The notes under the pieces: model-generated
Told to the model about the DNA's origin: nothing
Database searches by the model: none
Seen by the model: the letters and a program-made list of their open reading frames with translations, nothing else
Shown here: positions 1 to 64,000 of the stretch, in pieces
How positions within the stretch are numbered: position 1 is the stretch's first letter
Layout of the letters: each line of letters begins with the position of its first letter
Origin: Bacteroidia bacterium
GTDB lineage: Bacteria > Bacteroidota > Bacteroidia > 2-12-FULL-35-15
DNA: 64,000 nucleotides
NCBI GenBank assembly: GCA_030654175.1
Contig: JAURXZ010000019.1
Span: 62,001-126,000, forward strand
Direction: 5' to 3'
Made by a program: the position numbers and the translations under genes

Positions 1-3000
1 CAACTTCAATCGCTTTATCCAGTAACCTTGTAGGTACTACTTTCACATGGACCGTTGCTCAAAGTGGGGCTTCGGGTGCATCTGATGGAAACGGTAATTC
101 AATTGTTCAGGTTTTGTCTGCAACCTTCGGAACCACTCCGGGTACGGTAACTTATACTATTACCCCTTCAACTAACGGTTGTCCCGGAGCACCAATTTTA
201 GTGACCATTACGGTAAATCCAAACCCTGTTGTAACAATATCACCTGCGGCACAAACAGTTTGTTCCGGTACAGCCACATCTCTTGCTTTAACAAGTAATA
301 TTTCAGGGACCACCTTTTCCTGGACAGTTGTTCAGGCAGGTGTATCCGGGGCAACTCCAGGAAGTGGTCAAAATATTGTTCAAACCTTAACGGCTACAGG
401 TAGTGTTGGAGGAACAGCAATATATACAATAACACCTACAGCAAATGGTTGTCAGGGATTGCCAAAAAATGTTACGGTAACTGTTAATCCTACTCCTGTC
501 GCAGTTGCTACTCCAACGTCACAAACTATCTGTTCAGGAAATATAACTTCAATCGCTTTGTCAAGCAATGTTTTAGGTACAACCTTTTCATGGACGGTAA
601 GTCAGAATAATGTTACAGGGGCTACAGCAGGCGCGGGTTTCAATATCGCGCAAACATTATCAGCAACCACATCAGGAACAGCACTTTATATAATTACTCC
701 TAATGCAGGTGGCTGTCCGGGAGCTCCTATTTCTGTTACTATTACAGTAAAACCTACATTGGTGGCGGTAGCGCTTCCTTCTTCTAAAACTATTTGCTCA
801 GGAGATTCTGTTTTAGTCCTCTTAACAAGCAATATTCCCGGAACCACTTTTTCTTGGACAGTAAATCAAAATAACGCATTTGGTGCATCTAATGGAAGCA
901 ATGATACCATTGCACATGCATTAACTGCAACAGGCACAACTCCGGGCCTTGTTACTTATACTGTTACTCCTGTTGCAGGTGGTTGTAATGGTTTACCTAT
1001 TTTAGTGAATATAACGGTTAATCCACCACCTGTTGTTACAGCAACACCTACATCACAAACAATATGTTCCGGTGCTACCTCCTCTTTGGCTTTATCAAGT
1101 ACTGTATCGGGGACCACTTTCTCCTGGACAGTCGTCCAAACGGGAGTGACAGGAGCAACAGCCGGCTCCGGTTCAATTATTTCTCAAACATTAACAACAA
1201 CCGGCCTTGTTTCAGGAACAGCTGTTTATACCATAACCCCTTCCGCAAACGGATGTCCGGGAACACCGATTAATGTTACCGTTAATGTTACTCTTTTGGA
1301 TGATGCTGATTTTACCTATCCATCGGCAACCTTTTGTATATCAGGAGCTGACCCAATCCCTACAATTACCGGTTTGCCGGGAGGAACTTTTTTATCAACA
1401 ACTCCTCCTTTTAGCTTATCTGTTAGTCCAACCACTGGTATTATCGATTTGTCAGCCAGTGCTTTGGGTGTATATACCCTTTCCTATACAACAAATGGGC
1501 CTTGTCCGAATACCAGTTCTATAAATGTTACAATTTCTAATACTGACCCATCTGCGAATTTTAGTTATTTGGGTTCTCCTTTCTGTCAGTACGGAACTAA
1601 TCCTACACCAATTTATGGTGCCGGTGCAAGTGCAGGTACCTATACTGCTGCCCCTGCAGGTTTAGTATTTGCGCATGTTAATACCGGTGAGATTGATTTA
1701 ACATTAAGTGCAGCAGGTACCTATTTAATTACCAACACTATCCCTGTAAGCGGATCATGTGCTGGTGCAATCGCAACATATTCAATTACTATTGATGCAG
1801 CTCCGGCAGCAACAGCAACACCTTCAGCACAAACGATCTGTTCCGGAAGCTCAACATTAATTGTATTAACCAGTTCAATGCCGGGTACAACCTATGCTTG
1901 GAGTGTAGTTCAGTCAGGTGTTTCAGGTGCATCTGCCGGAGCTAATGACTCCATCGTTCAAACATTATCTACTACAGGACTTGTATCCGGATCTGTAGTA
2001 TATACGATCATACCTACTTCTGGAAATTGTGCAGGGCTTCCAATTGAAGTAACAATTATTGTGGATCCGTGCCCTATTGCAACTGCCATTCCATCAACTC
2101 AGGTAATTTGTTCAGGAGGTACCACTTCAATTGCGCTTTCAAGCAATATTATTGGAACTGCTTTTGCCTGGACGGTTGTTCAAACCGGTGCCACAGGAGC
2201 CGCTAACGGCACGGGTGAAATTATTGCTCAAACATTGACCGCAACCGGAACTTCGGCCGGCACAGCCGTTTACTCAATTACATTATCGGCTGATGGCTGT
2301 GCCGGTATTCCTTTAACGGTAACGGTTACAATTAATCCGGTTCCTGTTGTAACGGCAACTCCAACCAGTCAAACACTTTGTACCGGAGATACTTCTTCGA
2401 TAGTTCTGACAAGCAATGTTGCAGGAGCTACTTTCACCTGGACGGCAAGTCAGTTAGGTGTTTCTGGTGGTGCTGATGGTGGAGGTGATACCATTGCACA
2501 AATTTTGTCCGCAACAGGCACTGTTCCTGGTGTTATTACATATACTATTACCCCTAATGTTCCGGGTGATTGTCCGGGACTGCCAATAACAGTTGAAATA
2601 ACAGTAAATCCAGACCCTATAGTAACTGCCACTCCTATGACACAAATTATTTGTTCGGGTGGTACTACTGCGGTTGTTTTAAACAGTAATATTAGTGGAA
2701 CAACCTTTGCCTGGACTGTATTACAAACTAATGTGTCCGGAGCTACTGCTGATACGGGCTCAAATATTACCCAAACATTAACTGCTACCGATAGCATCCC
2801 GGGAACTGCTGTTTATACTGTTACACCTACTGATACTGTAACCGGTTGTCCGGGCATTCCGGTTGAAGTTACAGTAACGGTTAATCCATTACCTGTTATT
2901 AAGGCGACTCCTGCCTCTCAAATTATTTGTACCGGAAGTACAACCGGTATTGCCTTATCAAGCAATGTTTTCGGCACATCATTCTCATGGACAGTTGTTC

Positions 3001-6000
3001 AAACGGGAATTACCGGAGCCGTGCCGGGTTCAGGTTCAACAATAGCCCAAACTTTAGCAGTGGCAGGAACAACTTCAGGTACCGCAGTTTATACAATTAG
3101 TTCTATAGGTGGAGGTTGTACCGGTAATACAATTACTGTTACCATCACTGTTAATACAATGGATAGTTCATCATTCGCGTATGCAACACCATCGTTTTGC
3201 CAATCAGGAATTGATCCTGTAGCTATTGTATCAGGCTTGCCTGGCGGGATCTTCTCTTCCTCCACAGGATTGGTTTTATTGGATACCTTAACTGGTTTAA
3301 TTGATTTAAGTGCAAGTCCGGTAGGATTACATACTGTAAAATACACAACAAGTGGGCTTTGTTCTGATACAAGTATCACTTATGTAGCAATTACAGCCGC
3401 ACCGGGGTCAGGATTTATTTATCAGGATTCTTCATACTGTCAAAATGGAAATAATCCTTCTCCGATTTTTGATTCACTTGCTATTGCTGGTGTGTTTTCT
3501 GCCACTCCTGTAGGTTTAGTGTTTGCAGATTCATCAACCGGTGAAATCGACCTGTCAGCAAGTGCAGTGGGGACCTATGTGATTACTAATTATCTCGCTC
3601 CAAGTGGAGGATGCGGTGCGGATAGTTCAACAATAAATCTGACTATAGTTCCACTTATAGCTACTGCAACTCCATCGTCACAGGCTATTTGTTCAGGCAC
3701 AGCCACATCTATTGCTTTAACAAGTTCGTTGCCAAACACAACGTATATCTGGACAGTAGTACAAACAGGTATTACAGGAGCATCGGCTGGTAGTGATTCT
3801 GTAATTGCCCAAACGTTAACACTCACAGGATCAGTTCCCGGAACGGCTGTTTATATAATAACACCATCAACAGGATTTTGCGTTGGCGATACCATAATGG
3901 TAACAATAACTGTTAATCCTGCCGCTGTAGGTATAGCAACACCAACATCTCAAACAATATGTTCAGATAGTGCAACATCTATTGTGTTAACAAGTAATAT
4001 ACCGGGTACTACTTTTTCATGGTTAGTGAACCAATCAGGAGTTTCGGGAGCAACAGCCGGAACGGATTCTGTTATTGCCCAAACGCTGAGCACTACCGGG
4101 ACTAATGCAGGTACTGCTGTTTATACAGTAACACCTTATTCAATTGGATGTTCAGGAAGCCCGATAAATGTTACTGTTACTGTAAATCCTTCTGATGATG
4201 CATCTTTTACATATACTTCAGCTACTTATTGCCAGTCCGGTACTAACCCAACACCTTCAATTACAGGTTTACCAGGCGGAACATTTACATCAACTCCTGC
4301 CGGTTTAACAATTAATCCTGCAACAGGTGTAATAGACCTTGTTTCAAGCTCAATTGGTGTATACATTCTTACTTATACAACAAATGGAACTGCTTGTCCG
4401 AATTCAAGTTCTATTACAATGACCATTGGTAATACCAGTCCTTCAGCGAATTTTAGCTACCCGGGCTCTCCATTCTGTCAGAATGGAACTAACCCTTTAC
4501 CAGTATATGGTGCGGGAGCAAGTGCCGGTATATTTACTTCAAGTCCTTCAGGTTTGGTATTTATTCATGTTAATACCGGTGAAATTGATCTGGCAGCTAG
4601 TAATCCGGGTACTTATACTGTTACAAATTCTATTCCTGCAAGTGGTAATTGTTTAGCTGCAGTTGCAACAAGTTCTGTAACTATTAGCCAGGCTGATGAC
4701 GCATCTTTTATATATACTTCTGCCACTTATTGTCGTTCCGGAGTTGACCCTATTCCTTCAATTACAGGATTACCGGGTGGTACTTTTTCAGCAACTCCTG
4801 CAGGCTTAAGCATTAATGCATCAACCGGAATAATTGATTTAGATTCATGTTCCTTAGGAGTATACACGCTTACTTATTCAACTAATGGTCCTTGTCCGGA
4901 TTCAAGTGCCATAACTATGGTAATTACAGACACAACACCTTCTACAAACTTTAATTATTCAGGTTCTTCATTCTGTCAAAATGGAACTGACCCATTCCCT
5001 GTATACGGTCCCGGTGCAAGTGCAGGAATTTTTTCCGCTTCACCTTCAGGTTTATCATTCGTGCATCTTAATACCGGTCAGATCGATTTAATGTCAAGTA
5101 CACCTGGTACTTATACTGTTACTAATACATTCCCTGTCAGTGGATTATGTCTTCCTTCAAGTTCAACAACTACGGTTGTTATAACTTCTGCGGACGATGC
5201 ATCGTTTGTTTATACTTCTTCAACCTATTGTCAGTCGGGCACTAATCCTACGCCTTCCATCACAGGGGTGTCAGGTGGTACTTTTACATCAACCCCTCCG
5301 GGTTTAGTTCTTGATTCAATTACAGGTTCTATTAATTTGTCAACCAGCTCTTTGGGAACGTACACTCTTTCCTATACAACAAATAGTGCTTGTCAAAATA
5401 CAAGTTCAATAACGATGACAATAACTGACACTACCCCTTCAGTGAGTTTTAGTTATCCTGCTTCTCCTTTCTGCCAAAATGGATACAATCCTTCTCCGAC
5501 TTTTGGTCCGGGTGCAAGTGCTGGTATATTTTCATCTACTCCTGCAGGATTAGCTTTTGTAAACCTCAACACCGGTGAAATAAACCTGACTATAAGTTTA
5601 CCCGGAGTGTATACTGTCACCAATACTATTCCGGCAAGTGGCAATTGTCTTGCTGCAAGCACCACAAGTTTAGTTACTATTACTACTTCTGATGACGCAT
5701 CCTTTACCTATACTTCATCAACTTATTGTAATTCAGGTTCTGACCCAACACCGGCAATTACAGGTTTGGCTGGAGGTACTTTCTCATCAACTCCGGTTGG
5801 TTTATCAATTGATCCATCAACAGGTACTATTGTTTTGGCAACAAGTGCATTGGGAGTTTATAATCTTTGTTATTCAACAAATGGAACTTGTCCATATACC
5901 GAATGCATAACGATGACAATTACGGATACCACACCAACTTCGAATTTTAGTTATACAGGTTCTCCTTTCTGTCAAAATGATAATAATCCTTTCCCAACTT

Positions 6001-7238
6001 TTGCCTCAGGAGGAAGTGCAGGTATATTTTCTGCTATCCCGGCAGGTTTGGTATTTGCACATGTAAATACGGGTGAAATTGATTTAAATTCTTGTACATC
6101 TGGAACCTATACGGTTGTTAATACGATACCTGCAAGTGGATCATGCCTTGCTTCCATTTCAACAAGTACAGTTGTTATTAGTTCTTCTCCTATTATTACG
6201 GCAACACCATCTTCTCAAACCATTTGTACCGGACAAGCTACATCTATTGCCTTGACCAGTTCAGAAACAAGTACAACTTATAACTGGACCGTTAATCAGG
6301 CCGGTGTAACAGGAGCCACAGCAGATTCGGTTGCTAACATTGCTCAAACATTAACAATTACCGGGTCAAATCAAGGTACTGCTACGTATAACATTACATC
6401 CGATGCCAATGGTTGTCCCGGAACTCCGATAACTGTTCCGATCACAATTAATCCATTGCCACTTGCAGGTATGTTTGGTATGGTAATTACGCCTGCTAAT
6501 TGTTATGATACTGCGGGTTCGATTCTAGGGTTGGTAATTCCTCCCGGACAAAATCCGTTTACATATACCTGGACAAATACTGCAGGTGATACCGTTTCAA
6601 CTGGCAGTGCAGACCTTACTAATGCAATTCCGGGAACATACTCTTTAACGTTGAATGATGTGTATGGTTGTTCAGTAGTTCTAGGTCCGTTTACGGTAAC
6701 ATCAACTTCAAACGTGATTTCAGCATTCACTGCAAACCCAACCACAGGGCAAACGCCTTTAACTGTTAATTTTACAAATAGCAGCACAAATGCTACTAAC
6801 TATCTATGGCAGTTTGGATTAAGCGATACATCAACACAGGTAGATCCAACCTATGTAATTGTACCTGCAGGACCATTCCAGATTTGTTTGGTCGCATTCA
6901 ATGCATTCGCGTGTACGGATACATCTTGTTCTACAATTGAAGTGGATCAAAATTCGGTATTTATTATTCCAAACGTATTTACACCAAATGGTGATGACGT
7001 TAATGATGTATTCACGGTGCAGGGGATAGGTTTAAAAACGCTGGATGCTGTAATATTTAATCGTTGGGGGCAAAAAGAAGCTGAATGGCATACAACCAGT
7101 GGAGGTTGGGACGGCCGCACTGCCAGTGGACTCGAATGTACAACTGGAACCTATTACTATATAATTAATGCTACAGGAAAAGATGGAAAAGAATATTATG
7201 AAAAAGGCTCCTTTTCACTTATTCGTGAAACCAAATAA
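1..7238 (+). CDS. Giant T9SS type B (CHU_C) repeat protein, 5'-truncated by window edge
   Basis: The frame is open from base 3, so the true start lies upstream of the window; 2411 residues are visible. What is seen: one partial and about 12 complete type B modules (ATPxSQTICSG ... VTITVNP), and six paired type C modules (DDASFTYTSATYC half plus SANFSYPGSPFCQNG half), four of them consecutive at about 4190-6185. The end is a SprB-like repeat (about 6455-6710), a PKD domain (about 6715-6945) and a C-terminal CHU_C domain (about 6955-7238) containing IPNVFTPNGDDVNDVF and FNRWGQ. The CHU_C family marks cargo secreted across the outer membrane by T9SS, as in gliding and adhesion proteins. Modules carry paired cysteines, suggesting one disulfide each. 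The neighbours downstream are three related giants. A role as surface adhesin or filament is inferred; the ligand is unknown. Confidence 0.9.
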   Translation, partial: TSIALSSNLVGTTFTWTVAQSGASGASDGNGNSIVQVLSATFGTTPGTVTYTITPSTNGCPGAPILVTITVNPNPVVTISPAAQTVCSGTATSLALTSNISGTTFSWTVVQAGVSGATPGSGQNIVQTLTATGSVGGTAIYTITPTANGCQGLPKNVTVTVNPTPVAVATPTSQTICSGNITSIALSSNVLGTTFSWTVSQNNVTGATAGAGFNIAQTLSATTSGTALYIITPNAGGCPGAPISVTITVKPTLVAVALPSSKTICSGDSVLVLLTSNIPGTTFSWTVNQNNAFGASNGSNDTIAHALTATGTTPGLVTYTVTPVAGGCNGLPILVNITVNPPPVVTATPTSQTICSGATSSLALSSTVSGTTFSWTVVQTGVTGATAGSGSIISQTLTTTGLVSGTAVYTITPSANGCPGTPINVTVNVTLLDDADFTYPSATFCISGADPIPTITGLPGGTFLSTTPPFSLSVSPTTGIIDLSASALGVYTLSYTTNGPCPNTSSINVTISNTDPSANFSYLGSPFCQYGTNPTPIYGAGASAGTYTAAPAGLVFAHVNTGEIDLTLSAAGTYLITNTIPVSGSCAGAIATYSITIDAAPAATATPSAQTICSGSSTLIVLTSSMPGTTYAWSVVQSGVSGASAGANDSIVQTLSTTGLVSGSVVYTIIPTSGNCAGLPIEVTIIVDPCPIATAIPSTQVICSGGTTSIALSSNIIGTAFAWTVVQTGATGAANGTGEIIAQTLTATGTSAGTAVYSITLSADGCAGIPLTVTVTINPVPVVTATPTSQTLCTGDTSSIVLTSNVAGATFTWTASQLGVSGGADGGGDTIAQILSATGTVPGVITYTITPNVPGDCPGLPITVEITVNPDPIVTATPMTQIICSGGTTAVVLNSNISGTTFAWTVLQTNVSGATADTGSNITQTLTATDSIPGTAVYTVTPTDTVTGCPGIPVEVTVTVNPLPVIKATPASQIICTGSTTGIALSSNVFGTSFSWTVVQTGITGAVPGSGSTIAQTLAVAGTTSGTAVYTISSIGGGCTGNTITVTITVNTMDSSSFAYATPSFCQSGIDPVAIVSGLPGGIFSSSTGLVLLDTLTGLIDLSASPVGLHTVKYTTSGLCSDTSITYVAITAAPGSGFIYQDSSYCQNGNNPSPIFDSLAIAGVFSATPVGLVFADSSTGEIDLSASAVGTYVITNYLAPSGGCGADSSTINLTIVPLIATATPSSQAICSGTATSIALTSSLPNTTYIWTVVQTGITGASAGSDSVIAQTLTLTGSVPGTAVYIITPSTGFCVGDTIMVTITVNPAAVGIATPTSQTICSDSATSIVLTSNIPGTTFSWLVNQSGVSGATAGTDSVIAQTLSTTGTNAGTAVYTVTPYSIGCSGSPINVTVTVNPSDDASFTYTSATYCQSGTNPTPSITGLPGGTFTSTPAGLTINPATGVIDLVSSSIGVYILTYTTNGTACPNSSSITMTIGNTSPSANFSYPGSPFCQNGTNPLPVYGAGASAGIFTSSPSGLVFIHVNTGEIDLAASNPGTYTVTNSIPASGNCLAAVATSSVTISQADDASFIYTSATYCRSGVDPIPSITGLPGGTFSATPAGLSINASTGIIDLDSCSLGVYTLTYSTNGPCPDSSAITMVITDTTPSTNFNYSGSSFCQNGTDPFPVYGPGASAGIFSASPSGLSFVHLNTGQIDLMSSTPGTYTVTNTFPVSGLCLPSSSTTTVVITSADDASFVYTSSTYCQSGTNPTPSITGVSGGTFTSTPPGLVLDSITGSINLSTSSLGTYTLSYTTNSACQNTSSITMTITDTTPSVSFSYPASPFCQNGYNPSPTFGPGASAGIFSSTPAGLAFVNLNTGEINLTISLPGVYTVTNTIPASGNCLAASTTSLVTITTSDDASFTYTSSTYCNSGSDPTPAITGLAGGTFSSTPVGLSIDPSTGTIVLATSALGVYNLCYSTNGTCPYTECITMTITDTTPTSNFSYTGSPFCQNDNNPFPTFASGGSAGIFSAIPAGLVFAHVNTGEIDLNSCTSGTYTVVNTIPASGSCLASISTSTVVISSSPIITATPSSQTICTGQATSIALTSSETSTTYNWTVNQAGVTGATADSVANIAQTLTITGSNQGTATYNITSDANGCPGTPITVPITINPLPLAGMFGMVITPANCYDTAGSILGLVIPPGQNPFTYTWTNTAGDTVSTGSADLTNAIPGTYSLTLNDVYGCSVVLGPFTVTSTSNVISAFTANPTTGQTPLTVNFTNSSTNATNYLWQFGLSDTSTQVDPTYVIVPAGPFQICLVAFNAFACTDTSCSTIEVDQNSVFIIPNVFTPNGDDVNDVFTVQGIGLKTLDAVIFNRWGQKEAEWHTTSGGWDGRTASGLECTTGTYYYIINATGKDGKEYYEKGSFSLIRETK

Positions 7239-7711
7239 ATAAAATAAAAGGGTTGTAAAAAATTATACTGCTTACACTTTTTATTGTTTCGCTTCTTTGT
7301 TCGATGTCTCGATTTTCCTATCGTGTAACAAATAATTTTATTATTTCAGTTCCTTAGTTCAAAACTATGGCACTTTCAGAGCAAGATTTTCAGTTTCTAC
7401 AAAAAACTTCACTTCAAAATCGGATAAAATAGCTTTTAATAATTTCATTTTTGTGTGTTTTTTATCTCTCTGAAAAAAGGTGAATCCTGAGATCCTTCTT
7501 ATTCAACTATTTTTTTCATTGAATCGTCTATTATTAACTCATAATTAAGCCTTATAAAAATAAAAGCAAAAAAAATCATTAAAAGCAAACAATTTTAAAG
7601 GATGTCACGTATAAAAGTTTGAAGTTTAGCGGTTTTGAAAACAAAATAGTATTAAATACAAAAAAATCACGATATTTAAGCACTTGTTTTTACCCTACGA
7701 ATGACAAAAAA
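7239..7711. other. Intergenic region between two giant genes
   Basis: This AT-rich stretch of 473 bases lies between the first and second giant genes. I see no convincing ORF, tRNA, strong hairpin or clear TAnnTTTG promoter. Unlike the third and fourth giants, the second has no small secreted-protein gene in front of it. The distance suggests that the second giant has its own promoter here. Confidence 0.5.
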
Positions 7712-10700
7712 ATGAGTATAAATAATTACCCTATAAAGTTTGTGTTAAAAGCAACGAAGAGCATACTGCTGTATATGTTTTTTGGGTTTATTTTTTTGTC
7801 TCCTAATGTAGGAAATTCACAAACGGTATCTACAACTGTTTATTGGTCATCGGGATGGTGTACCCTTTGTGGTACACAATATTCTTGTATTCCTCCTTAT
7901 TCAGGTAGCGGAAACTGGAACAATGGTATACGGAATTTTAGCGATCCAATACCTGCCGGAAATGTGATCACTCAGACTTGCGTAACTATTTATCAGGCAA
8001 ATTGCGGCTATTCCAGCATGTGTGCAACAATAAATAATCAAAATATTGGGTGCGGCTATCCTCCGGGAGATTGTTGGTGTGGTAATTGTTGGCCGATGAC
8101 ATTATGCGTGAATGGTGCATTACCCGGTTACAGTTATGGTGGAACTAATACTTTAAGGCTTAATCCAAACGGTCTTACTTGTGTTGCTTATGCAACTATT
8201 ACTTTTACCTATGCACCTGTATGTACTTCGTCAGGAGCTCCTTCATCTATTACAGCAACACCAAACCCTACATGTGGTGGCTCTACCACATTAACAAGAA
8301 ATGGAGGTTCACTCGGAACCGGAGCGGCCTGGTATTGGTATGCTGGAAGTTGCGGTGGAACATATTTGGGAAGTGGAAATTCTATTAACGTTACCCCGGG
8401 GTCAACAACCACTTATTTTGTAAGAGCGCAGGGAACTTGTAATACAACAGGGTGTGCTTCAGTTACAGTTACTGTTAATAGTCAATCTTCCGCTCCTTCA
8501 TCTGCTTCAGCAAGTCCTAATCCACTTTGTGGTGGATCTTCCACTTTAACTGTAAATGGGGGAGGACTGGGCACAGGTGCTAACTGGTATTGGTATTCGG
8601 GTAGCTGCGGAGGAAGTCTGGTCGGAACAGGGTCTTCCATAAGTGTATCACCGGGATCTACCACAACCTACTTTGTTAGAGCTCAGGGAACCTGCAATAC
8701 TACGGCATGTGTTTCAGTTACGCTTACCGTTAACAGTCCATCTACAGCTCCTTCTTCTGCTTCAGCAAGTCCAAATCCAACTTGTGGTGGAGCAACAACA
8801 TTAACTCTAAGTGGCGGTTCGCTCGGAACAGGAGCTTCATGGAAATGGTATTCCGGAAGTTGCGGTGGAAGTCTTGTAGGGACGGGAACTTCTATCAGTG
8901 TATCACCAGGTTCAAATACTACTTATTTCGTGAGGGCAGAAGGTACTTGTAATGTTACTGCATGTGCCTCTATTGCTGTTACAGTTAACACACCATCCGT
9001 TGCACCTGTAGGAGTGACTGCAAGTGTTAATCCAACCTGTGGTGGAGCAACAACATTAACAAGAGTAGGAGGGTCATTGGGAACAGGTGCTACTTGGAAC
9101 TGGTTTTCCGGAAGCTGTGGTGGAACTGCTGTAGGATCTGGAAATTCGATCACAGTTTCACCCTCATCAAGTACTACTTATTTTGTGAGAGCTCAAGGTG
9201 CTTGTAATAATACCGCTTGTGCAAGCATTGCTGTTACCGTAAATACTAACCCGGTAGCAACAGCTACTCCAACAAGTCAAAATCTATGCGCTGGAAATGT
9301 TTCTTCTATAGGATTAACAAGCAGTGTTCCCGGTACCACTTTTAATTGGACCGTTGTTCAATCCGGAGTAAGTGGCGGAGCTGCCAGTTCAGGCTCAACT
9401 ATTGCTCAAACATTGATTACAACTGGGCCTGTTGCAGGGACAGCTGTTTATACCATCACTCCATCAGCAGCAGGTTGTACTGGTAATCCTATTTCAGTTA
9501 CCATCAATGTAAAGCCCAACCCTATTGTTACGGCAACCCCTTCTTCTCAGGTTCTTTGTTCAGGAAATCCAACTTCAATAGCGTTAACAAGTAATGTGGC
9601 AGGAACCACTTTTGCCTGGACAGTAACCCAAAGTGGTGCTACAGGTGCTTCTGCTAGCAGTGGCGCTTCAATTGCTCAGACATTATCAGCAACAGGTTCA
9701 ACAGTAGGAACCGTAACTTATACAATTACCCCTACCGCGTCCGGTTGTTCGGGCACACCCATTTCTGTTACTATTTCAGTGAAACCAATTCCCGTTGTGA
9801 TTGCCACACCAACTTCACAAACCTTCTGTTCTGGCGGTGTTGCGAATATAGCCTTGTCGAGTTCTGTTGTGGGAACAACTTATGCCTGGACTGTTGTTCA
9901 AACAGGTGTATCAGGTGCATCTCCCGGCAGTGGTTCCACAATTCTACAAACATTAAATGCTACAGGAGTTGTTGCAGGTACCGCAGTTTATACAATTACA
10001 CCAACTGCAAATGGTTGTGCGGGCACACCGTTAAATGTAACGATTACCGTTAACCCAATGCCTTTAGTTACTGCAACTCCTGCAGCCCAGACTATTTGTT
10101 CAGGAATTTCAACAGGAATTTCATTATCAAGTAATGTGGCTGGTACCACATTTGCATGGACAGTGTTTCAAAATAATGTTACAGGGGCAACAGCCGGTAA
10201 TGGTTCTTCTATCGCTCAAGTATTAACGGCAACTGGAACAACGCCCGGATCTGTGGTTTATACAATTACTCCTACTGTCGGAAGTTGTGTAGGCTCTCCA
10301 ATTACAGTTACAATAACTGTAAACCCTAGACCTGTGGCAACAGCAACACCTGCAACACAAACATTCTGTTCAGGAGGTACCACATTTATTGCATTATCCA
10401 GTAATATGGGTGCTACCACTTATGCATGGACTGTAGTTCAAACAGGGGTGTCTGGAGCATCACCCGGAAGTGGAGCTACCATTGTTCAAACATTGATCAA
10501 TACAGGAGTGGTAGCAGGAACAGCAGTTTATTCTGTTACTCCTACTGTTAATGGTTGTGCAGGAACCCCAATTACTGTTACCATTACTGTAAATCCAGTA
10601 CCAATTGTTATCGCTACACCAGCGTCACAGATTCTCTGTTCTGGTGACGTTACAGGAATTAATTTGACCAGTAATGTTGGCGGAACAACTTTTTCCTGGA

Positions 10701-13700
10701 CTGTGACCCAAACCAACGTAAGCGGTGCTTCAGCCGGTAGTGGTCCTCTGATTGCTCAAACATTGACCGCTACAGGTGCAAATTCAGGAACTGTTGTGTA
10801 TACAGTAACTCAAACAGCGGGAGCCTGTGTTGGTTCTCCTATTACAATTAACGTTTCAGTAAATAAAAAACCGGTTGCAACAGCGAGCCCTGTTTCAAAA
10901 ACTATTTGTTCCGGAATTACAAGTACCATCACATTATCAAGTTCTATTCCGGGTACTACTTATTCGTGGACAATTTCTCAGAGTGGAGCATCAGGAGCCG
11001 TTGCCGGAAGCGGTTCCGTTATTGCGCAAGTTTTAACAGCAACGGGTACAACTGCCGGTACCGTTACGTATACAATTACGCCAAATAATAATGGTTGTAT
11101 CGGTAATGCAATTACTTCAACAGTTACTGTAAACCCAAGACCGGTTGTAACGGCAACACCTACCTCTCAGACATTCTGTTCGGGAGGGATAAGCGGAATA
11201 GCTTTAACATCTAATGTTGCCGGAACTACCTTTGCATGGACAGTTGTCCAGACAGATGTATCAGGAGCATCCCCAGGAACAGGTGCCAATATTATTCAAA
11301 CATTAACTTCGACAGGGAATGTAACAGGTACGGCTGTTTATACTATTACTCCAACAGCAAATGGATGTGCAGGAACTCCAATAACAGTTACAGTAACCGT
11401 AACTCCAATACCTGTTGCAACTGCAACGCCCCCTGCTCAGACAATTTGTTCAGGAGCATCAAATTCAATCGGGCTAACGAGTAATGTTGCAGGAACAACG
11501 TTTGCATGGACAGTAGCTCAAACCAACGTTTCCGGTGCTACAGCGGGAAGTGGTGCCACTATTTCTCAAGCATTGACTGCAACAGCAACTACTGCCGGAA
11601 CTGCTGTTTATTCAGTTATTCCAACAGCTTCTGGTTGTCCGGGCACTCCAATTTTAGTAACAGTGACTGTAAACCCTCAGCCTTTAGCAATAGCATGTCC
11701 TTCAGATGTTACTATTTGTTCAGGTGATGCAACTTCAATAGCATTAACCAGTGATGTTACGGGAACAACCTTTGCCTGGACAATGGTTCAAAGCTTAGCA
11801 ACAGGTGCTTCTGCAGGAAGTGGTTCTACAATAGCCCAGACATTGACCGCCACAAGTACAAGCCCCGGCACCGTAACTTATACGGTTACTCCAAGCGCTA
11901 CAGGTTGTTCCGGAACGCCAATTGTAGTAAATGTTACAGTAAATCCAAAACCAGTTGTAACAGCTACCCCGGCAGCACAAACTATTTGTTCGGGAAACTT
12001 AACCTTTATTGCTTTGTCAAGTAATGTTGTAGGAACAACCTATTCATGGACAGTTACCCAAACCAATTTAACCGGGGCCACGGCTAGTAGCGGAGCAGCG
12101 GTGATCAATCAAAGTTTAACATTAACGGGGTCTGTTGCAGGATCTGCCGTATATACGATCACTCCAACTGCGGATGGATGTTCGGGAATTCCAATTACTG
12201 TTACCATTACAGTGAACGTTAATGATAATGCCGCCTTTACTTATCCATCATCAACATATTGTAAACCCGGAGTTAATCCAACACCTACAATTACAGGTTT
12301 GCCCGGAGGCTCCTTTTCATCGGTTCCGGCCGGATTATCAATTAATGCTATCACAGGAACAGTCAATTTAGGAGGAAGTGCAGTGGGTACCTATACTGTT
12401 AGCTATACAACTAGTGGTCCTTGCCCTGTTACGAGTTCTGTTAATTTTACGGTTTCTTTATTATTTGCAGCGAATTTCAGCTATGCAGGTTCTCCTTATT
12501 GTCAATATGCTACTAATCCTAGTCCTACTTTAGGGGTTGGTGCAACTGCCGGTACATTTACAGCTGTTCCTGCCGGATTGGTTTTTGTAAATGTGAATAC
12601 AGGACAAGTTAATTTAACATTAAGTACGCCTGGCACATATACAGTTACAAATACTATTCCTGCGAGTGGTGCTTGTCTGGCAACCAGTGCAAATAGTGCT
12701 ATTACTATTAATAATTCTCCAACCGCAACCGCAACCCCTTCTGTTCAAACAATATGTTCAGGTGGCAGCACCTCCATCGCTTTAACAAGTTCAATGGGGG
12801 CTACTACTTATTCCTGGACAGTTGTTCAGGCCGGTGCTTCCGGTGCATCTGCCGGAGCGGGTGCTACAATTGCTCAAACATTAACAGCAGACGGATCAAA
12901 AGCCGGAACAGCTATCTATACAATTATTCCAAATTCCGGTGGCTGTCCAGGTCTTCCAATAAAAGTCATAATTACGGTTAACCCAATACCTGTTGCCGCT
13001 AGCTGTCCTGCCTCACAAACAATTTGTTCGGGAGAAACAACTTCAGTAGCATTAACAGCTGATGCCGCGGGCACTGCTTTTTCATGGACCGTAAGTCAAA
13101 CAGGAGTTACGGGTGCATCTGCGGCAAGCGGTACTACAATTGCTCAAGTCCTGACAGCTACCGGTACTGTTGCGGGTTCTGTAACGTATACCATTACTCC
13201 AATTGTTGGAGGTTGTTCCGGCACTCCAATTTTAGTTTTCATAACTGTAAAACCGAGCCCTACTACAACCGCTACACCTACTTCTCAAACAATTTGTTCG
13301 GGAACTTCAAATTCAATAGCTTTAACAAGTAATCTTCCCGCAACTACTTTTGTTTGGACGGTAACACAAACTGGAACTTCCGGGGCTTCTGTTGGCGGTG
13401 GTACCACCATAGCACAATTGCTGACAGCAACCGGGGTAATTCCGGGTACTGCAACGTATTCAATTGTGGGAACTTCTGGTGCCTGTCCGGGGTTACCAAC
13501 TGTAGTGCCGGTTACTGTAAATCCAAAACCTATTATTACTGCCACACCTGCTTCACAAACTATTTGTTCAGGTCTTGCAACTTCGATTGCGTTAACAAGT
13601 GATGTTGCAGGTACAACTTTTTCGTGGACAGTTTCTCAAAGTGGTGTATCCGGAGCTTCAGCAAATAGTGGTTCATCCATTGCTCAAACCCTTACTACAA

Positions 13701-16700
13701 CCGGTGTTGTTTCTGGTACAGTTACATACACTATAACTCCTTCCGCAAATGGTTGTCCGGGGAACCCAATAAATGTAATTATAACAGTAAATCCTACACC
13801 GGTAGTTACTGCTACTCCTATGACACAGACATTTTGTTCAGGTGGAGTAACAGGAATAGCAATAACAAGTAATGTGGTAGGTACCACATTTTCATGGACA
13901 GTTGTTCAAACAGGTGTATTTGGAGCAACAGCAGGTGCCGGTACATCCATTACTCAATTGTTAACAGCTACAGGATCATTGATCGGGACAGCGGTATATA
14001 CTATTACTCCTGCCGTTGGAGGATGTACAGGTGCTCCTATCGTTGTTACTATAACTGTAAATCCAATTCCGGTTACAACAGCAATACCATCCTCACAATC
14101 GATTTGTACAGGAACTGCAAGTTCTATTTCATTAACAAGCAATGTGGCTGGTGCTACCTTCGCCTGGACAGTACTTCAGAATGATGTTACCGGAGCAACC
14201 AACGGTGCAGGTAATTCAATTGCGCAAACGCTTTCAACTTCCGGGTTTGTTCCTGGAAATGCAGTTTATACCATATCTACAACTGCCAATGGTTGTGTTG
14301 GGAATCTTGCAACTGTAACAGTAGTGGTTAATCCAAGACCAGTATCTACCGCAACACCTTCAACTCAAACGATATGCTCAGGTGGCATTACATCCATTCA
14401 ATTGAACAGTAATATAGGTGTAACTTTTTACTCCTGGACAGTGGTTCAAACAGGAGTGTCAGGAGCAGCAGCAAGTTCAGGTGCATCAATCGCTCAAACC
14501 ATTACGGCCACAGGGCCAACTACAGGAACGGCAGTTTATACAGTCACACCTTCATCCACTGGTTGTCCGGGTTCTCCTATTACAGTGACCATTACCGTAA
14601 AACCTAAACCTGTTGTAACAGCCACGCCTAGTTCTCAAACAATTTGTACCGGAGATTCAACTTCAATTGCATTGACAAGTGATGTTGCAGGAACTACTTT
14701 TGGCTGGACAGTTAATCAGAGTTTGGCAACAGGCGGTTTGGCAAGTAATGGCTCATTAATCTCACAGGTGTTGAACACAACAAGCACCTCCCCGGGGAAT
14801 GTAACTTATTCTGTCACCCCAACTTCGGATGGTTGTGTTGGTTTATCCATTCCAGTGCCTATTTTGATAAATCCGCGCCCAATTGTAACTGCAACACCGG
14901 CATCACAAACTATTTGTTCGTTTGCTGCAACTTCAATTGTATTAACAAGTGATCTTTCAGGTACTGCTTATTCCTGGACAGTGAATCAAACCGGTGCAAC
15001 AGGAGCTTCGATTGGAAGTGGTTCAAGTATCGTGCAAACATTGTCTGCAACGGGTTCCGTTCAGGGTACCGTAGTTTATACAATTACTCCAACCGTTACG
15101 GGAACCGGTTGTGCAGGAACTCCATTAACAGTTACAATTGCTGTGAATCCTATTCCGGTGGCAACTGCAACTCCAACGTCACAAACTATTTGTTCAGGAG
15201 TAAGTACAGCGATCGCTTTAACTAGTGACGTTGCCGGTGCCACGTTTTCCTGGACAGTTAACCAAACAAATGTTTCGGGAGCAACAACCGGAAGTGCATC
15301 AAGCATTGCCCAGGTGTTGACATCAACAGGAACAGTGGTTGGAACTGCGATATTTACGATCATTCCTAATGCGGCAGGTTGTGCAGGCGCCCCGATCTCA
15401 GTCACAGAAACTGTAAATCCAATACCTGTAGCAACAGCAACTCCTTCCACTCAAACTATATGCTCGGGAATTTCTACTTCAATTGCCTTAACAAGCAACG
15501 TGACCATTACCACCTATGCCTGGACGGTAGTTCAAACAGGCGTGACAGGTGCAACTCCGGGCAGTGGTTCGAGTATAGCTCAAACATTATCCAATGCAGG
15601 AACTGTGGCCGGAACTGCAGTTTACACCATAACGCCAACATCTAGAGGCTGTTCAGGATCTCCAATAACTGTTACTGTAACTGTTAATCCCCGACCAATA
15701 GCTACTGCTACACCTCCGGCCCAAACATTCTGTACAGGAGGTACCACGGCTATTGCATTAACAAGTAGTGTTGCAGGTTCCACTTTTTCATGGACAAGAG
15801 TACAGACGGGAGTAACGGGTGCAACAGCCGATTCGGGGTTAACTATTGCTCAATTGTTAACAACTACCGGAGCTTTAACAGGAACAGTTGTTTATACGAT
15901 CAGACCATCTGCAAGTGGTTGCACTGGAAACACTATTAATGCTACCATTACCGTAAATCCTATGGATAAGGCCGGTTACACCTATACCTCATCAACATAT
16001 TGTTTAACCGGCACTGACCCCACACCTAATATCACAGGTTTGCCTGGCGGTACTTTTACATCTATTCCTGCTGGCCTGGTAATTAATTCAAGCACAGGTA
16101 CTATTACCTTAGCAACAAGTACTGTTGGTACGTATGAAGTTACTTACACCACTAACGGTAATTGTCCTAATACCAATATGGTAGAAGTTTCAATTTTTGC
16201 CGGACCAATTGCATCATTCAGTTATCCGGAATCTCCGTTCTGTCAATATGGAACCAATACGTTCCCAACTTTTGCTCCCGGAGCAAGTGCAGGTACATTT
16301 TCAGCATTCCCATCGGGCTTGTTATTTGTTAATGTGAATACAGGAGAAATTAATTTGCAAACAAGCACTCCGGGAAGCTATACAATTACAAATACGATTG
16401 TAGCAAGTGGTGGTTGTGCTGCTGTAACTGCGACATCTCCGGTTGTGATCGGACCTGCTCCTATAGCTACGGCAACTCCTCAGACCAAAACAATATGTTC
16501 GGGAGAGACTACATCAAGTGTGTTAACAAGTTCCATGCCTTCTACATCTTATACCTGGACGGTAGTTCAAACAGGAGTTATTGGTGCATCTAATGGAATA
16601 ACCGATACCATTGCACAAACATTAATAACAACGGGAAGTGTTCCGGGTACTGCGGTTTATTCAGTTATACCAACATCCGGAGTTTGTGTTGGAAAACCAA

Positions 16701-19700
16701 CGGTTGTGACCATTACTGTAAATCCAATTCCCATTGCCACGGCAATACCATCTACACAAACAATATGTTCTGGTTTTCTTTCTTCTGTATCCTTAACAAG
16801 TACAGTTGCAGGTACCACTTATGCCTGGACCGTAGTTCAAAACGGTTTAACAGGAGCTACAGCAGGTTCCGGATCAACTATTGCTCAGGCTTTAACTGTA
16901 ACCGGACCGATTCCCGGAACAGCCGTTTATACTATTACTCCAACTGCATCAGGTTGTACTGGTACTCCTATTTCAGTTACCTTAACTGTAAATCCAATAC
17001 CACTTGCAATTGCAGGCCCTTCTGTTCAAACAATATGCTCAGGGGAAATGACCTCAATAGCTCTTACAAGTGATGTTCCAGGTGCTACTTTTACATGGAC
17101 GGTTAGTCAAAGTGGTGCTTCAGGTGCTTTTGATGGTAATGGCCTGGCAATCAATCAAATTTTGACTTCAACTTTTAATACTAGTCCTGGTACGGTGACC
17201 TATTCAATTACCTCATCTGCTGCGGGCTGTACAGGTATACCAGTAGAGGCAATTGTTACAGTGAACCCTTTACCTGTAATGACGGCAACCACCTTATCAA
17301 ATACTATTTGTTCAGGTGCGGCTACATCAATAGCTTTATCCAGCAATATTACCGGTACTACTTTTGCAAGGACTGTTATTCAAACCGGGGTATCGGGAGG
17401 ATCTGCAGGTATCGGACAGAATATAGTTCAAAACTTATCTACAACAGGATTTGTGGAAGGTACTGCTGTTTATACCATAACACCAACCGTAACTGCAACA
17501 GGTTGTATAGGTCTCCCTGTTAGTGTAACAATAACAGTTACTCCAGCACCTGTGGTTACAGCTTCTCCAAGTTCACAAACAGTGTGTTCAGGAGATTCCA
17601 CATCCATTTCATTATCAAGTAATGTGGTGGGTACCTCTTTCATGTGGACGGTAACACAAAACAATGTGTCCGGTGCAATTTCTGACAGTGGATCAGCCAT
17701 CAACCAAACCTTAATAGCAACCGGTGCAACCAACGGAACAGCTGTATATATTATCACTCCAGGTGCCGAAGGAGGTTGCCCGGGTTTCCCAATTTCAGTT
17801 CCTGTAACTGTAAGGCCAAGACCTGTTGCGACTGCAACTCCTACTGCTCAAACAATTTGTTCTGGAGGCTCCATTTCTGCGTTTTTATCAAGTAATGTTG
17901 CAGGAACATCTTATACCTGGTCTGTCAATCAAGTTGGAGCCGCTGGAGCTACTCCGGGAGGAGGTTCTTCAATTGCCCAAACGTTAATAGCCACCGGATC
18001 TACTGTTGGAACTGTAATTTACACGATAACTCCTACTAAACTTGGTTGTGCCGGAGACACGATAACGGTAACTATTACAATAAATCCGACCCCTGATGTA
18101 ACAGCATCACCTTCGCCAGACACTATTTGTACCGGAACAACCACCTCATTAGCATTATCGGGTAGTGTAGTGGGTACCAATTTTTCATGGACTTCTGTGC
18201 AAACAGATTTAACAGGTGCAACGCCTGGTTCTGGTATTACAATAGCACAAACGTTGATCAACACAAGTTTTGTTTATGCTATGGGCAGAGCTATATATAC
18301 CATTACTCCAATTGCAAGCGGATGTCAGGGAACGGCTGTTAAAGATACTGTTTACGTTAGACCTAAAGATAAGACCTCATTCGCTTATTCGTCCGGAACA
18401 TTTTGTCAATCTGGAACCAGCGAAGCACCTGTAATTACAGGTTTACCCGGAGGTTATTTTTATGCTACCCCGGTAGGCTTGGTTATTGATTCGGTGACAG
18501 GGATGGTTGATTTTGTTTCAAGTGCATTGGGTACATATACGGTTTCCTATACTACAAATGGTCCTTGTCCAAATACGGGGTATATGAACATGACCGTTGC
18601 TCTTACATTTTCTGCCGTTATTAATTATATTGGTTCTCCATTCTGCCAATATGAAAATAATCCTTTCCCAGTTTTTGGGGATGGTGCAAGTGCCGGTTCT
18701 TTTTCAGCTGCTCCGGCCGGCTTAGTATTTGTGAGCACCAATACCGGTGAGATTGATTTACCTTTAAGCGCTCCTGGTTCATATACTATTACAAATACTA
18801 TTCCTCCAAGTGGAACATGTTTGGGTGCAATAGAGACAGATACCGTTACAATTACTCCGGCCCCGGTTGCAACAGCTACTCCATCTGCACAAACAATATG
18901 TTCAGGTAGTTCAACATCAATTGCCTTAAGCAGTACAATACCAGGAACCACTTATACCTGGAATGTAATTCAACTTGGTGTTTCCGGTACATCTGACGGA
19001 GTTTTTGATTCAATATCTCAAGTATTAACTACTGCCGGTATCATTTCAGGAAGTGCAGTGTATACTGTTACACCAACTTCCGCTGATGGTTGTGTTGGAC
19101 TTCCAATAACGGTAACGATTACCGTTGATCCTTGTCCTATTGCAACGGCTATTCCTTCTACTCAGGTAATATGTTCAGGTGATCCTACATTAATAGGTTT
19201 GTCGAGTAATATTGCCGGGACCACTTTTACCTGGACAGTTGTACAAACAAATGTTACCGGTGCTTCCGATAGTACAGCCTCAGTTATTGCTCAAACTTTA
19301 TTTGCAACAGATTCACTTGCCGGTGATGCAACCTATACTATTACCCCATGGCTCAATGGTTGTGCTGGTATTCCTATGCCAGTAAGCATTGTTGTTCAAC
19401 CGGTTCCTATTGCAATAGCAACTCCATCGGCTCAAACAATTTGTTCTGGAGTAACAACTTCAATTGCTTTATCGAGTTTTGTACCCGGAACTACTTTTAC
19501 CTGGACAGCAAGTCAGTTAGGAGTTTCTGGTGGGTCTGACGGAGCCGGTAATACTATAACTCAAACATTATCAGCTACAACTAATTTACCTGGAACTGTT
19601 ACCTATATAATTACACCAATTGCAGCAGGTGGTTGCCCTGCTTTGCCAACTACTTTAATAGTGATCGTAAATCCTAGGCCGGTTCTTACTGCCACTCCTG

Positions 19701-22700
19701 CTACACAAGTAATATGTTCAGGAAATGCTACTGAAGTAGCTTTAAACAGCACTATTAATACTTCCATATTCTTCTGGACAGTAATTGAAACAGGAGTTAC
19801 CGGAGGTTTCCCGGATACAGCTGCAACTATTTCACAAACTTTAACTAATGCCGGTAACGAGCAAGCTACAGCTGTATATACTGTAACTCCTCTTGATACC
19901 GCCAGTGGTTGTATTGGAAGTCCGACAATAGTTACATTAATTGTAAACCCAACTCCCGTAGTTACAGCAACTCCTTTAGCTCAAACAATTTGTTCAGGAA
20001 TAAGTACTGGAATTTCTTTATCAAGCAATGTTAATGGTACAACATTCTCATGGACAGTTGCTCAAACAGGGGTTACAGGGGCTGTGGCCGGTTCAGGTGC
20101 AACAATTGCACAAAATATTTTTAATGCAGGTCCTTCGATCGGAACAGCAGTTTATACTATTTTACCTATGAACGATTTCAATGGTTGTAATGGCAATACC
20201 TCAACTGTTACAATAACTGTTAATCCAATGGATGACCCTGAATTTTCATATCCTTTACCTTCTTATTGTCATTCAGGTCCAGATCCTTCGGCCATTGTAA
20301 CAGGCTTGCCTGGTGGTAGTTTTACTTCCTCCACCGGTTTGGTGATATCAGATGCATTAACAGGTAAAATTGACCTTAGTGCCAGTCCATTAGGTACTCA
20401 TACTGTGAAATATACAACAAATGGAGCTTGTCCTGATACAAGTTTGGTTGAATTGACAATTACTGCTCCTCCGGGTGCTGGTTTTTCATATGGAGACTCT
20501 ACATTCTGCCAGTTTGGAACCAACCCACTACCTGTGTTTGATTCTCTTGCAATAGGAGGTGTGTTTTCAGCTACTCCATCAGGTTTGATATTTACCGATT
20601 CAATAACAGGTGAAATTAACTTAATGACAAGTTTGCCTGGAGCTTATACAATTATGAATACCACTGATACAAGTGGGGGGTGTGCTGTTGATAGTGCAAA
20701 AACAAACATTTTCATCCGTTCACTTATAGCTACTGCAACACCTTCTTCACAAACAATATGTTCAGGTGACACCACCTCTATTGTTTTAACAGGGTCGCTT
20801 CCCGGAACAACTTTTGCCTGGGAAATAGCAGGAATTGCTGTTGTTGGTGCTTTCGCAGATGAAGATTCAATAATAGCTCAAGTATTGACTGCTATTGATA
20901 GCATTGCAGGTACTCTGATCTATACAATTACACCAACAGCAGGAGCATGTGTAGGACTTCCAATTTTCGATACTGTTACTGTTAACCCTATACCAACCAT
21001 CACTGCTACTGCTTTGTCTCAAACATTGTGTTCAGGAGACAGCACATCCATCGTATTAGCAAGCAATGTAGCCGGTACCACTTTTTCCTGGACGGTGGTT
21101 CAAAGTGGCGTGTCAGGAGCATCAGCAGGTACGGATTCAATTATTACTCAAACATTAACCACAACAGGAACTTTTCCCGGAACAGCAATTTACGCGATCA
21201 GTTACTATGCAAACGGCTGTACAGGAGATCCTATAATGGATACAATTACTGTAAATCCTAAGGATGATGCTACTTTTAATTATACATCGTCAACTTATTG
21301 CACCTCAGGTGTTAACCCTACACCGGTTATTACAGGTTTGCCTGGTGGATTATTTACATCCAATCCTGCAGGTTTATCAATTTACGATCAAACAGGTGGA
21401 ATAGATCTGGCAAATAGCCTTTTAGGTACGTATACCGTTGTTTATACAACAAATGGAATTTGTGTTAATACTTACGCTGTGACCATTACTATAACAGATA
21501 CAACACCTTCAGCAAATTTCAATTATTCAGATACTGCATTTTGCAGAAATGCAATTAACCCTTTACCAATTTATGCGCCAGGTTCATTTGCAGGGGTATT
21601 TACGGCAAGTCCTGTTGGTTTGGCATTTGCGAATGTAAATACTGGAGAAATCAATTTATCTTTAAGTACCCCTGGTACTTATACAATCACCAATACAATT
21701 CCTGTTAGTGGTAGTTGTCTTGCTGCTTATGGTACCACAACAATTTCCATAATTACTGATGATGCTTCTTTTACTTATCCTTCATCAACATTCTGTCAAT
21801 CAGGAAGCAATCCTACACCTACCATTACAGGTCTTCCCGGAGGCGTGTTTTCTGCTATTCCTGCAGGACTGGTTCTTGATTCCTTAACAGGTACAATTGA
21901 TCTAGCAACAAGTACATTAGGTGCTTATACTCTTAGTTATGCAACAAATGGACCTTGTCCTAATATAGGTTATATGATTCTTACTGTAACCGATACTACA
22001 CCAGCGACCTCATTTAGTTATGCAAACTCTCCGTTTTGCCTGAATGGAAGTAATCCTTCTCCTGTTTTTGATACAGGTTCAAGTGCAGGTGTGTTTTCAG
22101 CTACTCCTGCCGGTATTGTTTTTGTAAGCGTTAATACGGGTGAAATCAATCTTACCTTGAGTACTCCGGGTACGTACACAATTGTTAATACTATTCCTGC
22201 AAGCGGTACTTGCCTTGCATCCAGTTCAATAGCTACAATCACTATCAATGTGGATGACGCATCTTTTAATTATTCATCAGCAACATATTGCCAATTAGGT
22301 GCTAACCCAACACCTTTAATAACTGGTTTACCGGGTGGTTATTTTTATTCAGTACCTGTTGGCTTAACAATTGATTCATTAACAGGAACAATCAATTTAC
22401 CAACAAGCGCTCTGGATGTTTATACTGTTAGCTATACCACTGCTGGTTCTTGCAGTGCCACAAGTGCTATAACCATGACAATTACAAACACAAGCCCAAC
22501 AGCGAATTTTAGTTATCCCGGTTCTCCATATTGTCAAAATGATAATGACCCTTTACCAACTTTTGGTCCTGGTTCAAGTGGAGGTGTATTCTCAGCCACT
22601 CCTTCAGGTTTAGTATTTGTTCATGTTAATACAGGGCAGATCGATCTGGGAGCCAGCTTACCGGGTACTTATGTTATTACTAATCATATTCCTGTTAGTG

Positions 22701-24304
22701 GTGCTTGCCTTGCTGCAACGGCAACAACTGCATTTACAATAGATTCTCCGGACAATGCTTCTTTTGCGTATTCATCAGCAACTTATTGTACATCCGGCCC
22801 TGACCAAACTCCTGTAATTTCAGGAGTACCGGGAGGTGTTTTCTCATCAAGTCCTGCAGGTTTAGCAATTGATTCATTAACAGGCACCATTTCTTTGATA
22901 ACAAGCTCATTAGGTACTTATGTAGTTTCCTATACAACAAATAGTATTTGTCAGAATACCAGTTATATAATCATGACGGTTACAGATACCACCCCATCTG
23001 CAGATTTCAGCTATCCGGGCACACCATTCTGTCAATATGGAAATAATCCATATCCTGTTTATGTTGCCGGTGCAAGTGCAGGTATATTCTCAGCAACACC
23101 TGCAGGATTAGTATTTGTACATGTAAATACAGGAGAGATCGATCTTCCGGCAAGTGTTCCGGGAACTTATACAGTAACGAATACAATCCCTGAAAGTGGT
23201 TCTTGTTTAGCTGCGGTTGCCACAAGTGAGGTTACTATTACTCCGGCTCCGGTAGCTATTGCAACCACGGCATTACAATCAATATGTGCCACAGTAGCTA
23301 CTCCTGTTTCAATAGCGTTATCAAGCAACATACCGGGTTCTACCTATTTATGGTCTGTTTCTCAATCCGGACTTAGCGGAGCTGCTGGCGGAACGGGATC
23401 CACTATCGATCAGACCTTAACGCTTGACGGAGTAAATTCAGGTACCGCTGTTTATAGCATTACGCCTACCGGCAATGGTTGCGTTGGAATTCCAACATTG
23501 ATAACTATTACAGTAAATCCATTCCCTAATATTGGAGGACTTTTCATTGCCGTTACCCCGGCCAACTGTTATGATACGGCAGGTTCTGTTCTTGGATTGG
23601 TGATGCCTCCGGGCCAAAAACCATTTACATTTGTATGGGAAAATGCTTTGGGTGATACTGTTGGAAATGGAGGTTTAGATCTGAATAATGTAATACCGGG
23701 TTCTTATTCATTAACTGTAACTGATACCGTTGGTTGTTCACTTCTTATGGGGCCATACGCCATAACATCAACATCAGCTGTAACAGCAGCATTTACAGCC
23801 GATCCAACATTAGGGCAAACTCCTTTAACAGTTAACCTTACAAATGAAAGTGTTGATGCAACACATTATCTTTGGGATTTTGGAGGAATTGATACTTCAA
23901 CACAGGTAGATCCTACCTATATAGTTGTTCCAACAGGACAATTCCAAATTTGTTTGATCGCATATAACGCTTTCAATTGTACCGATACTGCCTGTTCAAT
24001 GATCGATGTGGACAAAACCAATGTATTTATTGTACCTAATGTATTTACACCTAATGGTGATGATGTTAATGATGTATTTTCAATACAAGGGATTGGTTTA
24101 GCGAGCCTGGATGCTCAAATATTTAACCGTTGGGGTCAAAAAGTATTCGAATGGCATACGATCAATGGAGATTGGGATGGTCGCACAGCCAGTGGTGTTC
24201 CTGCTCCGGCTGGTACATATTATTACATAATTAAAGCAAAAGGAAAAGACGGGAAAGAATATTTTGAAAAAGGTTCTTTTTCACTTATTCGCGAAAGTAA
24301 ATAG
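7712..24304 (+). CDS. Giant (5530 aa) T9SS type B modular adhesin-like protein
   Basis: The start chosen is ATG 7712, because it gives a classical signal peptide (Lys-containing n-region, hydrophobic SILLYMFFGFIFL, cleavage after GNSQ near residue 37). The frame is open further upstream to a TTG at 7619, but that extension would bury the signal. A Cys-rich N-terminal domain follows (about 7820-8235: CTLCGTQYSC, CWCGNCW). Then come four type A modules (about 8237-9246, GSCGG motif), about 38 type B modules and eight type C pairs, the last four pairs consecutive (about 21260-23240). The end is a SprB-like repeat, a PKD domain (about 23780-24010) and CHU_C (about 24025-24304; VPNVFTPNGDDVNDVF, FNRWGQKV). 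CHU_C is known to direct T9SS export. A cell-surface fibre or adhesin role is inferred. No enzymatic domain is visible. Unrelated reading frames in this gene are by-products of the repeats. Confidence 0.93.
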   Translation: MSINNYPIKFVLKATKSILLYMFFGFIFLSPNVGNSQTVSTTVYWSSGWCTLCGTQYSCIPPYSGSGNWNNGIRNFSDPIPAGNVITQTCVTIYQANCGYSSMCATINNQNIGCGYPPGDCWCGNCWPMTLCVNGALPGYSYGGTNTLRLNPNGLTCVAYATITFTYAPVCTSSGAPSSITATPNPTCGGSTTLTRNGGSLGTGAAWYWYAGSCGGTYLGSGNSINVTPGSTTTYFVRAQGTCNTTGCASVTVTVNSQSSAPSSASASPNPLCGGSSTLTVNGGGLGTGANWYWYSGSCGGSLVGTGSSISVSPGSTTTYFVRAQGTCNTTACVSVTLTVNSPSTAPSSASASPNPTCGGATTLTLSGGSLGTGASWKWYSGSCGGSLVGTGTSISVSPGSNTTYFVRAEGTCNVTACASIAVTVNTPSVAPVGVTASVNPTCGGATTLTRVGGSLGTGATWNWFSGSCGGTAVGSGNSITVSPSSSTTYFVRAQGACNNTACASIAVTVNTNPVATATPTSQNLCAGNVSSIGLTSSVPGTTFNWTVVQSGVSGGAASSGSTIAQTLITTGPVAGTAVYTITPSAAGCTGNPISVTINVKPNPIVTATPSSQVLCSGNPTSIALTSNVAGTTFAWTVTQSGATGASASSGASIAQTLSATGSTVGTVTYTITPTASGCSGTPISVTISVKPIPVVIATPTSQTFCSGGVANIALSSSVVGTTYAWTVVQTGVSGASPGSGSTILQTLNATGVVAGTAVYTITPTANGCAGTPLNVTITVNPMPLVTATPAAQTICSGISTGISLSSNVAGTTFAWTVFQNNVTGATAGNGSSIAQVLTATGTTPGSVVYTITPTVGSCVGSPITVTITVNPRPVATATPATQTFCSGGTTFIALSSNMGATTYAWTVVQTGVSGASPGSGATIVQTLINTGVVAGTAVYSVTPTVNGCAGTPITVTITVNPVPIVIATPASQILCSGDVTGINLTSNVGGTTFSWTVTQTNVSGASAGSGPLIAQTLTATGANSGTVVYTVTQTAGACVGSPITINVSVNKKPVATASPVSKTICSGITSTITLSSSIPGTTYSWTISQSGASGAVAGSGSVIAQVLTATGTTAGTVTYTITPNNNGCIGNAITSTVTVNPRPVVTATPTSQTFCSGGISGIALTSNVAGTTFAWTVVQTDVSGASPGTGANIIQTLTSTGNVTGTAVYTITPTANGCAGTPITVTVTVTPIPVATATPPAQTICSGASNSIGLTSNVAGTTFAWTVAQTNVSGATAGSGATISQALTATATTAGTAVYSVIPTASGCPGTPILVTVTVNPQPLAIACPSDVTICSGDATSIALTSDVTGTTFAWTMVQSLATGASAGSGSTIAQTLTATSTSPGTVTYTVTPSATGCSGTPIVVNVTVNPKPVVTATPAAQTICSGNLTFIALSSNVVGTTYSWTVTQTNLTGATASSGAAVINQSLTLTGSVAGSAVYTITPTADGCSGIPITVTITVNVNDNAAFTYPSSTYCKPGVNPTPTITGLPGGSFSSVPAGLSINAITGTVNLGGSAVGTYTVSYTTSGPCPVTSSVNFTVSLLFAANFSYAGSPYCQYATNPSPTLGVGATAGTFTAVPAGLVFVNVNTGQVNLTLSTPGTYTVTNTIPASGACLATSANSAITINNSPTATATPSVQTICSGGSTSIALTSSMGATTYSWTVVQAGASGASAGAGATIAQTLTADGSKAGTAIYTIIPNSGGCPGLPIKVIITVNPIPVAASCPASQTICSGETTSVALTADAAGTAFSWTVSQTGVTGASAASGTTIAQVLTATGTVAGSVTYTITPIVGGCSGTPILVFITVKPSPTTTATPTSQTICSGTSNSIALTSNLPATTFVWTVTQTGTSGASVGGGTTIAQLLTATGVIPGTATYSIVGTSGACPGLPTVVPVTVNPKPIITATPASQTICSGLATSIALTSDVAGTTFSWTVSQSGVSGASANSGSSIAQTLTTTGVVSGTVTYTITPSANGCPGNPINVIITVNPTPVVTATPMTQTFCSGGVTGIAITSNVVGTTFSWTVVQTGVFGATAGAGTSITQLLTATGSLIGTAVYTITPAVGGCTGAPIVVTITVNPIPVTTAIPSSQSICTGTASSISLTSNVAGATFAWTVLQNDVTGATNGAGNSIAQTLSTSGFVPGNAVYTISTTANGCVGNLATVTVVVNPRPVSTATPSTQTICSGGITSIQLNSNIGVTFYSWTVVQTGVSGAAASSGASIAQTITATGPTTGTAVYTVTPSSTGCPGSPITVTITVKPKPVVTATPSSQTICTGDSTSIALTSDVAGTTFGWTVNQSLATGGLASNGSLISQVLNTTSTSPGNVTYSVTPTSDGCVGLSIPVPILINPRPIVTATPASQTICSFAATSIVLTSDLSGTAYSWTVNQTGATGASIGSGSSIVQTLSATGSVQGTVVYTITPTVTGTGCAGTPLTVTIAVNPIPVATATPTSQTICSGVSTAIALTSDVAGATFSWTVNQTNVSGATTGSASSIAQVLTSTGTVVGTAIFTIIPNAAGCAGAPISVTETVNPIPVATATPSTQTICSGISTSIALTSNVTITTYAWTVVQTGVTGATPGSGSSIAQTLSNAGTVAGTAVYTITPTSRGCSGSPITVTVTVNPRPIATATPPAQTFCTGGTTAIALTSSVAGSTFSWTRVQTGVTGATADSGLTIAQLLTTTGALTGTVVYTIRPSASGCTGNTINATITVNPMDKAGYTYTSSTYCLTGTDPTPNITGLPGGTFTSIPAGLVINSSTGTITLATSTVGTYEVTYTTNGNCPNTNMVEVSIFAGPIASFSYPESPFCQYGTNTFPTFAPGASAGTFSAFPSGLLFVNVNTGEINLQTSTPGSYTITNTIVASGGCAAVTATSPVVIGPAPIATATPQTKTICSGETTSSVLTSSMPSTSYTWTVVQTGVIGASNGITDTIAQTLITTGSVPGTAVYSVIPTSGVCVGKPTVVTITVNPIPIATAIPSTQTICSGFLSSVSLTSTVAGTTYAWTVVQNGLTGATAGSGSTIAQALTVTGPIPGTAVYTITPTASGCTGTPISVTLTVNPIPLAIAGPSVQTICSGEMTSIALTSDVPGATFTWTVSQSGASGAFDGNGLAINQILTSTFNTSPGTVTYSITSSAAGCTGIPVEAIVTVNPLPVMTATTLSNTICSGAATSIALSSNITGTTFARTVIQTGVSGGSAGIGQNIVQNLSTTGFVEGTAVYTITPTVTATGCIGLPVSVTITVTPAPVVTASPSSQTVCSGDSTSISLSSNVVGTSFMWTVTQNNVSGAISDSGSAINQTLIATGATNGTAVYIITPGAEGGCPGFPISVPVTVRPRPVATATPTAQTICSGGSISAFLSSNVAGTSYTWSVNQVGAAGATPGGGSSIAQTLIATGSTVGTVIYTITPTKLGCAGDTITVTITINPTPDVTASPSPDTICTGTTTSLALSGSVVGTNFSWTSVQTDLTGATPGSGITIAQTLINTSFVYAMGRAIYTITPIASGCQGTAVKDTVYVRPKDKTSFAYSSGTFCQSGTSEAPVITGLPGGYFYATPVGLVIDSVTGMVDFVSSALGTYTVSYTTNGPCPNTGYMNMTVALTFSAVINYIGSPFCQYENNPFPVFGDGASAGSFSAAPAGLVFVSTNTGEIDLPLSAPGSYTITNTIPPSGTCLGAIETDTVTITPAPVATATPSAQTICSGSSTSIALSSTIPGTTYTWNVIQLGVSGTSDGVFDSISQVLTTAGIISGSAVYTVTPTSADGCVGLPITVTITVDPCPIATAIPSTQVICSGDPTLIGLSSNIAGTTFTWTVVQTNVTGASDSTASVIAQTLFATDSLAGDATYTITPWLNGCAGIPMPVSIVVQPVPIAIATPSAQTICSGVTTSIALSSFVPGTTFTWTASQLGVSGGSDGAGNTITQTLSATTNLPGTVTYIITPIAAGGCPALPTTLIVIVNPRPVLTATPATQVICSGNATEVALNSTINTSIFFWTVIETGVTGGFPDTAATISQTLTNAGNEQATAVYTVTPLDTASGCIGSPTIVTLIVNPTPVVTATPLAQTICSGISTGISLSSNVNGTTFSWTVAQTGVTGAVAGSGATIAQNIFNAGPSIGTAVYTILPMNDFNGCNGNTSTVTITVNPMDDPEFSYPLPSYCHSGPDPSAIVTGLPGGSFTSSTGLVISDALTGKIDLSASPLGTHTVKYTTNGACPDTSLVELTITAPPGAGFSYGDSTFCQFGTNPLPVFDSLAIGGVFSATPSGLIFTDSITGEINLMTSLPGAYTIMNTTDTSGGCAVDSAKTNIFIRSLIATATPSSQTICSGDTTSIVLTGSLPGTTFAWEIAGIAVVGAFADEDSIIAQVLTAIDSIAGTLIYTITPTAGACVGLPIFDTVTVNPIPTITATALSQTLCSGDSTSIVLASNVAGTTFSWTVVQSGVSGASAGTDSIITQTLTTTGTFPGTAIYAISYYANGCTGDPIMDTITVNPKDDATFNYTSSTYCTSGVNPTPVITGLPGGLFTSNPAGLSIYDQTGGIDLANSLLGTYTVVYTTNGICVNTYAVTITITDTTPSANFNYSDTAFCRNAINPLPIYAPGSFAGVFTASPVGLAFANVNTGEINLSLSTPGTYTITNTIPVSGSCLAAYGTTTISIITDDASFTYPSSTFCQSGSNPTPTITGLPGGVFSAIPAGLVLDSLTGTIDLATSTLGAYTLSYATNGPCPNIGYMILTVTDTTPATSFSYANSPFCLNGSNPSPVFDTGSSAGVFSATPAGIVFVSVNTGEINLTLSTPGTYTIVNTIPASGTCLASSSIATITINVDDASFNYSSATYCQLGANPTPLITGLPGGYFYSVPVGLTIDSLTGTINLPTSALDVYTVSYTTAGSCSATSAITMTITNTSPTANFSYPGSPYCQNDNDPLPTFGPGSSGGVFSATPSGLVFVHVNTGQIDLGASLPGTYVITNHIPVSGACLAATATTAFTIDSPDNASFAYSSATYCTSGPDQTPVISGVPGGVFSSSPAGLAIDSLTGTISLITSSLGTYVVSYTTNSICQNTSYIIMTVTDTTPSADFSYPGTPFCQYGNNPYPVYVAGASAGIFSATPAGLVFVHVNTGEIDLPASVPGTYTVTNTIPESGSCLAAVATSEVTITPAPVAIATTALQSICATVATPVSIALSSNIPGSTYLWSVSQSGLSGAAGGTGSTIDQTLTLDGVNSGTAVYSITPTGNGCVGIPTLITITVNPFPNIGGLFIAVTPANCYDTAGSVLGLVMPPGQKPFTFVWENALGDTVGNGGLDLNNVIPGSYSLTVTDTVGCSLLMGPYAITSTSAVTAAFTADPTLGQTPLTVNLTNESVDATHYLWDFGGIDTSTQVDPTYIVVPTGQFQICLIAYNAFNCTDTACSMIDVDKTNVFIVPNVFTPNGDDVNDVFSIQGIGLASLDAQIFNRWGQKVFEWHTINGDWDGRTASGVPAPAGTYYYIIKAKGKDGKEYFEKGSFSLIRESK

Positions 24305-24456
24305 ATTTAATAATCATAAATTTTACATTATAAATCGTTAATAAATAAGAATTTACAATGCAACTTTTTAATTTTAGTTTGCGTCTCTCGTTAATAATTG
24401 GTTAATAAATATTTATAACGGGACAAACAATAAAATTATTATTTTGAATTTTGTTA

Positions 24457-24464
24457 TATCTTCG
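24457..24464 (+). promoter_or_regulatory. Possible Bacteroidota -7 promoter element
   Basis: TATCTTCG resembles the Bacteroidota -7 element TAnnTTTG with one mismatch and lies 22 nt before the ATG of the small secreted-protein gene. No clear -33 TTTG at the usual spacing was found, so this is tentative. Confidence 0.3.
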
Positions 24465-24485
24465 CACAGTACCAAATACTTTATT

Positions 24486-24932
24486 ATGAATCAACTAAAA
24501 TACTTTTTTCTTTTCCTTTTAGCCATCTTTTTGACTACGTCCGATAGGGCGAATGCTCAGAATAATTCCGATTGGCAACCCATATACCTGCTTGTAACAG
24601 GAGGTAACACAATGGATGGTGTTGAAGCGTCTTTTCAAGTCAATACCTGCAATGGTGCAGATGTTATTTATATTAAATTTATTAATCACAATGCAAAACC
24701 TGTAAAAATTGAATGGTTTGATGCTGTGTTTTCGCAAGATCTTAAATGGAATAGTAAAGAGCAGCCAGGTGATAAAAAATCATTAGTGCTTTCTGCTAAC
24801 ACTGAGGTAAAAGGGGAGTGTGGAAAAAACCTTTATCCCGAACTTTCTGTTAAAGTAAAAGATTTTGTTGCCGATAAAAAAGATTTCAAGAGATATTCTG
24901 CGTCTCAGTTCAGACTTGTTTCAGTTCAATAA
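24486..24932 (+). CDS. Small secreted protein paired with a giant CHU_C protein (copy 1)
   Basis: I do not recognise the family. The start ATG 24486 gives a signal peptide (MNQLKYFFLFLLAIFL ... ANAQ, cleavage near residue 25); an in-frame TTG at 24444 would only add a non-signal extension. The mature part is about 123 aa and begins with DWQPIYL. It carries VIYIKFINHNAKPVKIEWFD, two cysteines (in NTCNG and GECGK) that could form one disulfide, and a lysine-rich C-terminal third ending ASQFRLVSVQ. It is predicted periplasmic or exported, beta-rich, with no C-terminal T9SS signal. It ends 16 nt before the third giant gene, so the two are probably co-transcribed. A paralogue (30215-30658) stands in the same position before the fourth giant. 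A chaperone, anchor or partner role for the giant is inference from context only. Confidence 0.85.
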   Translation: MNQLKYFFLFLLAIFLTTSDRANAQNNSDWQPIYLLVTGGNTMDGVEASFQVNTCNGADVIYIKFINHNAKPVKIEWFDAVFSQDLKWNSKEQPGDKKSLVLSANTEVKGECGKNLYPELSVKVKDFVADKKDFKRYSASQFRLVSVQ

Positions 24933-24948
24933 TATTAAAGTTAAGGAT

Positions 24949-27900
24949 ATGAAAAATAAAATTTTTACTTACCTGTTTTTGTTATTTATAAGCGGTTCTT
25001 CGGTTTTTTCACAAACCGTTAACGTTACGATTACTTATAGTGGTGCCCAATCGCAAGGGTGTTGTAATGTTTGTGGTGTGGATTATTGGTGTATAAATAA
25101 CACCGGTGGGTGTGGAACCACTGCTGCATGCGACAATAGAACCTTCTTTGACCCTGTTCCTGCGGGGCATATCATTACAGGGGTTTCGGTTACCTATTTT
25201 GGTGCAGGTTGTTATGCATCAGCAGAACCTACATTTATTAATGGTGTTCTGATAGGCTCGGCTCCTAATGATGGAAATTGTGCCTGTGGTGGATGTTCTT
25301 CTTACCCTATCAGCAACACTTTTCCTTGTCCAACAGGTTTACCAAGTTATAATTATGGTGGTGCCAATGTTTTCAGGTCATGTCCAAATGGTGCATTTTG
25401 CCCTCAAAGAGCTGTAATCACTTTAACCTACACTCCAATATCAACTGCTCCTACAGGCGCAACAGCAACTCCAAACCCTTCTTGTGGAGGTCCAATTACA
25501 TTGAATAAAGTAGGAGGTACGTTAGGGACCGGTGCTGTATGGAAATGGTATTCAGGATCTTGCGGTGGAACATTAGAAGGTACAGGTGCAAGTATTACCG
25601 TATCTCCTACATCTACAACCACTTATTTCATCAGAGCAGAAGGCGGAGGATGTGGTACTTCAACATGTGCACAAGTTACTGTAACATTTAACACCTTATC
25701 CGTTGATCCAACATCAGCTACAGCAAGTCCAAGTACTACTTGCGGGGGGGCAACAACATTGAGTGTTGTTGGTGGATCTTTGGGTTCAGGAGCCACCTGG
25801 AATTGGTATTCGGCTTCTTGTGGAGGTGCCGCAGAGGGTACCGGTGCCAGTATTACCGTTTCGCCAACTGCAACCACCACTTATTTTGTGAGGGCGGTAG
25901 GTCCATGTAATACCACTAACTGCGTTTCAGTTGTTGTTACTGTAAACCCTGTTCCTTTTGCAATTGCGACTCCGGCAACCCAAACAATATGTTCGGGAAG
26001 TGCACCTTCTATAGCTTTAACGAGTTTTGTTCCCGGTACCACTTTTGCCTGGACCGTTGTTCATACCGGTGGTGTAACCGGTGGTACAAATAATTCAGGA
26101 GCTACAATTGCTGAAACCTTGACAGCTGGAGGAACACAAGGGACGGCAGTGTATACTGTAACTCCAACAGCAAATGGTTGTTCCGGTAATACTATTAATG
26201 TAACAATTACAGTAGATCCTATTCCTGTTTTAACTGCTACACCTTTAAATCAGACAATTTGTGCGGGAGCCGTTGTTCCGATCGTTTTGACAAGTACTGT
26301 TTCGGGAACTGTTTTTTCATGGACAGTTGTGGAAACAGCTGTTTCCGGTGGGTCAAACTCTACAGGCAATAGTATTCCAGATTCTCTCATCGCAACAGGT
26401 GGTGGAATCGGGACAGCAGTTTATACAATCACCGCAACATCAAGTGGTTGTCCTGCATCTCCAATTACCGCTACGATCACTGTTAATCCGGATCCGGGAT
26501 CAACAGCAACAGCAAGTCCGGCAATATCAACAATATGTTCCGGAACCAGCACATCTATTGCTTTAAGCAGTATTGCTATAGGTACAGTATTTACCTGGAC
26601 AGTTGTAGAATCAGGCGTTACAGGTGGATCAGGTGGTACCGGTGCCACAATTTCTCAGGTCTTAAATGCAGGTATCGTTCCCGGAACAGCAACTTATTCG
26701 GTTGCTTCTACAGCGAATGGTTGTACAGGAAACCCAATAACGGTGTTAGTAACAGTAAATCCGACTCCTGTAGGAACGGCAACACCTACTTCACAGACCT
26801 TTTGTTCGGGCGATACTACATCAATTGCCTTAACAAGCAATGTTCCGGGAACCGTATTTCCATGGACAGTTTTCCAATCCGGTGGAGTAACAGGAGGAAC
26901 ATTTGGTAACGATAGCGTAATAGCTCAAGTATTAACTAACCCTAATACCAGTGCAGGTACTGCGGTTTATACGGTTGTTCCAACCGTGTTTGGATGTGCA
27001 GGAACCCCTGTGGTTGTTACTATTACAGTAAATCCAATGGATGATGCCTCTTTTGTATATTCCTCAGCTACTTATTGCTTATCTGGAAATGACCCAACAC
27101 CAACCATAACCGGATTGCCGGGTGGTGTATTTTCATCCACACCTCCGGGTTTATCGGTTAATCCAAGCACCGGCACTATTAACTTAGCCACCAGTTCTAC
27201 AGGTACCTATCAACTTTGTTATACTACAACCGGTATTTGTTCAGATTCAAGTTGTATCACCATGACAATTGATAACAGCACCCCTTTTGCAGGTTTCACC
27301 TATCAGGGAGGTCCTTTCTGTCAAAATGGAATTAACCCATTGCCTGTTTTTGGTACAGGCGCAAGCGCAGGTGCTTTTTCTGTTAGTCCGATAGGTTTAG
27401 CTTTTGTACACATTAATACAGGCGAAATTGATCTGATAAACAGTGCACCGGGAACCTATACAGTAACAAACAGTATTCCGCCAAGTGGACCTTGCGGGGC
27501 TGTATCTGCGACTACAACAGTTGTTATAATTGCTTCTGATGATGCTTCTTTTGTATACACGTCAGCTACTTATTGCACTACCGGAAGTCCTCAAACACCT
27601 GTTGTAACAGGCTTGTCTGGTGGTACATTTTCATCTGCTCCAGCTGGTCTGTCATTAAATCCATCAACCGGCACAATTACTTTATCTGCGAGTTCTTATG
27701 GTGTTTACATGCTTACGTATACAACAAATGGTGCTTGTCCTAATTCGGATTCAATCACCATGACGATTGATACCATCACGCCTTCTGCAAGTTTTAGTTA
27801 TGTTGGTTCTCCGTTCTGTCAAAATGGAATTAATCCCTTTCCGTTTTTTGGTCCGAATGCCAGTGCAGGTATTTTCTCGGCTACCCCGTCAGGATTAGCG

Positions 27901-30081
27901 TTTGCACACGTAAATACAGGTGAAATAGATCTAATTAACTGTACACCCGGCACCTATGTTGTCACTAATACAATACCTGCAAGTGGTATATGTTTACCTA
28001 TAAGTGATACGTATACAGTTACGATAACGCCTTCTGACGATGCATCTTTTACGTATCCTTCGGCTACCTATTGTACTTCCGGCCTGAACCAAATTCCATC
28101 AATTACAGGAATGCCAGGTGGTGTTTTTTCATCCGTTCCTCCGGGCTTATCAATCAATCCAAGTACCGGAGCTATTTCTTTATCAACAAGTTCTGTGGGT
28201 ACTTATACACTTACCTATTCGGTAAATGGTTCTTGTCCGAATTCCAGTTCTATTGTTATGACAATTTCGGATAGTACACCTTTTGCAAATTTTAGTTATT
28301 CATCACCTTCGTTTTGTCAAAATGCGATCAATCAGTATCCCACATTTGTTCCGGGTGCAAGTGCTGGTATATTCTCTGTAACTCCAGCAGGTTTGGTTAT
28401 TGTGCATGTAAATACCGGGGAAATAGATCTGGGAGCCAGCACACCAGGGACTTATATTGTAACCAATTACATACCTCCAAGCGGTCAATGTTCTGCAGTT
28501 ACTGCAACTACTACTGTTATAATAAACCCTGCAGATGATGCAGCCTTTACTTATCCATCGGCCACATATTGTACAACGGGAAGTCCTCAAACCCCAACTA
28601 TTACCGGTTTGCCGGGAGGGACTTTTTCTTCAATTCCTTCAGGTCTGACACTTAATCCGTCAACAGGTACCATTACTTTGACAACCAGTGTTGTGGGCAG
28701 CTATACGCTTTCTTATACCACATTCGGTGCTTGTCCGAACACCAGTTCAATTACGATGACAATTAATGATACTATGTCTGCCGCAGGCTTTAGTTACATA
28801 GGATCTCCTTTCTGTCAATCGGGTGGTACTAATATATTTCCAACGTTTGTTCCGGATGCCAGTGCAGGAATTTTTTCTGCTACTCCATCAGGCTTGGTAT
28901 TTGCGCATGTGAATACGGGCGAAATTGATATGGCTTTGAGTGCGCCAGGAATCTATATCGTTACGAATACAATTCCTATTAGTGGTAATTGTGCTTTTGT
29001 AAGTGCCAACTTTACGATCACTATCAGTGCAGCACCTGTAGCAACCGCTACAGCTTCCTCACTGGCATTTTGTGGAACGGGTACTTCTGCTGTTTCCATC
29101 GTGTTAACGAGTACTATCCCCGGCACTACATTTGCCTGGACAGTTGCTCAGGCGGGAGTTACAGGTGGTTCACCAGGAACAGGGGCAACGATATCGCAAA
29201 CATTAACAAACCAAACAAGTCCTGCAACAGCAATTTACACTGTAACACCTGAAGCAAACGGATGTCCGGGGCTTCCAATAACAGTAAATATTGTTATTAG
29301 TCCATCCATTGTAGATACGGCTTCTGTGGTAATTGTGCCAGCTAATTGCGGAACCACAACAGGTTCTATTTCCGGCATCACAATGACTTCCGGTCAATCA
29401 CCTTTTAGTTATCAATGGACAGATTCACTGAATGCACCTGTAGGAGGTGGAGGGGCAAACCTGAATAATGTTGGGCCAGGGAATTATTCAGTAACAATAA
29501 CTGATGCTAATGGTTGTTCAATTGTAGTAGGGCCATTTGCAGTAAATGCAACGCAAGCGGTAGTGGCAGCGTTTACTCCAAATCCATTAACCGGAGAAAC
29601 TCCTTTGACGGTTAACTTTACTAATAACAGTATAGGAGCAGCAACTTATGTATGGCAATTTGGTACCGGAGATTCATCCACAGTGATGAGTCCTGCATAC
29701 GTTTATAATCCATTAGGAACATTTACGGTATGCCTTACAGCTATCAGTGCTTCTAACTGTATTGATACAGCTTGTTCAACTATTAATATATTTATAAATT
29801 CAGTGTTTATTATTCCGAATATATTCACTCCTAATGGTGATGGTGTAAATGATATATTTACTGTTCAGGCCGTTGGATTAAAAACAATGGATGCTGAAAT
29901 ATATAACCGTTGGGGACATAAAGAGTATGAGTGGCATACAACGAATGGCGGTTGGGATGGCCATACTGCCAGCGGAGTTCTTGCGCCTAACGCAACTTAT
30001 TATTATATTATTAGTGCCACAGGAATTGATGGGAAAAAATATAATGAAACGGGCTACTTTACACTTACCGGTGGAAAATAA
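24949..30081 (+). CDS. T9SS type B modular repeat protein, 1710 aa
   Basis: ATG 24949 (preceded by AAGGAT) gives the signal peptide MKNKIFTYLFLLFISG ... FSQ. The frame extends upstream into the preceding gene, but that would destroy the signal. Layout: a Cys-rich N-terminal domain (about 25015-25435; CCNVCGVDYWC, CACGGC) that is also found in the fourth giant and more distantly in the second; two type A modules; four type B modules; four type C pairs (about 27035-29030); one final type B; a SprB-like repeat; a PKD domain; and CHU_C (about 29795-30081; IPNIFTPNGDGVNDIF, YNRWGHK). It is the smallest of the four giants and shows the shared architecture most clearly. Surface-exposed, T9SS-exported; an adhesin or structural role is inferred. 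Confidence 0.92.
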   Translation: MKNKIFTYLFLLFISGSSVFSQTVNVTITYSGAQSQGCCNVCGVDYWCINNTGGCGTTAACDNRTFFDPVPAGHIITGVSVTYFGAGCYASAEPTFINGVLIGSAPNDGNCACGGCSSYPISNTFPCPTGLPSYNYGGANVFRSCPNGAFCPQRAVITLTYTPISTAPTGATATPNPSCGGPITLNKVGGTLGTGAVWKWYSGSCGGTLEGTGASITVSPTSTTTYFIRAEGGGCGTSTCAQVTVTFNTLSVDPTSATASPSTTCGGATTLSVVGGSLGSGATWNWYSASCGGAAEGTGASITVSPTATTTYFVRAVGPCNTTNCVSVVVTVNPVPFAIATPATQTICSGSAPSIALTSFVPGTTFAWTVVHTGGVTGGTNNSGATIAETLTAGGTQGTAVYTVTPTANGCSGNTINVTITVDPIPVLTATPLNQTICAGAVVPIVLTSTVSGTVFSWTVVETAVSGGSNSTGNSIPDSLIATGGGIGTAVYTITATSSGCPASPITATITVNPDPGSTATASPAISTICSGTSTSIALSSIAIGTVFTWTVVESGVTGGSGGTGATISQVLNAGIVPGTATYSVASTANGCTGNPITVLVTVNPTPVGTATPTSQTFCSGDTTSIALTSNVPGTVFPWTVFQSGGVTGGTFGNDSVIAQVLTNPNTSAGTAVYTVVPTVFGCAGTPVVVTITVNPMDDASFVYSSATYCLSGNDPTPTITGLPGGVFSSTPPGLSVNPSTGTINLATSSTGTYQLCYTTTGICSDSSCITMTIDNSTPFAGFTYQGGPFCQNGINPLPVFGTGASAGAFSVSPIGLAFVHINTGEIDLINSAPGTYTVTNSIPPSGPCGAVSATTTVVIIASDDASFVYTSATYCTTGSPQTPVVTGLSGGTFSSAPAGLSLNPSTGTITLSASSYGVYMLTYTTNGACPNSDSITMTIDTITPSASFSYVGSPFCQNGINPFPFFGPNASAGIFSATPSGLAFAHVNTGEIDLINCTPGTYVVTNTIPASGICLPISDTYTVTITPSDDASFTYPSATYCTSGLNQIPSITGMPGGVFSSVPPGLSINPSTGAISLSTSSVGTYTLTYSVNGSCPNSSSIVMTISDSTPFANFSYSSPSFCQNAINQYPTFVPGASAGIFSVTPAGLVIVHVNTGEIDLGASTPGTYIVTNYIPPSGQCSAVTATTTVIINPADDAAFTYPSATYCTTGSPQTPTITGLPGGTFSSIPSGLTLNPSTGTITLTTSVVGSYTLSYTTFGACPNTSSITMTINDTMSAAGFSYIGSPFCQSGGTNIFPTFVPDASAGIFSATPSGLVFAHVNTGEIDMALSAPGIYIVTNTIPISGNCAFVSANFTITISAAPVATATASSLAFCGTGTSAVSIVLTSTIPGTTFAWTVAQAGVTGGSPGTGATISQTLTNQTSPATAIYTVTPEANGCPGLPITVNIVISPSIVDTASVVIVPANCGTTTGSISGITMTSGQSPFSYQWTDSLNAPVGGGGANLNNVGPGNYSVTITDANGCSIVVGPFAVNATQAVVAAFTPNPLTGETPLTVNFTNNSIGAATYVWQFGTGDSSTVMSPAYVYNPLGTFTVCLTAISASNCIDTACSTINIFINSVFIIPNIFTPNGDGVNDIFTVQAVGLKTMDAEIYNRWGHKEYEWHTTNGGWDGHTASGVLAPNATYYYIISATGIDGKKYNETGYFTLTGGK

Positions 30082-30132
30082 ATAATACAGAATACAACTA
30101 TTTATCTTTTAAAATAAATAGATTTTTTTCAA

Positions 30133-30183
30133 ATAAATGTTGCAATTAGCATCTCGCAGGAGTATATTAATTGCAACATTTAT
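30133..30183. terminator. Perfect 16-bp inverted repeat after the third giant gene
   Basis: The arms 30133-30148 (ATAAATGTTGCAATTA) and 30168-30183 are exact reverse complements with a 19-nt loop. The element lies 52 nt after the stop of the third giant and 31 nt before the second small secreted-protein gene. It may be a terminator or attenuator insulating the two duplicated units; no U-tract follows, so termination is uncertain. Confidence 0.4.
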
Positions 30184-30214
30184 GTTCATTAATTAACCCA
30201 TAAGGACAAATAGT

Positions 30215-30658
30215 ATGAAAAGAACAATTACAAATTTAAGTTTGCTTTTGATCCTGATCTTTACTGCTAACCTCCGGATGGATGCTCAAACCACTGATTG
30301 GCAACCTATCTATCTTACAGCCGGTGGGGGGAATTTGATTGAAGGGCTTGAGGCTTCTTTCAAATCAACCTCTTGTAATGAAAGTGATGTGATATACATT
30401 AAGTTCATTAATCACAATGCTTATCCTGTAAAATTAGAGTGGTTTGATGCGGTTTTTACGCAAGAACTAATCTGGATCAAGAAAGATCAGGTTAGTGATA
30501 AAAGATTGTTAACAATTCCTGCTAATAGCAAATTGGAGGGGAATTGTTCAAACAACACTCATCCTGAGCTTAGTGTTAATGTCAAAAATTTTGTTTCCGA
30601 TAAAAAATCCTTCAAACGTTATTCTACCAACAATTTAACAGTGACAGCAGTTCAATAG
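30215..30658 (+). CDS. Small secreted protein paired with a giant CHU_C protein (copy 2)
   Basis: This 147-aa protein is a paralogue of the one at 24486. Shared features are TDWQPIYL, an EASF segment, VIYIKFINHNAYPVKLEWFD, PELSVNVKNFVSDKK and a C-terminus ending in VQ, as well as the two cysteines. The signal peptide is MKRTITNLSLLLILIFTANL, with cleavage after MDAQ near residue 25. The gene stops 16 nt before the fourth giant gene, the same gap as in copy 1. The family is not recognised. Conservation of sequence, order and spacing implies that the small and giant proteins work together, perhaps in secretion, folding or anchoring. That is inference. Confidence 0.87.
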   Translation: MKRTITNLSLLLILIFTANLRMDAQTTDWQPIYLTAGGGNLIEGLEASFKSTSCNESDVIYIKFINHNAYPVKLEWFDAVFTQELIWIKKDQVSDKRLLTIPANSKLEGNCSNNTHPELSVNVKNFVSDKKSFKRYSTNNLTVTAVQ

Positions 30659-30674
30659 TTTTAAATCGGCCTGT

Positions 30675-33600
30675 ATGAAAAACAAGATCTTTATCAGTAT
30701 TTGCTTGTTGTTTTTATTTTCCTCTGCGGTTTATTCACAAACGGTAAGTGTTACCGTTGTATATAGTGGTGCACAAGGTTTAGGCTGTTGTAATGTTTGT
30801 GGTACTGATTATACCTGTATAAGCAATACTGGTGGATGTGGAACTTCTGCATCCTGTTTAAGCAGAACGTTCTTCAATCCTGTTCCGGCAGGAAATATCA
30901 TTACCGGGGTAAACGTAACAAATTTTGCTGTTTGTGGGGGATCTAACCCGGTTTCAAGTGTTTCCACAAATATTAATGGTGTGACTATTGGCACTACAGG
31001 TGTGCAGGCAGGGTGTTCGTGCGGAGGATGTAATAACCAGATCATGTCCAATTCTTATGCTTGTCCAACAGGTTTGCCAAGTTATAACTATGGAGGTAAT
31101 AATACCTTCACGGTTTGTACTAATGGAGACTACTGTATTCAGAGATCGGTGATCACTTTCACCTATACGGTATGCTGCGTTGTTTCAACAGCGCCTTCAT
31201 CGGCAACAGCAAGCCCTAACCCCTCTTGTGGTGGTTCAGTTACATTATCACAAAGTGGAGGTTCTTTGGGAACGGGAGCTTCCTATAACTGGTATTCGGG
31301 AAGTTGCGGTGGAACTTTTGTAGGTTCAGGATCTTCCATCACTGTATCACCATCATCAACTACAACCTATTTTGTAAGGGCTCAGGGTACCTGCAGTACA
31401 ACAGGATGTGCTTCTGTAACTGTAACTGTAAACACCTCTTCTACTGCTCCTTCATCAGCAAGTATAAGTCCGAACCCGATTTGTGCAGGTGTTTCCACCA
31501 CATTAACCCAAAGTGGTGGATCCCTTGGGACGAGTGCGGTTTACAACTGGTATTCGGGAAGCTGCGGTGGAACATTTGTAGGAAGTGGAAGCTCAATTTC
31601 CGTTGCACCATCTGCAACAACAACTTATTTTGTAAGAGCACAAGGCCCTTGTAATACAACAACGTGTGCATCAGTTACAGCAACGGTGAATCCTGTTCCA
31701 TTTGCTACAGCAAGTCCGGCTTCACAAGCAATATGTTCAGGAAATACTACTTCTATTGCCTTAAGCAGCTTTACACCCGGCACTACCTTTTCATGGACCG
31801 TGGTGCAATCAGCAGGAGTTAGCGGGGGATCTCTTGGTTCCGGGACAACTATTGCTCAAACATTAAGTACAACCGGAACTTCTCCTGGAACAGCCACCTA
31901 TACTGTTACGCCAGTGGCAACAGGTTGTGTGGGAAATCCTTTAACAGTTGTGGTTACAGTTAATCCGATTCCCGTTGCAACAGCAACTCCTGCTACACAA
32001 ACAATTTGTTCAGGCGGCACAAGCTCTATTGCATTAACAAGTACAGTTTCAGGGACAATATTTAATTGGACAGTGGTTCAAACAGGGGTGACGGGAGCAA
32101 GCAATTCGAGCAGTTCAACAACTATTGCAGAAACATTAACAGCAACTGGAGTTGTTGCAGGAACTGCAGTTTATACTATAACTCCAACAGCGAACGGATG
32201 TGCAGGTGCTCCAATTGCAATTAGTATTACTGTTAATCCTACGCCTGTTGTAACGGCAACGCCATCCTCTCAAACCATTTGTTCAGGAAGTACAACATCA
32301 ATCACTTTAACGAGCAATGTTTCAGGAACAACATTTGCCTGGACCGTGGTTCAGGCCGGAGGAGTATCGGGTGGAGCAAATGGAACAGGAACTTTAATTG
32401 CCGATGTTTTAACATCTTCCACTGCAGGCACTGCTGTTTATACCATCACTCCAACTGCGGCTTCATGTCCCGGAACTCCTGTACAGGTTACAGTAAATGT
32501 AAACCCGATGGATGATGCCTCTTTTTCGTATTCAGCAGCTACTTATTGTCAAACAGGAGTTGATCCTTTCGCGACAATAACAGGTTTACCCGGAGGTTTA
32601 TTTTCTTCTACTGCAGGTTTGGTGTTTTTAAACACTTCAACAGGGTTGGTGGATCTCAGCGCCAGTACACTGGGAACATATACAATAACCTATACAACTA
32701 ACGGTATTTGTCCTAATACAAGCACCGCAGGCTTTACAATCACAGGTTCCCCTGCAACAGGTTTTAGCTACCCCGGATCTCCATTTTGTCAGTTTGGTAG
32801 CAATCCGGTTCCCACTTTTGTTCTAGGTGCTTTTGCAGGAACATTTTCTTCTACTCCTGCCGGTTTGTTTTTTGCGAATGCGAATACCGGTGAAATTGAC
32901 CTGTTGACAACGCTTCCGGGAACGTATACTATTAAAAATATTATTGTTGCAAGCGGAGGTTGTTCAGCTGATAGCTCAACAACTACTGTAACTATTAATT
33001 CTACTCCAATAGCAACAGCATCGCCTTCACCTGATACCATCTGTTCGGGTACAGCAACGTCCATTACTTTAACCAGTTCGTTGCCGGGAACAACCTATGC
33101 CTGGACCTTTGCAGAAACAGGTGTTGTGGGAGGGGCTCCGGGTAATGGACCATCAATTAATCAAACCTTAACAACAACCGGAACAGTTCCGGGAACAGCC
33201 ATTATTACTATTATTCCTACTACCGGTTCTTGTGCAGGTGCCCCAATAATGGATACCGTTACTGTTAATCTTATTCCTGTTGCTATCGCAACACCATTAA
33301 CACAAGTGTTTTGTTCGGGAGGTACCACCTCTTTCTCTTTATCCGGTAGCGTACCCGGTACTACTTTTTCGTGGACAGCAAGTGCTTCAGGTGTAACGGG
33401 AGCATTGTTTGGATCCGGTTCCACCATATCACAAACATTAACCACTACCGGAACAAGTGTAGGCACTGTAATTTATACGATCACCCCTTCTGCAAATGGA
33501 TGCTCCGGAGATGACATTGCTGTTACGGTTACTGTAAATCCTTTGGATGATGCCTCTTTTACTTATACATCTGCAACATATTGCCAATCGGGATCTAATC

Positions 33601-36600
33601 AAACACCTTCAATAACAGGTGTTCCGGGAGGTGTTTTTTCTTCCAGTCCGGCAGGTTTATCAATTAATACATCCACCGGCACTATCAATTTATCATCAAG
33701 CGCATTAGGGGCATATAACCTGTGTTATGCAACAAACGGGACTTGTCCTGATACGAGCTGTATAACAATGACGATCACTAATACCAATCCTTCAGCTAAT
33801 TTTAGTTATTCATCAGCTTCCTATTGCCAGAATGGAATTGATCCGTTCCCTGTTTATGTTCCGGGTTCAAGTGCAGGAATATTTTCAGCTACTCCGGCAG
33901 GTTTAGCCTTTGTGCATGTTAATACGGGACAGATCGACCTATCTGCAAGTGCTCCCGGAACCTATACAGTAACCAATACCATTCCAATGAGTGGTATATG
34001 TAACGGTACAAGTGCCTTTACTACAGTAACGATAACTGCTTCTGATGATGCTTCTTTTACCTATACATCAGCAACATATTGTATATCAGGCCCTAATCAG
34101 ATCCCTACAATTTCAGGTTTAGCGGGAGGCGTTTTTGCATCTAGTCCTGCCGGCTTGGCAATTGATTCAGTAACGGGTACGATCACTTTATCTACAAGCC
34201 TTTTGGGGATGTATACTGTTACCTATTATACAAATGGTCCTTGTCCGAATACCAGCTCAATAACAATGACCATTGACAGTGTAACACCTTCTGCGGCTTT
34301 TACTTATTCCGGTTCTTCGTTTTGTCAAAATGCGAGTGATCCTTCTCCTGTTTTTGGTGGAGGTGCAAGTGCAGGAACTTTTTCAGCAACGCCTTTTGGA
34401 TTAGTGTTTGTGCATGTAAATACCGGACAAATTGATCTGGCAGCCAGTGCTCCGGGAACTTATACTGTTACTAATACCATTCCGGCAAGTGGATCATGTC
34501 TTGCAGTAAGCGATACAACTACCATTACCATAACAAATGTGGATGATGCTTCGTTTGTTTATTCATCAGCGACCTATTGTTTAACCGGACCTAACCCTAC
34601 ACCGACAATTACAGGTTTGCCGGGAGGTGTTTTTTCATCTACACCAACAGGTTTATCAATTAACCCTTCAACAGGTACTATAGATCTGGCAACAAGCTCA
34701 GTGGGTTCCTATTTGCTTACTTATAGCGCAAATGGAACGTGTCAAAGTTCAAGCTCCATAACAATGACCATCACAACCAATACTGTTTTTGCCGGTTTCA
34801 GTTATTCGGGTTCTCTTTTCTGTCAAAATGGAATTAATCCACTTCCAATTTTTGTAACAGGTGCAAGTGCAGGTATTTTTTCAACTAATCCAATAGGATT
34901 GGTATTTGTGCATGTTAATACAGGTGAGATAGATCTGGCCGCGAGTACCCCGGGTACCTATACGGTTACCAATACAATTCCTGCGGGAGGTGGATGCGCA
35001 GCTGTTACTGCTACAACTACTGTTACCATTAATCCTTCGGATGATGCTTCTTTTGTATATACCTCAGCCACCTATTGTATATCCGGAACACCTCAAACGC
35101 CTGTAATTACCGGCTTACCAGGTGGAGTGTTTTCTTCAATACCTTCAGGTTTAACAATTGATCCGGCTACCGGAACCATCACCTTGTCAACAAGTGCACT
35201 GGGTGTATACACACTTTCTTATACAACCAATGGTGGTTGTCCTAATACGAGTTCTATCACCATGACCATAATCGCTAACAGTCCTTTTGCAGATTTTAGT
35301 TATGCGGGATCGCCATTCTGCCAAAATGGTAGTAATCCATTCCCTACTTTTGGACCGGGAGCCAGTGCCGGTATATTTTCATCTAACCCTTCAGGTTTGG
35401 TATTTGTGCATGTAAATACAGGAGAAATTGATCTGGCATCCAGTGCACCGGGTACCTACACTGTTACTAACACAATTCCGCCAAGTGGTACGTGCGGAAC
35501 TGTTACAGCTACTTCGGTAGTTATAATTAACGGTTCGGATGATGCTTCTTTTGTATATTCTTCAGCAACTTATTGTTTAACAGGAACCAATCAAACTCCT
35601 TCTATTACCGGTTTACCGGGAGGTGTTTTTTCTTCTCTTCCTCCGGGTTTATCCATCAATCCATCTACAGGAACAATTGATCTTGCAACAAGTGCTTTAG
35701 GTGCATATACACTTTCCTACACCACAAACGGGACATGCCCTAATACCAGCTCAATTGTTATGACAATAACCAGCAATGCTGTTTTTGCAGATTTCAGTTA
35801 TCCGGGTTCTCCTTTCTGTCAGAATGCAGCCAATCCTTATCCAACTTATGGTACGGGTGCCAGTGCAGGAATATTTTCGGCTACCCCTGCAGGACTTGTT
35901 TTTGTTCATGTAAATACCGGTCAGATCAATTTATCAGCGAGCACACCGGGTACTTATACTGTTGTCAATACTATTCCGGCAGGTGGTGGTTGTGCGGCAG
36001 TGATCGCAACAAGCACTGTTACTATAAATCCTTCTGACAATGCTTCTTTTACATATCCTTCAGCAACGTATTGTATATCTGGCAATCCTCAAACACCAAC
36101 AATAACAGGATTACCCGGAGGTGTGTTTGTTTCAAGCCCTGCAGGCTTAACGCTTAATCCATCAACAGGTACCATCACTTTATCAACAAGTGCCTTAGGG
36201 GCTTATTTACTTTCTTATATAACAAATGGTATATGTCCGGATACCAGTTCAATAATTATGACAATTACTAACTCCAATCCTTTAGCAAATTATAGTTATA
36301 TAGGTTCTCCGTTCTGTCAATTCGGAAGTGATCCATCCCCTGTTTTTGGTCCGGGAGCAAGTGCAGGTACCTATACAGCCACACCAGCAGGTTTGGTGTT
36401 TGTGCATGTGAACACCGGTCAGATCGATCTTGGAGCGAGTGCACCAGGTACTTATACCGTTATCAATACCATTCCGGTAAGCGGTACATGTGGTACTGTG
36501 AGCGCAACAACGACAGTTGTTATTAATGCTTCTCCGGTAGCAGTTGCAACGCCTTCACCTCAAAATATATGTACGGGAGGAACTACATCAGTTGCCTTGT

Positions 36601-37568
36601 CAAGTTCTATGAGTGGTGCAACTTTTACATGGACAGTAGTTCAAACAGGCATATCAGGAGCCTCGGCAGGATCGGGTTCCAGCATTTCGCAAACGTTAAC
36701 AGGAACCGGTAATGCTGTTTATACTGTTACCCCAAGCGCAAATGGTTGTGTGGGAGACCCAACAGTTGTTACCATTACTGTTAATTCATTACCTGTTGTA
36801 GATACTTCAGGCGTGATACTAACGCCTGCAAATTGCGGTAGTGCAACCGGTGGGGTATCAGGTATCGTTATGACTTCGGGACAGAGTCCGTTTACTTACG
36901 AATGGAAAGACTCGTTAAATCAAACTGTGGGAACCAATGCTGATCTAACCAATGTGGGGCAAGGTACTTATTCGGTAATAGTTACTGATTCAAATGGCTG
37001 TGCTGCTGTTATTGCAGGTCCATTTGTGGTTATAGCCACACCTCCTGTAATAGCTTCATTTACTTTGAATCCGATCACGGGTGAAACACCTTTGGTTGTT
37101 AATTTTACGAATACCTCCATTGAAGCAATTAACTATTTATGGGAGTTTGGGACAGGGGATACTTCCACTGCGGTAAATCCTGCTTATACTTATGTTCCAT
37201 TGGGTAATTTCATTGTTTGTTTAACTGCCGATAATGGTTTTGGTTGTTCGGATAGTGCGTGTTCAACAGTGGATATATTCATTAACTCGGTATTTGTGAT
37301 CCCTAATATTTTTACGCCTAACGGTGATGACATCAATGATATATTTACAATTCAGGGGATAGGTTTAAAAACGTTGGATGCGGAAATATTTAACCGTTGG
37401 GGAGAAAAAATGACCGAGTGGCACACGACCAATGGAGGCTGGGATGGACGAACTGCAAGTGGTTTAGAGGCTTCTGAGGGTACCTATTATTTTATTATGA
37501 ATGCAACAGGAATAGACGGAGAGGTATATTTTGAAAAAGGGGCATTTACGCTTCTGAGGGAGAAGTAG
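30675..37568 (+). CDS. T9SS type B modular repeat protein, 2297 aa
   Basis: The signal peptide is MKNKIFISICLLFLFSSAVYSQ. The Cys-rich N-terminal domain (about 30740-31170; CCNVCGTDYTC, CSCGGC) is close to that of the third giant. Then come two type A modules, three type B, one type C pair, two type B, six consecutive type C pairs (about 33545-36530), one type B, a SprB-like repeat, a PKD domain (about 37045-37275) and CHU_C (about 37285-37568; IPNIFTPNGDDINDIF, FNRWGEK). It differs from the third giant mainly in module number, which points to growth by module duplication. It is predicted to be exported by T9SS and displayed on the surface. The neighbour downstream is convergent. Confidence 0.92.
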   Translation: MKNKIFISICLLFLFSSAVYSQTVSVTVVYSGAQGLGCCNVCGTDYTCISNTGGCGTSASCLSRTFFNPVPAGNIITGVNVTNFAVCGGSNPVSSVSTNINGVTIGTTGVQAGCSCGGCNNQIMSNSYACPTGLPSYNYGGNNTFTVCTNGDYCIQRSVITFTYTVCCVVSTAPSSATASPNPSCGGSVTLSQSGGSLGTGASYNWYSGSCGGTFVGSGSSITVSPSSTTTYFVRAQGTCSTTGCASVTVTVNTSSTAPSSASISPNPICAGVSTTLTQSGGSLGTSAVYNWYSGSCGGTFVGSGSSISVAPSATTTYFVRAQGPCNTTTCASVTATVNPVPFATASPASQAICSGNTTSIALSSFTPGTTFSWTVVQSAGVSGGSLGSGTTIAQTLSTTGTSPGTATYTVTPVATGCVGNPLTVVVTVNPIPVATATPATQTICSGGTSSIALTSTVSGTIFNWTVVQTGVTGASNSSSSTTIAETLTATGVVAGTAVYTITPTANGCAGAPIAISITVNPTPVVTATPSSQTICSGSTTSITLTSNVSGTTFAWTVVQAGGVSGGANGTGTLIADVLTSSTAGTAVYTITPTAASCPGTPVQVTVNVNPMDDASFSYSAATYCQTGVDPFATITGLPGGLFSSTAGLVFLNTSTGLVDLSASTLGTYTITYTTNGICPNTSTAGFTITGSPATGFSYPGSPFCQFGSNPVPTFVLGAFAGTFSSTPAGLFFANANTGEIDLLTTLPGTYTIKNIIVASGGCSADSSTTTVTINSTPIATASPSPDTICSGTATSITLTSSLPGTTYAWTFAETGVVGGAPGNGPSINQTLTTTGTVPGTAIITIIPTTGSCAGAPIMDTVTVNLIPVAIATPLTQVFCSGGTTSFSLSGSVPGTTFSWTASASGVTGALFGSGSTISQTLTTTGTSVGTVIYTITPSANGCSGDDIAVTVTVNPLDDASFTYTSATYCQSGSNQTPSITGVPGGVFSSSPAGLSINTSTGTINLSSSALGAYNLCYATNGTCPDTSCITMTITNTNPSANFSYSSASYCQNGIDPFPVYVPGSSAGIFSATPAGLAFVHVNTGQIDLSASAPGTYTVTNTIPMSGICNGTSAFTTVTITASDDASFTYTSATYCISGPNQIPTISGLAGGVFASSPAGLAIDSVTGTITLSTSLLGMYTVTYYTNGPCPNTSSITMTIDSVTPSAAFTYSGSSFCQNASDPSPVFGGGASAGTFSATPFGLVFVHVNTGQIDLAASAPGTYTVTNTIPASGSCLAVSDTTTITITNVDDASFVYSSATYCLTGPNPTPTITGLPGGVFSSTPTGLSINPSTGTIDLATSSVGSYLLTYSANGTCQSSSSITMTITTNTVFAGFSYSGSLFCQNGINPLPIFVTGASAGIFSTNPIGLVFVHVNTGEIDLAASTPGTYTVTNTIPAGGGCAAVTATTTVTINPSDDASFVYTSATYCISGTPQTPVITGLPGGVFSSIPSGLTIDPATGTITLSTSALGVYTLSYTTNGGCPNTSSITMTIIANSPFADFSYAGSPFCQNGSNPFPTFGPGASAGIFSSNPSGLVFVHVNTGEIDLASSAPGTYTVTNTIPPSGTCGTVTATSVVIINGSDDASFVYSSATYCLTGTNQTPSITGLPGGVFSSLPPGLSINPSTGTIDLATSALGAYTLSYTTNGTCPNTSSIVMTITSNAVFADFSYPGSPFCQNAANPYPTYGTGASAGIFSATPAGLVFVHVNTGQINLSASTPGTYTVVNTIPAGGGCAAVIATSTVTINPSDNASFTYPSATYCISGNPQTPTITGLPGGVFVSSPAGLTLNPSTGTITLSTSALGAYLLSYITNGICPDTSSIIMTITNSNPLANYSYIGSPFCQFGSDPSPVFGPGASAGTYTATPAGLVFVHVNTGQIDLGASAPGTYTVINTIPVSGTCGTVSATTTVVINASPVAVATPSPQNICTGGTTSVALSSSMSGATFTWTVVQTGISGASAGSGSSISQTLTGTGNAVYTVTPSANGCVGDPTVVTITVNSLPVVDTSGVILTPANCGSATGGVSGIVMTSGQSPFTYEWKDSLNQTVGTNADLTNVGQGTYSVIVTDSNGCAAVIAGPFVVIATPPVIASFTLNPITGETPLVVNFTNTSIEAINYLWEFGTGDTSTAVNPAYTYVPLGNFIVCLTADNGFGCSDSACSTVDIFINSVFVIPNIFTPNGDDINDIFTIQGIGLKTLDAEIFNRWGEKMTEWHTTNGGWDGRTASGLEASEGTYYFIMNATGIDGEVYFEKGAFTLLREK

Positions 37569-37616
37569 TTGTTAGTTGTTAGTTGTTAGTTGATGGTTGT
37601 TAGTTGTTGGTTGTTG
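37568..37616. repeat. Heptamer tandem repeat (GTTGTTA)n
   Basis: Seven consecutive 7-bp units, four of them exactly GTTGTTA and the rest with one to three changes, begin at the last base of the fourth giant's stop codon and fill the gap before the convergent MORN gene. This is a simple-sequence repeat outside coding sequence. Confidence 0.85.
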
Positions 37617-37658
37617 GGATGAGCGAGGGGTAACGTTTTCCACACCGGCAATAATAAA

Positions 37659-39212
37659 TCACTCAGCAATTGTTTCGGGGATCACTTTTATTCCATCAAA
37701 TCGTATCTCGATATCATTTTTAAATACGATGGTAAGAAACAAATATCCTGTTTCGTCATAGAATTTCCAGTCGCCTTCTTTTAATCCTCCTACGTATTTG
37801 CCTGTTTGCCTTTCATTTCCATTTGCATAATAGAACGTTTGAATTCCATCGGGTACACCATCCACAAATTTACCTATAAAACGAAGTTTTCCATTATCAG
37901 TAAAATAGTGTTTCCATTCTCCATCACGTTTATCGGCTTTATAGGAGCCTTCTTCTCTGTAACCCTGTAGTTCCAGCATCCATGGACCCTCTTTCTGACC
38001 ATCCAGATATTCTCCTTTGGTAACTACTTTACCGCTATCACTATATTCTGTCATCGGACCATCGAGCAGGTCGTTTCTGTAGTTTTCTTCAAGCAATAAA
38101 TTCCCTGATTCATAAAACCATTTCCAGCTACCTTGTGCTCTTCCTTTTTTGTCGTAGGTGCCTTTTTGTTCTACTTTTTCGTTTGGATGATAGAATACCC
38201 ATTCTCCAACCCGTTTACTATTTATGTATTCACCTTTCGATTTTAATTTTCCGTCAGGGTGAAATTCTTTCCAAATGCCTTGCTGCCTGCCTGCAGTATC
38301 TAAAATACCTTCAGCAGTTAAAATACCTTCCACATACACTTTGGCGCCTACTACTTTTCCTTCCGGTGAAAATTCCCGGTGTATCCCTTCAGCAACATCA
38401 TCTTTATAGGTTCTGGTAAATCTTACCTGCCCGTTATCATAATATTCGGTTTTTACATCCAGTTTTGCAAGTTCTGGAACGTTGGTTTGTAATGCACCAT
38501 TAATGTATTTTGTAGTGTTTAAAAGACTTCCTGTTGTTGAATATTCTTTCAAATAACCATTCATTTTATCATCTGAATAGGTCACTTCCTGTTTTAGCAC
38601 ACCGGTAGGATAAAACTCTTTCCAAACGCCCTGTTTGAGGTTTTTTGCATCTCTGCGGTTTATCTTTTCTTCTTTTTGAATAAAGCCCATCTTATAATCG
38701 GTGATGGTAATGATCATGCTGTCGGGGGCATATTCAAGCCCTGTGCCTTCTTCTTTCCCGTTCACAAAGGGAATGGTTTGTTTTACCTTTTCTGCTTTGC
38801 CAGAAGCTTCTGAAGGCTTATAGTAGATAGTGGTATTACCTTGTTTAATATCATTTTCAAAGTTTTCGGCTGTTATTAAAAATTTTTCTTTGGTGTCGAA
38901 TGTTTTCTTTAATCCGTTTTTCTTTCCCTTTTTGTAATTGAATTCAAAGGCCAGTTTTCCCTGTTCATTGTAAAATTTCCAAACGCTATCCAGCTGAAAA
39001 TCTTTTCTGTTTCCTTCCGATTTTATGGCTCCGTTCAATGAATAGGTTTTCCAGTAGCCGTCCGGTTTCCCTTCACGCATAGTACCTTCGCTGGAAATTT
39101 TTCCATTGTCGTAATAAAAAGTGTTATATCCGTTCTCGTTTATTTTTTGATCGGGCTGAGCAAAAAGCATTACGGGAAGAAATAATAAAATGATCTTTAA
39201 AAAGTTGCGCAT
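37659..39212 (-). CDS. Secreted MORN/YwqK-like repeat protein
   Basis: This 517-aa protein has a signal peptide (MRNFLKIILLFLPVMLFAQ) followed throughout by repeats of about 23 aa of the form GxWKxYxxxGxLxxExxYxxGxxxG (for example GVWKEFYPTG, GSWKWFYESGNLLLEENY, GEWKHYFTDNGKLRFIGKF). These match the MORN-type repeat family often labelled YwqK-family antitoxin in Bacteroidota. No toxin partner is visible here, so that label should not be taken literally. The repeats form extended beta-hairpin arrays. The location is predicted periplasmic or outer membrane; the function is unknown. It is convergent with the fourth giant and divergent from metF. Confidence 0.85.
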   Translation of the reverse strand: MRNFLKIILLFLPVMLFAQPDQKINENGYNTFYYDNGKISSEGTMREGKPDGYWKTYSLNGAIKSEGNRKDFQLDSVWKFYNEQGKLAFEFNYKKGKKNGLKKTFDTKEKFLITAENFENDIKQGNTTIYYKPSEASGKAEKVKQTIPFVNGKEEGTGLEYAPDSMIITITDYKMGFIQKEEKINRRDAKNLKQGVWKEFYPTGVLKQEVTYSDDKMNGYLKEYSTTGSLLNTTKYINGALQTNVPELAKLDVKTEYYDNGQVRFTRTYKDDVAEGIHREFSPEGKVVGAKVYVEGILTAEGILDTAGRQQGIWKEFHPDGKLKSKGEYINSKRVGEWVFYHPNEKVEQKGTYDKKGRAQGSWKWFYESGNLLLEENYRNDLLDGPMTEYSDSGKVVTKGEYLDGQKEGPWMLELQGYREEGSYKADKRDGEWKHYFTDNGKLRFIGKFVDGVPDGIQTFYYANGNERQTGKYVGGLKEGDWKFYDETGYLFLTIVFKNDIEIRFDGIKVIPETIAE

Positions 39213-39337
39213 AATTTTTTTCTTTTAACTCTTATACAAAGTTAAACAATTTGTGCCAAGGAAAATATGACCTTAACCATTATTAGAATTGTTGATTTTT
39301 AGAATCCAGGAATTCAAGTATTCTAATTTTTTTGTTT

Positions 39338-39344
39338 TACTTTG
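39338..39344 (+). promoter_or_regulatory. Possible metF promoter -7 element
   Basis: TACTTTG, similar to the Bacteroidota TAnnTTTG element, lies 40 nt before the metF ATG within TTTTACTTTGTACC. A -33 element is not clear. Confidence 0.4.
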
Positions 39345-39384
39345 TACCGATTAAGAATAACGTTTAAACGACTAATTTATTATT

Positions 39385-40338
39385 ATGAAAGTTATTGATT
39401 GCATCAAACAAGCAAAATCAACCTTGTTTTCCATTGAAATTCTGCCACCCTTAAAAGGTAAAAGCATACAATCTATTTTTGATGGGATAGACCCTTTGAT
39501 GGAATTTAAACCTTCATTTGTGGATGTTACGTATCACCGTGAAGAATATCTTTATAAAAAACGTGATGGTGGATACCTCGAAAAAGTAAGTATCCGTAAG
39601 CGTCCGGGAACAGTTGGTATTTGTGCGGCCATTATTAATAAATACCATGTGGATGCTATTCCACATATCATCTGTGGTGGTTTCAGCAAAGAAGAAACTG
39701 AAAATGCTTTAATTGACCTTCATTTTTTGGGAATTGATAATGTGCTTGCCTTACGTGGAGATTCCATTAAAAGTGAGCCTGAATTTGTTCCTGAGCCGAA
39801 TGGACACGCCTACGCGATAGACCTGGTAAAACAGGTACATCAAATGAATAAGGGACGATATATTGAAGATGATCTGGCGGATGTTGCACCAACCAATTTT
39901 TGTATTGGTATTGCAGGTTATCCTGAAAAACATTTTGAAGCTCCTAATATGATCTCGGATATCAGATATTTGAAAGCCAAGATAGATGCGGGTGCTGAGT
40001 ATATTGTTACTCAGATGTTCTTTGATAACTCAAAATATTTTGAGTTTGTAGAGAAGTGCAGAGAAATGGATATTAATGTGCCTATTATTCCGGGATTAAA
40101 AATTTTAACAACAAAAAAGCAAGCTACACTTTTACCTAAAATATTTAAAATAGATGTTCCTCAACCTTTGTTGGAGCAAATTGAAAAATGTAAAACGGAT
40201 GCTGCTGTAAAAGAAGTAGGTATTGAATGGGCGATCAATCAATCGAAAGAATTGATAAAAGGTAAAGCGCCTTGTTTGCATTTTTATACAATGGGGGCTT
40301 CTGAAACTACACGTAGAGTTGCTTCTGCGGTGTTTTAA
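39385..40338 (+). CDS. metF: Methylenetetrahydrofolate reductase
   Basis: This FAD-dependent cytoplasmic enzyme reduces 5,10-methylene-THF to 5-methyl-THF for methionine synthesis. The length of 317 aa is usual for bacterial MetF. Seen motifs: FSIEILPP near residue 17 (contains the catalytic Glu equivalent to E. coli Glu28), FVDVTYHREE, ALRGDS (FAD-binding Asp loop), CIGIAGYPEKH, YIVTQMFFDN (folate-binding Gln) and IPIIPGLKI. Together they cover the whole TIM-barrel family pattern. It has its own likely promoter and a strong terminator and appears monocistronic. It borders the cassette cluster downstream and may be the conserved chromosomal anchor on that side. Confidence 0.96.
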   Translation: MKVIDCIKQAKSTLFSIEILPPLKGKSIQSIFDGIDPLMEFKPSFVDVTYHREEYLYKKRDGGYLEKVSIRKRPGTVGICAAIINKYHVDAIPHIICGGFSKEETENALIDLHFLGIDNVLALRGDSIKSEPEFVPEPNGHAYAIDLVKQVHQMNKGRYIEDDLADVAPTNFCIGIAGYPEKHFEAPNMISDIRYLKAKIDAGAEYIVTQMFFDNSKYFEFVEKCREMDINVPIIPGLKILTTKKQATLLPKIFKIDVPQPLLEQIEKCKTDAAVKEVGIEWAINQSKELIKGKAPCLHFYTMGASETTRRVASAVF

Positions 40339-40358
40339 ATTGTGACCTGCTGATAATT

Positions 40359-40394
40359 AAAATGCCCTCCTGCTGTATTGCAGGAGGGCATTTT
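40359..40394 (+). terminator. Intrinsic terminator of metF
   Basis: There is a perfect 15-bp stem: 40359-40373 (AAAATGCCCTCCTGC) pairs with 40380-40394, with loop TGTATT. The right arm ends in TTTT and is followed by GGTTTTTG. It lies 20 nt after the metF stop. Confidence 0.92.
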
Positions 40395-40499
40395 GGTTTT
40401 TGCACTTATTCTGAAATTGGGTTATAGGAATAGCTTATATTTGATAAGGCAATAAAAGTGATAATAAATAATTGCAATCATTTACAATTGATTGAAATT

Positions 40500-40531
40500 G
40501 CTAAACATGCGTTTAGCGAATTGTTATGCCC
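40500..40531 (+). other. First cassette boundary with short hairpin (truncated attC-like or attI-like)
   Basis: The GTTATGCCC at 40523-40531 opens the first cassette-like unit and is the reverse complement of the GGGCATAAC that ends it (41230-41238). Just before it is a 7-bp perfect hairpin, GCTAAAC (40500-40506) and GTTTAGC (40511-40517), loop ATGC. The order TTTAGC-N5-GTT matches the right end of the attC-like repeat at 44161-44350 (TTTAGC-TCATC-GTT). The long central part of the other repeats is missing. It could be a shortened attC, a relic of an attI site, or chance. Confidence 0.45.
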
Positions 40532-40567
40532 AATGCAAGTAGACAGGAACTTCAATAAGACATCATT

Positions 40568-40819
40568 ATGAATTTTGCAAATTTTATTCTTATTTCAGGA
40601 TTTATTTTTTACTTTATTTATACTCTGATATTTGCTATTCACTTTAATAAAGAGGACTATTTTTATACTGAAAAACAAAAATTGCGACATAATATAATGA
40701 TTTGGTTAATCCCGTTTCTATGGATTATTATTTTAAAAACAATTCGAAAACCACCGAAAAAACAACTTAAAGACAATAATGCACCTTATAATGACTGGAC
40801 TGATGGTGCTGCTTCATAA
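40568..40819 (+). CDS. Small membrane protein of unknown function (cassette 1)
   Basis: This 83-aa protein is not recognised. There are two predicted transmembrane segments, about residues 4-24 (FANFILISGFIFYFIYTLIF) and 43-59 (IMIWLIPFLWIIIL), joined by a charged loop, then a basic tail (KTIRKPPKKQLK) and an acidic end. The start ATG is 45 nt inside the cassette boundary, as usual for cassette genes. It has no signal peptidase site. A second ORF follows 112 nt downstream in the same unit. Codon use is AT-rich, like the other units of this cluster. Confidence 0.6.
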   Translation: MNFANFILISGFIFYFIYTLIFAIHFNKEDYFYTEKQKLRHNIMIWLIPFLWIIILKTIRKPPKKQLKDNNAPYNDWTDGAAS

Positions 40820-40931
40820 TGGTTTGCAGTTATTGTATGCCGACCTGTGTGTAAAGACCTGTGTTTGCTAAGACTGACATGCAAGGCTGTAGGAAAATAA
40901 AATACATCTATACGCTCAATTAAACAATAAA

Positions 40932-41171
40932 ATGAAGGACGAACGGACTGAATTAATAACAAAAAAAGAAGGTTATGAAGCAATGCTGTATGCAATAAAA
41001 GCATACTGGGAAAATAGTGGCTCTAAAGACTTGACTGACATATTAAGCGGTGGAGAATATTGGCAGGGAACTGAGGAGCCAGCAGACTCTGCATTTTGGG
41101 AATATTGGACTGAGGCAATTGAAAAAGTAAAGAAAGATGGTCCAATGTTTAAAGTTTTAAGACCGGAATAA
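40932..41171 (+). CDS. Small soluble protein of unknown function (cassette 1)
   Basis: This 79-aa protein is not recognised. It is acidic and rich in aromatic residues (AYWENSG, GGEYWQGTEEPADSAFWEYWTEAI), predicted mainly helical, with no signal peptide or membrane segment. The composition (EGYEAMLYAIKAYWE ... LSGGEYW) recalls small immunity-like or regulatory proteins, but I claim no function. It is the second ORF of the first cassette-like unit and ends 58 nt before the attC-like repeat. Confidence 0.6.
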   Translation: MKDERTELITKKEGYEAMLYAIKAYWENSGSKDLTDILSGGEYWQGTEEPADSAFWEYWTEAIEKVKKDGPMFKVLRPE

Positions 41172-41229
41172 AGAATTGCTGTGTAGCACGACTGTTGGGT
41201 ATGTGTTACTCGAAAGAAAAATTTGCACT

Positions 41230-41405
41230 GGGCATAACAGCACCTAAAGAAAAATGCGGAGTTCGTACAAGTTGCAAGCGCATTTTTTCAGCGGCAGAAA
41301 GTTTTGGCGCTTGCCATTCACTTCGGAATTATTAATTAAGTTTGTGCGGTAAGACAGTGAAGTGCTATTAATTCCGCACTTTCTTTAGCTGCCAAACGTT
41401 ATAGG
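41230..41405 (+). repeat. attC-like structured repeat, copy 1
   Basis: The outer arms pair: GCACCTAAAGAAAAATGCGGA on the left matches the reverse complement of the right arm (TCCGCACTTTCTTTAGCTGC, ending about 41392) with a few mismatches and bulges. The inner hairpin is GCAAGCGC (41274-41281) with GCGCTTGC (41307-41314). It begins GGGCATAAC and ends AACGTTATAGG (GTT at 41398). Copies 2 and 3 are clearly similar in sequence. In integron terms: R'' = GGGCATAAC, R' = GTTATAGG. Confidence 0.7.
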
Positions 41406-42105
41406 TAACCAGCCGGTGTAACTCGACAAGGCAATATTTTGGACAATTTTAAAACAGAAATTTAAGTGGCTGACAGAATAATTTTTATATCATCTCTTTT
41501 AGGATTTATTTTACTCTTTGCCATCACCACTTTCATTTACCTTTTGCTAAAAGGACATAGAAAATGGAAATCCAAAGTTAAGAACAGCCCCGTAGACAGA
41601 ATGTTTCAAACGCAGCAAAACTTTATCGACCATTTTGTTAAAAAGGGTTACTCATTGGAAAGCGCGAAATTTATTTACCAAAAAACTCAGAAATTCTTAA
41701 GAGCCGAAGGCATGATTCTATTGCCGGAGGACGACCTTATTGAATTATACGAAAGACAACAAGACGAATGGTTTTATATCATTAATAAATGGTTTACTGA
41801 AATTGATAAACCAAAACCTGACGAAAAAAAGCTTAACGACTTATTGTCAAAACACAAAGCAGTTAACTTCGAATTTTTAATAGAACTATTTGACAACTTG
41901 GTTTGATAAACTTTGTACGGCTGGCAACCTATAACACAGGCTTACACAAAATGCGGAGATCGTGCAAGTTGCAAATGCATTTTCTTCGGTGCGCGAAGCG
42001 CGGAATATTTCGCATTTGCCATTTCCTTTTGTACTTTTAATAAAGTTTTTCGGTTAAATCAGTTTAGTGCTTTTAATATTCCGCACTTCGTGTAGCCTGA
42101 AAACG
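41399..42105 (+). mobile_element. Integron-like gene cassette 2
   Basis: This 707-bp unit opens with GTTATAGGTAACCAGCCG (41398-41415) and its coding part ends with the reverse complement CGGCTGGCAACCTATAAC (41918-41935), 16 of 18 positions matching. It contains one ORF and the attC-like copy 2. Confidence 0.62.
41466..41906 (+). CDS. Membrane-anchored protein of unknown function (cassette 2)
   Basis: This 146-aa protein is not recognised. It starts at GTG 41466, the only start that includes the N-terminal membrane segment (about residues 4-28, IIFISSLLGFILLFAITTFIYLLL). A basic stop-transfer stretch (KGHRKWKSKVK) and a soluble helical domain follow, with FIDHFVKKGYSLESAKFIYQ and YERQQDEWFYIINKWF. 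It is predicted to be anchored in the inner membrane with the soluble domain inside the cell. It fills almost the whole unit between the boundary (41398) and the attC-like repeat (41928), a tight fit typical of single-gene cassettes. Confidence 0.65.
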   Translation: MADRIIFISSLLGFILLFAITTFIYLLLKGHRKWKSKVKNSPVDRMFQTQQNFIDHFVKKGYSLESAKFIYQKTQKFLRAEGMILLPEDDLIELYERQQDEWFYIINKWFTEIDKPKPDEKKLNDLLSKHKAVNFEFLIELFDNLV

Positions 42106-42111
42106 TTAGGC
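41928..42111 (+). repeat. attC-like structured repeat, copy 2
   Basis: It begins CCTATAAC and ends AACGTTAGGC (GTT at 42105). The outer arms are CAGGCTTACACAAAATGCGG and the reverse complement of CCGCACTTCGTGTAGCCTG; one unpaired T and one mismatch resemble extrahelical bases of attC sites. The inner hairpin is GCAAATGC (41971-41978) with GCATTTGC (42012-42019). GTTAGGC is an exact match to the classical core GTTRRRY. Confidence 0.72.
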
Positions 42112-43439
42112 ACAAGGCAATTCTAAAAAAAGAACAAAAAATAATTTTCCCAATACATAATAACGGATGAGAGCATTAATACTTACAGTTTTTTCATCTT
42201 TAATTTTCAACAAAGTTAGCTCACAATCCGCTCAAGTAGATACCTCGAACTATTCTCATTTAATAGGAGGAACTTCAGATGACTACATAAAAAAAGGGTC
42301 AACGAAATACTTAATTGAAGACTTTAAAGGAGCAATTGCAGATTTCACAAAAGCTATTGAATTAAATCCTAATGATAGTTATGCTTTTTACGACCGAGCA
42401 ATTTCAGAGGCAAAATTAAATGATTTCGATAATGCAATTGTAGATTATAATAAATCAATTGAATTAAATCCCAATTATCCAGAGGTATATAATAATAGAG
42501 GGGTTTCTAAAAACAAATTAAAAGATTACAAAGGTGCAATTGCCGATTATTTTAAAGCTATTGAAATAAATCCTAACTACGGTGACGCTTTTTATAATAA
42601 AGGAATAAGTAATTATGAATTAAAAAATTACAATGACGCAATTTCAGATTTTACAAAAGCAATCGAATTACTTCCCAATTATAGTATAACTTATTATAAT
42701 AGAGGTCTCGTCAAATATAAATTGCGAAAATATAAAGGAGCGATTAAAGATTATAATAAGGCTATCAATTTAAATCCAAAAAATGATTGGGCATTCAACA
42801 ATCGAGGAATCTGCAAATATAAGTTGCGAAAATTTAAAGGAGCGCTTAAAGACCATAATAGCGCAATTGAATTAAATCCTGAAAACGTGGAAGCCCTTAT
42901 ATGCAGAGGAAACGCCAAGAAAGTTTTGAAAGATTACGTAGGCGCGAAAAAAGATTATGATAAGGTCATTAATTTAAATCCAAATTATTGGGAGGCTTAT
43001 TATGGCAATGGAGATATTCAATTTGATTTAAAAAATTATGATGTAGCCATTAATTATTATAATAAGGTAATTGAATTAAATCCAAGTGATAAGGGTGCTT
43101 ATTATGATAGAGGATTATCAAAGTTTAAATTTGGTGACAAAACCGGAGCATGTTCTGATTGGAGAAAAGCTTTGGAGAAAGGTAGCAAAAACGCAGGCTC
43201 TGAAATACTTAAAAATTGCAGATAAAAATTTTAATTATCCAAAACGTCAGGAATAAAAAACAGCGCCTAACAGCATCTAAGCAAGATGCGGAAGATTGTG
43301 CAAGTTGCAAATGCTTTTTCAAAGGTTCGCTCCGCGCAACATTTTTTGCATTTGCCATTAAGTTCAGTACATTTAATAAAGTTTTTCGGTTAAGAGAGTT
43401 TTGTGCAAGTAAATCCGCACTTCTTTTAGCTGCCAAACG
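42106..43439 (+). mobile_element. Integron-like gene cassette 3
   Basis: This 1334-bp unit opens with GTTAGGC (42105-42111) and is closed by the exact reverse complement GCCTAAC (43265-43271). Both are perfect matches to the integron core sites GTTRRRY and RYYYAAC. It carries the TPR gene and attC-like copy 3. Confidence 0.65.
42167..43225 (+). CDS. Secreted tetratricopeptide (TPR) repeat protein (cassette 3)
   Basis: This 352-aa protein has a probable signal peptide (MRALILTVFSSLIFNKVSSQ) and then nine consecutive 34-aa TPR units of the form AxYNRGxxKxxLKxYKGAIxDYxKAIELNPN. The last unit is degenerate and ends with a Cys-containing tail (GACSDWRKAL, ILKNC). TPR arrays form right-handed superhelices that bind peptides or proteins; the partner is unknown. 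It is predicted periplasmic or exported. Lying between matching boundaries 42105 and 43271, it is the longest cargo of the cluster. A nine-TPR secreted protein is unusually large for cassette cargo. Confidence 0.88.
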   Translation: MRALILTVFSSLIFNKVSSQSAQVDTSNYSHLIGGTSDDYIKKGSTKYLIEDFKGAIADFTKAIELNPNDSYAFYDRAISEAKLNDFDNAIVDYNKSIELNPNYPEVYNNRGVSKNKLKDYKGAIADYFKAIEINPNYGDAFYNKGISNYELKNYNDAISDFTKAIELLPNYSITYYNRGLVKYKLRKYKGAIKDYNKAINLNPKNDWAFNNRGICKYKLRKFKGALKDHNSAIELNPENVEALICRGNAKKVLKDYVGAKKDYDKVINLNPNYWEAYYGNGDIQFDLKNYDVAINYYNKVIELNPSDKGAYYDRGLSKFKFGDKTGACSDWRKALEKGSKNAGSEILKNCR

Positions 43440-43448
43440 TTGTGTGCC
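43265..43448 (+). repeat. attC-like structured repeat, copy 3
   Basis: It begins GCCTAAC and ends AACGTTGTGTGCC (GTT at 43439). The outer arms are GCATCTAAGCAAGATGCGGA and the reverse complement of TCCGCACTTCTTTTAGCTGC. The inner hairpin is GCAAATGC (43307-43314) with GCATTTGC (43347-43354). It shares with copy 2 a long stretch right of the inner hairpin (TTTAATAAAGTTTTTCGGTT). Confidence 0.72.
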
Positions 43449-43605
43449 ATTGTAAAAAAAAGAAAAAAAAGAAAAACGAACGGACAAGAAACTTTCCGTG
43501 CGACAATTATAATTTTTGCATACCTTATTCCACAAATTTTAAATTATGAAAAAATTAATCTACTTTTTGGAATTATTATTCACTAGAAAAATAAACTCAA
43601 ACAAA

Positions 43606-44028
43606 ATGAAAAATTTCACCTTCTTTATTTCCATTTTAACTCTTTTTGTTTCTTGTAATTCTGGCAACGGTAATAGTTCTGATTCACCCCAGGAAAATGG
43701 GTTGACAGCTGGGGAAATCGAACGGCCACAACCTATGAGCGTTTTAGAGGCTGGTGAAATATGTATGAGTGGTTTTGACGGGGATTCAATCAATATGCAT
43801 GGCGTAATTAAAAACACATCCCCAGCAGATTCATACAAGGACGTAGTTGTTAAAGTAACTTATTACAGCGATGCAAAAAAAAAATTGGGTAATAAGGAAT
43901 ATACAATTCCCGAAGTTTTCCCACCTCATTCAGATGTTCGGGTTGAATTAAAGGTTGAAAACTGTAAAGATGTAAATACAATTGGCTGGGAAGTTATATA
44001 TGCGAGAGTGGAAAAGCAAATTAAATGA
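43606..44028 (+). CDS. Putative lipoprotein of unknown function (cassette 4)
   Basis: The start chosen is ATG 43606, giving a lipoprotein signal MKNFTFFISILTLFVSC with the lipobox ending at Cys17. An upstream in-frame ATG at 43546 would add 20 residues that spoil the signal. The mature protein (about 124 aa) begins with a Ser/Asn/Gly-rich linker. It then has a compact domain (GFDGDSINMHGVIKNTSP, DVVVKVTYYSDAKKKLG, FPPHSDVRVELKVE) that reads like the FxxL/DUF3426-type beta-sandwich folds seen in small lipoproteins; that resemblance is weak. Predicted membrane-anchored. A 14-bp tandem repeat follows directly downstream inside the same unit. Confidence 0.7.
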   Translation: MKNFTFFISILTLFVSCNSGNGNSSDSPQENGLTAGEIERPQPMSVLEAGEICMSGFDGDSINMHGVIKNTSPADSYKDVVVKVTYYSDAKKKLGNKEYTIPEVFPPHSDVRVELKVENCKDVNTIGWEVIYARVEKQIK

Positions 44029-44056
44029 CTTTTATCTGAAGGAATATCCCAGGTGT

Positions 44057-44140
44057 AACGAACTGGGTACAACGAACTTGGTACAACGAAATGGGTACAA
44101 CGAAATGGATGTAACGAAATGGGTACAACGAAATGGGTAC
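44057..44140 (+). repeat. 14-bp tandem repeat, six units
   Basis: Six consecutive 14-bp units with consensus AACGAAATGGGTAC (three exact copies, three with one to three changes) lie 28 nt after the lipoprotein stop and 20 nt before attC-like copy 4. The repeat can be read as an ORF on either strand, but those translations are only the repeat. Confidence 0.9.
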
Positions 44141-44160
44141 GCAACGACCAAAGAAACAAC

Positions 44161-44350
44161 GGCACACAACATCACCTAAGTTATATGGCCGTTAACAGCC
44201 AGTTTCATCATTTGAGTTCGCAATGAAAATAGGTCGTGGCAAAAACATTTCACAGCGGAAGAAAATTATTTTTTATTTGTTTTTGCCACTTTAACTTTTA
44301 TGATTTTGTTTACGAAGAAGGCCAAAACATTTAGCTCATCGTTATTTGAC
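44161..44350 (+). repeat. attC-like structured repeat, copy 4 (divergent)
   Basis: It has the same architecture as copies 1-3 but little sequence identity. It begins GGCACACAAC. The left outer arm ATCACCTAAGTTATATGGCC pairs imperfectly with the right arm GGCCAAAACATTTAGCTCAT. The inner hairpin is GTGGCAAAAACA with its perfect complement TGTTTTTGCCAC, in 44230-44290. It ends ATCGTTATTTGAC (GTT at 44341). It appears to be the last site of the cluster: no reverse complement of GTTATTTGAC occurs after the next gene. Confidence 0.55.
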
Positions 44351-44449
44351 TGTTATGTTCCATTGTGCGAAAAAAAAATGAGGAACAGAAACGGAACTTT
44401 CCATTTGAGCCGTTCAACTTTCACATTCGTTTAATATATTTTATTATTT

Positions 44450-45691
44450 ATGAAAAACAGATTCAACAAAAAAGCGTGTTTAATATTTTTCTTTTCTCTA
44501 TTTATAATTAATATTTTTCAAATTTCTGCTCAAAATAAAATGAGTTTAGAAACGGGGTTCTATTATATTATTCCAAATAATGAAAAGAATGCGTTTGTTG
44601 TTCGTACCTATGATTCACTTTCTGTTAATAAAATTCCATTTTTAACAGTAAAAGAATTTCAAAAAATCAATCTTCTTTTAAACCCTTATCGTTATTATAA
44701 TTTAATCATTCTAAATGATAAAGGAAAAAAAATATTAAAAAGAGCAACTTTAAAGTATTTGAATAAAAACATAGCATTTATTATTAATGGGGAGCTTATT
44801 TGTACTATTTCCGTTCGCGGTATTGCTTCAGAAGGTAAAATTAATTTTTCTGATCAAAATCACTCTTCGAAACAAAAAGAGATTCAAAATTATAAACAGA
44901 TAAGAAGAGAAATGAATTTAGATACTGCATACTTTAATGTTAAACAGTATGCTTTATTAGATATAGACTTTGATAAAATTAGTACATATGAATCTCATAA
45001 GCGCGGCCTTGCATGGAGGGAATCACATGATGATATAGTCACAGTTTGCACTGACAAGGAGTTGATTTTAGAATTAAAGAAACAAGTATTTTTTATAGAT
45101 AATGAAACCTGCAATGATAAAAATGCGACTAAAGCGATACATATATTCAATAATAATATAATAATTGGAAATTATTATTATTGTGACTCAAATCAATCTA
45201 ATCTTTTAAATTTTAAAGACAACTTCCATTTAACAAAGCTTTATAATGAAACTTTTAACTCAAAGAAAGAATTATTAGAAAAGTATAACAAATTAAAAAT
45301 AGAAGGCGCATGTTTAGGCATTGAGACAATACCTCCTTCTCAATATTTAATAGGTGATGGCTGCTTGAGAATTGAGCTTTTAAATAAAGAAAATCCAAAG
45401 GATACAACTAATTACATTAAAAATTTCACAAAAGAATTAAAAAACTTATTGAAAATAGATGAATCTGATATTAGTGTTTCTGAATTTCTATATACTAATA
45501 ATAAAACCTCTACAAAAATAATAGCTAACATCAGATGTACAAACGAATACGGAAGAAGTTTCAATAAAAAAGTATTTCAGAATGTTATAATATTTAATTC
45601 AGTTGGTAGGATTGATTATATAGAAGATCAAATAAATTCAGATGACTTCAACAGAGATCATAAAGTGTATAAAATATTTTATAGGAAATAA
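44450..45691 (+). CDS. Secreted protein of unknown function, weak SecD-like segment
   Basis: This 413-aa protein starts at ATG 44450 with a signal peptide (KKACLIFFFSLFIINIFQISAQ). I do not recognise the whole protein. Residues about 97-135 (RATLKYLNKNIAFIINGEL, then ICTISVRGIASEGKINFSD) resemble the periplasmic P1 head motif of SecD (K-x-IAIVLDGKVxSAPxIxxxIxxGxxxIxG), which also occurs in small secreted SecD-like proteins. The rest is Lys/Asn-rich. The first bases after attC copy 4 lead into this gene without a matching closing boundary, so it is either the chromosomal flank or a cassette that lost its end. It shares a bidirectional terminator with the next, convergent gene. Confidence 0.7.
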   Translation: MKNRFNKKACLIFFFSLFIINIFQISAQNKMSLETGFYYIIPNNEKNAFVVRTYDSLSVNKIPFLTVKEFQKINLLLNPYRYYNLIILNDKGKKILKRATLKYLNKNIAFIINGELICTISVRGIASEGKINFSDQNHSSKQKEIQNYKQIRREMNLDTAYFNVKQYALLDIDFDKISTYESHKRGLAWRESHDDIVTVCTDKELILELKKQVFFIDNETCNDKNATKAIHIFNNNIIIGNYYYCDSNQSNLLNFKDNFHLTKLYNETFNSKKELLEKYNKLKIEGACLGIETIPPSQYLIGDGCLRIELLNKENPKDTTNYIKNFTKELKNLLKIDESDISVSEFLYTNNKTSTKIIANIRCTNEYGRSFNKKVFQNVIIFNSVGRIDYIEDQINSDDFNRDHKVYKIFYRK

Positions 45692-45788
45692 AATAGGATT
45701 AAATTAGGGTGCTATTGTAACTACAGAATTGGTTAACTCGAACTGAGGAATTGCCAGGCACACTTGTTAAAAAACATTGATCAATAAT

Positions 45789-45837
45789 AATTCCCCTGCT
45801 TACCTTTTCCTTTACAGGAAAGATAAACAGGGGAATT
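45789..45837. terminator. Bidirectional terminator-like hairpin
   Basis: AATTCCCCTG (45789-45798) pairs exactly with CAGGGGAATT (45828-45837), and an inner stem TTTCCT/AGGAAA closes the loop. It sits between the convergent genes ending at 45691 and 45841, so it can serve both. Confidence 0.75.
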
Positions 45838-45840
45838 TCT

Positions 45841-47388
45841 TTAGTTGGAAATTACAATTTTTTTTGTGATGCGCTCATTCGTTTTTGAATCAAGCACTTC
45901 TACAATATACAATCCGGGAGGAATGCTGCTCACATCTAAAGCAGTATTATCGGTGAATGTTTCGGCCTTTAAAATTGTTTGTCCTGTGATGTTTAAGATA
46001 CGCACTTTGTATTCAGATGTTTTTGAAAGATAAATACTTAATTTATTGGATGCAGGATTTGGATAAACAAATACTTTAGTAAAAGCATTCGCTGAAACCT
46101 TATTAATATTCACAGACAAGAGTGTATCATTTGCCAATAATTCTTCAATATCAATCAATTCATCTCCCGCCTGATAATCGAGCCACATGTATTCGTCAAA
46201 AAGCATTTCATCCCCGGTGCTTGTTCCTGCAACAACTAAAGCAGGGGGACTGTTTGGATTGTTGGGATTATTAGCTGTATTGTCATAAACATGTTTGGAA
46301 AATAATTTATATCCTGCAGGAATTTTTATAAGGTTGGTATATGTGTAATACCCTTGCCACATAAAATCCCAGTTGTTGATACGCACCAATGGAATGGTAT
46401 CTGTGCCAGCATAGGCATAATTCACGATGCTCTTGCAAACCATGTGTGAATGGGGGAATGTAGCAAATATGGAAAGCGGAGCCTGTAATGTTCCGTTATC
46501 CGGGTATTTATCGGTGAACGTAGTAACAGTGTTTGGAAGCATGTATAAGCTCCAGTTTTCCAGCAATTCTTTATTATAAATCGGGCGTATTCCTGTTTCA
46601 CCTTCCGGATAAAAATACATTCGTATTTGTGTACTGTCCAACTGACCTGAACTGCCTGCAGGATAATGGATCTGAAGAATGATATTAGAACCTGCTTTAA
46701 TACGAATGCCTGCTTTTAAAGGTGCCTGTCCGGGGAATACAGTAGGAGCAGCTCCTGGGGCATAACCTCCAATACCAAAATCTCCGGGAAGGCTGAAGCA
46801 TTGTCCTGTTAGATCACTTGCAGCAGTGCCGGTAGTATCAACAAAAACAAGCGCGTGATGGACAATAGGTGCATTACCTGGTATAACTTCATAGGCACGT
46901 AGCACTCTGTCTTGCGTCAGACCGCTGGGAATCGAAAAACAAACATAACTGTCAGTAGAACCTGCATTACTTGGAAATACGGGTGTTCTAAGAACGATGG
47001 TAGGGGTTCCGCTAAGCTGATATTGAGAAGTATATACAGGAGCAGCAGGAGCAAGAGTGGTATCGCCTGGCAGCGCACCGCTGTTTACCCAGCTGATGAT
47101 GGCACTTTTATCAGCTTGAGTGATGGCTCTTTCATGTGAAAAACGTGAGTAGGATGTATCCGGAGACCAGGGAGGCATGTGGCCTTCCTGAACGTGATAA
47201 AGGATAGAAGCTGCAAAAGTTGATGTTTGAGTGTAGGTCATTAATGGCATGGGTGCTCCGCCTCCAACATGGTGACAGGAGGTGCAGTTGTTGTAAAATA
47301 CCTGTGCAACGTCTTTGTAATCAAGTTGGGCTTTCGCTGAAGGGATAAGGATAATTGTGGTAAGGAATAAAATGTAAATTTTTTTCAT
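45841..47388 (-). CDS. Cytochrome c / PHM-like copper monooxygenase with T9SS type A tail (copy 1)
   Basis: This 515-aa exported protein has a signal peptide (MKKIYILFLTTIILIPSAKA), then a c-type heme motif CTSCH at residues 35-39 with GGGAPMP. A region follows that resembles the copper type II ascorbate-dependent monooxygenase (PHM) fold. All six copper-ligand positions of PHM have counterparts: HH in VHHALVF and H in LQIHYP (CuA-like), HxH in TFPHSHMV and Met in DEMLFDEY (CuB-like). The C-terminus is a T9SS type A sorting domain (VYPNPASNKLSIYLSKTSEY ... GLYIVEV, KKIVISN). Oxidative chemistry on the cell surface is inferred; the substrate is unknown. It lies in tandem with a close paralogue upstream (47825-49381). 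Confidence 0.85.
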   Translation of the reverse strand: MKKIYILFLTTIILIPSAKAQLDYKDVAQVFYNNCTSCHHVGGGAPMPLMTYTQTSTFAASILYHVQEGHMPPWSPDTSYSRFSHERAITQADKSAIISWVNSGALPGDTTLAPAAPVYTSQYQLSGTPTIVLRTPVFPSNAGSTDSYVCFSIPSGLTQDRVLRAYEVIPGNAPIVHHALVFVDTTGTAASDLTGQCFSLPGDFGIGGYAPGAAPTVFPGQAPLKAGIRIKAGSNIILQIHYPAGSSGQLDSTQIRMYFYPEGETGIRPIYNKELLENWSLYMLPNTVTTFTDKYPDNGTLQAPLSIFATFPHSHMVCKSIVNYAYAGTDTIPLVRINNWDFMWQGYYTYTNLIKIPAGYKLFSKHVYDNTANNPNNPNSPPALVVAGTSTGDEMLFDEYMWLDYQAGDELIDIEELLANDTLLSVNINKVSANAFTKVFVYPNPASNKLSIYLSKTSEYKVRILNITGQTILKAETFTDNTALDVSSIPPGLYIVEVLDSKTNERITKKIVISN

Positions 47389-47824
47389 GTTTTTAATTTA
47401 AAAATTTATAGAAAATGGAACAAAATTAGCATTGTTCCCTCATTGTTTGTATTGCTTTTAAGAATCTTGCTAAATTATTAAATTACGTTTCAAAACAAAA
47501 TTCTTTCTTTTTGTCTTGAAACAAAAAGAAACAAAAAATTCAAGAAAAGGTCATCGGCTCACACACAGTCCAGCGCAGCCCCCGCTACCTTTTCTGGCCA
47601 GCGCACTGTTCTGAACGAAATTTCTGCACATATAGAATCTTACAAGATACGACCGTTTCAAAAGTGAATTCTTTTCAAAAGTTTAATTCTTTCTTTTTGT
47701 CATTCATCCCTGGGCGAAAGCTCAAGGCCAACTACTCATTAGAGGAATCTTTTAATTGATTAACAAGATGCTTCGACTTCGCTCAGCATGACCCTTATTT
47801 AGGTCATTTTATAATTTTTTAAAA
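47389..47824. other. Intergenic region with interspersed-repeat fragments
   Basis: This 436-base gap lies between the two tandem cytochrome-monooxygenase genes; I see no ORF. It holds an 11-bp inverted repeat (TTTCTTTTTGT 47504-47514 and ACAAAAAGAAA 47521-47531) and a more GC-rich segment (about 47547-47620). It also holds GATGCTTCGACTTCGCTCAG from 47767, with ATGCT/AGCAT arms. The last resembles short interspersed sequences I have seen in other Bacteroidota intergenic regions; that is memory, not a search. Confidence 0.5.
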
Positions 47825-49381
47825 TTAGTCTGTGATCACAATCTTTTTTGTGATGCGATCGTTCGTTTTTGAATCTATCACTTCTACAATATATAAACCT
47901 GCCGGGATACTGCTCACATCCATAGCTGTATTATCGCTGAACGTTTCTGAATTCAGAATACTTTGGCCTGTAATATTTAAAATGCGAACCTTATATTCAG
48001 ATTTTTTTGAAAGATAAATGCTAAGTTTATCCGTTGCAGGATTTGGATAAATAAAAGCATTAATACCACGTGCGGATGCTATTTCATTTACACTTAAAGG
48101 GTTAAGAAGAGGGTCGTTAGCCAATAATTCTTCCACATCAATTAATTCATCACCGGTCTGATATTCCATCCATAGGTAAGCATCAAAAAGCATTTCATTT
48201 GAAGTGCTTGTTCCTGCAATAACTAAAGCAGGAGGGCTGTTTGGATTATGAGGATTGTTGGTTGTATTGTCGTAAACATGTTTGGAAAACAATTTGTATC
48301 CTGCAGGAATTTTCATGAGTTTTGGGTATGTATAATATCCCTGCCACATGAAATCCCATTCATTTATACGCACAAGAGGAATGGTATCGGTACCGGAATA
48401 GGCATAATTTACGATACTTGTGCATACTTTATGTGAATGTGGGAATGTGGCAAACATTGAAATCGGAGCAGGAATTGTTCCACTATTAGGATATACATCA
48501 GTAAATGTAGTAACAGTGTTAGCAGGCATATACAAACTCCAGTTTTGTAATGGAGCTGAATTATAAACGGGACGTATGCCTGTTTCGTTAAGCGGGTAAA
48601 AATACATACGGATCTTTGTGCTGTCTATCATTCCCAAAGTGTTTGGAGGGTAGTGCAACTGAAGTATAATGTTGGAGCCTCCGGGTATGAGTATACCTGC
48701 CTTAAGTGGAAATTCTCCGGGAAAAATAATAGGAGATGCACCGGGAGCATAACCGCCAATACCGATCTCTCCGGGAGCATTGAAGCATTGTCCTGATAGA
48801 TCATCTGCTATTGTTCCGGTAGTATCAACGTTAACGATCACGTGGTGCACAATTTCGGGATTGCCCGGGATAATTTCGTAAGCCCGCAGTATCCTGTCTT
48901 CTGCAAGACCTGTAGGAATGGAAAAACAAACGTAACTGTCAGTTGAACCTGCATTGCTTGCAAAGGTGGGCATCTGTAAGGTGATGGTTGGAGTTCCAAG
49001 AAGTTTGTATTGTGATGTATAAATTGGAGCAGCAGGTGCAAGAGTAGTATCACCAGCGAGTGCACCACTGTTTACCCAACTTAGTATGTCATTTTTTTCA
49101 GCTTGTGTAATGGTGCGCTCATCCATAAAACGGGAGTAGGTGGTATCGGGTGACCAGGGCGGCATATGGCCTTCCTGCACGTGATACAGAATAGAAGCCG
49201 CAAACGTGGATGTTTGACTGAAGTTCATTAAAGGCATTGGAGCCCCTCCACCAGTATGATGACAAGAGGTACAATTGTTAAAGAATATCTGAGCAACATC
49301 CTTGTATACAAGCTGTGCTTTGGCTGAATAACTAAATACAATTACTGTCAGCATCAAAAAAACAATGTAAAGTTTTTTCAT
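47825..49381 (-). CDS. Cytochrome c / PHM-like copper monooxygenase with T9SS type A tail (copy 2)
   Basis: This 518-aa protein is a paralogue of the protein at 45841-47388 over its whole length. The signal peptide is MKKLYIVFLMLTVIVFSYSAKA. The heme motif CTSCH is at residues 37-41, followed by GGGAPMP. PHM-like copper ligands are HH in VHHVIVNV, H in LQLHYP, HxH in TFPHSHKV and Met in NEMLFDAY. The type A sorting tail is IYPNPATDKLSIYLSKKSEY ... KKIVITD. Both copies keep every predicted metal ligand, so both are probably active. The 436-nt gap between them argues for separate promoters. A surface redox enzyme is inferred; the substrate is unknown. Confidence 0.85.
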   Translation of the reverse strand: MKKLYIVFLMLTVIVFSYSAKAQLVYKDVAQIFFNNCTSCHHTGGGAPMPLMNFSQTSTFAASILYHVQEGHMPPWSPDTTYSRFMDERTITQAEKNDILSWVNSGALAGDTTLAPAAPIYTSQYKLLGTPTITLQMPTFASNAGSTDSYVCFSIPTGLAEDRILRAYEIIPGNPEIVHHVIVNVDTTGTIADDLSGQCFNAPGEIGIGGYAPGASPIIFPGEFPLKAGILIPGGSNIILQLHYPPNTLGMIDSTKIRMYFYPLNETGIRPVYNSAPLQNWSLYMPANTVTTFTDVYPNSGTIPAPISMFATFPHSHKVCTSIVNYAYSGTDTIPLVRINEWDFMWQGYYTYPKLMKIPAGYKLFSKHVYDNTTNNPHNPNSPPALVIAGTSTSNEMLFDAYLWMEYQTGDELIDVEELLANDPLLNPLSVNEIASARGINAFIYPNPATDKLSIYLSKKSEYKVRILNITGQSILNSETFSDNTAMDVSSIPAGLYIVEVIDSKTNDRITKKIVITD

Positions 49382-49933
49382 ATTTTTTTATTTAAAAATT
49401 TAAGAAAATGAAGCAGAAATAAGCATAACAAAAGTTGATTAAAACCTATATTGAAAGCAAGGCATTCAATACAAAATAAAACAGAGTTAGGGTTATTTGT
49501 TTGCTAATGTAGAATAAAAAAAATAAAAAAGAAAACAAATCATTGTTTTTTTTGAAAAAAAAGACTATCGATTAAGGGGCGCTCAAAAAGTGCTACTTAA
49601 TTATAACCACATAGATTCATAGTTTAAAAGTATAAGAAGTTTAAAAAAAAGGTACAGATAGTTTTTTTCTTCGCCTTTGGGGAAGAAACTATGAAAAGCT
49701 ATCACACTTTTTCTCTGTAATTTTAATTCCTATGTCCCTATGTTGTTAATTTTGAAGGATGGGTTTATAGCTAGAACGGCAAAATAGTTTGCATTTATTT
49801 TACAAATTTATTCTGTATTCAATTAATAGCAATGTTTTTAACTTATTGAGGAAACTCTAATTAATAGCATTTAGTTAAGATGCCATCGAAGATTATGGGC
49901 TGAATTTTTTCTTAAGAAAACGACTTTGATCGA
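49382..49933. other. AT-rich intergenic region
   Basis: 552 bases without a supported gene. It contains an imperfect hairpin (ATAGTTTTTTTCTTC about 49658-49672 with GAAGAAACTAT about 49682-49692) that could act as a terminator for ribE on the minus strand or be a repeat remnant. Nothing else was recognised. Confidence 0.45.
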
Positions 49934-50539
49934 TCAGTTCCTGAGTTCAGAAAGTTGATTAGCCATAAGTTTGCCAATGTATTTCCCTAAAATATCAAAT
50001 TCGAGGTTTACAACTGTTCCGGACCGGATCTCTTTAAAATTGGTGTGTTCAAAAGTATAGGGTATGATACAAACTGAAAAAGAGTTGATCTTTGAATCTA
50101 CAACTGTTAAACTCACGCCATTGACGCAAACTGAACCTTTTTCGACCGTTATATTATTTAGGGAGGCATCGTATTCAAAAGTAAAGGTCCAGCTTCCCTG
50201 GGTCTCTATTACATTTTTGCAAACGGCTGTTTGATCCACATGTCCTTGTACAATATGACCATCAAGCCTGTCGCCAAGTTTCATGCAACGCTCTAAATTT
50301 ACACGATCGCCAATTTTCAGGAAACCCAAATTCGTTTTTTGGAGTGTTTCGGCAATGGCAGTAACTGTGTATTCATCATTTTTGATGTCCACCACAGTAA
50401 GGCATACCCCATTGTGAGCAATACTTTGATCAATTTTAAGTTCGGATGTAAAACCTGACCGTATAGTGATGTGAAGGTTGCTTTGGTCTTTGCGTAATGC
50501 AATTGCTTCACCTAAGCGTTCTATAATTCCTGAAAACAT
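49934..50539 (-). CDS. ribE: Riboflavin synthase, alpha subunit
   Basis: This cytoplasmic enzyme dismutates two 6,7-dimethyl-8-ribityllumazine molecules into riboflavin and a pyrimidinedione that is recycled. At 201 aa it has the usual length, and it shows the family's internal duplication: the N-terminal barrel starts MFSGIIERLG (normally MFTGII) and has HNGVCLTVVD; the second barrel has GHIVQGHVDQT, GSVCVNGVSLTVVD and the C-terminal NLEFDILGKYI. The last helix drives trimerisation in known structures. No FMN riboswitch is visible upstream. It lies 85 nt downstream of the minus-strand CHU_C gene, with no functional link. Confidence 0.96.
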   Translation of the reverse strand: MFSGIIERLGEAIALRKDQSNLHITIRSGFTSELKIDQSIAHNGVCLTVVDIKNDEYTVTAIAETLQKTNLGFLKIGDRVNLERCMKLGDRLDGHIVQGHVDQTAVCKNVIETQGSWTFTFEYDASLNNITVEKGSVCVNGVSLTVVDSKINSFSVCIIPYTFEHTNFKEIRSGTVVNLEFDILGKYIGKLMANQLSELRN

Positions 50540-50624
50540 AAAAATTTTAATTTGATAATTTGATAATTTAACAATTTGAAAATTAATTTATCCATTTTCA
50601 AAATTAACATATTTTCAAATTAAA

Positions 50625-53318
50625 TTAATTGCTCGGTGAATTTTTTTCCTTGATGAGTTGAATAAAACCGTTCAACGTACGGGCTTTAATTCCATCAAAT
50701 CGTATTTCGTTAACGAGGCATACATAAAAGTAAGTTCCGTTGGAACAAGGCATTTTGGTGCTTTTGTTTTTGCCGTCCCATAAAATGGCAGGGTCTGTGG
50801 TTTCAAACATCAATAAGCCCCATCGGTCGTATACTTTAAGATCAATATCCTTTACATACCGATAAGGCAATGGGATAAAAATATCGTTTTGTCCATCCCC
50901 GTTAGGTGTAAATACATTTGGTAATTCGTAAACCGGGCAATTATCTACACATAAATTAGTAACAACCGGGCTTTCATTACCTGTAGAATCAACGGCTGTA
51001 ACTGAATAGCAGCCTGCAACAGATGGGACGCCTTCAAACAAATAGGTATGTGTAAAGGTAGTTGTATTCAGATCTGTTGAAGTGTATATCAATTCGGGTG
51101 TGCCATCCTGGGTTGGTGAAAAATATATATTATACTTTGCCGCGTCTGTACTGCAATAGGTGTTTGGGTTTGTCCATGAAACCACATTTTGAAAAAGATC
51201 ACAATCATTGGCTATTGTGAAATTCGGCTGGCAAGGCGGTACCATGTCGACCGGTTGATCACATTTTATTTGTGAACTGTTGTATAAAGGGCGTGGCAAT
51301 GCATTATCGGAATATTGCCCCACACTTACTATTTTGTAGCAGTAGTTAATACCATTCACCAATCCGGTATCAATATAAGATGGAATAATTGAGGTATCAA
51401 TTTTTACAAAGGTGGATGATCCAACAGGTATTGCGCGGTAAATATCATATCGATAGTTGGTCCATGGTACAAACTCCTGCCATGATAAATTAATTTTTTT
51501 ATCGGCCGGGACTGTTTTTAGAAGTACTGACGAGGCGGTACTTGTAGAGCCTAAAAACAGGTTGTTGGAATAAAAATCAACACGGTAAGTAAACGCTGAA
51601 TCCTGTGTATTTAATCCGGTACTGATAAAACTTGAATCTGTTAACTGGTAAAAAGTAGGTTGGATATAACTTGCTACCTGCGCGAATGCTGAACTTGCGG
51701 GGTTAAATCCCTGTGCCTGCATTAGGCGGTATTCGTAAGGAGGAGGATTGCCAATGGTATCCAGATTTGTTGAGGTGCCCAATGGCTTCACCCAACGTAT
51801 CAAAATGCTATCATTTGTGCCGGTACTGATCACACTTACATTGGTGATGATCGGTACATCACGAACTAATTGCGCACAACTGTTTTGGGAGGCATAACTT
51901 TCGGATCCATCAGAATAGTAGGCTATCACCACGTAGGAATAATCAACACCGTTTATTAAACCTTGTCCGCTATTATTGTCAGTAAATGCAGTAATTGAAG
52001 GGGGAGTAGAGCCAATTAAGGTATAGCCGGTATAAGCGGGAACTCCTGTTTCGCAGGCATCCGGTATCCAGGGGTCGCAATTATCTTTCCTGTAAATTTT
52101 ATAACCAAGTAATGGATTGCTGCCTAGTGTATCGTTGCATGGTGCAGTGGTCCAATTAAGAAGCATGCTGGATCCGCTTGGTGCAGCAGTTAAGCCGGTG
52201 GGTGCAGGAGCAATAACCCTTATAAAAACAGATTCAAAATCTACCAGTGGGGTGGTGGGGTTGCTGTCGGTAGCTTTAAAAGTAACCAGGTAAGGTAATA
52301 GCTGAACCTGTGCACAGTTTGGATTCCAGTTGAACTGACCGGTTACAGGACTTAAAGATGGAGTAGATGAAAATGTTGCAGCAGGGTTCACCTGGAAAGG
52401 ACCACCCGTAGCATTTAATGTAACTATATTTGATTCTGCATCAGTAGCTGTAACTGTGAAATTTAAATTAGTGCCGGCTGCAATACAGGTATCATTGATG
52501 TTTTCAATTTTTGGGCCTGTGTTGGTACAAGCCGCTACATCAATTTGCATATCACGTAATATCGACCCAACATAATAGTATTGGTTATTGTAGGGGGATC
52601 TGCGGTATTCTTTAATTAAAATGGCGATATTATACTGGCAAACCATAGTAGGGGTACACCAAACAAGATCACCTTTAACGGGGTCAATAGAGCTCTCCGA
52701 CATGTTGGGTGGAAAGGAATACCCGAAGATAGCCTGTCCGTTGGCATAACAAGTGGTTAAGCTGTAATATAAACTATCTCCATCTGCATCAAAAGCTCCG
52801 GGATTGTGTTCAAAACATTCACCGGTACATGCTTCATCAATTGGAGGGTTAAGCAGGGTAGGAGAGCTGTTTAAGCCTAACCATGGATTGATCACTAATT
52901 CGGTACGAAGGAAAAACGATTGATCAACTGATTGAGGAATGTTACAAATTCCGGCATTACGGTTGGGATCCTCCATGGAGATGATGTAATTTCCATCTCC
53001 GGGGTAAGTATGAATTATTTCGTAAATGTTTTTTTTGGTAAAGGTAACAATGGATTGTCCGTCAGCCGTATTGCATAAAAGAGAAGGTCCATTAACCCTG
53101 GGCGCAATGGCGCTGTCGGCATCACCAAAACGTACTAATAAATCGCAACGGTCAGCCTGAGTTGTAAGGGGGTTGGTGTTGGTATAGGTAGTTACAATGA
53201 TCTTATAAGTTCTTCCCGATATATGCTGATAGGTGATCTCCCCCGCCCGATTATGCGTTGCAAATGAATTGCTTATGCTAACAAGCAATATAAAAATTAA
53301 CAGGAGATTCTTTTTCAT
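50625..53318 (-). CDS. T9SS type B (CHU_C) protein with FN3-like domains
   Basis: This 897-aa exported protein has a signal peptide (MKKNLLLIFILLVSISNSFA). The N-terminal region begins THNRAGEITYQHI and contains FEHNPGAFDADGDSLYYSL; it is a conserved start in many Bacteroidota gliding-associated C-terminal domain proteins. A cadherin- or Ig-like domain follows at about residues 265-370, then about four fibronectin III-like domains (about 375-800). The CHU_C domain is at about 805-890 (LPNVFTPNGDGQNDIF, VYDRWGLLMF). It is exported by T9SS and surface located. Its architecture is unrelated to the four giants apart from the sorting domain. Function is unknown; adhesion is inferred. Confidence 0.9.
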   Translation of the reverse strand: MKKNLLLIFILLVSISNSFATHNRAGEITYQHISGRTYKIIVTTYTNTNPLTTQADRCDLLVRFGDADSAIAPRVNGPSLLCNTADGQSIVTFTKKNIYEIIHTYPGDGNYIISMEDPNRNAGICNIPQSVDQSFFLRTELVINPWLGLNSSPTLLNPPIDEACTGECFEHNPGAFDADGDSLYYSLTTCYANGQAIFGYSFPPNMSESSIDPVKGDLVWCTPTMVCQYNIAILIKEYRRSPYNNQYYYVGSILRDMQIDVAACTNTGPKIENINDTCIAAGTNLNFTVTATDAESNIVTLNATGGPFQVNPAATFSSTPSLSPVTGQFNWNPNCAQVQLLPYLVTFKATDSNPTTPLVDFESVFIRVIAPAPTGLTAAPSGSSMLLNWTTAPCNDTLGSNPLLGYKIYRKDNCDPWIPDACETGVPAYTGYTLIGSTPPSITAFTDNNSGQGLINGVDYSYVVIAYYSDGSESYASQNSCAQLVRDVPIITNVSVISTGTNDSILIRWVKPLGTSTNLDTIGNPPPYEYRLMQAQGFNPASSAFAQVASYIQPTFYQLTDSSFISTGLNTQDSAFTYRVDFYSNNLFLGSTSTASSVLLKTVPADKKINLSWQEFVPWTNYRYDIYRAIPVGSSTFVKIDTSIIPSYIDTGLVNGINYCYKIVSVGQYSDNALPRPLYNSSQIKCDQPVDMVPPCQPNFTIANDCDLFQNVVSWTNPNTYCSTDAAKYNIYFSPTQDGTPELIYTSTDLNTTTFTHTYLFEGVPSVAGCYSVTAVDSTGNESPVVTNLCVDNCPVYELPNVFTPNGDGQNDIFIPLPYRYVKDIDLKVYDRWGLLMFETTDPAILWDGKNKSTKMPCSNGTYFYVCLVNEIRFDGIKARTLNGFIQLIKEKNSPSN

Positions 53319-53652
53319 TGACTAAATACTATTGACCTTAAACAAAACTCTAAATTACTAATTTTATTTTAAAAATCCTAAATTATATATTTCCTTGACT
53401 TTGGAAAAAACAGTGCCAAAAAAAGGTCCAAATTCGAGGTTTTTTGTCCTCGATCATTTATCGATAGGAGTATTTTACCCGAGCTGATTTATTCAGTTAA
53501 ATTTTATTCCTTCTATAACCATAGTTTGACGATAGAAAAATCTATGCCATCGAAAATCCAAAAACATCGCTTTTTGACCATAGTATATTTGCTACAGTAA
53601 AACAGGTAAATAAAAGTTTAATCAATTAAAAAATCAGTAAAAAACAGAAAAA
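53319..53652. other. Divergent intergenic region
   Basis: 334 AT-rich bases lie between the minus-strand CHU_C gene and the plus-strand DUF892 gene. They must contain both promoters, but I cannot assign elements with confidence, and no TGAT-N4-ATCA palindrome is present. Confidence 0.45.
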
Positions 53653-54213
53653 ATGAAAATGACATCAAATAAAACTGCCGGAAAAACTCAGGGACATTCC
53701 GAGGTATACGGCACAGAAGAATCGAAACTAATGGAATTGTTCGAAGAGCAATTAAAAGACATGTATTGGGTTGAAAAAGCATTGGTAAAAGCTATTCCTA
53801 AAATACTAAAAAATGTAAGTTCAGAAGAATTAGTAGATGTGATTCAAGACCACCTGGATGAAACCGAATCAGAAGTGGGGAAAGTTGAAAGGGTATTTCA
53901 ATCTTTCGGTAAAAAAGCTGTTGCAACAAAATGTGACGCAATGGAAGGGTTAATAAAAGAAGCAGAAGAACTAATGAAATCGTCTGATAAAGGTGCAATG
54001 CGTGATGCCGCAATTATTGCTGCCATACAAAAGATAGAGCATTATGAAATAGCTACTTATGGTACGTTAAGGTCATTTGCACGAACTTTAGGTTTAACAG
54101 AAGCTGCCAGTTTATTGGAAGGGATCTTAAAAGAAGAGAAGGATGCTGATGAAAAATTAACAGAGATCGCAGTATCAACTGTTAATGTTAGCGCAATGAG
54201 TGAAGTGGAGTAA
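53653..54213 (+). CDS. Ferritin-like DUF892 (YciE/YciF family) stress protein
   Basis: This 186-aa cytoplasmic protein has the YciF pattern: LMELFEEQLKDMYWVEKAL, then AIPKI, HLDETESEVGKVERVFQSFG, CDAMEGLIKEAEEL, DAAIIAAIQKIEHYEIATYG and EEKDADEKLTEIA. The Glu/His residues in ELFEEQLKDMYWVEK, HLDETESEVG, KIEHYEIATYG and EEKDADEKL are the expected four-helix-bundle metal ligands. Members are stress-induced, with structural resemblance to ferritins and rubrerythrins; the physiological role is unclear. It is followed by a strong inverted repeat, then the DUF4142 gene. It belongs to the stress neighbourhood that runs to the window end. Confidence 0.93.
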   Translation: MKMTSNKTAGKTQGHSEVYGTEESKLMELFEEQLKDMYWVEKALVKAIPKILKNVSSEELVDVIQDHLDETESEVGKVERVFQSFGKKAVATKCDAMEGLIKEAEELMKSSDKGAMRDAAIIAAIQKIEHYEIATYGTLRSFARTLGLTEAASLLEGILKEEKDADEKLTEIAVSTVNVSAMSEVE

Positions 54214-54243
54214 TTAATTTGTGATTCAAGTATATCACCATAT

Positions 54244-54311
54244 TTTTTTCTCCCGTGTTTTGTAAAATTCGACTGTGAATTTTACAAAACTTAGAATAGC
54301 AGGAGAAAAAA
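54244..54311 (+). terminator. Terminator-like inverted repeats after the DUF892 gene
   Basis: There is a perfect 14-bp stem: 54257-54270 (GTTTTGTAAAATTC) pairs with 54277-54290, loop GACTGT. It is flanked by a second pair, TTTTTTCTCC (54244-54253) and GGAGAAAAAA (54302-54311), that can extend the structure. It lies 30 nt after the stop codon. Confidence 0.6.
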
Positions 54312-54434
54312 CATTTTTGATTCAAATTCTGAAGTTTATGCAATGCATTGTGATTCAATAGTTTTAGAGTTTGTTTTCAAATATTAATTAAAAACTGTCA
54401 CGCAATTTTAAATTAAAATTAAAAACCAAAAATC

Positions 54435-55013
54435 ATGAAAACTAAAAAAGTAAATGTTCTAATAACTGTATGTATGTTTTCTGCAGCGGTATTTACAACA
54501 GCTTTTGCTCAAAAAGACAGCAAAAAAGTAGCAATTAAAGAAAACGAAGAAAAGTTTGAAGATACAAAACTGGAAAAAGATGCAAAGTTTGTTGTAGAGG
54601 CATGCGATGCAGGAACGTTCCAGATCATGGCAAGTGAGCTTGCTAAAAGGAAGTCTTCAACACAAATGGTAAAGGATCTGGCAGATAAGTTGATCAAAGA
54701 TCATAGTCAATTTAATGTTGAATTAAAAAGCGTAGCGAAGGAGAGAAACATCACTATTTCTGAAAAGCTAAGTTTAAAATACCAACGGAAATTCGATAAT
54801 CTGAATGAAGAAACTGAAGATTTCGATCGTGTTTATACAAGGGTAATAGTAAATGATCATAAAGAAATGATCGATTTGTATGAAAAGGAAGCTGAAAAAG
54901 GTGAAGTTGCAGAAATAAAATCATGGGCTTCTAAAAAGGTCTCGACCTTAAAACAGCATTTGGAAATGGCTGAAAATGTCAGAGATAGTGTTAGAGAAGT
55001 TTCTGTAAAATAA
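54435..55013 (+). CDS. DUF4142 ferritin-like exported protein
   Basis: This 192-aa protein has a signal peptide (MKTKKVNVLITVCMFSAAVFTTAFAQ). The mature part matches the DUF4142 family: KFVVEACDAGTFQIMASELA, MVKDLADKLIKDHSQFNVELKSVA, LNEETEDFDRVYTRVIVNDHKEMIDLYE and KKVSTLKQHLEMAE. The fold is a ferritin-like helical bundle in the periplasm, and its HxQ/DHxE residues suggest metal binding. Family members often occur with YciF, BON and Hsp20 stress genes, as here. It ends in a strong bidirectional terminator shared with the convergent BON gene. Confidence 0.92.
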   Translation: MKTKKVNVLITVCMFSAAVFTTAFAQKDSKKVAIKENEEKFEDTKLEKDAKFVVEACDAGTFQIMASELAKRKSSTQMVKDLADKLIKDHSQFNVELKSVAKERNITISEKLSLKYQRKFDNLNEETEDFDRVYTRVIVNDHKEMIDLYEKEAEKGEVAEIKSWASKKVSTLKQHLEMAENVRDSVREVSVK

Positions 55014-55056
55014 CACGTAAAAAAGATCCGTTGTCAGTTATTAAGTGATGTTGATA

Positions 55057-55104
55057 ATTGAAAATAAAAAAGGTAGCCGAAAGGCTACCTTTTTTATTTT
55101 CAAT
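55057..55104. terminator. Strong bidirectional intrinsic terminator
   Basis: There is a perfect 22-bp stem (55057-55078 with 55083-55104) and a GAAA tetraloop. GGTAGCC/GGCTACC forms the GC-rich core, with A-tracts and T-tracts on both sides. It lies between convergent DUF4142 and BON genes and serves both strands. Confidence 0.95.
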
Positions 55105-55143
55105 TTATCAGTTCTGAATCAGAAATGATTTTGAACCAGTCAA

Positions 55144-55812
55144 TTAATAAGTTAAAACCTCGGATTCAAGTTCAAGCTGATTGTCGACCTCTCTGATGCC
55201 TGGTGCTGCGCATGCTGCTTCTTCAGCGTCCATTTTTTCGGAGTAAGAACGTACGGTTCCGGTAAGGATCACTTTATCGCCTTTGGTTTCAATGTTAATT
55301 CTATCAGCTTCAATTGTTGCGCTTCTTTGGAATGCAGCTTTGATCTTTTGTTTAATATCAATTATTTTAGTTTTCGGGCTGATGGTGATCTTATTGGTGA
55401 TCCCTTTCACACCAATAAGGTATTCTAAAGCATTTCGAGCCGCAATTCTTTGAAATTCCCATTCCAATGTGCCTTCAAGTGTTACCCAGCCATCTTCAAC
55501 CATCACTTTAATTTTCTCAGAAGAAAGTTGTGTGTTCCATTTAAGAGCATTTAAAGCAGCCTGTGCAATTTCTGTGTCGTTTCTTTTTCCTGATTTTGCT
55601 ATCGTAACCTCAATATCCATTGCAACCGCTTTTACTCCTGAAACTCTTTTTGCAGCACTTTCAGCAGCTAATTTTTTTGAATAGGTTTCTACTGTTCCGG
55701 AAAGCGTTACAATCCCATTCTTTACAGCCACACCTATTTCACTGACATTTAACATGGGTTCCCATTTAAGTTCTTCCATCACATCTTTTTGAATTTCTAA
55801 ATCTGTTTTCAT
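55144..55812 (-). CDS. Triple BON-domain protein
   Basis: This 222-aa protein has no signal peptide and three BON domains (about residues 3-70, 80-143 and 148-217). Each has the pattern VxxxxVxLxGTVxxxxxxxxAxxxAxxxxGVxxVxxxI: GIVTLSGTVETYSKKLAAES, GWVTLEGTLEWEFQRIAARN and DKVILTGTVRSYSEKMDAEE. BON domains bind phospholipid or other surfaces. Cytoplasmic multi-BON proteins accompany stress and low-oxygen regulons in many bacteria. It has its own leader (55813-56032) and is convergent with DUF4142. Its exact job is unknown. Confidence 0.93.
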   Translation of the reverse strand: MKTDLEIQKDVMEELKWEPMLNVSEIGVAVKNGIVTLSGTVETYSKKLAAESAAKRVSGVKAVAMDIEVTIAKSGKRNDTEIAQAALNALKWNTQLSSEKIKVMVEDGWVTLEGTLEWEFQRIAARNALEYLIGVKGITNKITISPKTKIIDIKQKIKAAFQRSATIEADRINIETKGDKVILTGTVRSYSEKMDAEEAACAAPGIREVDNQLELESEVLTY

Positions 55813-55896
55813 TTTTTTAATTGTTGTTAAATTGTAATTCGAGTTTTTATAATAGACTTTATAAAAGTTAATTCATTAAATTAAACAGCCGCAAAC

Positions 55897-55951
55897 TTTC
55901 TCTATAAGCGAAATGGCTGCGAGCGTTGGTCTTTTAAGGCTTATAGAGAAA
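55897..55951. repeat. 13-bp inverted repeat upstream of the BON gene
   Basis: TTTCTCTATAAGC (55897-55909) and its exact complement GCTTATAGAGAAA (55939-55951) have a 29-nt loop. It lies between hsp20 and the BON gene, both on the minus strand. It could be the hsp20 terminator or part of a 5' leader of the BON gene. Confidence 0.5.
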
Positions 55952-56032
55952 ATTGTGTGTGAGCATTTAAACCCTCAATTTCGTTATAAACATTATAATG
56001 TATTTTAACTTATATAAAGTTTAATGATTTTT

Positions 56033-56488
56033 TTAAGCGATCCTGATCTGTTTTTTTGATCCTGATCTACTTTCATTTATTTTTGGAATTGAAAGGCGAA
56101 GTAATCCATTTTCATATTTCGCATCAATTTTTTCTGGGTTAGAATTTTCGGGAAGGTTGAACGAACGATATAGGGAATTGTAGGAGAATTCTCTTCTTTT
56201 GAAATTTGATTTTTCTTCTTCTTTTTTTTCTTCTTTTTCAGCGCTTATAATAAGAACACCATTGTCTACTTCTATTTTAAAATCTTTTTTTTCAAGGCCC
56301 GGAGCAGCTAATTCTACTGTATAATCCTTGTCGTTTTCTATAATGTTTGCTTCAGGAATTACAAGTGGAACATTAAGGAGGTTGTTATCCATATCAAAAA
56401 TGCTTGGACTGAAAAAAGCATCCGGTTCACATACATCACTCGATCTGCGCACAGAGAGTGGTTTTTTACTTTTTGTTAATGTTGTCAT
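56033..56488 (-). CDS. Small heat shock protein, Hsp20/alpha-crystallin family
   Basis: This 151-aa ATP-independent holdase chaperone has the alpha-crystallin domain at about residues 45-140. It shows VPEANI-type start (VIPEANIIENDKDYTVELAA), PGLEKKDFKIEVDNGVLIIS, REFSYNSLYRSFNLPEN and the signature KYENGLLRLSIPK. A C-terminal IRI motif provides the oligomer contact. The acidic/basic EKEEKKEEEK loop is common in the family. An FNR-like palindrome (56581-56594) lies 93 nt upstream of the start, suggesting control by oxygen limitation. Confidence 0.95.
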   Translation of the reverse strand: MTTLTKSKKPLSVRRSSDVCEPDAFFSPSIFDMDNNLLNVPLVIPEANIIENDKDYTVELAAPGLEKKDFKIEVDNGVLIISAEKEEKKEEEKSNFKRREFSYNSLYRSFNLPENSNPEKIDAKYENGLLRLSIPKINESRSGSKKQIRIA

Positions 56489-56580
56489 ATTAATTTTTTA
56501 GATTAAAAATAAGTTTGAAATTGGTATGCAAAATTATATTTCAGATCATTAAATCAGAATGATTTTGGGTAGCGATAATG

Positions 56581-56594
56581 CTGATTGTAATCAT
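56581..56594 (-). promoter_or_regulatory. FNR-like box upstream of hsp20
   Basis: CTGAT-TGTA-ATCAT contains the palindromic core TGAT-N4-ATCA of FNR sites (TTGAT-N4-ATCAA). It lies in the divergent region 56489-56844, 93 nt before hsp20. Confidence 0.5.
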
Positions 56595-56744
56595 CGGTTA
56601 CATTTGAAAAAATGTTTGATTTTATTGTTTGTTTTTGGTTTGGCTGTTGTGTAGGTGATGCGCTGAAGTTGTTTTTAATGAATGGTTTTAGGCTTAATCG
56701 GTTAAATCTTCTTTCTGATAGTTCCACTTTTTTGATCCGGATTT

Positions 56745-56758
56745 TTGATGTATATCAT
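56745..56758 (+). promoter_or_regulatory. FNR-like box upstream of the Cys/Met-rich gene
   Basis: TTGAT-GTAT-ATCAT matches 9 of 10 fixed positions of the FNR consensus. It is centred about 65 nt before the start site expected from the TACATTTG element at 56803, the spacing of class I activation. Confidence 0.62.
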
Positions 56759-56802
56759 CACTACGTTTGATGGATATTATTTTTTTTTAATTGGTGCGAT
56801 TT

Positions 56803-56810
56803 TACATTTG
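56803..56810 (+). promoter_or_regulatory. Promoter -7 element TACATTTG
   Basis: This is an exact match to the Bacteroidota TAnnTTTG consensus, 35 nt before the ATG at 56845 and downstream of the FNR-like box. Confidence 0.55.
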
Positions 56811-56844
56811 TCGAAAAAAAATGTAAATCCAAAAACTCGACCAA

Positions 56845-57303
56845 ATGATATTAATAGCCTCATCTCTTTCATTACTTGCTGTGGTTGCGGGAATGTTTTT
56901 ATATGCAAAAACTATTAAGGAGGAACTTAATAGGTTCTTTAAAATTGTTTCTCTTTTTATAATCATAGTCGGTTTTTTAAATTTATTTGCCGGCAGTGCT
57001 TATTTTATGATGAAGAAAATATATACGTTCGGAGCTTATTATCACAATATGGGAAGCCGTGGTTTTGGGCATCATGGAAATAAGTTTAAAAAGCAAACGT
57101 ATATGCACATGAAGTGTGACAGGATGTGTGATGAAAATTATGAATGCAGAAAGCAGGCAATGTGCTGTGATGAAATGATGGCAATGGGAAATGAGGATTG
57201 CTGCCCTTCAGGAATGGGGATGAACAGAATGATGAAGGATAAATCCTGTTGTATGCCCGGTAAAATGGTGATCAAAAAAGATTCGGTGATTATGAAAAGA
57301 TAA
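56845..57303 (+). CDS. Membrane protein with Cys/Met/His-rich tail, putative metal binder
   Basis: This 152-aa protein is not recognised as a named family. There are two transmembrane helices at about residues 2-20 and 33-56, then a soluble tail of about 95 residues. The tail has nine cysteines (in KCDRMC, ECRK, MCCDEMM, EDCCPSG and KSCCMPG), more than a dozen methionines and several histidines (FGHHGNK, MHMKC). This composition suggests binding of soft metal such as copper, or redox chemistry; that is inference. The OmpA lipoprotein gene starts 68 nt downstream, probably the same operon. An FNR-like box and TACATTTG element lie upstream. Confidence 0.75.
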   Translation: MILIASSLSLLAVVAGMFLYAKTIKEELNRFFKIVSLFIIIVGFLNLFAGSAYFMMKKIYTFGAYYHNMGSRGFGHHGNKFKKQTYMHMKCDRMCDENYECRKQAMCCDEMMAMGNEDCCPSGMGMNRMMKDKSCCMPGKMVIKKDSVIMKR

Positions 57304-57371
57304 TTGAAATTGAAATCTGTTTTTAAGCTCCATTCCAAAAATATATTAATTTAATTTCTTAACCTATAAAA

Positions 57372-58214
57372 ATGAAAAACCATAAAATTTTATTCCTGTC
57401 TCTGCCACTGTTGGTATTGTTTTCATGTGTAACAAAAAAGAAGTATTATTCTCTTGATTCGGATTATAAAAAAGTCCAGGCCAATAATAGTAGTTGTAAT
57501 GATCAGCTAAAAAGTGTCCAATCGTTAAACGCAGACCTGAATAATCAAAAAATGTTGCTTTCAGCCGAGGTAGAATATTTGAAAAAGAATAGCACTGCGG
57601 TATTAAGCGCATTGCAGGATATGTCGGTATTGTCATCAAAGCAAGCGGAAAGTGTTAAACAATCGTTGGAAAATATCTCACAAAAAGATGCCTATATAAG
57701 GGATCTGCAATCCGCTATTTCAAGAAAAGATTCGCTTAACATGCGATTGGTGATGAATCTGAAAAGCAATTTGAGTGATGTTAATGATAAGGATATTAAT
57801 ATCAAAGTGGAGAAAGGTGTTGTCTATATTGATATTTCAGACAAAATGTTATTCAATACCGGCAAATTTGCGGTGACAGAAAAAGCAAAAGTAGTATTGG
57901 GTAAAGTGGCTACAGTGCTGAATTCCTATCCCGAAATTGAGTTTTTAGTGGAAGGGCATACCGATTCAGTTCCAATACAAAATGCTTGTATGATGGACAA
58001 TTGGGATCTAAGTGTTAAAAGGGCGACATCCGTAGTTAGGATCCTTCAGAAAGAATATAATATGAATCCGGCAAGAATGACCGCTTCCGGCCACAGTGAG
58101 TATGTGCCTGTAGCCTCAAACAATACAGAAGAAGGCAGAGCACTTAACCGCAGAACACGAATTATTATTTTACCTCAGTTGGATCAGTTTTTTAAATTGT
58201 TATCTACCAAATAA
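57372..58214 (+). CDS. OmpA-family peptidoglycan-binding lipoprotein
   Basis: This 280-aa protein has a lipoprotein signal, MKNHKILFLSLPLLVLFSC, with lipidated Cys19. Residues about 30-125 form a coiled coil (QLKSVQSLNADLNNQKMLLS). The C-terminal OmpA domain is at about 150-270, with FNTGKFAVTEKAK, EFLVEGHTDSVPIQN, NWDLSVKRATSVVRIL, MTASGHSEYVPVASN and NRRTRIIILP. The Asp and Arg of the peptidoglycan diaminopimelate-binding motif are present. It is inferred to tether the outer membrane to the cell wall. It lies in an apparent operon with the Cys/Met-rich protein upstream. Confidence 0.93.
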   Translation: MKNHKILFLSLPLLVLFSCVTKKKYYSLDSDYKKVQANNSSCNDQLKSVQSLNADLNNQKMLLSAEVEYLKKNSTAVLSALQDMSVLSSKQAESVKQSLENISQKDAYIRDLQSAISRKDSLNMRLVMNLKSNLSDVNDKDINIKVEKGVVYIDISDKMLFNTGKFAVTEKAKVVLGKVATVLNSYPEIEFLVEGHTDSVPIQNACMMDNWDLSVKRATSVVRILQKEYNMNPARMTASGHSEYVPVASNNTEEGRALNRRTRIIILPQLDQFFKLLSTK

Positions 58215-58475
58215 AAAAGATCAGAAGTAATCAGAATCAGATTTTGCCATGTTGCAGGTCATTTGATTCGCTTCATTTCCTTAGTAATTTTGTTATATCT
58301 TAATTGAGATTGTGTCCGATCAGATAGGTAATAGAAATAAGCATTTTAAAAGATGTAAAACTATAATCCGAACAGCAGTATAAAAACTGTTTTTTGATCA
58401 AGGAGTTTTTTCAATCAGGAAAAAGATTGGATAGAATAAACGTTTTAAAAGACCATAAACTATCCTGAAACTTGA

Positions 58476-58509
58476 CAGAGGTGATGAATAATCACCTCTG
58501 TTTTTTTTT
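58476..58509 (+). terminator. Rho-independent terminator with T9 tract
   Basis: CAGAGGTGAT (58476-58485) pairs perfectly with ATCACCTCTG (58491-58500), loop GAATA, followed by nine T residues. Confidence 0.95.
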
Positions 58510-58635
58510 GCAAAACTTTTGGTATCGTCAGAATGCTGGTTTTTATTGATCAGCTTAATTTTAATTTTCTGAAACACCCCGGTTTCCTTCCGTAATCGCT
58601 CCGAAGCAATGCCAATTCAAAAAAACAGCAAAAAG

Positions 58636-58649
58636 ATGATTTTAATCAT
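58636..58649 (+). promoter_or_regulatory. FNR-like box upstream of the U32 operon
   Basis: ATGAT-TTTA-ATCAT is a perfect 5+5 palindrome containing the TGAT-N4-ATCA core. It ends 48 nt before the ATG of the U32 gene. Confidence 0.62.
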
Positions 58650-58697
58650 TTTAAGTAGGAATTATTAAGGCAACATTGCATAGTTAAAAAATAAAAT

Positions 58698-59936
58698 ATG
58701 GAACAGGTAAAGTTGTTAGCTCCGGCAGGATCATTTGAATCGTTAAGAGCGGCCATTCAAGGCGGTGCTGATGCTGTGTATTTCGGGATCGAACAATTAA
58801 ATATGCGATCCCGATCCAGTAATAATTTCACAATAACCGATTTAAGCGAAATATATAAAATATGTTCGCAAAAAGAAGTCAAAACATATCTTACGATCAA
58901 TACAATTATCTATGATCATGATGTTTCTTTAATGAAAAAAATTATTGAAGCAGCAAAAGAAAATAAAATTGATGCCATTATTGCTTGTGATCAGGCAGTT
59001 TTAAATTATGCAAAAAAAATTGGAATGCCGGTTCATATTTCCACTCAGGCCAATGTCAGCAATATTGAAAGTGTTGAATTTTTCTCCTTATTTGCTGATA
59101 CCATTGTGCTTGCCAGGGAGCTGAGTTTGCGGCAGGTTGGAGATATCGTAAAGCAAATAAAACGGTCCGCAATCAAAGGTCCTTCCGGAGAGTTGATAAA
59201 GATCGAAGTGTTTGTTCATGGCGCTTTATGCATGGCTGTTTCAGGGAAATGTTATTTGAGTTTGCATACACATAATGCTTCTGCAAACAGGGGAGCCTGT
59301 ATTCAAAATTGCAGGAGAAGTTATATTGTTAAGGATAAAGAAGAAGAGGAAATAGAATTTGAGATCGATAATGAATACATCATGTCATCTAAAGATCTGT
59401 GCACTATTGATTTTATGGATAAAATAATTGATGCCGGTGTTCATATAATGAAAATAGAGGGGAGAGGGCGTTCGGCTGATTATGTATATACTGCCACTAA
59501 ATGTTATCGTGAGGCGATAAATTCGTATTATGAAAAAACATATACTAAAGATAAGGTGGATGAATGGAAAGTGAGGCTCTCAACTGTTTTTAACAGAGGA
59601 TTTTGGGATGGTTATTATTTAGGAAAGAAAATGGGGGAGTGGTCAGATGAATATGGTTCAAAAGCAACAAAAAAGAAAATATATATTGGCAAAGGACTTA
59701 AATATTTTAGCGAAAAAAATGTGGCTGAGTTTAAACTTGAATCCAACCAATTGTCGGTGGGAAGTACTATTATGGTGATCGGGCCCACCACAGGAATAAT
59801 TCATGGTAAAGTCACCGAGCTTCGTGTGCAGGACTTTTCAGTGGATTCAGTGAACAAGGGAGATGTTTTTTCTTTTCCATTGAATGAAAAAATTCGTCCA
59901 TCCGACAAGTTATATAAAGTGATAGATACCGAATGA
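58698..59936 (+). CDS. Peptidase U32-family protein (TrhP/UbiU-like)
   Basis: This 412-aa cytoplasmic protein has the U32 start LLAPAGSFESLRAAIQGGAD and the U32 signature region IEVFVHGALCMAVSGKCYLS. Further cysteines follow in NRGACIQNCRRSY; these are the positions that bind an Fe-S cluster in characterised U32 proteins. IMKIEGRGRSADYV and NRGFWDGYYL complete the family pattern. Despite the name, known relatives hydroxylate tRNA or rRNA (TrhP, RlhA) or ubiquinone precursors without oxygen (UbiU/V). Which substrate applies here is not decidable. The stop overlaps the start of a ferredoxin gene by 4 nt (ATGA), indicating translational coupling and a likely electron donor. An FNR-like box precedes it. 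Confidence 0.93.
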   Translation: MEQVKLLAPAGSFESLRAAIQGGADAVYFGIEQLNMRSRSSNNFTITDLSEIYKICSQKEVKTYLTINTIIYDHDVSLMKKIIEAAKENKIDAIIACDQAVLNYAKKIGMPVHISTQANVSNIESVEFFSLFADTIVLARELSLRQVGDIVKQIKRSAIKGPSGELIKIEVFVHGALCMAVSGKCYLSLHTHNASANRGACIQNCRRSYIVKDKEEEEIEFEIDNEYIMSSKDLCTIDFMDKIIDAGVHIMKIEGRGRSADYVYTATKCYREAINSYYEKTYTKDKVDEWKVRLSTVFNRGFWDGYYLGKKMGEWSDEYGSKATKKKIYIGKGLKYFSEKNVAEFKLESNQLSVGSTIMVIGPTTGIIHGKVTELRVQDFSVDSVNKGDVFSFPLNEKIRPSDKLYKVIDTE

Positions 59937-60163
59937 TACGGATTGTTCAACTGCGGGATAAATGTATAGGCTGTAATGCTTGTGTAGAGGCTGCACATAC
60001 AAGGTGGAGAATATCAAGGAAAGACGGGAAAAGTGTTTTGATAGGAGCAGTTAAAAATAAAAATGTTCATTCCGTAATTGTTGGTGATGATGAACTTATC
60101 GAAAATATGCAGGCATTACGGAATTGCCCAACAAGAGTTATACAAATAATAAAATTGAAATAA
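59933..60163 (+). CDS. Small single-cluster ferredoxin-like protein
   Basis: This 76-aa protein has the [4Fe-4S] motif CIGCNAC (Cys11, 14, 17) plus a distal Cys65-Pro66 (NCPTRV), the ligand set of a one-cluster ferredoxin. There is no signal peptide. The start ATG overlaps the U32 stop by 4 nt, and the next gene begins 4 nt after its stop. It probably supplies electrons to the U32 protein or the flavin-type protein encoded next; that is inferred from coupling. Confidence 0.87.
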   Translation: MIRIVQLRDKCIGCNACVEAAHTRWRISRKDGKSVLIGAVKNKNVHSVIVGDDELIENMQALRNCPTRVIQIIKLK

Positions 60164-60167
60164 GAAA

Positions 60168-60608
60168 ATGGATGAAAAGATTCAGTTTTTTTTGGATGGC
60201 CAAAAAAATTTAAGCTTCTGCACTGCTGTTGATAACACCCCCCATTGCGCCAGTTGTTTTTATTCTTACGTAAGTGAAGGTAATTTTATTGTTTTTAAAT
60301 CGGATAAAAACACAAAGCATATCGTTAACGCACTTATCAATGATAAGGTAGCCGGGACCATTTTGCCTGATGTTGACAAAGTTGGGACGATAAGAGGGAT
60401 ACAGTTTTCGGGCAAATTTCTAGTGCCTGAAGGCGGCCTGCTGGTGAATGCGAAAAAAAAGTATTACGGTAAATACCCGTTTGCGCTGGCAATGGGTGGC
60501 GATCTGTGGGCAATTGAACTTCAGTTTGTAAAGATGACAGACAATACGCTTGGTTTTGGAAAAAAAACAATTTGGGAAGCTCCAATCACTGCGAAGCAGA
60601 TGAAATAA
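60168..60608 (+). CDS. Pyridoxamine 5'-phosphate oxidase-like protein (YhbP/UPF0306-type)
   Basis: This 146-aa protein has the split beta-barrel pattern: LSFCTAVDNTPHCASCFYSY, FIVFKSDKNTKHIVNAL, VAGTILPD, TIRGIQFSGKFLVPE and LWAIELQFVKMTDN. The family binds FMN or related cofactors. In E. coli the yhbP gene lies near the U32 genes yhbU/yhbV, and here a similar protein is in the same operon as a U32 protein. Three cysteines in the first 30 residues are notable. The start is 4 nt after the ferredoxin stop. It is likely the last gene of the operon. Confidence 0.85.
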   Translation: MDEKIQFFLDGQKNLSFCTAVDNTPHCASCFYSYVSEGNFIVFKSDKNTKHIVNALINDKVAGTILPDVDKVGTIRGIQFSGKFLVPEGGLLVNAKKKYYGKYPFALAMGGDLWAIELQFVKMTDNTLGFGKKTIWEAPITAKQMK

Positions 60609-60709
60609 AAATAGAAATAAAACGTTTTTAAGAAAGTATCGAGTTGATTTTATATATCATTCACTGCGATATCTGCCATTTATTAAAATTAGTGATTGTT
60701 TTTTAAAAC

Positions 60710-60723
60710 ATGATCTATATCAT
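60710..60723 (+). promoter_or_regulatory. FNR-like box upstream of the Crp/Fnr regulator gene
   Basis: ATGAT-CTAT-ATCAT is a perfect 5+5 palindrome. It is centred about 57 nt before the preferred ATG 60774; a TACATTTTTG promoter-like element lies between them (60744-60753). Autoregulation is inferred. Confidence 0.62.
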
Positions 60724-60773
60724 ATTTTATTATGATTAATAGATACATTTTTGTGTATCTAAACGTTCTATCA

Positions 60774-61496
60774 ATGTTAATTCCAACAAATAAACAAAAA
60801 GAAGTTCCGTCATGTGATAAATGTGACTCTGCCCATAAATCTATATTTTGTGTTTTAAATAAAATAGAACTGGCAGTTCTTTCAGACACTAAATCCCATA
60901 TTTTCTATAAAAAAGGCCAAACAGTTTTTTACGAGGGCAACCACCCTCATGGATTGTATTGTATATATTCAGGAAAAGTAAAAATCCATAAATTAGGACA
61001 TGATGGCAAGGACCAAATTTTACGTCTCGCCAAAAAAGCCAATGTTATTGGTTATCGCGCACTACTAAGTGATGATTATTATCATGCTTCCGCCACTGCA
61101 CTTGAGGATTCGGTGATCTGTTTCTTCCCTAAAAAAGATTACCAAAATTTAATTGTTTCTAACCCACTGCTTTCAATGCAGATACTTAAACTGCTTTCTG
61201 CGGATTTGAAATCAGCTGAACAAAAGGCAATGAATATGGTACAAAAACAAGTGAAAGAGCGCATTGCTGAAACATTACTGATGTTAAAAGAGTTTTTCGG
61301 ATTGGAATCTGATAATGCAACCATCAACACTGTTCTTACACGGGAAAGTATTGGAAATATTGCCGGTACAACAACTGAAACTGCAATCAGAACATTATCT
61401 GATCTGTGTAAGAATAAGACCATAGATCTTTTAGGTAAAAAAATAAAAATTCTGAATAATGCAGAGCTTATAAAAATTGCGAATCTGAGCGACTAA
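60774..61496 (+). CDS. FNR-like Crp-family regulator with four candidate Fe-S cysteines
   Basis: The start ATG 60774 is preferred over ATG 60732, which would sit on the likely promoter and only 9 nt after the palindrome. This gives 240 aa. Cys14, Cys17 and Cys26 precede the cyclic-nucleotide-binding-like barrel (about residues 35-135), and Cys116 in EDSVICFFPK aligns with FNR Cys122 (family alignment from memory). Together they resemble the [4Fe-4S] oxygen sensor of FNR, with C-x2-C-x8-C instead of C-x2-C-x5-C. The winged helix has TRESIGNIAGTTTETAIRTL: Glu and Arg at the spacing that FNR and CRP use to read TGA. It probably activates or represses the genes bearing TGAT-N4-ATCA sites here, including its own. 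Confidence 0.9.
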   Translation: MLIPTNKQKEVPSCDKCDSAHKSIFCVLNKIELAVLSDTKSHIFYKKGQTVFYEGNHPHGLYCIYSGKVKIHKLGHDGKDQILRLAKKANVIGYRALLSDDYYHASATALEDSVICFFPKKDYQNLIVSNPLLSMQILKLLSADLKSAEQKAMNMVQKQVKERIAETLLMLKEFFGLESDNATINTVLTRESIGNIAGTTTETAIRTLSDLCKNKTIDLLGKKIKILNNAELIKIANLSD

Positions 61497-61536
61497 TAAG
61501 TAATTTTTTTAATTTCTTTTTTTAATTGATATACTT

Positions 61537-62400
61537 ATGAAATATTTCAAAACGGAGATTTTGAATTATTGTTTTATTCTTGTCGGTAGTTTGGTTTTAG
61601 CAGTGGGCGTTGTTGGTTTCCTTTCTCCAAATAATATTGCCACCGGAGGAACAGCGGGATTGGCCATAGTTTTGCATCATGTTTTTAAATTGCCAATTGG
61701 TGTTTTAATGGCATTAATTAATATTCCATTACTTCTGGTCAGTTTGAAATATTTGGGTAGAAAATTTGCTGTTAAGACGGTAGTTTGTATTTTTTCTATT
61801 GTGATTTTTGTGGATACTTTGGCAGAAATTATACAGATGCCAAACCTTAGTAATGATCCTCTTTTAGCAACTTTATATGGTGGCGTTACCGTTGGTATAG
61901 GCCTTGGCCTGATATTTAAAGGAGGGGCTTCTGCAGGTGGTGGTACAATACTTGCAAAAATTATTGCATCAAAAACTGATGTTAAAACAAGTTCGGTAGT
62001 ATTAATATTAGATGCCATTGTAGTTGCATCAGCCGGCCTTGTTTTTAAAAGTATGGAGCTGGCACTCTGGAGCCTGGTGAGTATTTATGTTGCTTCTCGA
62101 TTAATAGATGCGGTTTTGATAGGTGCACAGAATCAAAAAATTGTTCACATTTCAGCTTCCAAAAATTTGGCTGAACTAAGTCGTGTAATATCCGAAACCA
62201 TGGGAGTTTCCGGGACTTTAGTTAAAGGAGACAACTTAAAGGCAACTGAACGTAAAGATATAATTTTTATGATGATCGACAAAAACAGGCTAAATGCATT
62301 AAAGCAATTAGTTGCAAATTATGATGAGAATGTGAAGATGATCGTAATGGAAGCTACTGAAGTTTTAGGTAAAGAAAGCGCTCCAATACACTCCATTTAA
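61537..62400 (+). CDS. YitT-family membrane protein
   Basis: This 287-aa protein has five or six predicted transmembrane helices in residues about 8-190, with the family motif GFLSPNNIATGGTAGLAIVL and a Gly-rich KGGASAGGGTILAKII. The C-terminal DUF2179 domain is at about residues 205-280 (VSGTLVKGDNLKATERKDII). It is an inner-membrane protein; the substrate or function of the family is not established, though transport is suspected. The start ATG is 40 nt after the fnr stop, so it may be co-transcribed with the regulator. Confidence 0.93.
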   Translation: MKYFKTEILNYCFILVGSLVLAVGVVGFLSPNNIATGGTAGLAIVLHHVFKLPIGVLMALINIPLLLVSLKYLGRKFAVKTVVCIFSIVIFVDTLAEIIQMPNLSNDPLLATLYGGVTVGIGLGLIFKGGASAGGGTILAKIIASKTDVKTSSVVLILDAIVVASAGLVFKSMELALWSLVSIYVASRLIDAVLIGAQNQKIVHISASKNLAELSRVISETMGVSGTLVKGDNLKATERKDIIFMMIDKNRLNALKQLVANYDENVKMIVMEATEVLGKESAPIHSI

Positions 62401-62537
62401 TATCGCACCTGGAATATTAGGTTAGTATCTTTTTGTTTGTCCGATTTTTACTTCTGTTTAGTTTCCGCAATACTGAAATGGCAAAACCATTACCTGCCAA
62501 AAAGATTCCGCCTCCTTTTGTTTTGTGCCAATGAATT

Positions 62538-62551
62538 ATGATATATATCAT
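62538..62551 (+). promoter_or_regulatory. FNR-like box upstream of the radical SAM gene
   Basis: ATGAT-ATAT-ATCAT is a perfect 5+5 palindrome. It lies in the 295-nt gap after the YitT gene and 144 nt before the radical SAM ATG. Confidence 0.55.
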
Positions 62552-62695
62552 TTTTTGTTTTGGAAGGTTAGTCGAAATTTGTAATAGGGAGATATTTAGA
62601 ATTAGCCTTCCTATTGAGCTTCTCCAACAGCAAGTATTGTTTTTCTCTTCTTGTTATAAATAAACAGTGTTCTCATAATTAATTGATATTTTAAT

Positions 62696-63736
62696 ATGTT
62701 TGGTATAGCGTTAAATTCATTTAAATTCAAAAACTTCGTTGTGCAGCGTATCGGCAAGGAGACCTTTGTTAAGCCTGTGATTAAGTTTATCCAAGGCACC
62801 TCGTTCATACTGGATTATTTGTTGTTTTATAAATTCAAGCTGATCAGAAATAGAAGTTCCATCACCGAAATTAATATTGAATTTGTAAGTTATTGCAACC
62901 TGCGTTGCAAATTGTGTTCACTTGATCATGAGAAGCCGAAAATAAGAATGAGTGCGGATGTTTTGAAACGGTTCTTTGAGAATTTTTTAAGTGACAGCCG
63001 TTTTCGGAGCGTTAAAACAATACATCTGTATAATGCAGGCGAGGTGCTGCTCCATCCTAAATTAATGGAAATGCTTGATATTATTAAGCAATTTAAATCA
63101 GAAGCCCGGAAAAAAAATATTTTCTTCCCTCAAATTGCCTTATTAACAAACGCGACCATACTGGATGAAAAAAAATCAAAACTACTAATTGCTTCAAATG
63201 TTATTGATAATATCCGTTTTAGCATGGATGGAGGAAACAAAGAAAAATTTGAAGAGATGAGAGAACGTGCCGAGTGGAATGTGTTTATTGAAAATATTAA
63301 AACATTTTGCGAATTAAATAAAAATAGTGATAACCCTATCCCAACAGGTATTATCACTTTAGTGGAGTATCACAATAAATTGAATACGAAATGGATGAGC
63401 AACGAATTTCAGGAATTATTAAATATGGTGGATGGGTATGAACTTCGCTATGCACACAATTGGGCTGGTGAAGTAGATATTAAAGAACTTAAAAATAAAA
63501 ACAAAACAAGTTACAAGGTAGGGTGTAGCTTGTTGATGCATCAGCTGGTTTTATTACCTAATGGTGATATTACTGTTTGTTGTGCCGATTTAAATTCAAA
63601 AGGTGTAATTGGAAATATAACTAAAGAAGATCTGTTTTCAATTTATAATAAACCTCAACGATTAGATATGCTTAAGAAATTTATTGATAATAAAAAACAT
63701 GAAATTGATCTATGTAAAGATTGTGAAACATTTTAG
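62696..63736 (+). CDS. Radical SAM/SPASM protein
   Basis: This 346-aa protein has the radical SAM motif CNLRCKLC (Cys67, 71, 74; CxxxCxxC), which binds the [4Fe-4S] cluster that cleaves S-adenosylmethionine. It is preceded by INIEFVSYCN and followed by LYNAGEVLLHPKL. The C-terminal SPASM-like region has GDITVCCADLNSKGVIGNI and ends in LCKDCETF, with cysteines for auxiliary clusters. The N-terminal 55 residues are an extra basic/hydrophobic helix. SPASM proteins modify peptides, proteins or sugars. There is no obvious small substrate peptide gene in the adjacent DNA, so the substrate is unknown. An FNR-like box upstream fits an oxygen-sensitive enzyme. Confidence 0.92.
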   Translation: MFGIALNSFKFKNFVVQRIGKETFVKPVIKFIQGTSFILDYLLFYKFKLIRNRSSITEINIEFVSYCNLRCKLCSLDHEKPKIRMSADVLKRFFENFLSDSRFRSVKTIHLYNAGEVLLHPKLMEMLDIIKQFKSEARKKNIFFPQIALLTNATILDEKKSKLLIASNVIDNIRFSMDGGNKEKFEEMRERAEWNVFIENIKTFCELNKNSDNPIPTGIITLVEYHNKLNTKWMSNEFQELLNMVDGYELRYAHNWAGEVDIKELKNKNKTSYKVGCSLLMHQLVLLPNGDITVCCADLNSKGVIGNITKEDLFSIYNKPQRLDMLKKFIDNKKHEIDLCKDCETF

Positions 63737-63776
63737 AGTTGTGTTAAATTTAATTGAGTGGGCACTTTTTAAGACT

Positions 63777-63790
63777 ATGATCCCTGTCAT
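63777..63790 (+). promoter_or_regulatory. FNR-like box upstream of the last gene (one mismatch)
   Basis: ATGAT-CCCT-GTCAT has one mismatch to the 5+5 palindrome. It is followed at 63806 by TATATTCG, a -7-like element, and by the ATG at 63838. Confidence 0.5.
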
Positions 63791-63837
63791 ATAATTGTTG
63801 AACCTTATATTCGAATTTTGTAAAAAAAATTATAACT

Positions 63838-64000
63838 ATGGATTTATTGGTAAATTTTCCGGAAATAAAAAATGCATATTCGTATGTTGATTACAGGAAC
63901 CTGGTTACCGCTTATGCGGAGGGACGAAGCACTAGTGGAGTGGATCAGCTTTTGGAGCGAATTGAAGCCACGAAGTTGAATGCACATCGGATGAGGCGCA
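63838..64000 (+). CDS. Probable thioredoxin-family protein, 3'-truncated by window edge
   Basis: This ORF was found by eye: ATG 63838 opens a frame that runs to the window end, giving 54 residues. The segment SYVDYRNLVTAYAEGRSTSG followed by TKLNAHRMRR resembles the N-terminus of a Bacteroidota thioredoxin-family group (SYxEYRxLV ... GKSTG ... YxxLNxxRMxR) that I know from memory. The CxxC active site would lie beyond the window. It is preceded by an FNR-like box and a -7-like element at suitable spacing. Confidence 0.6.
   Translation, partial: MDLLVNFPEIKNAYSYVDYRNLVTAYAEGRSTSGVDQLLERIEATKLNAHRMRR

Follow-up and report, generated by a model that had tools for sequence, protein, structure and literature searches.

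IntI integrons, class 1-3 and sedentary chromosomal alike, place a tyrosine recombinase beside an attI site and hold their cassettes in tandem, all in one direction. The cassettes have GTT/AAC cores and carry a hairpin site, attC, whose bottom strand forms the more stable fold. The patch III region of the enzyme is called necessary, defining or essential for integron recombination in excerpts of two papers (PMC9668308, PMC8138268), a view that counts against the reading offered here. By the current view, Bacteroidota have next to no integrons; a single complete one in Bacteroidetes, that of Salinibacter ruber M1, was reported with IntegronFinder 2.0 (PMC9024848). The same program uses the term CALIN for an array of at least two attC sites with no integrase nearby.

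Two other bodies of work touch on the present locus. In excerpts of Smyshlyaev et al. 2021 (PMC8138268), insertion-less members of an 'integron-like' subgroup of simple tyrosine recombinases are not linked to attI/attC arrays. In Acinetobacter, xerD/tpnF-tet(X3)-res-ISCR2 was published as an ISCR2 unit, not as an integron, and papers on tet(X3) and tet(X14) name the neighbouring gene xerD and report no integron (PMC7473080, PMC8635130, PMC12263697). Whether this xerD mobilises tet(X) has been asked in print (PMC7473080).

Here we analyse a window of 64,000 nucleotides (C44:62001-126000) from a Bacteroidia genome of 5.1 Mb. With a probability of about 0.88, we read it as holding an orphan array of a distinct Bacteroidota integron class. 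The array would consist of four cassettes and a truncated fifth behind an attI-like site and a candidate promoter, and a recombinase lacking patch III would act on it in trans from elsewhere in the genome. The attC of a cassette circle would fold as a hairpin, with a 15-bp arm stem as the recombinase site, and its bottom strand would be joined to attI at G^TT. We found no description of such a class in the literature searched (subscription papers and preprints were outside its scope).

An orphan cassette array next to the MTHFR gene

The array and its flanks comprise the following features, where arms are the sequences that open and close a unit.

39385-40338, methylenetetrahydrofolate reductase (MTHFR) gene, left flank of the array
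40349-40403, plus strand, terminator-like hairpin at the close of the MTHFR gene side, with homologues before the attI-like site at C6 and C5
40436-40443, plus strand, candidate cassette promoter (Pc), TATATTTG, matching the Bacteroidota -7 element TAnnTTTG, with the same motif at homologous sites; putatively active
40465-40522, plus strand, attI-like site, TTACAA repeats and AAACATGCGTTTAGCGAATT directly before the first GTT; copies at C6, C27, C21 and C5 and in G008
40523-41238, plus strand, cassette unit 1, ORFs 40568-40819 and 40932-41171, arms GTTATGCCCAATGCA and TGCACTGGGCATAAC
41239-41397, plus strand, attC body of unit 1, type A, 159 nt
41398-41935, plus strand, cassette unit 2, ORF 41466-41906, arms GTTATAGGTAACCAG and CTGGCAACCTATAAC
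41936-42104, plus strand, attC body of unit 2, type A, 169 nt
42105-43271, plus strand, cassette unit 3, TPR protein 42167-43225, arms pairing over 7 bp only, outer arm degenerate
43272-43438, plus strand, attC body of unit 3, type A, 167 nt
43439-44170, plus strand, cassette unit 4, lipoprotein-like ORF 43546-44028, arms GTTGTGTGCCATTGT and ACAACGGCACACAAC
44171-44353, plus strand, attC body of unit 4, type B, 183 nt, its 3' end bearing a short remnant that begins with GTT
44354-45740 (end approximate), plus strand, cassette unit 5, ORF 44450-45691, start arm GTTATGTTCCATTGT but no closing arm or attC
45841-47388, minus strand, secreted cytochrome/monooxygenase-like gene, right flank of the array

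Between 40523 and 44170 lie four tandem cassettes, each with an opening arm complemented by its own closing arm. This bears out the sequence-only reading, which had seen here a four-unit array of integron type (40523-44350) with no adjoining integrase. The type A bodies of units 1-3 are mutually homologous. None of the genome's matches to the IntI model TIGR02249 is located on contig C44, and an Rfam search gave no attC-like match. With four attC bodies and no integrase nearby, the locus falls among the CALINs. It differs from a CALIN in retaining an attI-like site and a promoter-like motif, and in that a matching integrase of another class is encoded in the same genome. The array may be inert, given a right end that lacks its closing arm and the degraded arms of the third cassette. 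The 79-aa protein of unit 1 has homologues in other Bacteroidia that are not within cassettes.

Comparison with relatives places the array as an insertion. In two related genomes (G011 and G025) the MTHFR gene is followed within ~200-380 bp by the 45841 gene, and the whole block is absent, an outcome in favour of the sequence-only reading.

A leader (40360-40522), containing the promoter-like motif and the attI-like site, precedes unit 1. This ~160-bp sequence recurs, whole or as its last part, at C6, C5, C27 and C21 and in G008, with a TAnnTTTG-like element, TTACAA repeats and AAACATGCGTTTAGCGAATT immediately 5' of GTT. The copies at C6, C27 and C21 are followed by units or attC bodies. This attI/promoter platform is thus present at five loci in the source genome, and the TAnnTTTG motif stands in the leaders of many sites. 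Pattern matches to the attI motif in G027, G031 and G013 were rejected, being unrelated in sequence to the leader and having no arrays beside them.

The sequence-only reading had proposed a search for more copies of the repeat in the rest of the genome, and body searches and reading located further arrays at C19:185-194k (units up to 4.3 kb), C6, C21, C27 and C32. The C32 array starts at C32:161223, back to back with an integrase gene on the minus strand (359 aa, C32:159993-161072), whose start codon lies ~150 bp from the first GTT. The window array is thus an orphan, though a matching enzyme is present in trans. The sequence-only reading had suggested a search of the genome for an IntI-type enzyme; the matching integrase beside the C32 array is a tyrosine recombinase of a class other than IntI.

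The two ends of each unit covary

Arms throughout Bacteroidota measure 15 nt and are specific to their cassette, and position 11 is nearly always an A.C mismatch. On the bottom strand this A.C of the top strand becomes a G.T wobble. In every pair of the window, position 11 after GTT sets an A against a C, and position 10 often sets an A against an A. The complementarity of these ends, described in the sequence-only reading as exact or nearly so, is not exact. The GTTAGGC/GCCTAAC pair of unit 3, cited earlier as a perfect core match, does pair over 7 bp but is degenerate beyond them, while keeping A/C at position 11. In all, 77 units obey the arm rule, with A/C at position 11 and complementarity that ends sharply at nucleotide 15.

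The rule was recovered by a non-circular search of arrays from many genomes, in which GTT...AAC pairs had to be complementary at all of positions 4-9 and 12-15 while positions 10, 11 and 16 were left free. On the forward strand, A at the start faced C at the end in 65 pairs. In control sequence, reversed and complemented, the same search returned 28 pairs, and A/C stood at position 11 in none of them. Position 16 was complementary in only 13/65. GTTR was retained in 65/65 pairs found without requiring R, RRY was not retained, and the core consensus lies nearer GTTRNNNGYAA than GTTRRRY.

A blind arm scan of the window gave single pairs that were not significant taken alone. We also bounded units solely by the similarity of their spacers to those of the window. 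In this body-delimited test, own arms matched at 8.6/10 positions against 4.6 when cross-paired, and 0/10,000 shuffles reached the observed total; at least two of the low-scoring units look like pairs of units whose intervening spacer was missed. The proposal that pairing joins the two ends of one unit, in a sequence specific to that unit, is upheld.

These arms set the class apart from IntI integrons. One canonical cassette, inspected by eye, has 9-bp arms and no A/C at position 11; the contrast with the 15-bp arms described here is based on this cassette and the published 7-bp core.

attC hairpins fold better on the bottom strand and in the circle form

The hairpin bodies between cassettes span 38-260 nt overall, with lengths clustering at 38-43, 96, 117-118 and 158-169 nt, and are mostly 96-169 nt, another difference from IntI integrons. 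They mostly start with AGC or ACC and end with AAC, ACC or GTTC right before the next GTT.

We folded 35 sites with a DNA energy model in the circle form, made up of the end arm, the body and the cassette's own start arm. The bottom strand averaged -34.6 kcal/mol against -30.4 for the top strand and was the more stable of the two in 31/35 sites, so the attC-like bottom-strand structure that folding had been expected to reveal does form. When the arms were folded alone, the bottom strand was better in 75/77. The bottom strand folds better because the position-11 pair is G.T there. In the array form, the start arm of the next cassette replaces the cassette's own; the mean was then -26.4 kcal/mol, and the circle form was more stable in 33/35.

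A recombinase without patch III leads the arrays

The type A body was searched for in 84,980 species genomes, which yielded 41 loci, mostly in Bacteroidota records; the few hits in other phyla resemble chance. One of these loci (L143) has nine successive units, and at two, recombinase remnants lie just upstream of the first cassette. Intact recombinases with a cassette downstream in the same direction were found in six species of the window's genus, G017 (5 units), G003, G027 (at least 6), G022, G034 and G031, and likewise in G049, of another family. At these seven loci the integrase stop lies 90-204 bp from the first cassette, with no control hits. A tyrosine recombinase thus adjoins the array in relatives and at C32 of the source genome, not beside the window array.

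All of these integrases keep the tyrosine-recombinase core residues and have a ~95-aa N-terminal domain, for which Pfam gave sub-threshold matches only (HARP 0.045, DUF5710 0.0017). The ~30-aa patch III insertion of IntI is absent from all array-linked integrases aligned and present in a canonical IntI (L117). Those tested score below the cut-offs for IntI (TIGR02249) and XerA. The match of a class profile to IntI4 (2a3v) is split in two, as would fit an enzyme without the insertion. The integrase also differs from IntI in usually being oriented the same way as its cassettes. These enzymes are not members of the IntI integrons. They probably fall in the 'integron-like' subgroup, as far as the excerpts of PMC8138268 describe it. 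Because patch III, a defining feature, was looked for and is absent, we treat the system as a new class of integron.

The profile was built from twelve integrases, seven of them verified beside arrays. At a threshold of E <= 1e-60 it matches 202/395 Bacteroidia species in 116/196 genera, where a match alone does not prove linkage to an array. Forty integrase loci were sampled across families. A rule-obeying unit lies 34-206 bp after the integrase stop in 18, and 23 of the 30 loci with at least 2 kb of downstream sequence carry units. The sampled loci hold 63 units in total, where two control versions of their DNA gave 6. As judged by sequence, a leader of 34-206 bp ending at GTT, corresponding to attI, separates integrase and first cassette. 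The majority of the evidence comes from metagenome-assembled genomes. Assembly error is not the cause, because single-contig genomes (G379, G413, G340 and G165) are among the positives. A named isolate, Rufibacter tibetensis, has five units called on plasmid NZ_CP012644.1.

The array could instead be an ordinary CALIN, once mobilised by canonical IntI from plasmids or other hosts, with the Bacteroidota recombinases as bystanders. IntI1 does recombine an attC from a Polaribacter phage, using solely its bottom strand (PMC9892861); units of the present kind occur in this phage and may include the assayed site. We nevertheless consider such an origin improbable. Canonical IntI occurs in 1/395 Bacteroidia genomes and 0/36 in the window's genus. 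At the canonical IntI locus G173, the 12 kb examined held no attC array. The enzyme lacking patch III repeatedly lies directly upstream of arrays, and the canonical cassette inspected differs in its arms.

The chance that host XerC/XerD move discrete modules of the Xer/pdif type is smaller still. The recombinase adjacent to tet(X) is annotated 'xerD' (PMC7473080, PMC8635130), and the integrase profile also matches XerA/XerD structures. A pdif site, though, is 28 bp long with an 11-6-11 layout (PMC12263697), and the present sites are hairpins of 38-260 nt with cassette-specific arms and constant orientation. At the head of the arrays is an additional recombinase dedicated to them, whose N-terminal extension has no counterpart in the XerC/XerD-like proteins of the genome itself. 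We rejected this explanation, there being no flanking 28-bp 11-6-11 sites of identical type, only long hairpins with arms that differ per unit.

A proposed mechanism of capture

An integron-like working of the new class is supported by its anatomy, by the covariation of its arms and by the observed movement of cassettes. In the mechanism we propose, a cassette circle would present attC as single-stranded DNA, and the end arm, body and start arm would form one long hairpin. The 15-bp arm stem, terminating at the GTT cut site, would be the recombinase site. We infer that the bottom strand is favoured through position 11, a G.T wobble there and an A.C mismatch on the top. The integrase would then join the attC bottom strand to attI at G^TT, and the newest cassette would land beside the promoter and be expressed, if the promoter-like motif is active. 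At sites within an array the two arms belong to different cassettes and pair poorly, which would disfavour excision relative to integration. For the window array, the tyrosine recombinase lacking patch III would act in trans.

Whole cassettes move at GTT, including tet(X)

The movement of a unit with breakpoints at G^TT, which the sequence-only reading had named as a check, is seen for a tet(X) cassette. The cassette of G260 (L373) and that of the Empedobacter falsenii plasmid p1681-tetX are identical at 1207/1208 positions, share an identical 116-nt body and have different neighbours. Identity ends on the right within the next GTTA. Left of the GTT the sequences diverge, with partial similarity only, from neighbouring attC ends. 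The arms of the cassette, GTTATGTGCCATTTT and AAAACGGCACATAAC, are perfect in both organisms and show A/C at position 11; in G260 the units flanking it on both sides also follow the arm rule. These two contexts show, by sequence comparison, that whole cassettes are exchanged with breakpoints at G^TT. At L143 one cassette occurs twice in succession, the two copies being 100% identical.

On an Acinetobacter plasmid, homology to the tet(X) cassette begins exactly at the same GTT. Upstream of that GTT come a leader containing TATATTTG and a member of this integrase class that is truncated; the closing arm of the cassette is altered at positions 5-7. The 'xerD' of xerD/tpnF-tet(X3)-res-ISCR2 is a truncated member of this class, and tet(X3) sits at its attI as the first cassette. 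The tigecycline-resistance gene tet(X) seems to have travelled in this system, a concrete answer to the published question of whether the 'xerD' beside tet(X) moves it (PMC7473080).

We lean, by a small margin over even odds, towards a broader reading. Bacteroidota would have a second, phylum-wide class of integron without patch III, in which the 15-bp arm stem and the bottom-strand G.T wobble, helped by the new N-terminal domain, carry recognition and strand choice. Full arm pairing only in the free circle would bias the system to capture, and tet(X) would have reached clinical bacteria as one of its cassettes. A class that departs from the patch III requirement in this way, with a profile matching about half of the Bacteroidia species sampled, would change where gene capture is sought and how folded-DNA recombination is understood. 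Its enzyme is of a different type, missed by current search criteria.

If each unit were a transposon-like element of its own, bounded by 15-bp terminal inverted repeats and with the bodies as target or as a separate repeat family, the inverted ends of each unit and the homology of bodies between units would be accounted for. We rejected this reading as scarcely credible, since the body moves with the unit's 3' end in the tet(X) case, the ends vary between units yet remain complementary, and beside an integrase the units follow one another head to tail, all pointing the same way.

Cassette cargo and duplication

The cassettes of the system whose integrase lacks the IntI patch III insertion include tet(X) genes. 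The arms of the tet(X) cassette are perfect in both Empedobacter falsenii and genome G260. In Acinetobacter, tet(X3) lies at the attI-like site of a truncated integrase of the same patch-III-less class.

tet(X) cassette loci
2967-4988, L372 (NZ_CP104735.1)
1483-2690, minus strand, L373 (locus of G260)
157-1364, L393

Two consecutive cassettes in the nine-unit array L143 (3696-5275) are 100% identical, a recent duplication of a whole cassette.

attC bodies and cassette ends

Across many loci, attC body lengths are not continuous but cluster at 38-43, 96, 117-118 and 158-169 nt. A leader, GAACGGACAA..CTTTCCGTTCGACAATTATAATTTTTGCA, directly 3' of the start arm is common to cassettes carrying unrelated genes, and degenerate short tandem repeats (GGTACAACGAAATG; GACCTGTGTGTAATACGACCG) occupy the 3' ends of many cassettes.

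Shared leader and 3'-end repeats
43479-43520, window, leader
near 10425, 12768 and 14268, locus L013, leader
44052-44150 and 40843-40895, window, tandem repeats
11340-11700 and 14040-14150, L013, tandem repeats

To the right of the window array are tandem paralogues, two secreted cytochrome c/copper-monooxygenase-like genes (45841-47388 and 47825-49381).

Integrase loci and viral contigs

Among the integrase loci L328-L367, many contigs end 0-1.4 kb downstream of the integrase. The arrays are therefore points where assembly breaks, and surveys will undercount these arrays. The N-terminal domain is seemingly present twice in plasmid integrases of Rufibacter and Pontibacter (L368, 7659-9113; L371, 7389-8843).

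In most bacterial loci integrase and cassettes share one direction, whereas in five IMG/VR contigs (L221, L222, L224, L229 and L214) the arrays point away from the recombinase, which is short, patch-III-less and without the N-terminal domain. Short units in Polaribacter phages also obey the arm rule, in some with gene orientation reversed within the unit.

Phage arm-rule units
30952-31120, 39242-39518 and 40552-40764, Polaribacter phage P12002L (L291)
9184-10809, minus strand, Leef_1 (L292)
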